From positions 1-23,328 of IMG/VR virus record IMGVR_UViG_3300028802_000058: a stretch of 23,328 bases of DNA; one strand, given 5' to 3'. The notes beneath the pieces were generated by a model. That model was not told the origin of the DNA, searched no databases, and was given only the letters and a program-made list of their open reading frames with translations. This DNA comes from a virus. Shown here piece after piece: positions 1 through 23,328 of this stretch. A program made the position numbers and the translations under genes. Position 1 is the stretch's first letter. Each line of letters opens with the position of its first letter.

Positions 1-1
1 T

Positions 2-394
2 AGAACAACTTGGGATATCACCTCAGAGAATATATTTAGTTCTGGAACCGCAGGTATCATACTCCCGGTCTATAATTCTCAAATAAATGTGTATGGCGTT
101 CCGCAGATCGCATTTGTTCCAGTAACATCTAGCGGAACCATTGTTGGCATTGCTTTGGACGCAACCGCTCAGAAAGTTTGGTTCCGATCTGACTTCGGCG
201 GCTTGGGGCCGTGGAATGGCACAGATAATATGGGCGATCCGGCAGCCGGTACAGGTTCATTAGATATCTCGGGTAATGCTGGACCCTACTATATCGCCAT
301 TGGGGCAAACGGAGAGACAAGCGCCGTTTGGACGGCGGCTTTTTCATCTTCTGGTTGGAGCTATTCTCCACCAAGCGGGTTCGGCCAATGCTGA
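2..394 (+). CDS. SPRY-like domain protein, C-terminal part (truncated by window edge)
   Basis: The frame is open from the first bases of the window, so the start lies upstream and only about 130 C-terminal residues are visible. They show the pattern of a B30.2/SPRY-like beta-sandwich: a KVWFRSDFG strand, a WNG turn, NMGDPAAGTGSLDIS, then YYIAIGANGET and a closing WSYSPPSGF. Such domains occur in phage tail and adsorption proteins, where they probably bind a ligand or partner, and a virion surface role is inferred here. An internal ATG at 89 could be mistaken for the start, but the domain pattern extends upstream of it. The stop overlaps the start of the next gene (TGATG), so the two are probably co-transcribed and translationally coupled. 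The molecular target is unknown. Confidence 0.72.
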   Translation, partial: RTTWDITSENIFSSGTAGIILPVYNSQINVYGVPQIAFVPVTSSGTIVGIALDATAQKVWFRSDFGGLGPWNGTDNMGDPAAGTGSLDISGNAGPYYIAIGANGETSAVWTAAFSSSGWSYSPPSGFGQC

Positions 395-3090
395 TGCGTC
401 GCCGGCGCCTGCTTCAACTTGCCGCCGCAGCGGCGGTTGCTCCTCGCCCCGCAGCGGCTGGATTTAGTCCAGGGTTTTCCCTTAGACCAAGCCTTGTTAT
501 AACAACCCTGACCGTTCAGAACACCTCGGGGTCAGCCATCACGGGCGACTTCGTCACCCAGCCGATCGGGCTGACGTTCAAGGATGGCGATATCGCTCCC
601 GGCACCTACCCACAGGTGCAGCTTACCGGTGGCACACCGTGCCCGATGAACGTTGACATGATTACCCGGTACGCAAGCGGGTACATGAAGCACTGCACGT
701 CGCCAGGAATTGTGGTTCCAAATACCTCGCTTGCCGGTCCTGGTTCGCTGACCCTAAATGTGCTGAACAACGGCAGCGCACCCGCTGCAACGGCTCTTTC
801 GATCTCCAATATCACCGCTCGTGATCTCAAAGTTGTTTTGGCCGGGCTCACCAATTTGTCGGGGACATGGACGGCGTCCCTGAACGATCAGTTCGAGGTC
901 AAAACGATCGGCAGTGGTCCGGCCGGAATGTGCTGGCGCATCATGTGCCACTTCAAGCAAAGCGGTTCGGCGCACGGGCAACTTGAATGTTACTTCTACG
1001 TCTACGCGGTGCAGAACTCGGTCGGCGGACTCTACCGCATCCGGCTGATGCCGGCGATTGCCCAACCCTGGTACGACATCAACTCGCCAACGACGAAGGC
1101 TTACCGCGTTTGTACGGCAACGGTGCAGGATGGGGCGACCGTACTCCAAACAATGGGACCATCCCCTCAATCTATCACTACAGCATCCGGTAGTGCTAGC
1201 ATAACGGCTACAGCCCATCCCTTTGAACAAGGAATGGGTGTTCGACTTACTGCTGCACCTTCAGGATTTTCAACTGGGCATAGTTACGGGGTCAATTATC
1301 TCGATGCTAATCATATCGGGCTATATGATCCAGAAATAAGCTTGGACTCAATTACGGCGGGTAGCACCACTACAACTACGGCTACCTTTATTCTTTATTC
1401 CAGCCAGTTTACCAAGCATTTTGGCGCTAATGCCGACGCTACCTATCTGTCGATCCAGGGCGGCGGTTCTGCTTCGACAGAGCCAACTGTTCGGGTAGTG
1501 CAGAACAAGACCTATCTCCGCTCGACACGTCAATTTCCGCCTTATGATATCGCTGCAACTCCCATTACTTTGTCGGTCCCTGCCGGTGGCTCAGGTTCAT
1601 ACTACCCAAATGGTCATGGCTATCTGGATCCGGTCAACACTACTTCTGGTGGCGATCACGAATATATCGGCCCCCTTACTTCATCCAGCGCAACTCGATT
1701 TATTTTGGACACCGCTGCGGCAGAGCAAATAAATCGTGTTACCGCTCTTAGTATGGGAGAGATGTGGCAAAATATACGCTACTCTGGGACTAATACCGTT
1801 CCTGTGCTGAACAACGGCAGCGATGGCGCCGGTACGCCATATCCTAATATGGGAGGTTCGTTGTTTCCGGCAACGAATGATAGTTTTACTGGATTTCAAT
1901 TTTTCTGGAATGGGAGTTCTGGTCAGACCGGCGGATTTACTACTCCAGCCGGCATAGAGGCTCAGTTCATAAACCTGACGACGAACCATTACCCAAATTA
2001 TCATTATCTTGAGTGGATGCTTACCGGCGAGCCGCAGTATGCCGATATGGTAACTGACGGCGCCAGCTATCTTCAGATGTCTCGCTCGGTTCAGCGCACT
2101 GATGTTGGCGCCAACGTGTATTACGGGACGGTTCTTCGGGATGAGGGCCAGACTCGTGTCGATGCGTGGTCGATCCGAGAACTTACTCTGGCTGCGTATG
2201 CGTTGCCGGATGCCTATTGGGACGGCGAAACCAAGCAATATTTTACCGATTGTGCCAAAGCAAGCTTTGATTCCATTGTCGCTTATAATGCCACCGAGAC
2301 CACCATTTGGAAGGATAATGGCTTTTACTTCTTCACCATTGCGCAGGCTAACTGCGGGGCGCAGACGTGGCAATTAAGCTATCTGATGGAGAGCGTTGCG
2401 TTTGCTTACGGGGTTAGCGAGTACGCCAACGCGCTTACGTTCTTGAATCACCTGATGAAGTTTCCGTCTGGCATCAAGTCCAATACCGGATCATTGTTTT
2501 CCTATACCTCCTATCAATTCTCGTGTCGGTCTGGCGGCGCACCGGGTGATCCCGTTGTGTCTTCTATGGACGAGATCCACTATGCGCCCGGTGGTACAAT
2601 AGCTGGTGGCTGGTCTACGGATGGTAGTACCACTCTAAGTATCGGGAATAATAGTGGCTCACCATTTACGCTTACAGATGGTGACCGCATTCAATGGTGG
2701 GACATTTCGCACGGGGGAGCACCACCAACTGGTCCTGCGCTTATGACGAGCTACTACGCTAGAAACGTCAGTGACCCTGGAATTAACTCTGGCAAAACTT
2801 GTCAAATTTTTACGGCTCCAAGTGGCGGTTCTGCTATAGCGATGGGTGCTGATTCTGGCGGGTTTATAGGTATTCGGTTTCAGACAGTACCCGCCTCGCC
2901 GACAGGACTTAATTTCGACGATATCGGCGGTCATGTCGCTAACGCACGCTGCGCGTTCCGGTTCGCTACCGCAGTGGGAGCGACCCTAAGCGGCGGCATA
3001 CTGGCCGACATGGAGGGGTACTTCAACAACGCTGGCGTCACTTTTAACGGTAACGATACGAGTAAATACTGCGTCGTCGCGGCCTTTTAG
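394..3090 (+). CDS. Large exported phage protein, unknown function
   Basis: 898 residues from the ATG at 394, chosen because it overlaps the preceding stop (TGATG) and gives a clean export signal; ATGs at 388 or 328 in frame are possible. The N-terminus is MRRRRLLQ followed by an Ala-rich hydrophobic stretch ending near AAAG, which looks like a signal peptide and resembles a Tat motif. Two similar beta-rich modules are visible, at about residues 258-333 (HPFEQGMGV...) and 741-829 (TLTDGDRIQWWDISHGG ... TSYYARNV), of a kind seen in other phage tail proteins. They surround a helix- and aromatic-rich region at about 530-696 that could be an alpha/alpha barrel, as in polysaccharide-active enzymes; that is a guess from residue texture, and no catalytic motif was identified. 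GC is lower than in the tail genes downstream. Product and function are unrecognised. Confidence 0.7.
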   Translation: MRRRRLLQLAAAAAVAPRPAAAGFSPGFSLRPSLVITTLTVQNTSGSAITGDFVTQPIGLTFKDGDIAPGTYPQVQLTGGTPCPMNVDMITRYASGYMKHCTSPGIVVPNTSLAGPGSLTLNVLNNGSAPAATALSISNITARDLKVVLAGLTNLSGTWTASLNDQFEVKTIGSGPAGMCWRIMCHFKQSGSAHGQLECYFYVYAVQNSVGGLYRIRLMPAIAQPWYDINSPTTKAYRVCTATVQDGATVLQTMGPSPQSITTASGSASITATAHPFEQGMGVRLTAAPSGFSTGHSYGVNYLDANHIGLYDPEISLDSITAGSTTTTTATFILYSSQFTKHFGANADATYLSIQGGGSASTEPTVRVVQNKTYLRSTRQFPPYDIAATPITLSVPAGGSGSYYPNGHGYLDPVNTTSGGDHEYIGPLTSSSATRFILDTAAAEQINRVTALSMGEMWQNIRYSGTNTVPVLNNGSDGAGTPYPNMGGSLFPATNDSFTGFQFFWNGSSGQTGGFTTPAGIEAQFINLTTNHYPNYHYLEWMLTGEPQYADMVTDGASYLQMSRSVQRTDVGANVYYGTVLRDEGQTRVDAWSIRELTLAAYALPDAYWDGETKQYFTDCAKASFDSIVAYNATETTIWKDNGFYFFTIAQANCGAQTWQLSYLMESVAFAYGVSEYANALTFLNHLMKFPSGIKSNTGSLFSYTSYQFSCRSGGAPGDPVVSSMDEIHYAPGGTIAGGWSTDGSTTLSIGNNSGSPFTLTDGDRIQWWDISHGGAPPTGPALMTSYYARNVSDPGINSGKTCQIFTAPSGGSAIAMGADSGGFIGIRFQTVPASPTGLNFDDIGGHVANARCAFRFATAVGATLSGGILADMEGYFNNAGVTFNGNDTSKYCVVAAF

Positions 3091-3107
3091 GCGCGCCAGA
3101 CCCTCGC

Positions 3108-3198
3108 TTAGATAGCGGGGCCGTGGCTTCGTCTAACGCCGTTGCATTTATACTGCGATTGCCAGTCGTGCTGTCGTGGCGACGCGACATCAAAGTTT
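3108..3198 (-). pseudogene. Decayed fragment of a zinc-ribbon gene (diverged copy of the gene at 21283-21477)
   Basis: In the stretch between two convergent genes, the minus strand encodes QHDWQSQYKCN, matching KHDWQSQYQCN of the intact protein at 21283-21477. The codons of the match differ mainly at third positions (GAC/GAT, CAA/CAG, CAG/CAA, AAC/AAT), a sign that both copies were once under coding selection. The fragment has no start codon. An in-frame TGA lies just upstream, the CPRC and CP cysteine pairs are gone, and a reading-frame change separates the match from a second matching piece (SKRGSG against SKRGFG). At DNA level 3102-3174 aligns with 21296-21370 in the same orientation. The same stretch carries an imperfect hairpin (3101-3119) that could serve as a weak terminator for the gene ending at 3090. 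Confidence 0.6.
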
Positions 3199-3220
3199 GC
3201 CGGCGTGGCGGCGTTTCAGG

Positions 3221-3856
3221 CTAGGCAATCCGCTGCCGACGTCGAACCAGGATTGCCAACAGCGACACCGATGATCCCAAGAGCGCAAGGGATGATGGCT
3301 CGGGGACTGGTATTAGATCGCTGGCCCAATAGCCGGTGATGCGGCATGAAGTAGCGGGGCATCCGCCCCAACCTGCATCACTACTGATGTCAGCGAATGG
3401 TCCAATACCAGAATTGACCGTTAAAAATCCATCGGCATAGTCAACACCAACTGATAAAAGTTGTGCTTCAACTTCATTCCAAGACAAATGTAAGTATGCC
3501 ACCGGTAATATAGCATTAAGTATACCGAGGGCGTTGACAATCTGCCCGCCTTGCACCCCAAGTATGCGAAACAAAAATCCAGGATCGGTAGTTGTGATAA
3601 AGCCGCTCAAGCCGATCCCAGGTTGGAAGGTTGGGTTCCACTCAGCATGACCCGTGGTTGTAGAGTCGGATAAAGTTAGACTCATCAGTACAATTGGTTG
3701 CTCCGGTGATGGAGGACATGGCCGCGCACTGCACGAGGTGAATCCGGTTTCGTAGAAACTCCATGTTATCGGATCGGCGCGGCTGGGGGTTGGGATCGCG
3801 AGCCCGATAAGGGTTAAAGCGAAAGAAATTATGTAGCTCCGTGGGATACGTTTCAT
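3221..3856 (-). CDS. PEP-CTERM sorting domain secreted protein
   Basis: 211 residues. The start is the ATG at 3856, with GGAGG nine bases upstream (3866-3870), rather than a longer frame from 4051. Residues 1-27 form a Sec signal peptide (MKRIPRS, hydrophobic core, cleavage after PSRA). The mature part has two closely spaced Cys pairs (SCSARPC and GCPATSC) that may form disulfides. Residues 184-211 are a classic PEP-CTERM tail: VPEPSSLALLG, a hydrophobic helix, then RRRQRIA. In this family the tail is recognised by a host exosortase (EpsH type), which cleaves it and delivers the protein to the cell surface or exopolysaccharide. The mature domain is not recognised. The gene runs against the surrounding late genes and has lower GC, as expected of a cargo (moron) gene; a role in surface modification or superinfection exclusion is inference only. 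Confidence 0.88.
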   Translation of the reverse strand: MKRIPRSYIISFALTLIGLAIPTPSRADPITWSFYETGFTSCSARPCPPSPEQPIVLMSLTLSDSTTTGHAEWNPTFQPGIGLSGFITTTDPGFLFRILGVQGGQIVNALGILNAILPVAYLHLSWNEVEAQLLSVGVDYADGFLTVNSGIGPFADISSDAGWGGCPATSCRITGYWASDLIPVPEPSSLALLGSSVSLLAILVRRRQRIA

Positions 3857-3983
3857 TTCGGGGGGCCTCCGAATGCGCTTATGAGCCCGGCAGGCTGCTG
3901 GGGGCGCCCTGCGGGCCGACTTCCGGAACAGTGCGGGCCGTTTTAGGGATAATTGCAACAGGTTTTCCACAATGGGAGCGTGC
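3857..3983. promoter_or_regulatory. Divergent intergenic region, candidate promoters
   Basis: This is the only divergent gap in the late region, between the minus-strand PEP-CTERM gene and the plus-strand neck and tail genes. It contains an AT-rich stretch at about 3941-3972 within otherwise GC-rich DNA, a reasonable place for a promoter serving one or both directions. No convincing -35/-10 pair was identified. The right part of the gap carries GGGAG before the next gene's ATG, and the left part the GGAGG of the PEP-CTERM gene. Confidence 0.3.
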
Positions 3984-4484
3984 ATGATGGTGCGGCTTCT
4001 GGGCGCGCTCGCCGCGCTGCTGCTGCTCGCGTCGTCGGCGCTGGCGGTCAACGGGCGCGTCTACAATCTGGGCGACGCCAGCATATCCGCGGCCGTCACC
4101 AATCAGGTTATCACGAGCGGCGTGTCGGCGCAGAGCGTGGCCATCGCCTATGTCGACCGGCTGGACGGCATGTCTGCGGTCACGTTCCAGGCCAATTTCA
4201 CGTATGGCAGCGCGGGCACAAATTTGAAGGTCGACCTGGAAACGTCGATCGACCAAGGGACCTCGTGGCTTCCGATCTGCCGGATCGCATTCACGACTGC
4301 CAGCGCCGAGAAGGTCGCGACGGTCAGCGGGTTGACCCCAAAGACGACCGCGGCCGCCCTGTCGGTGCCATCCGACGATGCGTGCACAGACGGCGTGCTC
4401 GGCGATCGCCTACGTGTGCGGATCACAAGCACCGGTACCTACTCCGGGAACACTGCCATTTCGACCCGCGCCGCGGTGCGCTGA
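3984..4484 (+). CDS. Phage protein with N-terminal signal peptide, virion-associated candidate
   Basis: 166 residues from the ATG at 3984; ATGs at 3972 and 3987 are in frame, and GGGAG at 3975-3979 sits closest to 3984. The start MMVRLLGALAALLLLASSALA is a textbook signal sequence, followed by a beta-rich domain with AVTFQANFTYGSAGTNLKV, SIDQGTSWLPICRIAF and GDRLRVRITSTGTY. The latter pattern resembles small proteins seen next to neck genes in alphaproteobacterial phages (recollection, not searched) and might be a jelly-roll or Ig-like sheet. The gene opens the neck/tail run, two bases before the next gene, so it is probably part of the late operon. Why a virion-module protein would carry a signal peptide is unclear. 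Function is not assigned. Confidence 0.68.
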   Translation: MMVRLLGALAALLLLASSALAVNGRVYNLGDASISAAVTNQVITSGVSAQSVAIAYVDRLDGMSAVTFQANFTYGSAGTNLKVDLETSIDQGTSWLPICRIAFTTASAEKVATVSGLTPKTTAAALSVPSDDACTDGVLGDRLRVRITSTGTYSGNTAISTRAAVR

Positions 4485-4485
4485 G

Positions 4486-4827
4486 ATGCCGGTCGAGCAG
4501 ACCCGATCGCTCTACAGGAGGACCCTAACCTGGCAGATAGCAATCCGCCGCTACACCGGTACGGGGCAGAATAGGCCGTCCTTCGATTGGCCCTGTGGAA
4601 GCAGGGTTATGCCGACGGCTCAGGCCAATGAGCTTATCGGCGGCATAGTCGAGCAAACAAAAACCGTGCGTGTGAATGCCGAGGATCTGGTGAACGGACA
4701 ATTCCCGTTGCCGATAACAATGGCGGACAAGCTCGTTGACGAGGGGCGAGAGACGGCGATCCTCGCGGTCGCAACTCTGCGCGACGGTGGTGTGACGGTC
4801 GGATACGATTTGAAGATTAAGGGCTGA
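4486..4827 (+). CDS. Head-closure (stopper)-like protein
   Basis: 113 residues, starting one base after the previous stop (TGAGATG), with no strong ribosome binding site, so translational coupling is likely. The pattern IRRYTGTGQNRPSFD, then ELIGGIVEQ, VNAEDL, FPLPITMADKL and a final VGYDLKIKG is what I associate with short proteins encoded just before HK97 gp10-like neck proteins in alphaproteobacterial phages. The position between the capsid side and the neck protein, and the size, fit a head-completion stopper that seals the connector after packaging. An ATG at 4610 would remove the conserved-looking N-terminal third and is less likely. An AGGAGG at 4516-4521 inside the gene has no useful start behind it. 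The assignment rests on gene order and remembered resemblance. Confidence 0.66.
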   Translation: MPVEQTRSLYRRTLTWQIAIRRYTGTGQNRPSFDWPCGSRVMPTAQANELIGGIVEQTKTVRVNAEDLVNGQFPLPITMADKLVDEGRETAILAVATLRDGGVTVGYDLKIKG

Positions 4828-5510
4828 TGCCGAGCTCCGCCCTTCAAGCGCTGCGAAGGAAAGTCACTATCGACTGGCCCCAGCAGATTCAGACCGACGG
4901 GAAGGCCCTGCTGCTGCGCGCCGCACGCGAGGGGCATGCGCGGATCATGCGAGAGCAAACTGCCCGCGCCGGTGTGATCCCGGAATTCGACGCCTACGCG
5001 AATAACCCCGGGAATGACAATCTCGATAGCGTCCGGCTACCCGGCCCGATCGTTTACCGGTACCGATATCGGCGCGAGGTCATGCTGGCAGCGAAGGAGC
5101 TTCTTGAAAAGGGATCGCCGGTCGATTCCGGGGCCTATAAGCGGAGTCACGCCAGATACGACGATCGTCAGCCCACATCTTGGAATGCCCCGATGCGTCC
5201 GGGGGTTTCCATCTTGATTTCAAACCCGGTTCCCTACGCGCGACGCTTAGAAATCGGCAAAACCGAGTCGGGCCGCAATTTCCTGATCAGCAAGCCCAAT
5301 CGGCTGTATGAGCGAACCGCCAAGCAACTGCAGGCGCGGTACCGGAATGTGGCGAAGATTACATTCGGCTTTGTCACTTTGCCGGGGGCGCATGTCATCA
5401 AAGGCGGGCTTGGAGCCAGCTATTCGGCCGGTGGCCGGCGCCGGCAACGGCGGCAGCGTAAGGGAAGCGAGGCTCCGTCTCCGGCGATTTTCATCGAGAT
5501 GATCTCGTGA
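4827..5510 (+). CDS. HK97 gp10-like neck / tail-completion protein
   Basis: 227 residues; the start ATG overlaps the previous stop (TGATG). The central part carries the HK97 gp10-like signature: a helix with AAKELLEKGSPVDSGAYKRSH (the common 'PVDTG..R.S' element), then a strand-turn ISNPVPYARRLEIG, followed by a helix with RLYERTAKQLQARY. Members of this family sit at the head-tail interface and take part in tail attachment. The protein is longer than the usual 130-170 residues, with an N-terminal extension of about 80 residues and a very basic C-terminal segment (GGRRRQRRQRKGSE). It sits between the stopper-like gene and the tail terminator, the canonical position. Its stop overlaps the GTG of the next gene. 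Confidence 0.78.
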   Translation: MPSSALQALRRKVTIDWPQQIQTDGKALLLRAAREGHARIMREQTARAGVIPEFDAYANNPGNDNLDSVRLPGPIVYRYRYRREVMLAAKELLEKGSPVDSGAYKRSHARYDDRQPTSWNAPMRPGVSILISNPVPYARRLEIGKTESGRNFLISKPNRLYERTAKQLQARYRNVAKITFGFVTLPGAHVIKGGLGASYSAGGRRRQRRQRKGSEAPSPAIFIEMIS

Positions 5511-5965
5511 GTTCGATCGCTGATGCTTATGCGGCCCTGCGCACGAGGCTGGAAGGTGGAATGTCAATCCCGCTGCGGTGGTATGGCGAGGACGCGGATT
5601 CCGAAGGAAACGTGCCGCTGCCGGATACGCCGGCACCGTTTGCGTATGCCGACGTTGATAGTGATCCGGGCGAGATTATCGCTTATGGCGGCGGCCAGGG
5701 TGCCAATCTCTATTTGAACCCGATTAGGGTTGAGCTTTTCGTCTTTGTCCCCAGCGGAGTGGGCTTGCCTGTCGCGCTTGGATATGCGGAAACCGCCGCC
5801 GCTTTGTTTCGATCTTATCGCGATGCGCACATTTCGGTCGCTTCGGCGACTGTGCGGCCTGGCGGCGATGGTAGCCAGTTGCGGCCGCCCGGGCTCGCCT
5901 CCGAGGTCGATAATTACATCTTCGCCGCCGTCGAGGTCGATCTGCATTTCTACCAGATCGGTTAG
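5507..5965 (+). CDS. Tail terminator protein (gpU-like)
   Basis: 152 residues, GTG start overlapping the preceding TGA (GTGA). The sequence begins with a helix (IADAYAALRTRLEGG), followed by alternating strands including FAYADVDS, NPIRVELFVFVPSG, a helix GYAETAAALFRSYRD, and a final strand AAVEVDLHFYQIG. This alpha/beta arrangement, the length and the location directly before the tail tube gene match tail terminators of siphophages, which cap the growing tube and provide the surface that joins the head. The family is very diverse in sequence, so the call depends partly on synteny. It ends the tightly overlapping neck block; the next gene follows after a 132-base gap. Confidence 0.74.
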   Translation: MSSIADAYAALRTRLEGGMSIPLRWYGEDADSEGNVPLPDTPAPFAYADVDSDPGEIIAYGGGQGANLYLNPIRVELFVFVPSGVGLPVALGYAETAAALFRSYRDAHISVASATVRPGGDGSQLRPPGLASEVDNYIFAAVEVDLHFYQIG

Positions 5966-5993
5966 GGATCCGCGCCTTGGGCAAGTGCTGAAT

Positions 5994-6078
5994 GCAGCGT
6001 CGGAGAACACCGCTTTCCCCGTAAGGGGAGCCCGATTTTAACACCATAGGGCAGCGTCCTGGAGACGCCGCTTTCCCT
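5994..6078 (+). repeat. Two-copy direct repeat in the leader of the tail tube gene
   Basis: GCAGCGTC, a GGAGA core and CCGCTTTCCC occur twice, at 5994-6020 and 6051-6078, 57 bases apart, with small differences between copies (one 2-base insertion and a few substitutions). Between them lies a hairpin TCCCC-GTAA-GGGGA (6015-6028) followed by GCCCGATTTT, which could attenuate or terminate transcription. The repeat fills most of the gap before a gene that must be strongly expressed. The role is unknown; a promoter/attenuator or mRNA-leader element is plausible. Confidence 0.5.
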
Positions 6079-6097
6079 TGACTAGGAGCGCGCAGCT

Positions 6098-7366
6098 ATG
6101 ACGACGGGAGTCCTCGCGGAAGGCGTCTTTGCCCGGATCGTTTACAAGGCCTATGCGACCGGCGTTATTACGACTAACGCCGAGCCGGACCCCACCGTTG
6201 ATCCGGTAGGCAGCAGTGGCGGCGAGGTTCTGCGGCGCGTCTCCACCACCTTATCGCTTGCCAAAGATACCTATCAGTCGAACGAGTTGCGCGAAGATCA
6301 GCAGCTCGTCACGTTTCGTCACGGCCTGCGGCGGGCAACGGGCGAGATCGCGGGCGAATTTTCACCTCGCAGCTATTTTCCGCTAATCGAGGCGGCTACG
6401 CGCGGCACAAAATCAGCAGCAATCAGCCTAACCGAGGCCGATCTGACTAGTTGCGCAGCTGACAATACGACCAGCAAATTCACCTTCGCCTCGGGCAGCC
6501 CGACCACGCTCGGATTACGGGTCGGCGATATCATTCGTTACGGTAGCCTCTCGGACAGTGACAACAACGGCAAGAACTTCCTTGTGTTGTCGTTTGGCGG
6601 CACCTCTAATCGGGAGTTAACCGTCTATCCGGCGCCCGATACGATGAGCGCTGACACGGCATTTACGTTGACCAGTAATGGCGCGACCGGCAAGGCGATC
6701 ATCTTGCCATCGACCGGCTTGGTGAAGCGCAAATTTGCCTTTGAGGTCCATCATCAGGACACCGATTTTTCTCGACTTTTCACCGAGTGCCGGATCGGTG
6801 GGTTCACCCTCTCGTTGCCGGCCACCGGCATGTCGACGATCCAAATCCCGGTCTTGGGCCGCAACCAGGTCGATTTTGAGGACGCCGCTTGCCCGTTTTT
6901 CGTCTCGCCTACGGCATCGACCACGACGGACGTGTTCGAGGCGGTCAATGGTCTCCTGGTTGTCGACGGGACGGCCGTTGGGGTCGTGACTGGTATTACC
7001 GTGACCCTCAACCGCAGCCCAAGCTCGGACGCGGTTGTCGGCCAGAACTTTGCGCCGGAAGTTTTCACCGGCACGGGCAACGTCACCGGCCAGATCACCG
7101 CAATGTTTGAAAGCGGCACGCTGGTGGACAATTTTGTGAACGAGGATGAAGTCAGCGTTCTTGTTTACCTAAAAACCACCAACGCGGTCGGCTCGCCGGC
7201 GGTGTCTATCCATTTGCCGCGGGTGAAGTTTGGCGCTGCGAATGTCGCGATCCAGGGCCAGGGGGCGCAAACCGTCACCCTGCCGTTTCAGGCCCTGAGA
7301 TTCGTCGGTTCGACTGCCGGGTTTGAAAGCACCACGATGCGCATGGTTGACACCGAAGCCGTATAA
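6098..7366 (+). CDS. Major tail (tube) protein
   Basis: 422 residues; ATG at 6098 with AGGAG nine bases upstream (6084-6088). It is placed between the tail terminator and the tail assembly chaperones, where the tail tube gene always lies in siphophages. The sequence is strand-rich, with many Thr/Ser/Gly and pieces such as LSLAKDTYQSNEL, VTFRHGLRRATGEIAGEFSP, KFAFEVHHQD and FALTLS-type strands, consistent with the beta-barrel tube fold. It forms the hexameric rings around the tape measure protein. It is longer than typical tube proteins (about 150-250 residues), so there is likely an extra domain; residues about 230-380 (VNGLLVVDGTAVGVVTGITV...) look like a repeated tube-type domain or a surface decoration. 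A hairpin cluster follows the gene. Confidence 0.82.
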   Translation: MTTGVLAEGVFARIVYKAYATGVITTNAEPDPTVDPVGSSGGEVLRRVSTTLSLAKDTYQSNELREDQQLVTFRHGLRRATGEIAGEFSPRSYFPLIEAATRGTKSAAISLTEADLTSCAADNTTSKFTFASGSPTTLGLRVGDIIRYGSLSDSDNNGKNFLVLSFGGTSNRELTVYPAPDTMSADTAFTLTSNGATGKAIILPSTGLVKRKFAFEVHHQDTDFSRLFTECRIGGFTLSLPATGMSTIQIPVLGRNQVDFEDAACPFFVSPTASTTTDVFEAVNGLLVVDGTAVGVVTGITVTLNRSPSSDAVVGQNFAPEVFTGTGNVTGQITAMFESGTLVDNFVNEDEVSVLVYLKTTNAVGSPAVSIHLPRVKFGAANVAIQGQGAQTVTLPFQALRFVGSTAGFESTTMRMVDTEAV

Positions 7367-7367
7367 A

Positions 7368-7425
7368 AATCCCGATCCCGCCGCCACGGGATTGCCCGTC
7401 CGCTTCGGCGGATCGGTCGCGACCG
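7368..7425 (+). other. Hairpin cluster after the tail tube gene
   Basis: Three inverted repeats follow the tail tube stop codon: AATCCCG (7368-7374) with CGGGATT (7387-7393); TCCGC-TTCG-GCGGA (7399-7412), a stem closed by a TTCG tetraloop; and the 12-base palindrome CGGTCGCGACCG (7414-7425). They lie directly ahead of a stronger terminator-like stem at 7427-7456. Together they could protect the 3' end of the abundant tube mRNA and reduce read-through to the chaperone genes. Confidence 0.5.
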
Positions 7426-7426
7426 G

Positions 7427-7463
7427 GAGGCGCGTCGCTGGCGGGTGACGCGCCTCTTTCCTT
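7427..7463 (+). terminator. Terminator-like hairpin between tail tube and chaperone genes
   Basis: GAGGCGCGTC (7427-7436) pairs perfectly with GACGCGCCTC (7447-7456), a ten-base stem with a ten-base loop, followed by TTTCCTTG. The T-rich tail is short, so termination is probably partial. That would suit the need for far more tube protein than chaperone or tape measure protein. Confidence 0.6.
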
Positions 7464-7480
7464 GCCGCCATGAGGATAAA

Positions 7481-7951
7481 ATGAAGTCAACGATGGATGA
7501 CGTCGATAGCCTGCTTTCCACTTTGAAATTCCCGTTCGATACGCCGCAGCGGATGCCGCTGTGCTGGCCGGGAACCGACGTTCCGCTGAAAGATGAGGAC
7601 GGCAACGAGGCGTGGATCGAGCTTTATTCGATCGAGGCGAAGGTGGTGACCGATTACAACCGGGACATCGAGAGAATGCGGTCTTCAGGCCGGACCGTGC
7701 GGAAAGCCGAAAATCAGAACGATCTCGACACGATCAATATGCTTGCGGCCGCCACGGTCGGCTGGCATCTGGTCACCGTTCCGCAGGGGAATGACGTCAA
7801 CCCGGTTGTGGATCGCGGCAAAGTGATTCCGCTGAACTTCAGCCGGGAAACTGCCATCCGGCTTTACACCGATTTCCCCTGGATCCGTCGACAGCTCGTC
7901 CTCTTCTTCACCCAGCCGCAAAATTTCACCAAGGCCTCGTCGCAGAGCTGA
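7481..7951 (+). CDS. Tail assembly chaperone, upstream product (gpG-like)
   Basis: 156 residues; the ATG at 7481 is chosen because GAGG (7472-7475) lies at proper spacing, while the longer frame from 7445 would run through the terminator-like stem. It is a small acidic/hydrophobic protein with LLSTLKFPFDTPQRMPLCWPG at the N-terminus and FSRETAIRLYTDFPWIRRQL near the end. Position between tube protein and tape measure, the size, and an overlapping second frame in -1 are the defining traits of the lambda gpG/gpGT system: the chaperone coats the tape measure protein and recruits tube subunits, and is absent from the virion. Most ribosomes are expected to stop at 7951. Confidence 0.82.
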   Translation: MKSTMDDVDSLLSTLKFPFDTPQRMPLCWPGTDVPLKDEDGNEAWIELYSIEAKVVTDYNRDIERMRSSGRTVRKAENQNDLDTINMLAAATVGWHLVTVPQGNDVNPVVDRGKVIPLNFSRETAIRLYTDFPWIRRQLVLFFTQPQNFTKASSQS

Positions 7952-8385
7952 TCGAGTGGGCCGAATACGAGTTTCGGTCCAATCGTAGGACGGGCGACGG
8001 GGCGACGGAGCGGGATCACGACGATAGCGGGAGGCGGCAATTAGAGGCGTTTTCCGCAGTCCTTCGGCCCAAGGCACGTAAATCCGAGATTGTAGAGCCG
8101 GACGACCGGCCGCGCTTTCCCACTGAACTCGCCTACCTCTGGCGATGGTTCACCCAGATTTCATTTGGGCTCACGCCGACCGGGTTTGCCCCACCGGTGG
8201 TGACATGGGAAGCCATTCGCGCCTGGCAGATCCTGATGGATATCGGGCCGCTCGCGCCTTGGGAGGCTACGGCGCTGGTTCATCTCGGCGTGCTCCGGGC
8301 ATCGATCCAATCTCAGAAAGCCGAAAGCGAGCGGCGGATAAGCGGCTCCGAGCAATCTGGTTCATCTCCTAGACGAAAGCGGTAA
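7481..8385 (+). CDS. Tail assembly chaperone frameshift product (gpGT-like)
   Basis: A second frame, -1 relative to the upstream chaperone, is open from 7795 to the TAA at 8385 but has no credible start near its beginning. Ribosomes slipping at AAATTTC (7921-7927) would continue from 149 residues of the first frame into 152 more, giving about 301 residues. The added domain reads EFRSNRR, a charged linker, then PTELAYLWRWFTQISFG, VTWEAIRAWQILMDIGP and a basic end (SPRRKR). As in lambda, the extension (T domain) is expected to contact tube subunits while the G part holds the tape measure. The tape measure gene begins two bases after its stop. The frameshift is inferred from the frame layout and slippery site; efficiency is unknown. 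Confidence 0.78.
7921..7927 (+). promoter_or_regulatory. Slippery heptamer for -1 ribosomal frameshifting
   Basis: The heptamer reads A AAT TTC in the zero frame and fits the canonical X XXY YYZ pattern. Both tRNAs can re-pair as AAA TTT after slipping back one base. It lies 24 bases before the zero-frame stop and inside the overlap with the -1 frame. Downstream, GGCCTCG (7933-7939) can pair with CGAG plus GCC around 7953-7962, a possible stimulatory stem with a small bulge, not tested. Confidence 0.75.
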
Positions 8386-8386
8386 T

Positions 8387-11300
8387 TTGACAGAGGTCGT
8401 CGAGACTGCGGTTTACAACATCGCAGTCAAGGGATTGCAGGATATCCAGAACGCTGACGCGTTGCTGGCGAAGCTTGCTGTCTCCGAAGAGAGGGTCACA
8501 CAAGGCACCCGGACGCACGCCGACGGCGTCGATCGCCTCATTGCACGGTACAGCGCCCAGGCGAGGGCCGAGAATGACCTGATCAAAAGTCTGGAGACAC
8601 TGGCAAGATACGAGCAAGAGGGCATCAGCACCGAGGAAAAGCGGGGGCAGGCCGCTCTCCTGGCGACGCAGAGATACAATGAGCAGGTCGCCACGCTCGG
8701 CAAGCACACGACCGCCGTCAACGACAATAGCAAGGCAGCTGGCGCCGCCGTCGTTTCTGCCGGGCAACTGCGCTTCGCGGTCCAGAACCTTGGCTTCCAG
8801 CTCAACGACATCGCGACATCGCTTGCGAGCGGCGGCAGCCCGATGCGCGTCCTGGCGCAGCAGGCCGGGCAGGTCCAGCAGGCGTTCCAACAGGGCGGCG
8901 GGCCAAGTGCCGTGCTGCGCGGGTTTGGCTCGTCGATCGCATCTCTGATCACCCCGACGACCGCCGCCGTCGCCGGCGTGGTCGCGCTGGCCGGCGGGGT
9001 TTTGCTCTTGGGCGGCCGAGCCAGCGAAACCGAAGCGCGGCTTCGCACATTCAATGTCATCCTGAAAGGCATGGGCGATAGCGGCGATGCAACGGCTGAG
9101 GGTCTGGATCAGGTCGTAAAAGGACTACGGAATACCGGCACCGCCGCAGAGGACGCCCTGAAGGCGGTACAAGCTTTTGCACGAGTGCCGGGCATCAATC
9201 GAGGTTCTGCGGCTACATTATTGCCCCTGGCTCGCGATATCGGCGCGGTGAACGGGCAGGACATCGCCACCCTTGGTACCAGAATGGCGACGGCCTTTGC
9301 TCAGGGAACTGATGCTGCCATTAAACTCGCTTTTGAACTGGCCGGGCCGAATGGCCTGTCGGTTGCGCAGGCCGCGAGCGCCCGCGCCTTCGATGCGCAG
9401 GGCAATCGAGCGGCGGCGGCAATCGTCATCATCGACGCCCTAAAGAAACGGTTCGACGGCAGCTTTCAGAATTCGCTCTCCGACAGCGCGAAATCGATAA
9501 ATAGCATCGGCGCGGCTTGGTCGAACATGCTCGACAAGCTGTCTGACACCAAGGCCGTGGGCTTCGCCAGGGACGCTGTGATCGGGATGCTGAACGGGAT
9601 CGCCAAGGCTGCGGCCGGCGGCGGAAGCACCGCCACTGCTGCGACCGTCAGGCCCGACGGGACGCCACAATCACCAGCGCCGGCCGGGTTTAAACGAGAC
9701 GTGACCGGCAGGTTGATTCGGGATTTCAATCAGCCGGAAGCCGGCATGGCACCGGACCTGGCAATTGGTGGCGCCCTGACCGGGCCAATTACACCGGAAT
9801 TGATCCGCTCAATGATCCGGGTGGAGAGCGGCGGCAATCCTAACTTAACCTCTCCCGCAGGCGCGTCTGGGTTGATGGGTTTGAGGCCCGGCACCGCTCG
9901 CAGTCTTGGCGTCAGTGACGTGTTCAACCCCACTGAGAACGTGAATGCTGGAATCAAATACATCACCGAGCTTGTTCAGAAGTTCGGGCTAGAGGGCGGT
10001 CTAGCTGCCTACAACATGGGGCCGGGGAACTATCAGAAGTTTCTCGACGGCATAAAGCCGATGCCGTTGGAGACGCAGAAATACGTTCCCAACGTTCTCG
10101 CGGGCGCCGGGGTCTCATTCGGCAGCGGCACCTTCCGTAACATCCCGGGTGGCGGTGGCAACGTCCTGCCGAGGGTTTCGGTCGATGCAAATTCTCCGGT
10201 CCCCGCTGAGGCTAGCAACGAAAACCTAGCCAACCTAGACAAGTGGCGTGAGTCGCAAGAGAAGATCAATAAGGCTCTAGCAGAAACCGGCGAACGCGCG
10301 ATCTACGCAAAGACCTACGCAGACTCTCTGGCGAGTTCAGCTCTATCTGGTAACGAGAAAGAATGGGAGGCGCAGCTTCGCGCTTCGGATGCGGTAGAGA
10401 AGTTCCGTATCGAACTGAAAAAGGCATCCGACACACAAGACCTCACCACCCAAGGCATCATAAAGACCGCCGCAGCGTACCAACAAGGTTTAGTCCCCGG
10501 CCTAAAGTCAGCGGCAGAGGAACAGGCCAAGCTTGACGTGCGTCTCGGTAATGCCACCGATGTGGGTGCGCGCACTCAGCAATTATTGAAGGCGAGCGCG
10601 GCGGCGGCGATCGACTCCGCCGCCAAGGCTATCCCAGAGTTAGCTAAACAGGCCGAGGCTTCGGAGAAGCTTGCTGCTGCAGCTAAGAACGGTACCGGTG
10701 CGCAGCACGAGGCAGAGCTACAGAACCAAGCTACTGCCGCTACACACAACGCCCTGGCGGCTGCGGAGGCAACTGGCAACGGGGCGCTGATCGCGCAGGC
10801 CAAGGCGCTTACCGAATCCACTCTTGCGCAGATCAAAAAGAACGACGCGGCGCAGACGGCGTTGCTGCTTCAGCAAGGTATCAACTCGAACAACAATCAG
10901 ATCGAAATCCTGAAACTGGAGACGTCACTTCAGGGGCAGACCACCGAGGAAATCTCGCGGCAGGTTGCGCTGCTTCAGGCGAAGCAGCTGTTGCAGAGCA
11001 AGAACGTCGACCTCGCGAGCGACGAGGCCAAGCAATATCTGGCCAGCACCGACCAGTTGGAGCGAGCGAAGATCGCACTCGCAGAAACCCAGCGTTCGGC
11101 TCAAGCCCTGAATGACGTGTTCCGTTCGATCGGAGAGACCATCGCCACAAGCATAACGGACGCGATTACCGGTCTGTTCGACAAGAAAAAGGTCGTGGAC
11201 TGGGGCACCCAGATTAAGACCGTCGTCTCGGGGTTGGCGAGCCAGCTAATCAGTGGAGGTCTCGTCAGGCCGGCGATCGGATCGGTCCTCTCGGGTCTTG

Positions 11301-13321
11301 GTTTAGGTGCGGCCGCGCAGAATTTCGGCACGCTTGGCGGCACGTTTAACGCAATCAGCAATATCGGCGGCGGCGGTTCTTCGGGTACCGGGGCAAGCGG
11401 CAGTAGTGGCGGTATCGGCAACGTGCTCCAGGGCGGCGGTCTGTTGAAAGACCTGTTCGGCATAGACCTGGGTAGCGGCGGCATCGGGGGGGCGTTTAAC
11501 TCATTCGGGGCGAAGCTTGGCTTTGCCACCGGCCCCAATACCGCAACTGGCGTTGACATCCCCGGCTCCCTGTTCGGAAACACCACACTTGGTGGGTTTG
11601 CGGGCGGAGTAGGGGCCGGCTTTGGTGCAGGCTCGCTGCTCAACAGACTGATAGGCGGCAATTCTGTCGGCGGCACGATCGGCAGCGGTCTAGGTTCTCT
11701 GGCGGGCGCAGGCATAGGTTCTCTCTTCGGCGGCCCGCTGATCGGCGGTCTCCTCGGTGGCGTCCTGGGCGGGCCTCTGGGCGGCCTCTTCGGTGGCAAC
11801 CGGAAGCCAGACAACGCCAGCGGAGGCGTCATCAATCTCGCCACTGGCGGCATCTCGAACGTGCAGTCCGGCGGCAACCCGCAGAACGACCAAACCGCCA
11901 GCCAGATCGGCACCGCTCTCGCCGCCACCGTTACGAGGGCGCTCCAAATCCCCGGCGCACAGCTGCCGGGTGGCGCTGTTGGCATTCAGGCGGGCACTAG
12001 GGACGGCATCAAGCTCAGCTTCGGCGGGCAAGAGCAAACATTCAAAGACGCCACAAGCGCTATTGCGTTCGGCCTCAACGCGCTCCGCGATAACCTCACG
12101 GGCGTCAGTGACACCGTGCAAAAAGTGCTGCACTCGATTGGCGATCCCGCGCAAGTCGAGGCCGCTCTAGCGTTTGCGGATACCTATGATCGGCTAAAGG
12201 ATGCCGCCGCCTCTGCCTTCTCGGAGGTCGAGAAGGGCACCAACACTATCGGCCCCTTCGAAACCGCGATGAGCCAAATCAACGCGCAATTCCAAGCTCT
12301 AAAAGATGGGGCAACCCAATATGGACTTTCGCTTGATCCGGTAATCGCGGCGCAGGACGAGGCAACTAAACGACTGCGCCAAGATTTTAGCGATGCGGTT
12401 GATCTCTACACCGGCAACGATACGACCAACGCCATCAAGACTATCCTCGACAACTATAAGGCGATTACGCGTGAGGCGTCCGCTGTCGGGGCTACCGACA
12501 AAGCTACGGGTGACAGGTTAGGCAACACCTTCCTTGGGCAGGCGGGTGCCGCACTCAGCACTCTTGGGCCGGATCAATTGAGGGAAGTACAGGCGCGGTT
12601 TGGGGGTTTGAATTCCGGCCTGGATGAGATGACCAAGGCCCTGATCGCCGCTGGGGGTGGCGCCCAATACGTCGCCGACGCGGCCCAAAAGGCGGCCGAC
12701 GAGCAGGTAGCGGCGGCTAAAGCCATAGCCGACGCTGGGACTCAACTCGCCCAGCAAATGAAGCCGTTGCAAGATTTGGTCGCGGAACTGACTACCGGCA
12801 AGTCATCCGGCCTTACTATCGCTGCGCAGGTGAACGCCGCGAACGACAACTTCCAGCGGGAGCTGTCCCTGGTGAGGGGCGGAAACCTGGATGAGACAGG
12901 CAACCTCGCCACGGCCGGGCAGAACGCCGTGACTCTCTCCCAGCAGGCTTATGGCAACTCCGCAAAGACGGCTCAGCTACGCGCCTCGATCGTGCAGGGT
13001 GTTGATAGCGTTCTGAAGGGCAAGGGCTTTGCCGAGGGTGGCGACCCTGACCCAGGTTGGAACCTCGTCGGCGAGCGTGGCCCCGAATGGCTGCATCTAC
13101 CGGGCGGGTCAATGGTTCTCCCGAATGGCACTTCAGTGGGCGGATCGTCCTCGATGGAGGTCGCTGGCTTGCTGCGCGAGGTGATTGGACTGCTCAAGGG
13201 CAACAACGCGATCAACCGGGAACATGGCGCCGTCAGCGAGCGTGGGTTCGAGAAGGTGACGGACGCATTGTCCGCACCGCCAAAGATTATCGAAGCTCCG
13301 CCTCGGAAGAAGGTGGCGTAA
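8387..13321 (+). CDS. Tape measure protein with embedded lytic transglycosylase
   Basis: 1644 residues, TTG start one base after the chaperone stop. It is the longest gene in the window and lies in the tape measure position. Residues about 120-170 (LRFAVQNLGFQLNDIATSL, then MRVLAQQAGQVQQAF) match prophage tail length tape measure proteins (TMP_2 type), followed by a hydrophobic segment at about 189-209. Residues about 468-575 are a lysozyme-like SLT domain with catalytic Glu480 in IRVESGGNP, ASGLMG, and AAYNMGPGNYQ around 542. Long Ala/Gln-rich coiled-coil stretches follow, then a Gly-rich hydrophobic zone at about 1000-1140, probably membrane-active. The end has the usual FAEGGDPDPGWNLVGERGPEWLHLPGG-type motif. 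The protein sets tail length, fills the tube and, through the SLT domain, probably opens peptidoglycan during DNA entry. Confidence 0.92.
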   Translation: MTEVVETAVYNIAVKGLQDIQNADALLAKLAVSEERVTQGTRTHADGVDRLIARYSAQARAENDLIKSLETLARYEQEGISTEEKRGQAALLATQRYNEQVATLGKHTTAVNDNSKAAGAAVVSAGQLRFAVQNLGFQLNDIATSLASGGSPMRVLAQQAGQVQQAFQQGGGPSAVLRGFGSSIASLITPTTAAVAGVVALAGGVLLLGGRASETEARLRTFNVILKGMGDSGDATAEGLDQVVKGLRNTGTAAEDALKAVQAFARVPGINRGSAATLLPLARDIGAVNGQDIATLGTRMATAFAQGTDAAIKLAFELAGPNGLSVAQAASARAFDAQGNRAAAAIVIIDALKKRFDGSFQNSLSDSAKSINSIGAAWSNMLDKLSDTKAVGFARDAVIGMLNGIAKAAAGGGSTATAATVRPDGTPQSPAPAGFKRDVTGRLIRDFNQPEAGMAPDLAIGGALTGPITPELIRSMIRVESGGNPNLTSPAGASGLMGLRPGTARSLGVSDVFNPTENVNAGIKYITELVQKFGLEGGLAAYNMGPGNYQKFLDGIKPMPLETQKYVPNVLAGAGVSFGSGTFRNIPGGGGNVLPRVSVDANSPVPAEASNENLANLDKWRESQEKINKALAETGERAIYAKTYADSLASSALSGNEKEWEAQLRASDAVEKFRIELKKASDTQDLTTQGIIKTAAAYQQGLVPGLKSAAEEQAKLDVRLGNATDVGARTQQLLKASAAAAIDSAAKAIPELAKQAEASEKLAAAAKNGTGAQHEAELQNQATAATHNALAAAEATGNGALIAQAKALTESTLAQIKKNDAAQTALLLQQGINSNNNQIEILKLETSLQGQTTEEISRQVALLQAKQLLQSKNVDLASDEAKQYLASTDQLERAKIALAETQRSAQALNDVFRSIGETIATSITDAITGLFDKKKVVDWGTQIKTVVSGLASQLISGGLVRPAIGSVLSGLGLGAAAQNFGTLGGTFNAISNIGGGGSSGTGASGSSGGIGNVLQGGGLLKDLFGIDLGSGGIGGAFNSFGAKLGFATGPNTATGVDIPGSLFGNTTLGGFAGGVGAGFGAGSLLNRLIGGNSVGGTIGSGLGSLAGAGIGSLFGGPLIGGLLGGVLGGPLGGLFGGNRKPDNASGGVINLATGGISNVQSGGNPQNDQTASQIGTALAATVTRALQIPGAQLPGGAVGIQAGTRDGIKLSFGGQEQTFKDATSAIAFGLNALRDNLTGVSDTVQKVLHSIGDPAQVEAALAFADTYDRLKDAAASAFSEVEKGTNTIGPFETAMSQINAQFQALKDGATQYGLSLDPVIAAQDEATKRLRQDFSDAVDLYTGNDTTNAIKTILDNYKAITREASAVGATDKATGDRLGNTFLGQAGAALSTLGPDQLREVQARFGGLNSGLDEMTKALIAAGGGAQYVADAAQKAADEQVAAAKAIADAGTQLAQQMKPLQDLVAELTTGKSSGLTIAAQVNAANDNFQRELSLVRGGNLDETGNLATAGQNAVTLSQQAYGNSAKTAQLRASIVQGVDSVLKGKGFAEGGDPDPGWNLVGERGPEWLHLPGGSMVLPNGTSVGGSSSMEVAGLLREVIGLLKGNNAINREHGAVSERGFEKVTDALSAPPKIIEAPPRKKVA

Positions 13322-13322
13322 A

Positions 13323-14885
13323 GTGGCCCGCCCTCTTGTCGCGGTCGAAATTGACCTCCTCGACGTGTTCACCGACGAGGTGCATACCCTCTACCTGTGC
13401 AACGAAGGGCCGTTTAGCGGAGTTGATGGCTCCAATGTCATAACCTACCAACCAAGGCTGCTGTCGCCGGTTGATTCTGGATTGTCCATTTCGGCCGAGA
13501 ACTACGGCCAGACGGCGCGATCGGCACCCAATGCCGGCGCAGTCAACATCGCGATGGACCCGGAGCTGTGGCCCTATTTGAACTATCGGTGGACCGGCAG
13601 AGAATACCGGATTTACGTAGGTGAGGTGGGTAATACTTACACTGACGTTGTTACCATTGCCGGTCCCGTGGAGGTCGGCAAGGTCACCGGCATGAGCTAC
13701 ACCACGAGCCGGAATCCCTCGATCACCGTGACTACAGCAGGCGCGGTAGCGCTGCTGGATGGGCCTCTCCTAACCGAACTGTATACCGAGGACGATGGCG
13801 TTCCCGACACGCTCCTGGGCAAGCCAAAGCCGCGCCTATGGGGCGCCGGCGTGCAGATCGAACCGGTGCTGGAGGATGCGGCCAATCAGGTATACCGCGT
13901 CTCCACGACGGCTCTGGGGGATGTGAGCGCTGTCCGAGTGGGCGGCATAGATTGGCCTCGGGATGAGACCGTCTCGCCGGCACCTGGCACTTACTCGCGG
14001 CAGCTGGGCGCCGGCACCTTCACGCTGTCATCCGACCCGTTGAGCGGTCAGGTGCGGTGCGACGCGGAATCGTCCGATGCCGGCAGTATGACGGCGGCGG
14101 AACTTATCAGGCAAATCGTTACTGAGTCCGGCGGTGACGCTGACATAGCCGACTTCAGCGCGGACGCCACATTTCTGATCGGCTACTACGCTAAAGATCC
14201 GGTCAACCGCCTCGACGTGTTGGACGAGATCACGCTTGGTGTGGGCGCGTGGTGGGGGCCAACCAATGACGGCAAGATAAAGGCTACAGTCTACGAGGAG
14301 CCTGACACCGTAGCCAGTCAGACGCTCACCGATTTCGTCGTAGAAGACTTCAGCATGAAGCAGACGCTGATCGCGGCATGGCGAATTCGGGTGGAGTATG
14401 CTCGCAATTGGCAACCCAATACACAATTCTACGATGCTGTGCCACTCGTTGATCAACAGGCGATGACGGTGGGCGGCAAGGTGACGTTGCCGTATGAAAA
14501 CCTCGGGCTACACGCGTCCGATCCGACGTCGCTTGACGTTCCCCTGATCCGATCACTGGTGTTGACCGAGGCGGATGCAAATGAGATCAGGGATCGGCTG
14601 GCGGTAGCTTGGGGTGCGGAACGCCGGTTGTATGAAGTGGTGGCGCGCGGAGTCACGGTCGCCCTGTATGACACCGTGGAAGTTGATTACCTAATGATCG
14701 GCCCGCAGAACTTTCGGGTCCATTCCGTTTTGCGAACGCTAGATGGTGACAGTACAAGGCTCCTACTTTGGGGGGAGGGTAACGTAACCCTGGCCCCCGA
14801 CCTCGGTTACATTATTACAGAAACGGGGAGCCCAATCGGACTAGAGGACGAGTCCGGCGGACTTCTACTTGAAGATGCGGCTTAG
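13323..14885 (+). CDS. Tail-tip / baseplate hub-like protein
   Basis: 520 residues, GTG start one base after the tape measure stop. The N-terminus (RPLVAVEIDLLDVFTDEVHTLYL) followed by a SPVDSGLSISAENYGQ segment looks like the first ring-forming domain of tail proteins that attach below the tube. The centre has SMTAAELIRQIV, LIGYYAKDPVNRLDVLDEI and GAWWGPTNDGKIKATVYEEP, and the C-terminus a TVALYDTVEVDYLMIGPQNFRVHSVLRTLDG element, as in many alphaproteobacterial phage hub-like proteins. Its place between the tape measure and the tailspike supports a role as distal tail or baseplate hub. It may combine two functions usually carried by separate genes (distal tail protein and tail-associated hub), since no separate candidates are seen. 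The family name is not certain. Confidence 0.62.
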   Translation: MARPLVAVEIDLLDVFTDEVHTLYLCNEGPFSGVDGSNVITYQPRLLSPVDSGLSISAENYGQTARSAPNAGAVNIAMDPELWPYLNYRWTGREYRIYVGEVGNTYTDVVTIAGPVEVGKVTGMSYTTSRNPSITVTTAGAVALLDGPLLTELYTEDDGVPDTLLGKPKPRLWGAGVQIEPVLEDAANQVYRVSTTALGDVSAVRVGGIDWPRDETVSPAPGTYSRQLGAGTFTLSSDPLSGQVRCDAESSDAGSMTAAELIRQIVTESGGDADIADFSADATFLIGYYAKDPVNRLDVLDEITLGVGAWWGPTNDGKIKATVYEEPDTVASQTLTDFVVEDFSMKQTLIAAWRIRVEYARNWQPNTQFYDAVPLVDQQAMTVGGKVTLPYENLGLHASDPTSLDVPLIRSLVLTEADANEIRDRLAVAWGAERRLYEVVARGVTVALYDTVEVDYLMIGPQNFRVHSVLRTLDGDSTRLLLWGEGNVTLAPDLGYIITETGSPIGLEDESGGLLLEDAA

Positions 14886-14895
14886 GTAGATAGCG

Positions 14896-16653
14896 ATGGC
14901 TAATACTCGAATCTCATCCCTAGACACCATCACAGACCCGGAAAACTTGTACGTCACCGGGATCGATTTGACACGTTCTGTTGGGCACCAGAATGTAAAG
15001 ATCAGCACACCCGATCTTGTGTCGGGCGCAACTGCCGGCACTCAGCTTTACGTCGAGACGCACAATGGGATAACGCTGCTGGGAGATAGTTTTGCGCTCT
15101 CACCGTTGATTACTCCCGATGATGCGGACCCGGCCGATGTGTTTCTCGAACACCTGGAGATCGGGGTGGCCGCGCTGGCGGGAGGGTATTACGATTTTGA
15201 AATTTACTGCGGAACCTTAGAAGACCCACATGGCTCTACTCCCATATATAAATTCAGCACTGATACCGGATCGTCGGGATTTATTGCCAATAACTACATC
15301 CAATCAGTTAGGTTTATTCTAGGGAAGAGCCTGTTTTTACCGTTTTCTTTTGCTGGGTCGAACAATTGGTACATTCAATTTTTGAACCAATCTGGAGACC
15401 CTACGATCTTCAACATCCAGGCTGTCTACAGCAAGTTCGACGCTCTTGGTGCAGAACTGGTGGCTGGGTATGAAGATCCAGATCCGTATTCTGGGCCGCT
15501 ATTTGACGACGTGTACGTTGGCCCCACCAGAACTGCCAACACGGGAGACCAGTACACGGAGCCGATGTATGCCATGTCGGCGATTGCTGATGGCGGAACG
15601 ATGCACGTTGATGCCGGGAGATACTACCGCGTGTTTGGGGTAGCAAATACCGGCGATACGTCCTTCGCGGAGTTCCGTAACTTCGGGTCAAACACCGCCC
15701 AACTACCAGCGGGCGCGGCAAGGTTCTCGACCGGAATAACCATCAGCGGCGCTGGGACGTTAGGGGCGGAAGGGACGCGAACCATCTTTAACGGCCAGGG
15801 CGGCGTTGGCAATGGTCACCGGCTTACATTCGGGAAGGCGTTTGTGTATTGTCGGGCGCCGGTCACGTTTAACGATATCCAGTTCATCAACTGCGGCGGC
15901 GCTGATGGGGTTGGCGATGGCGAGGCGGCTATTTACCCGGAAGCGTTCCTTGTCGACGGCAACCTGACGGTCAATAGGTGCGCCTTCGACGGAAATGAAC
16001 AGGGTGTATTTGCGCCGTTTATTGGAGGGGGCGGCTTAGGTCTGCACGTTAGCGTGTATCTGAATTATTGTGACTTTGGTTACGAAGTATCTAATGCACA
16101 AGCTAGGGACGGATTCTCTCACGACGTATACCTTCAGTGCAATTATGTTTTCATAGATCACTGCAATTTCTATGGGTGCGAATTTGGCAATCAGGTCAAA
16201 TGCCGCTCTCCAAATTTGACGATCACCAACTCCTATATACGGGCAGTAAGTGGCCGGTGTATCGACTATCCTGATGGCGGCGCCCTTAATGTTAGCGATA
16301 CAATTCTTGATCAGCGCACGGATTGCAACGGCAACTACCTCGCTTACGCTAACGAGGGTCTTGAGCACACATACGCAGACCCTGTATTTACCGATTGTAC
16401 ATTGAGGATAAACAGGTTCGACACAGCGATATGGATGTTGGATTCAGATCCAGACCATAAGTTTGTATTCATTGATCCCATCTTAGAGTTCTATCAGGGG
16501 GACAGCATTCGACCAACCATCATACCGACACGGGCGGGTGGCACAGGCATCTTTGATGATACGGTAGTAGTAGGGTTTACGAACTTCGACCCCGGCGGGA
16601 TTGGAACTTGGCCGGTCCCTCCTGCGCCACCAGCGCCAGCTTCCTGGCCGTAA
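14896..16653 (+). CDS. Tailspike-like protein with right-handed beta-helix
   Basis: 585 residues, ATG at 14896 with only a weak ribosome binding site. The N-terminal part (MANTRISSLDTITDP, then VTGIDLTRSVGHQNVKIS) is the type that anchors spikes and fibres to the tail tip. From about residue 270 to 520 there are short repeating strands with Asn/Cys/Ile ladders (FVYCRAPVTFNDIQFINCGG, NLTVNRCAFDGNEQ, LHVSVYLNYCDFG, NYVFIDHCNFYGC, NLTITNSYIRAV), the hallmark of a pectate-lyase-like parallel beta-helix. The C-terminus ends in a Pro-rich tail (PVPPAPPAPASWP). Such spikes bind and often cleave surface polysaccharide; catalytic residues cannot be picked from sequence alone. Several parts (about 15230-15420 and 16060-16450) are AT-richer than neighbouring genes, as expected for a frequently exchanged receptor-binding gene. 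Confidence 0.8.
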   Translation: MANTRISSLDTITDPENLYVTGIDLTRSVGHQNVKISTPDLVSGATAGTQLYVETHNGITLLGDSFALSPLITPDDADPADVFLEHLEIGVAALAGGYYDFEIYCGTLEDPHGSTPIYKFSTDTGSSGFIANNYIQSVRFILGKSLFLPFSFAGSNNWYIQFLNQSGDPTIFNIQAVYSKFDALGAELVAGYEDPDPYSGPLFDDVYVGPTRTANTGDQYTEPMYAMSAIADGGTMHVDAGRYYRVFGVANTGDTSFAEFRNFGSNTAQLPAGAARFSTGITISGAGTLGAEGTRTIFNGQGGVGNGHRLTFGKAFVYCRAPVTFNDIQFINCGGADGVGDGEAAIYPEAFLVDGNLTVNRCAFDGNEQGVFAPFIGGGGLGLHVSVYLNYCDFGYEVSNAQARDGFSHDVYLQCNYVFIDHCNFYGCEFGNQVKCRSPNLTITNSYIRAVSGRCIDYPDGGALNVSDTILDQRTDCNGNYLAYANEGLEHTYADPVFTDCTLRINRFDTAIWMLDSDPDHKFVFIDPILEFYQGDSIRPTIIPTRAGGTGIFDDTVVVGFTNFDPGGIGTWPVPPAPPAPASWP

Positions 16654-16672
16654 AAAGGAAGACGTATATAAA

Positions 16673-17500
16673 ATGGCCCGAAATGCGCACTTCGGTATCA
16701 GGGATTGGTGCCTCAGTGGTGGCGGCGCCTTCTCTGGCGGCGATTGGGGAAGCTCGTTGGGGAACGTCACCGACCCGCGCCCTCAGTTTACCGCAACTTC
16801 TGTCACCAACGGCACATCGGACACTAGGTTCTCGGTGGACTTCGGCTCCGCTAAGCGTATCGGTGTGTTCCACTTCCAGAATCTAGTGGTTGAGTCAGCC
16901 GCAACGATCCGGCTTAAAGCCGGCAACGATCCCACCTTTGCGACCAATCTGTATGACAGCACCTCAGTCAGCGCTTGGCCGTCTGACATCATCCCCGCCG
17001 GCAGCAATTACATTCCCGGGGCCTACGAGGCTCTTGGCAGACAACGGATTTTTGTGCCGCCGGCCGTCATTGGGGCGCGGTACATCAATGTGGCGATCGA
17101 TAATCATCTGGCGTCTACGTTGACGCAGATCGGCTGCTTCTGCGCGTGCGACGTGTGGGAGCCGGATCACAATTTCGTCTATGGCGCGTCTTGGTCAACT
17201 GTCGATGACAGCGACGTGCAGCGCATCCCTGGCGGCACTGTCTACGTCAACGAGCGCCAGAAGCGGCGGCGGGTTGACTTGGGTTTCGATGCCCTCCCGG
17301 AAGATGACGCCACCGGAAAAGGGTTCCTTTTTTCCCTTGTTCACGGACGATCTCACCCGGTTGTTGTGGTCCCCTTCCCGGATACAGCCGCGAGCCTCGA
17401 ACGGCTTTCGATCTACGGCAGATCGACCCAGGACGGCAAAATCTCCAATCCGTTTTTGGGGCTATATTCCCAAACCTTCCAGATCGAATCAGAGGTATGA
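16673..17500 (+). CDS. Galactose-binding-like (F5/8 type C-like) tail adsorption protein
   Basis: 275 residues from the ATG at 16673, preceded by AAAGGA; the frame open from 16601 overlaps the previous gene and gives an unlikely N-terminus. Residues about 5-140 have the outline of a discoidin/galactose-binding jelly roll: SLGNVTDPRPQFTATS, then FSVDFGSAKRIGVFHFQNL, TIRLKAGNDPTF and later ARYINVAIDNHL. Residues about 155-275 (PDHNFVYGASWSTVDDSDVQR, then VVVPFPD and SIYGRSTQDG) look like a second beta domain common to phage tail proteins. The gene closes the tail-tip cluster, so a host-surface carbohydrate-binding role is likely. The ligand is unknown and the fold assignment rests on pattern reading. 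Confidence 0.6.
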   Translation: MARNAHFGIRDWCLSGGGAFSGGDWGSSLGNVTDPRPQFTATSVTNGTSDTRFSVDFGSAKRIGVFHFQNLVVESAATIRLKAGNDPTFATNLYDSTSVSAWPSDIIPAGSNYIPGAYEALGRQRIFVPPAVIGARYINVAIDNHLASTLTQIGCFCACDVWEPDHNFVYGASWSTVDDSDVQRIPGGTVYVNERQKRRRVDLGFDALPEDDATGKGFLFSLVHGRSHPVVVVPFPDTAASLERLSIYGRSTQDGKISNPFLGLYSQTFQIESEV

Positions 17501-17506
17501 GCGGGC

Positions 17507-17965
17507 ATGTGCGGCGCCGGTACCGCCCTGATCCTCCGGGGTAACGGCGTGGCGGTGATCGTTGTAGTGCTGGCGATGCATATCGCCCAGGCGGCCATCC
17601 TGCTGGTTGACACGCACGCCACCGGCGGGATCGCCCTGTCGACGATGCTCGATACAGCAAGATGGCTCCGGCTAGGCGGGGCGCATTCGCTGGGGATCCT
17701 GATGCTCGGCTTTGCCGGCTGCACCGTATTGGCGTTGACCGTAAGATTGGGGCATCCCCTGATCGCTTTGACGCTGATGCTGCCACAGCAAGCGTTGCTC
17801 ACCATTGCCGCTACCGGAGCCGTGGGGGCGATAATCGACAGCAGTTACGCCGATGGGGTCTTGCGCTCGCGCGGGTTCATCCTTGCCGATCAGCTTCCCC
17901 TCTTTGTCATCCTGGCGACGCATACGGTCGCCGCGATCTCGCTCAGTCGACGCCGCTGCTCATGA
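17507..17965 (+). CDS. Integral membrane protein, lysis-region candidate
   Basis: 152 residues with about four hydrophobic spans: near 14-34 (VAVIVVVLAMHIAQAAILLV), 57-80, 82-108 (PLIALTLMLPQQALLTIAATGA) and 128-147. The ATG at 17507 follows the adsorption protein stop by six bases. The stop overlaps the ATG of the next membrane protein gene (ATGA), so the pair is translated together and may form a complex. No signature of a known holin family was recognised, and the size is larger than most holins. It could be a holin, an anti-holin or a membrane moron protein; location between tail genes and the endolysin argues for the lysis module. Confidence 0.6.
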   Translation: MCGAGTALILRGNGVAVIVVVLAMHIAQAAILLVDTHATGGIALSTMLDTARWLRLGGAHSLGILMLGFAGCTVLALTVRLGHPLIALTLMLPQQALLTIAATGAVGAIIDSSYADGVLRSRGFILADQLPLFVILATHTVAAISLSRRRCS

Positions 17966-18486
17966 GCGGCGGATACATAGTTGTCGCCGTTCTCGGGATC
18001 GCGATCGTTACTCTAGTCTTTGGTGGCGGCATGGCACTCAAAGGCGATGTCTCGATCCTTGCCGCGCCATGGCTCGGGCACGGGCGAGCGGTCGAATGTT
18101 TCCTGACGTGCGTCGCGGCGATGCAGGGCCTTATATTGCTGTTCGATACGACTGCCGCCTATGACAGCAAGGCTACCGTCGATCTGGCGTGGTGGGGCTA
18201 TGGGCAATGGCTCGCCCTGCCGTTTCTGGTTAAGGCTACCCTTTCCGGGTCGGGCCTGATTTTCAATATCCACGGGCTTCCTTATTCCCGTGCCCTGCGG
18301 TTTTCTGGGGCGTTCGTCGGCTGCATGATCTGGACCTGGTACGCGGCGAAGCTTCTCCTGCTCGGCGCCCCGGCGGCGATGGGGACGCCGTTCTGCATTA
18401 TGTCCGCGCTGTTCAGCATGCGGATCATGGGACTGGCTCTGGCGGGACTGCCGCGGCCCGGTGCACCGGGAGCGATGGGCCTGTGA
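17962..18486 (+). CDS. Integral membrane protein, partner of the preceding gene
   Basis: 174 residues from the ATG at 17962, which overlaps the upstream stop; the much longer frame from 17662 is the preceding gene read in another frame. About four to five hydrophobic spans are visible: near 5-27 (YIVVAVLGIAIVTLVFGGG), 45-65 (CFLTCVAAMQGLILLF), 75-95, 106-130 (FVGCMIWTWYAAKLLLLGA) and 138-160. It is coupled on both sides by four-base overlaps (ATGA and GTGA), so three small membrane proteins are made from one translational unit. The product is unrecognised; a membrane complex active at lysis or at DNA entry is possible. Confidence 0.6.
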   Translation: MSGGYIVVAVLGIAIVTLVFGGGMALKGDVSILAAPWLGHGRAVECFLTCVAAMQGLILLFDTTAAYDSKATVDLAWWGYGQWLALPFLVKATLSGSGLIFNIHGLPYSRALRFSGAFVGCMIWTWYAAKLLLLGAPAAMGTPFCIMSALFSMRIMGLALAGLPRPGAPGAMGL

Positions 18487-18815
18487 CCGCCGGGGATCTG
18501 GTCGCAAACCCGAATTTCATCCCAACGATAGGCGCAGCAATCGTCGCGGCGCTCGGCGCCCTATACGGCATCAGGATGAAATGGCGCCTGGATCGGGTTG
18601 ACCCGATCGCTGCCGGTTTGGGCGCGCAAATCACGGGCTGGAAAGAACTTGTCGAGAGCGTGGCCAAGGAGCTCGGCGAGGTCCGCGAAGAGCTTCGGCA
18701 GTGCCGCGCCGACAGCACCCGACTTGAAAACGAAAACGGCGCGCTTCGGCACCGATTGATCATCGTCGAGGGGCGCCTTACCACCCTTGAGCGCGCGGCG
18801 GATACGACGCTCTAA
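18483..18815 (+). CDS. Membrane-anchored coiled-coil protein, spanin- or holin-like
   Basis: 110 residues, GTG start overlapping the previous TGA. There is one hydrophobic span at about 10-30 (NFIPTIGAAIVAALGALYG), followed by a long amphipathic helix at about 50-105 with heptad character (WKELVESVAKELGEVREELRQ, then LENENGALRHRLIIVEGRL). One N-terminal membrane anchor and a coiled coil immediately before the endolysin is the architecture of inner-membrane spanins (Rz-like) and of some accessory lysis proteins, and also of several uncharacterised phage proteins. No lipoprotein partner lies inside or beside it; the nearest is at 20659. Function is inferred from topology and position. Confidence 0.58.
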   Translation: MTAGDLVANPNFIPTIGAAIVAALGALYGIRMKWRLDRVDPIAAGLGAQITGWKELVESVAKELGEVREELRQCRADSTRLENENGALRHRLIIVEGRLTTLERAADTTL

Positions 18816-18816
18816 C

Positions 18817-18845
18817 CCCGGGTTTCCTGAAACCCCGGTTTCGTG
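18817..18845 (+). terminator. Imperfect hairpin between membrane proteins and endolysin
   Basis: CCGGGTTT and AAACCCCGG (around 18818-18838) can pair with one bulged base and a four-base loop, and a T-run (GGTTTCG) follows. The sequence GGTTTC-N-TGAAAC also occurs twice in tandem (18821-18833 and 18837-18849), each copy itself an inverted repeat. Weak termination, or a regulatory element in front of the endolysin, is possible. Confidence 0.35.
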
Positions 18846-18867
18846 AAACTAAAAAGGATTCACACAG

Positions 18868-19578
18868 ATGCCGATCACGATGCCGCCCTTGCCGGTACCC
18901 TTCGCCGAGCGCGGATGGTGGCTGATCAACGCGCTGAAAGACAAGTTCGATCTCACGTTGAATCAAGCGGCGGCGATCGTCGGCAACCTCGGTTTCGAGA
19001 GCGGCGGGCTGAAGATCATGCAAGAGATCGCGCCGGTAGGTGGCGGTCGCGGCGGCTATGGGTGGGCTCAGTGGACCGGCCCGCGCCGGCTTGCCTACGA
19101 GGCATGGTGCCGCAATCAGGGCCTGGCTGCATCAAGTGACGAAGCGAATTACCGATACCTCTGTGTCGAGCTTCAAAGCTCGCACAAATACGTGATGGCC
19201 GCGCTGCGCAAAGAGACGGAACTTGGCCGCTGCGTCTTCGTCTTCGGGAGGCTGTACGAAGCGCCAGGAGGTACGACCGAAACGCATCTGCCCGGCTACG
19301 ATGGCCGGCTTAACTACGCGCAACAGGGGCTTGCCGGGGGCAAGCCGCCGATCATCATCGGTGCGCCGAAAGCAGACGCCCCCGCGGCGCTGCCGGGTTC
19401 GGATGATCCCGAGCAAGAGCAGCCCGACGACTACGACTACACCGCGATCATCCGGACGGCCGAGGCGCTGCAGCTCCAGCTGCGCGATGCGGGCCTCTAC
19501 GACGGCGAGATTGACGGGGCGTTCGGGCCGAACAGCTCCGCCGCGGCGATGCAGGCGTGGCGTATGGCGAAGGGCTAA
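18868..19578 (+). CDS. Endolysin: phage-tail-lysozyme-like muramidase with peptidoglycan-binding domain
   Basis: 236 residues; ATG at 18868 with AAAAAGGA about ten bases upstream. Residues about 12-150 match the phage tail lysozyme type (Phage_lysozyme2): NQAAAIVGNLGFESGG with the likely catalytic Glu44, then GGGRGGYGWAQWTGPRR (residues 58-74). A linker rich in Asp/Glu/Pro follows. Residues about 194-236 form a truncated PG_binding_1 repeat (IIRTAEALQLQLRDAG, LYDGEIDGAFGPNS, AAAMQAW) that would hold the enzyme on peptidoglycan. No signal peptide is present, so release depends on a holin. It is preceded by three membrane proteins and followed by a holin-like gene, forming the lysis cassette. 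Cleavage specificity is not shown by the sequence. Confidence 0.85.
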   Translation: MPITMPPLPVPFAERGWWLINALKDKFDLTLNQAAAIVGNLGFESGGLKIMQEIAPVGGGRGGYGWAQWTGPRRLAYEAWCRNQGLAASSDEANYRYLCVELQSSHKYVMAALRKETELGRCVFVFGRLYEAPGGTTETHLPGYDGRLNYAQQGLAGGKPPIIIGAPKADAPAALPGSDDPEQEQPDDYDYTAIIRTAEALQLQLRDAGLYDGEIDGAFGPNSSAAAMQAWRMAKG

Positions 19579-19695
19579 TCCCGCAGCTTCACGCCGCCGT
19601 CGATGAATTCCACGCCAGCCGCTTCAAGCGCACGCTGAAGGGCGGCCACTGTTGCGGCTGCCACGCCTCGCCGGCGCGCGCCGCTTTTCCGCGTG
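19575..19695 (-). pseudogene. Relic of an XRE-type transcriptional regulator C-terminus
   Basis: The gap after the endolysin holds, on the opposite strand, an open stretch reading GARRRGVAAATVAAL and then ALQRALEAAGVEFIDGG before a stop (TAG, 19577-19575) that overlaps the endolysin stop. The motif LxRALEAAGVEFI is the familiar C-terminal end of small helix-turn-helix regulators in Rhizobiales, normally continuing with GGGPGVRLR. The HTH helices upstream are not recognisable and no good start codon with ribosome binding site was found, so this looks like a truncated remnant of a regulator gene left behind by recombination. A short expressed peptide cannot be excluded. Confidence 0.5.
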
Positions 19696-19710
19696 AGAGG
19701 AGCAAGCCTG

Positions 19711-20088
19711 ATGGCCGCCGATTGGACAGATCGCCGGAATGTCGCAGGCCTAGATCGCGACGAATTTCATGCTGTTCAGCGCGAGATGGCTGAATCAATC
19801 CGCACGCGCGGGGCAACTTTCGCGCGGTTCACGCTTCTGCCTGATGCGGATAACCCGGTCGAATTCGTCGTGGAAGGCTGGCGAGTGCAGCCCGACGATC
19901 AAGGCCCTCTGCCCCGCATGGCCGCCGACGGCACCGCGCCCGATGTCTACAAGCAGATAGGCGACGCTATCGGCCTCGACAAGCGGCATAAGCTTGAGCC
20001 GGCGCCGCAGCTCAAGCCGGCATTCCCGGCCCGCGCCTTGGACAACAGCGCCGCCGGTCAGGCGCCCATCATTCCGCACGAGGAATAG
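19711..20088 (+). CDS. Hypothetical soluble phage protein
   Basis: 125 residues from the ATG at 19711, with AGGAG eight bases upstream; the frame from 19693 would place the start inside that ribosome binding site. No hydrophobic span or signal peptide is visible. The protein is acidic to neutral with a helical N-terminus (LDRDEFHAVQREMAESIRT), two likely strands (FTLLPDADNPVEFVVEGWRV) and a Pro/Ala-rich tail. It lies between the endolysin and the holin-like gene and is separated from the latter by five bases. I do not recognise it; regulation of lysis or chaperoning of the endolysin is conceivable but unsupported. Confidence 0.62.
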   Translation: MAADWTDRRNVAGLDRDEFHAVQREMAESIRTRGATFARFTLLPDADNPVEFVVEGWRVQPDDQGPLPRMAADGTAPDVYKQIGDAIGLDKRHKLEPAPQLKPAFPARALDNSAAGQAPIIPHEE

Positions 20089-20093
20089 ACCAT

Positions 20094-20354
20094 ATGCAGG
20101 AGCAATACATTCAGCCGGCCCTAAGCGCGATGACGGTGCTCATCTTTGCCGGGGCATTCACGGCGCTGTGGTGGGCCGGCGACAAGGAGAACATGAACCT
20201 CATGGTCGGAGCCATCATCGGCCAGTTCGTTGCCGTAATGCAGTACCACTTCGGCTCGTCGTCCAGCTCGCGGAAGAAGGACGAGACGATCGCCACTCAG
20301 GGCGCGGCTCTCGCCACCAGCTCGCCGGCAACAACACCGGCCCCGCCGCCGTAA
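20094..20354 (+). CDS. Holin-like small membrane protein
   Basis: 86 residues; ATG at 20094 with GAGGAA about nine bases upstream. Two hydrophobic spans are visible, residues about 9-28 (ALSAMTVLIFAGAFTALWWAG) and 35-54 (NLMVGAIIGQFVAVMQYHFG), followed by a polar tail FGSSSSSRKKDETI and a Thr/Pro/Ala-rich end. The second span with the FGSS..S..KDE continuation is a recurring pattern among small alphaproteobacterial phage membrane proteins annotated as holins (recollection). Size, topology and nearness to the endolysin all fit a two-span holin that perforates the inner membrane. An in-frame Met13 could permit a shorter second product, a dual-start feature of some holins; this is speculative. 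Confidence 0.68.
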   Translation: MQEQYIQPALSAMTVLIFAGAFTALWWAGDKENMNLMVGAIIGQFVAVMQYHFGSSSSSRKKDETIATQGAALATSSPATTPAPPP

Positions 20355-20359
20355 TCCAT

Positions 20360-20617
20360 GTGGCAGACGGCGACGATAAGGGCGATGGCCTCGTACGCAA
20401 CATCCCCGCGGCCATACTCGTGGCGCTCGTCGTGCAACTCGGCGGCACGATCTGGTGGGCCGCCCGCATGGATACCCGGCTCGACATCAACGACCGGGTG
20501 ATTACCGCGCTCCTTGTGCGGATCGAGCGTCTCGAAGCCTCGAACCAAAAGCTGCTGATCGACGTGGCGCAGTCGCAGGCCGAGATCCGGCAAATGTTGC
20601 GCCGCGCCGATCCTTAA
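20360..20617 (+). CDS. Small membrane-anchored coiled-coil protein, inner-membrane spanin candidate
   Basis: 85 residues from the GTG at 20360, five bases after the holin-like stop. The longer frame from 19994 is mostly the preceding genes in another frame. A charged N-terminus (ADGDDKGDGLVRN) is followed by one membrane span at about 13-33 (IPAAILVALVVQLGGTIWWAA) and a helix with heptads (ITALLVRIERLEASNQKLL ... AEIRQMLRR). It sits directly before a lipoprotein gene, the same relative order as Rz/Rz1-type two-component spanins that join inner and outer membrane at the last step of lysis. No clear ribosome binding site; translation is probably coupled. Spanin identity is inferred from topology and order only. 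Confidence 0.62.
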   Translation: MADGDDKGDGLVRNIPAAILVALVVQLGGTIWWAARMDTRLDINDRVITALLVRIERLEASNQKLLIDVAQSQAEIRQMLRRADP

Positions 20618-20658
20618 CCACGGCCGCAATCCCGCGGCCCATTTCCAGGAGTATCAGC

Positions 20659-20940
20659 ATGAAGAAGTCGCTTTACGCGGCCGTCTTGGCCGTGGCCGCT
20701 GCCGTGTCTCTCGGCGGGTGCGCGCCGGGACAGGTTGCCGATACCGCCGCTACGGCTGCCGGCTATCAGGCGAAGATCGCCGCCGCCTGCAATACCGCGA
20801 TGCTGGTCGCGCCGCTGGTGCCGGCTGTAGGGCCGTGGATCATCGCCGGCTGCGGCACGGAAGCCGCGATCGCCAAGCTGGCGCTCGATCCGACATCGCT
20901 CCAATGGGTCAACGGGCTGATCGCGAACGCCCGCCTCTGA
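20659..20940 (+). CDS. Small lipoprotein, outer-membrane spanin candidate
   Basis: 93 residues from the ATG at 20659 with AGGAG eight to nine bases upstream. It has a typical lipoprotein signal, MKKSLYAAVLAV and a lipobox LGGC with the modified Cys21. The mature part is short, with further Cys in IAAACNTAM and IAGCGTEAA that could form a disulfide, and a Pro-rich hydrophobic stretch (VAPLVPAVGPWIIAG). Encoded next after a single-span coiled-coil protein in the lysis module, it may be the outer-membrane partner of a spanin pair, although known o-spanins are usually more proline-rich and less hydrophobic. An unrelated surface-exclusion lipoprotein is the main alternative. Confidence 0.68.
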   Translation: MKKSLYAAVLAVAAAVSLGGCAPGQVADTAATAAGYQAKIAAACNTAMLVAPLVPAVGPWIIAGCGTEAAIAKLALDPTSLQWVNGLIANARL

Positions 20941-21248
20941 CGAAAGCGCGCCCGGCGATGGCCTGTTATTCGCGCCCGGGCCGTATAGCCGAGGTGCGGG
21001 CCGCTGGCGTGCGGTAGCGGCGCGCGATAAACCGGACCATCTGCGGCGCTCGGGAGCGGGAACCGAGGCCCAATCACGCTCATCGCACCGCTATGCTTCT
21101 CCGGTGTGGGCGGTACCCTGGCAAAGCGCCCTCCAACAGCGCGGCGTCAGGGCGGTGGCGCTAAGATCGGTGTAGGGGTTGCGGCTGCCTGGCGTAAGCT
21201 GAAGGCCGCCAATATCGCGAGTTACGACGCGATCCGCAGATGATCAGA
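20941..21248. other. Gap of about 300 bases without a confident gene
   Basis: GC-rich stretch after the lipoprotein gene. CGCGCCCGG occurs twice near 20946-20982. The only gene-like element is a plus-strand frame from a GTG at 21106 to the TGA at 21243 (45 residues, basic, ending WRKLKAANIASYDAIRR) without a convincing ribosome binding site. It may be a small basic protein or chance. Nothing else was recognised. Confidence 0.3.
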
Positions 21249-21280
21249 GGGCCGGTTGGGGAAACTCAGCCGGCCTTTCC
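21249..21280. terminator. Terminator hairpin between convergent lysis and cargo genes
   Basis: GGCCGGTT (21250-21257) pairs with AGCCGGCC (21268-21275) with one G-T pair and a ten-base loop, followed by TTTCCC. It sits between plus-strand genes ending at 20940 (or 21243) and a minus-strand gene ending at 21283. On the minus strand it is preceded by GGGAAA, so a bidirectional function is possible. Confidence 0.6.
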
Positions 21281-21282
21281 CA

Positions 21283-21477
21283 TTATTGACCAAAGCCTCG
21301 CTTGGATATCGGGGGCGCCGGTTCGGGGTCTATCTGATTGCATTGATATTGCGACTGCCAATCGTGCTTTGGGCAAAGCCGCCAGATGCCGGCTAGCCCG
21401 AGGCCGCAACGTGGGCACAGTTTCGGGGGCGGCTCATCATTTGGGCGGCTTATCCGGGCGACGATTGTGGCGCTCAT
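21283..21477 (-). CDS. Small zinc-ribbon-like protein
   Basis: 64 residues from the ATG at 21477, which overlaps the upstream lipoprotein stop (ATGA); the longer frame from 21747 is that gene read in another frame. Cys21 and Cys24 (CPRC), Cys35 (LCPKHDW), His38 and Cys46 are spaced as in a small zinc ribbon, which would bind one zinc ion and perhaps nucleic acid or protein. The C-terminus is a Pro-rich tail. It is the last gene of a minus-strand pair placed between the lysis genes and the att region, a typical moron location. A decayed, diverged copy of its 3' half lies at 3108-3198. The function is unknown. Confidence 0.66.
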   Translation of the reverse strand: MSATIVARISRPNDEPPPKLCPRCGLGLAGIWRLCPKHDWQSQYQCNQIDPEPAPPISKRGFGQ

Positions 21478-21794
21478 CGCAACGGCCTCTTTTCGATGTG
21501 GTAGCCGCGCGCCTGCATGCACTCGATCAGGACATCCTCGCGGCTCTGGTCCGTCGCCTCGGACTGGATGAGGCTCGCGACGGCGAAGGCGTAGGGCGTG
21601 CCGGCGATAACCCCGCCGCTCGGCACCATGCCCCGCGACACCAGCCGGCATTGTGCGGTCTCGGCTGAGGCCTGGTCGAACGGCACGCCGGCCTTGGCGA
21701 ATACGCGCTCGTAGGTGGGGGCGCAGCCGGCGAGGGCGGCGAGGCACAGGGCGGCCGCAGCACCGTTGCGTATCCAGTCATTATCCGGACGCAT
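21474..21794 (-). CDS. Small lipoprotein, moron candidate
   Basis: 106 residues from the ATG at 21794. It has a lipoprotein signal (RNGAAAALCLAALAGC, lipobox with Cys24) followed by APTYERVFAKAGVPFDQASAETAQCRL and a final LIECMQARGYHIEKRP. The two mature-part cysteines and the ECMQARGY ending recur in small alphaproteobacterial and phage lipoproteins of unknown function (recollection). A longer version starting at 21917 has a good GGGAGG site but its first part is simply the translated tRNA fragment, so the shorter start is preferred. Encoded against the late genes and coupled to the zinc-ribbon gene. A role at the host envelope, such as exclusion of other phages, is a guess. Confidence 0.72.
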   Translation of the reverse strand: MRPDNDWIRNGAAAALCLAALAGCAPTYERVFAKAGVPFDQASAETAQCRLVSRGMVPSGGVIAGTPYAFAVASLIQSEATDQSREDVLIECMQARGYHIEKRPLR

Positions 21795-21803
21795 TATCCG
21801 GAC
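21779..21803. repeat. Tandem arm-type repeats, left of the att core
   Basis: CATTATCCGGAC occurs twice in tandem, at 21779-21790 and 21792-21803, spaced 13 bases. A third near-identical copy lies at 21975-21986, on the other side of the tRNA-derived core. This is the layout of arm-type integrase binding sites in a phage attP. The left pair overlaps the start of the lipoprotein gene. Confidence 0.55.
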
Positions 21804-21838
21804 AGCCTGGCTGAAAATCTCGTAAGTAGTTGATTTAG

Positions 21839-21900
<62 letters not shown>

Positions 21901-21962
21901 AATGCCGTTGATTTCATTGACGCCTCCCGCGTCTGTTGCCAGTAAATTCCGCCTATTTTCGG

Positions 21963-22145
21963 CTATTCTGCGGGCGTTATCCGGACATTCCATGGTTCAT
22001 GATCTTCTAAGGCCACCGCGATCCGATTGAGCGCGCGAGATATCGCGAATAACCCATCGACAACATTGGCAGCTTCCCCGTTTCGATCGCTTTCGTTTGG
22101 GCTAATGAGAGTCTCACTCAGTACCCTTGCCGTCTCTTTGGTCAT
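21963..22145 (-). CDS. Small protein translationally coupled to the integrase
   Basis: 60 residues. Its ATG at 22145 overlaps the integrase stop (TGATG), so it is translated together with the integrase. It is helical and acidic (KETARVLSETLISPNESDRNGEAANVVDGLFAISRALNRIAVALEDHEP), with no membrane span or HTH that I can recognise. The 3' end of the gene contains the third TTATCCGGAC repeat, so its coding sequence overlaps the proposed P arm of attP. It may assist or regulate recombination, but that is inferred from position only. Confidence 0.62.
   Translation of the reverse strand: MTKETARVLSETLISPNESDRNGEAANVVDGLFAISRALNRIAVALEDHEPWNVRITPAE
21975..21986. repeat. Arm-type repeat, right of the att core
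   Basis: CGTTATCCGGAC matches the tandem 12-mers at 21779-21803 in 11 of 12 positions and in the same orientation. It is located about 75 bases beyond the tRNA-derived core, within the end of the small gene coupled to the integrase. It would be the opposite arm for integrase binding. Confidence 0.5.
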
Positions 22146-23194
22146 CAGTCCATTACCTTCCTGGCCGCTCTCAAAAACTCGGGCGAGTGGTGCGCATACA
22201 ACTCAGTCGTCCGCTGCGTGCTGTGCCCGAGCCAGCCGCCGACAATGCGGAGATCGACGCCGGCCTGCGCGAGCCAAGTCCCGGCAGTATGACGAAGCGT
22301 GTTCGGGATTACGCCCACGAGCGCAGCCCGCGCACAGGCGTTGCGGAAGGCCCGCTTGACGCTGGCGAGCTTCTGGCCCTTGTAGGCCAGCACATACGGC
22401 GACGTGGCCCGTGCGTGCGCTCGCAGCAGGAACCAGCGCAACCGGCGCGGCATGGAGATGATGGGCCGTCGCTTCGCCGTCTGCCGGCGGCCGGGCGGGT
22501 TGAAGTCGATGCGGTCGCGGTCGAAATCAATCTGTGTCCAGCGGAGATCGAATAGCGCGCCGCTTCGGGCGCCAGTGGCGAGCCCGAGCAGTATGAATAG
22601 CGGTAAGTGATCGCGCGCTTCCGGCCATCGGCGGCTTTCCCACAGCAGCCGAGCCGCCTCGCTGCGGCTCAACCATCGGTCACGCCCCGGCGATCGTCCC
22701 GGCAACTCGACAAACGGTCTGTCGACCAGCTTGCCGTTGCGGTGCGCGTAGCCGAGCGCGGCACGCAGCACGCTCAATTCGCGGGCGGCGGTTGAGGATG
22801 CCACGCTGAAGGTGCGGGCCTTCACGTAGGCCCGGCACGTCTCCGGTTTCACGTAATCGCAGGGCCGGTCGCCCCACCACGACAGCAGCGCCTTGATGGC
22901 GTAATGAACCGTCGCCGGCGCCGAGGTGTGCTCGGCCGCATGTTCATCGGCATAGATCGCGAGCACGTCGGCTATGCTTGCCTGAGATGAACGACGGGGG
23001 CCATCCCATCGGACCGGGCCGGGGTCTCGCTTTTCGAGCCATTCGGCGATCGCTTGATGAGCCTCCGCGAGATCGCGAGTGCCCGTTGAACGCTCCCGAC
23101 TTCGGCCGGTTTGTTCGTCGGTCCAGTAGATGTAGAAAGTGCCGCCGCGCTTTTGGTTTGGCCGGAGCTTCGGGCCTTCGGGTGGACGGGACAC
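22145..23194 (-). CDS. int: Tyrosine recombinase (phage integrase)
   Basis: 349 residues from the GTG at 23194, chosen because AGGAGG lies seven bases upstream; the ATG at 23212 has no ribosome binding site. The N-terminal part (GGTFYIYWTDEQTGRSRERSTGT) is arm-binding-like, residues about 70-155 are the core-binding SAM-like domain, and the rest is the catalytic domain. Active-site residues: Arg210 (ATGARSGAL), Lys241 (RQTAKRRP), Arg301 in NTLRHT, His324 (GWLGHS) and the nucleophile Tyr333 (TTELYAHHSPE). The HxxR box has Asn298 in place of His. The enzyme recombines attP with the host attB, here most likely a tRNA-Thr(GGT) gene. It runs in one operon with the HTH gene upstream and the small gene downstream. 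Confidence 0.92.
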   Translation of the reverse strand: MSRPPEGPKLRPNQKRGGTFYIYWTDEQTGRSRERSTGTRDLAEAHQAIAEWLEKRDPGPVRWDGPRRSSQASIADVLAIYADEHAAEHTSAPATVHYAIKALLSWWGDRPCDYVKPETCRAYVKARTFSVASSTAARELSVLRAALGYAHRNGKLVDRPFVELPGRSPGRDRWLSRSEAARLLWESRRWPEARDHLPLFILLGLATGARSGALFDLRWTQIDFDRDRIDFNPPGRRQTAKRRPIISMPRRLRWFLLRAHARATSPYVLAYKGQKLASVKRAFRNACARAALVGVIPNTLRHTAGTWLAQAGVDLRIVGGWLGHSTQRTTELYAHHSPEFLRAARKVMD

Positions 23195-23328
23195 GCAATC
23201 GCCTCCTGCCATGCAGCGAGATCGTCGGCACGATACATGATGCGGCCGGCGACTCGTCTATACCCGATCCGCCCCGCCGCCCGCTCCGAGCGCAGGGCGC
23301 GCGCGGTCACGCCGATGAGCTTGGCCGC
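22972..23328 (-). CDS. Excisionase-like HTH protein (N-terminus beyond window)
   Basis: The frame is open to the window edge, so the start lies outside. Visible residues begin AAKLIGVTARALRSERAAG and continue RIGYRRVAGRIMYRADDLAAWQ, the winged-helix (MerR/Xis-type, HTH_17-like) pattern of small excisionases and recombination directionality factors. After DLAAWQEA the frame continues for about 75 residues, most of it inside the integrase coding sequence in another frame, and ends at 22972. That tail is Ser/Pro/Lys-rich and looks like out-of-frame translation, so the functional protein may be only the first 60-odd residues with an unselected extension. It is upstream of the integrase on the same strand, as expected of xis-int pairs. 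Confidence 0.62.
   Translation of the reverse strand, partial: AAKLIGVTARALRSERAAGRIGYRRVAGRIMYRADDLAAWQEAIACPVHPKARSSGQTKSAAALSTSTGPTNKPAEVGSVQRALAISRRLIKRSPNGSKSETPARSDGMAPVVHLRQA
23202..23207 (-). promoter_or_regulatory. Ribosome binding site deciding the integrase start
   Basis: A perfect AGGAGG on the minus strand, seven bases before the GTG at 23194. It lies inside the upstream HTH gene and three bases after the alternative ATG at 23212, which it therefore cannot serve. Confidence 0.7.

Follow-up and report, generated by a model that had tools for sequence, protein, structure and literature searches.

Does a phage use the exosortase of its host to place a protein of its own in the exopolysaccharide coat of the bacterial cell? 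This question is raised by a small gene in the IMG/VR virus record IMGVR_UViG_3300028802_000058, a stretch of 23,328 nucleotides that was analysed as a whole and is referred to here as the window. The record is classified as "linear" and is probably a fragment of an uncultured temperate phage. A sequence-only reading had described the gene as encoding a secreted PEP-CTERM protein with its own strong ribosome binding site, lying inside the late region but opposite to the virion genes, and had suggested that the phage could thereby alter the surface of the lysogen or infected cell via the host sorting system, for instance to block further adsorption. The features of the window to which we refer are as follows.

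2-394, plus strand: C-terminal 130 aa of a tail-fibre/virion-like protein, cut by the contig end
387-3090, plus strand: secreted protein of about 900 aa with a twin-arginine-type leader, distant relative of PcRGLX/RIFT-barrel plus alpha/alpha-barrel proteins; the 920-aa open reading frame starts at 328 with TTG, whereas the ATG at 387 overlaps the stop of the preceding gene
3221-3856, minus strand: PEP-CTERM protein gene, 211 aa, with signal peptide (residues 1-27), a body without known relatives, VPEP motif (residues 184-187), membrane helix and basic RRRQR tail
3866-3870, minus strand: Shine-Dalgarno-like GGAGG, 9 nt before the ATG
3954-3969, minus strand: tentative sigma-54 (-24/-12)-like site TGGAAAACCTGTTGCA, 98-113 nt upstream of the ATG
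3972-4484, plus strand: small protein with an N-terminal signal-like segment, without family match and decoration-like as inferred from sequence and position; first virion-side gene to the right of the PEP-CTERM gene
4378-5965, plus strand: neck or head-tail joining genes (4378-4827; 4827-5510, Neck1-like; 5507-5965, terminator-like)
6098-7366, plus strand: tail tube protein (PF18906, phrog_290)
8387-13321, plus strand: tape measure protein with SLT domain
14896-16653, plus strand: beta-helix, tail-spike-like protein with lower GC3 (0.56)
18483-19578, plus strand: holin-like gene and tail lysozyme (PF18013)
22145-23212, minus strand: tyrosine integrase, according to which the phage is or was temperate

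First, it was examined whether the gene is real, and the observation was confirmed. The frame translates without a stop into 211 aa, beginning with MKRIPRSYIISFALTLIGLAIPTPSRA, followed by DP, and ending in VPEPSSLALLGSSVSLLAILVRRRQRIA. The tail passes the curated cut-offs of both PEP-CTERM models, with 24.2 bits for Pfam PF07589 (cut-off 20.7) and 23.4 bits for NCBIfam TIGR02595 (cut-off 16), both on residues 183-208. No other family passes its cut-off, and the PEP-CTERM subfamilies listed match only through the tail. The signal peptide was recognised by reading the sequence, and a single-sequence structure model shows helices at residues 6-20 and 187-210, but this model is unusable for the body (pLDDT below 50; pLDDT 38 for the protein).

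The second step concerned the setting. From position 4378 rightwards the window is a temperate siphovirus with neck genes, tail tube, tail assembly chaperone, tape measure, spike, lysis genes and integrase, so that a position inside the late region is certain on the right side. On the left side it is likely but more weakly supported, as the 2-394 frame gives only weak tblastn matches to phage virion structural and tail fibre proteins (E = 5e-3). In addition, the two left genes and the PEP-CTERM gene have a GC3 of 0.44-0.53 (0.49 for the PEP-CTERM gene), as opposed to 0.57-0.83 for the neck, tail-tube and tape-measure genes, although the spike gene is also low. The PEP-CTERM gene lies on the strand opposite to the flanking virion genes, between the 920-aa frame ending at 3090 and the next gene starting at 3972. 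Eighty virus contigs sharing the tail tube were retained for comparison, and the closest bacterial carriers are Hyphomicrobiales MAGs at 54-57% identity. The Neck1-like gene lies upstream of the tail tube in the window but downstream of it in all related contigs, a local change of gene order. A further virus contig of 62.8 kb (L103) encodes an integrase 74% identical to that of the window (8001-9071), which is followed by a second partial copy of the integrase N-terminus (9656-9805).

With regard to its own upstream signals, the gene has the RBS-like GGAGG, whereas an ordinary sigma-70 promoter was not convincing and no terminator was found. The sigma-54-like site has the exact GG-N10-GC spacing and scores 13 of 15.6; there are 3 such scores in both strands of the window, and 6 of 500 shuffles of the 250-nt upstream stretch, about 1%, reach this score. 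Across the viral PEP-CTERM genes described below, such sites are enriched in the 150 nt upstream (score of at least 13.5 in 7 of 67 as opposed to 4 of 576 other open reading frames, p = 2e-5), although some of the sequences are near-duplicates. Cellular pepA is RpoN-dependent (PMC9850573). For the gene of the window the promoter remains a prediction, and the evidence is suggestive only.

We then searched for relatives of the protein. None were found by sequence in viral contigs, GTDB genomes, GenBank phages or plasmids, and samples of 385 Alphaproteobacteria and 300 genomes of the Massilia order gave only tail or marginal matches. None of 48 virus records sharing the tail module holds a PEP-CTERM tail, so that in this lineage the gene is a solitary acquisition. 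The lack of relatives by sequence is typical of the family, since the bodies of cellular PEP-CTERM proteins mostly lack homologues (Haft et al., PMC1569441).

In order to find out whether other phages carry such genes, a DNA pattern for VPEPxxLALLG was run over IMG/VR, which yielded at least 119 matching stretches. Of 105 reading frames inspected, 102 end in a proper PEP-CTERM tail, and most of the full-length ones begin with a signal peptide. According to their unrelated bodies they fall into 22 families, the largest being F1 with 51 members, followed by F2 with 15, F3 with 6, F4 with 5 and smaller ones; the window protein belongs to none of them. All 39 representatives scanned, including the window protein, match TIGR02595, while no PHROG matches any of them and tblastn with the window protein and with F1 and F2 representatives finds nothing in 50,697 GenBank phages. 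The neighbouring genes include portal, major head protein, terminase, tail sheath, helicases and methyltransferases; F1 genes often neighbour DNA methyltransferase genes (5 of 58 neighbour proteins; the loci L138, L143 and others), and in several loci a small proline-rich gene precedes them. In 27 of 51 F1 loci a hallmark or head-module gene lies within about 7 kb, always on the same strand, and where both are seen the PEP-CTERM gene usually lies between portal and capsid. Close pairs show dN/dS values of 0.08-0.3, and the median over all comparable pairs is 0.42. None of 49 such virus records encodes an exosortase. Some singletons lie at contig ends and may be host flank, but F1 is not explained that way, and the idea that all such viral genes are host contamination was rejected because of the hallmark neighbours and the conserved place. 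The structure model of F1 was usable (pLDDT 76) but matched nothing in PDB or BFVD, and so gives no lead on what these proteins bind.

As the window itself encodes no exosortase either, the protein would depend on that of the host. Relatives of the tail tube and the integrase point to Alphaproteobacteria, without resolving the host further. Exosortase (PF09721) was found in 13 of 199 Hyphomicrobiales and in 23 of 200 Alphaproteobacteria. It is absent from the four Hyphomicrobiales genomes with the closest tail-tube relatives, but present in four betaproteobacterial carriers of distant ones. Ten alphaproteobacterial genomes were selected because they hold the best relatives of the integrase, the 920-aa protein or the PEP-CTERM protein, before their exosortase status was known, and 8 of them have an exosortase (Fisher p = 3.5e-6 against the 23 of 200). 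However, the genomes are not independent by descent and four of them are also among the 200, so this is a lead rather than proof.

The 920-aa neighbour may provide a further link to exopolysaccharide. Its best relative is a chromosomal protein with a twin-arginine leader (31% identity), and the two together align with three secreted alphaproteobacterial proteins of the PcRGLX/RIFT-barrel kind (hhalign probability 96.7%, E = 4e-10, 423 columns). In one genome (G464) such a protein lies in an exosortase-A locus (TIGR03109, with PrsR TIGR02915, PrsT TIGR02917 and the PEP-CTERM ATPase and deacetylase), 2 kb from a PEP-CTERM gene, and in another (G553) it lies 18 kb from the exosortase, whereas the closest relative itself (in genome G347) is not in such a locus. 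No relative of the 920-aa protein was found in phages. Both left-hand genes therefore seem to belong to the world of exosortase-linked exopolysaccharide, as proteins built into it or acting on it, and the 920-aa protein is possibly an EPS-degrading enzyme. This supports an EPS-related role, but at the same time feeds the alternative that the left part is host DNA.

Surface-modifying cargo is usual for these phages. In a related Hyphomicrobiales prophage (L083), the stretch between capsid and neck genes, which matches the slot of the PEP-CTERM gene, holds an LPS-type acetyltransferase (E = 2e-24 to a solved N-acetyltransferase) and a gene akin to the sialyltransferase-annotated gene of phage PAJU2. 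The Bradyrhizobium phage ppBdUSDA122-1 (L123) has an acyltransferase on the opposite strand directly after the tail fibre gene (27196-28320). In the related Hyphomicrobiales prophages, the genes in the major-capsid position (L083 3702-5231, L084 6532-7887, L085 6004-7503, L086 5222-6655 and L005 4260-5612), whose capsid identity was judged from position and not by a family match, start with signal-peptide-like or membrane-like segments, as does the decoration-like protein of the window, which is unusual for head proteins.

Taken together, the explanation we consider somewhat more likely than not is a phage-borne "moron", i.e., a single gene with its own upstream signals, inserted against the virion genes at the head-neck junction of a temperate siphovirus. 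In this view, the protein would be exported by Sec, held in the inner membrane by its tail helix, cut and released or anchored by the host exosortase at the VPEP motif, and so become part of the exopolysaccharide coat. There it would change how the coat is held or what can adsorb, most likely protecting the infected or lysogenic cell against further adsorption, or alternatively reducing the loss of progeny or clumping the cells. The gene, its tail and signal peptide, the phage neighbours on the right, the lack of an exosortase on the contig and the recurrence of such genes in phages are what the analysis shows; export is inferred from the signal peptide and sorting by a host exosortase from the tail and its family, while expression in the lysogen and the benefit, including any block of adsorption, remain conjecture. 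The sequence-only interpretation is thus supported in part: a bona fide PEP-CTERM protein on a phage contig, its strand and its upstream signals hold, whereas an exosortase in the actual host and a block of adsorption were not shown, and the gene did not appear in the related phages. Its remark that no well-described phage system uses this route agrees with our literature searches, which found none apart from a passing mention of viral TIGR03118 proteins (PMC11003980).

Among the alternatives, the one that survives best, although we consider it unlikely, is that the left 3.9 kb or so is bacterial DNA of an exosortase-linked polysaccharide locus beside a prophage that has lost its head genes, or a chimeric assembly. 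This is favoured by the low GC3 shared by the three left genes, the chromosomal location of the nearest relatives of the 920-aa protein, the exosortase-A locus with such a protein near a PEP-CTERM gene, and the absence of relatives of either gene in viral contigs. However, the contig edge falls where head genes are expected, which makes simple truncation of a normal phage more economical. The first frame resembles phage fibre proteins, if only weakly, and its stop overlaps the start of the 920-aa gene, the matching slot in a related prophage holds other surface-modifying genes, the spike gene also has a low GC3, and phage-borne PEP-CTERM genes are demonstrably common. Less likely still is a late-expressed envelope protein that coats receptor sites or debris so that released virions are not wasted, as is the case for Llp of phage T5; the F1 genes, on the same strand as portal and capsid genes and beside or between them, are placed as expected for late expression, but in the window the opposite strand and the own upstream signals fit expression independent of the late operon. 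A passive passenger, i.e., a recently captured host gene without benefit to the phage, is very unlikely, since, despite the lack of conservation of the body in related phages and the deviating GC3, the frame is intact and other phage-borne PEP-CTERM families are under purifying selection and keep their place in the head module.

Compared with cellular PEP-CTERM proteins sorted by exosortase (EpsH/XrtA), such as the floc protein PepA of Aquincola and Zoogloea (PMC1569441, PMC9850573), the protein shares the signal peptide, PEP motif, membrane helix, basic tail, unrelated body and, tentatively, an upstream sigma-54-like site, but it is encoded on a phage contig without exosortase or EPS-synthesis genes and its body matches no named PEP-CTERM family above its cut-off. 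With the O-acetyltransferases and glycosyltransferases of temperate phages it has in common a single gene at a module boundary, often on the opposite strand, that likely alters the host surface; however, it is not an enzyme acting on glycan but a probable structural protein depending on the host sorting enzyme. Superinfection-exclusion lipoproteins are phage-encoded exported proteins placed at the cell surface by a host sorting pathway, as is inferred for the window protein. T5 Llp is one of them, and the Streptococcus phage protein Ltp (PMC3952083) is another, but they take the lipoprotein route instead of the putative exosortase/PEP-CTERM route, and exclusion by the window protein is only a conjecture. 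The viral TIGR03118 proteins of hot-spring virus contigs (PMC11003980) also have a putative exosortase-interaction tail, but belong to a different family and are mentioned there only as horizontally acquired genes of unknown function.

Surface-altering phage cargo is thus already known as such, while the route via the host exosortase and its frequency in phages appear to be new. It is about as likely as not that phages of exosortase-bearing bacteria carry a widespread class of exosortase substrates with many unrelated bodies, often fixed in the capsid/portal gene region, and use the exosortase of the host to place their own proteins in the exopolysaccharide coat, a so far undescribed route of surface remodelling of which this gene would be one instance. 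What PEP-CTERM proteins do is still poorly known. Recurrent phage-borne copies, kept under purifying selection in the head modules of diverse phages, would point to the exosortase-built coat as a phage barrier or receptor layer and provide defined single-gene tools to test it, and they would add a protein-sorting route to the ways in which phages alter host surfaces, which have so far been known mainly for glycan enzymes and lipoproteins.
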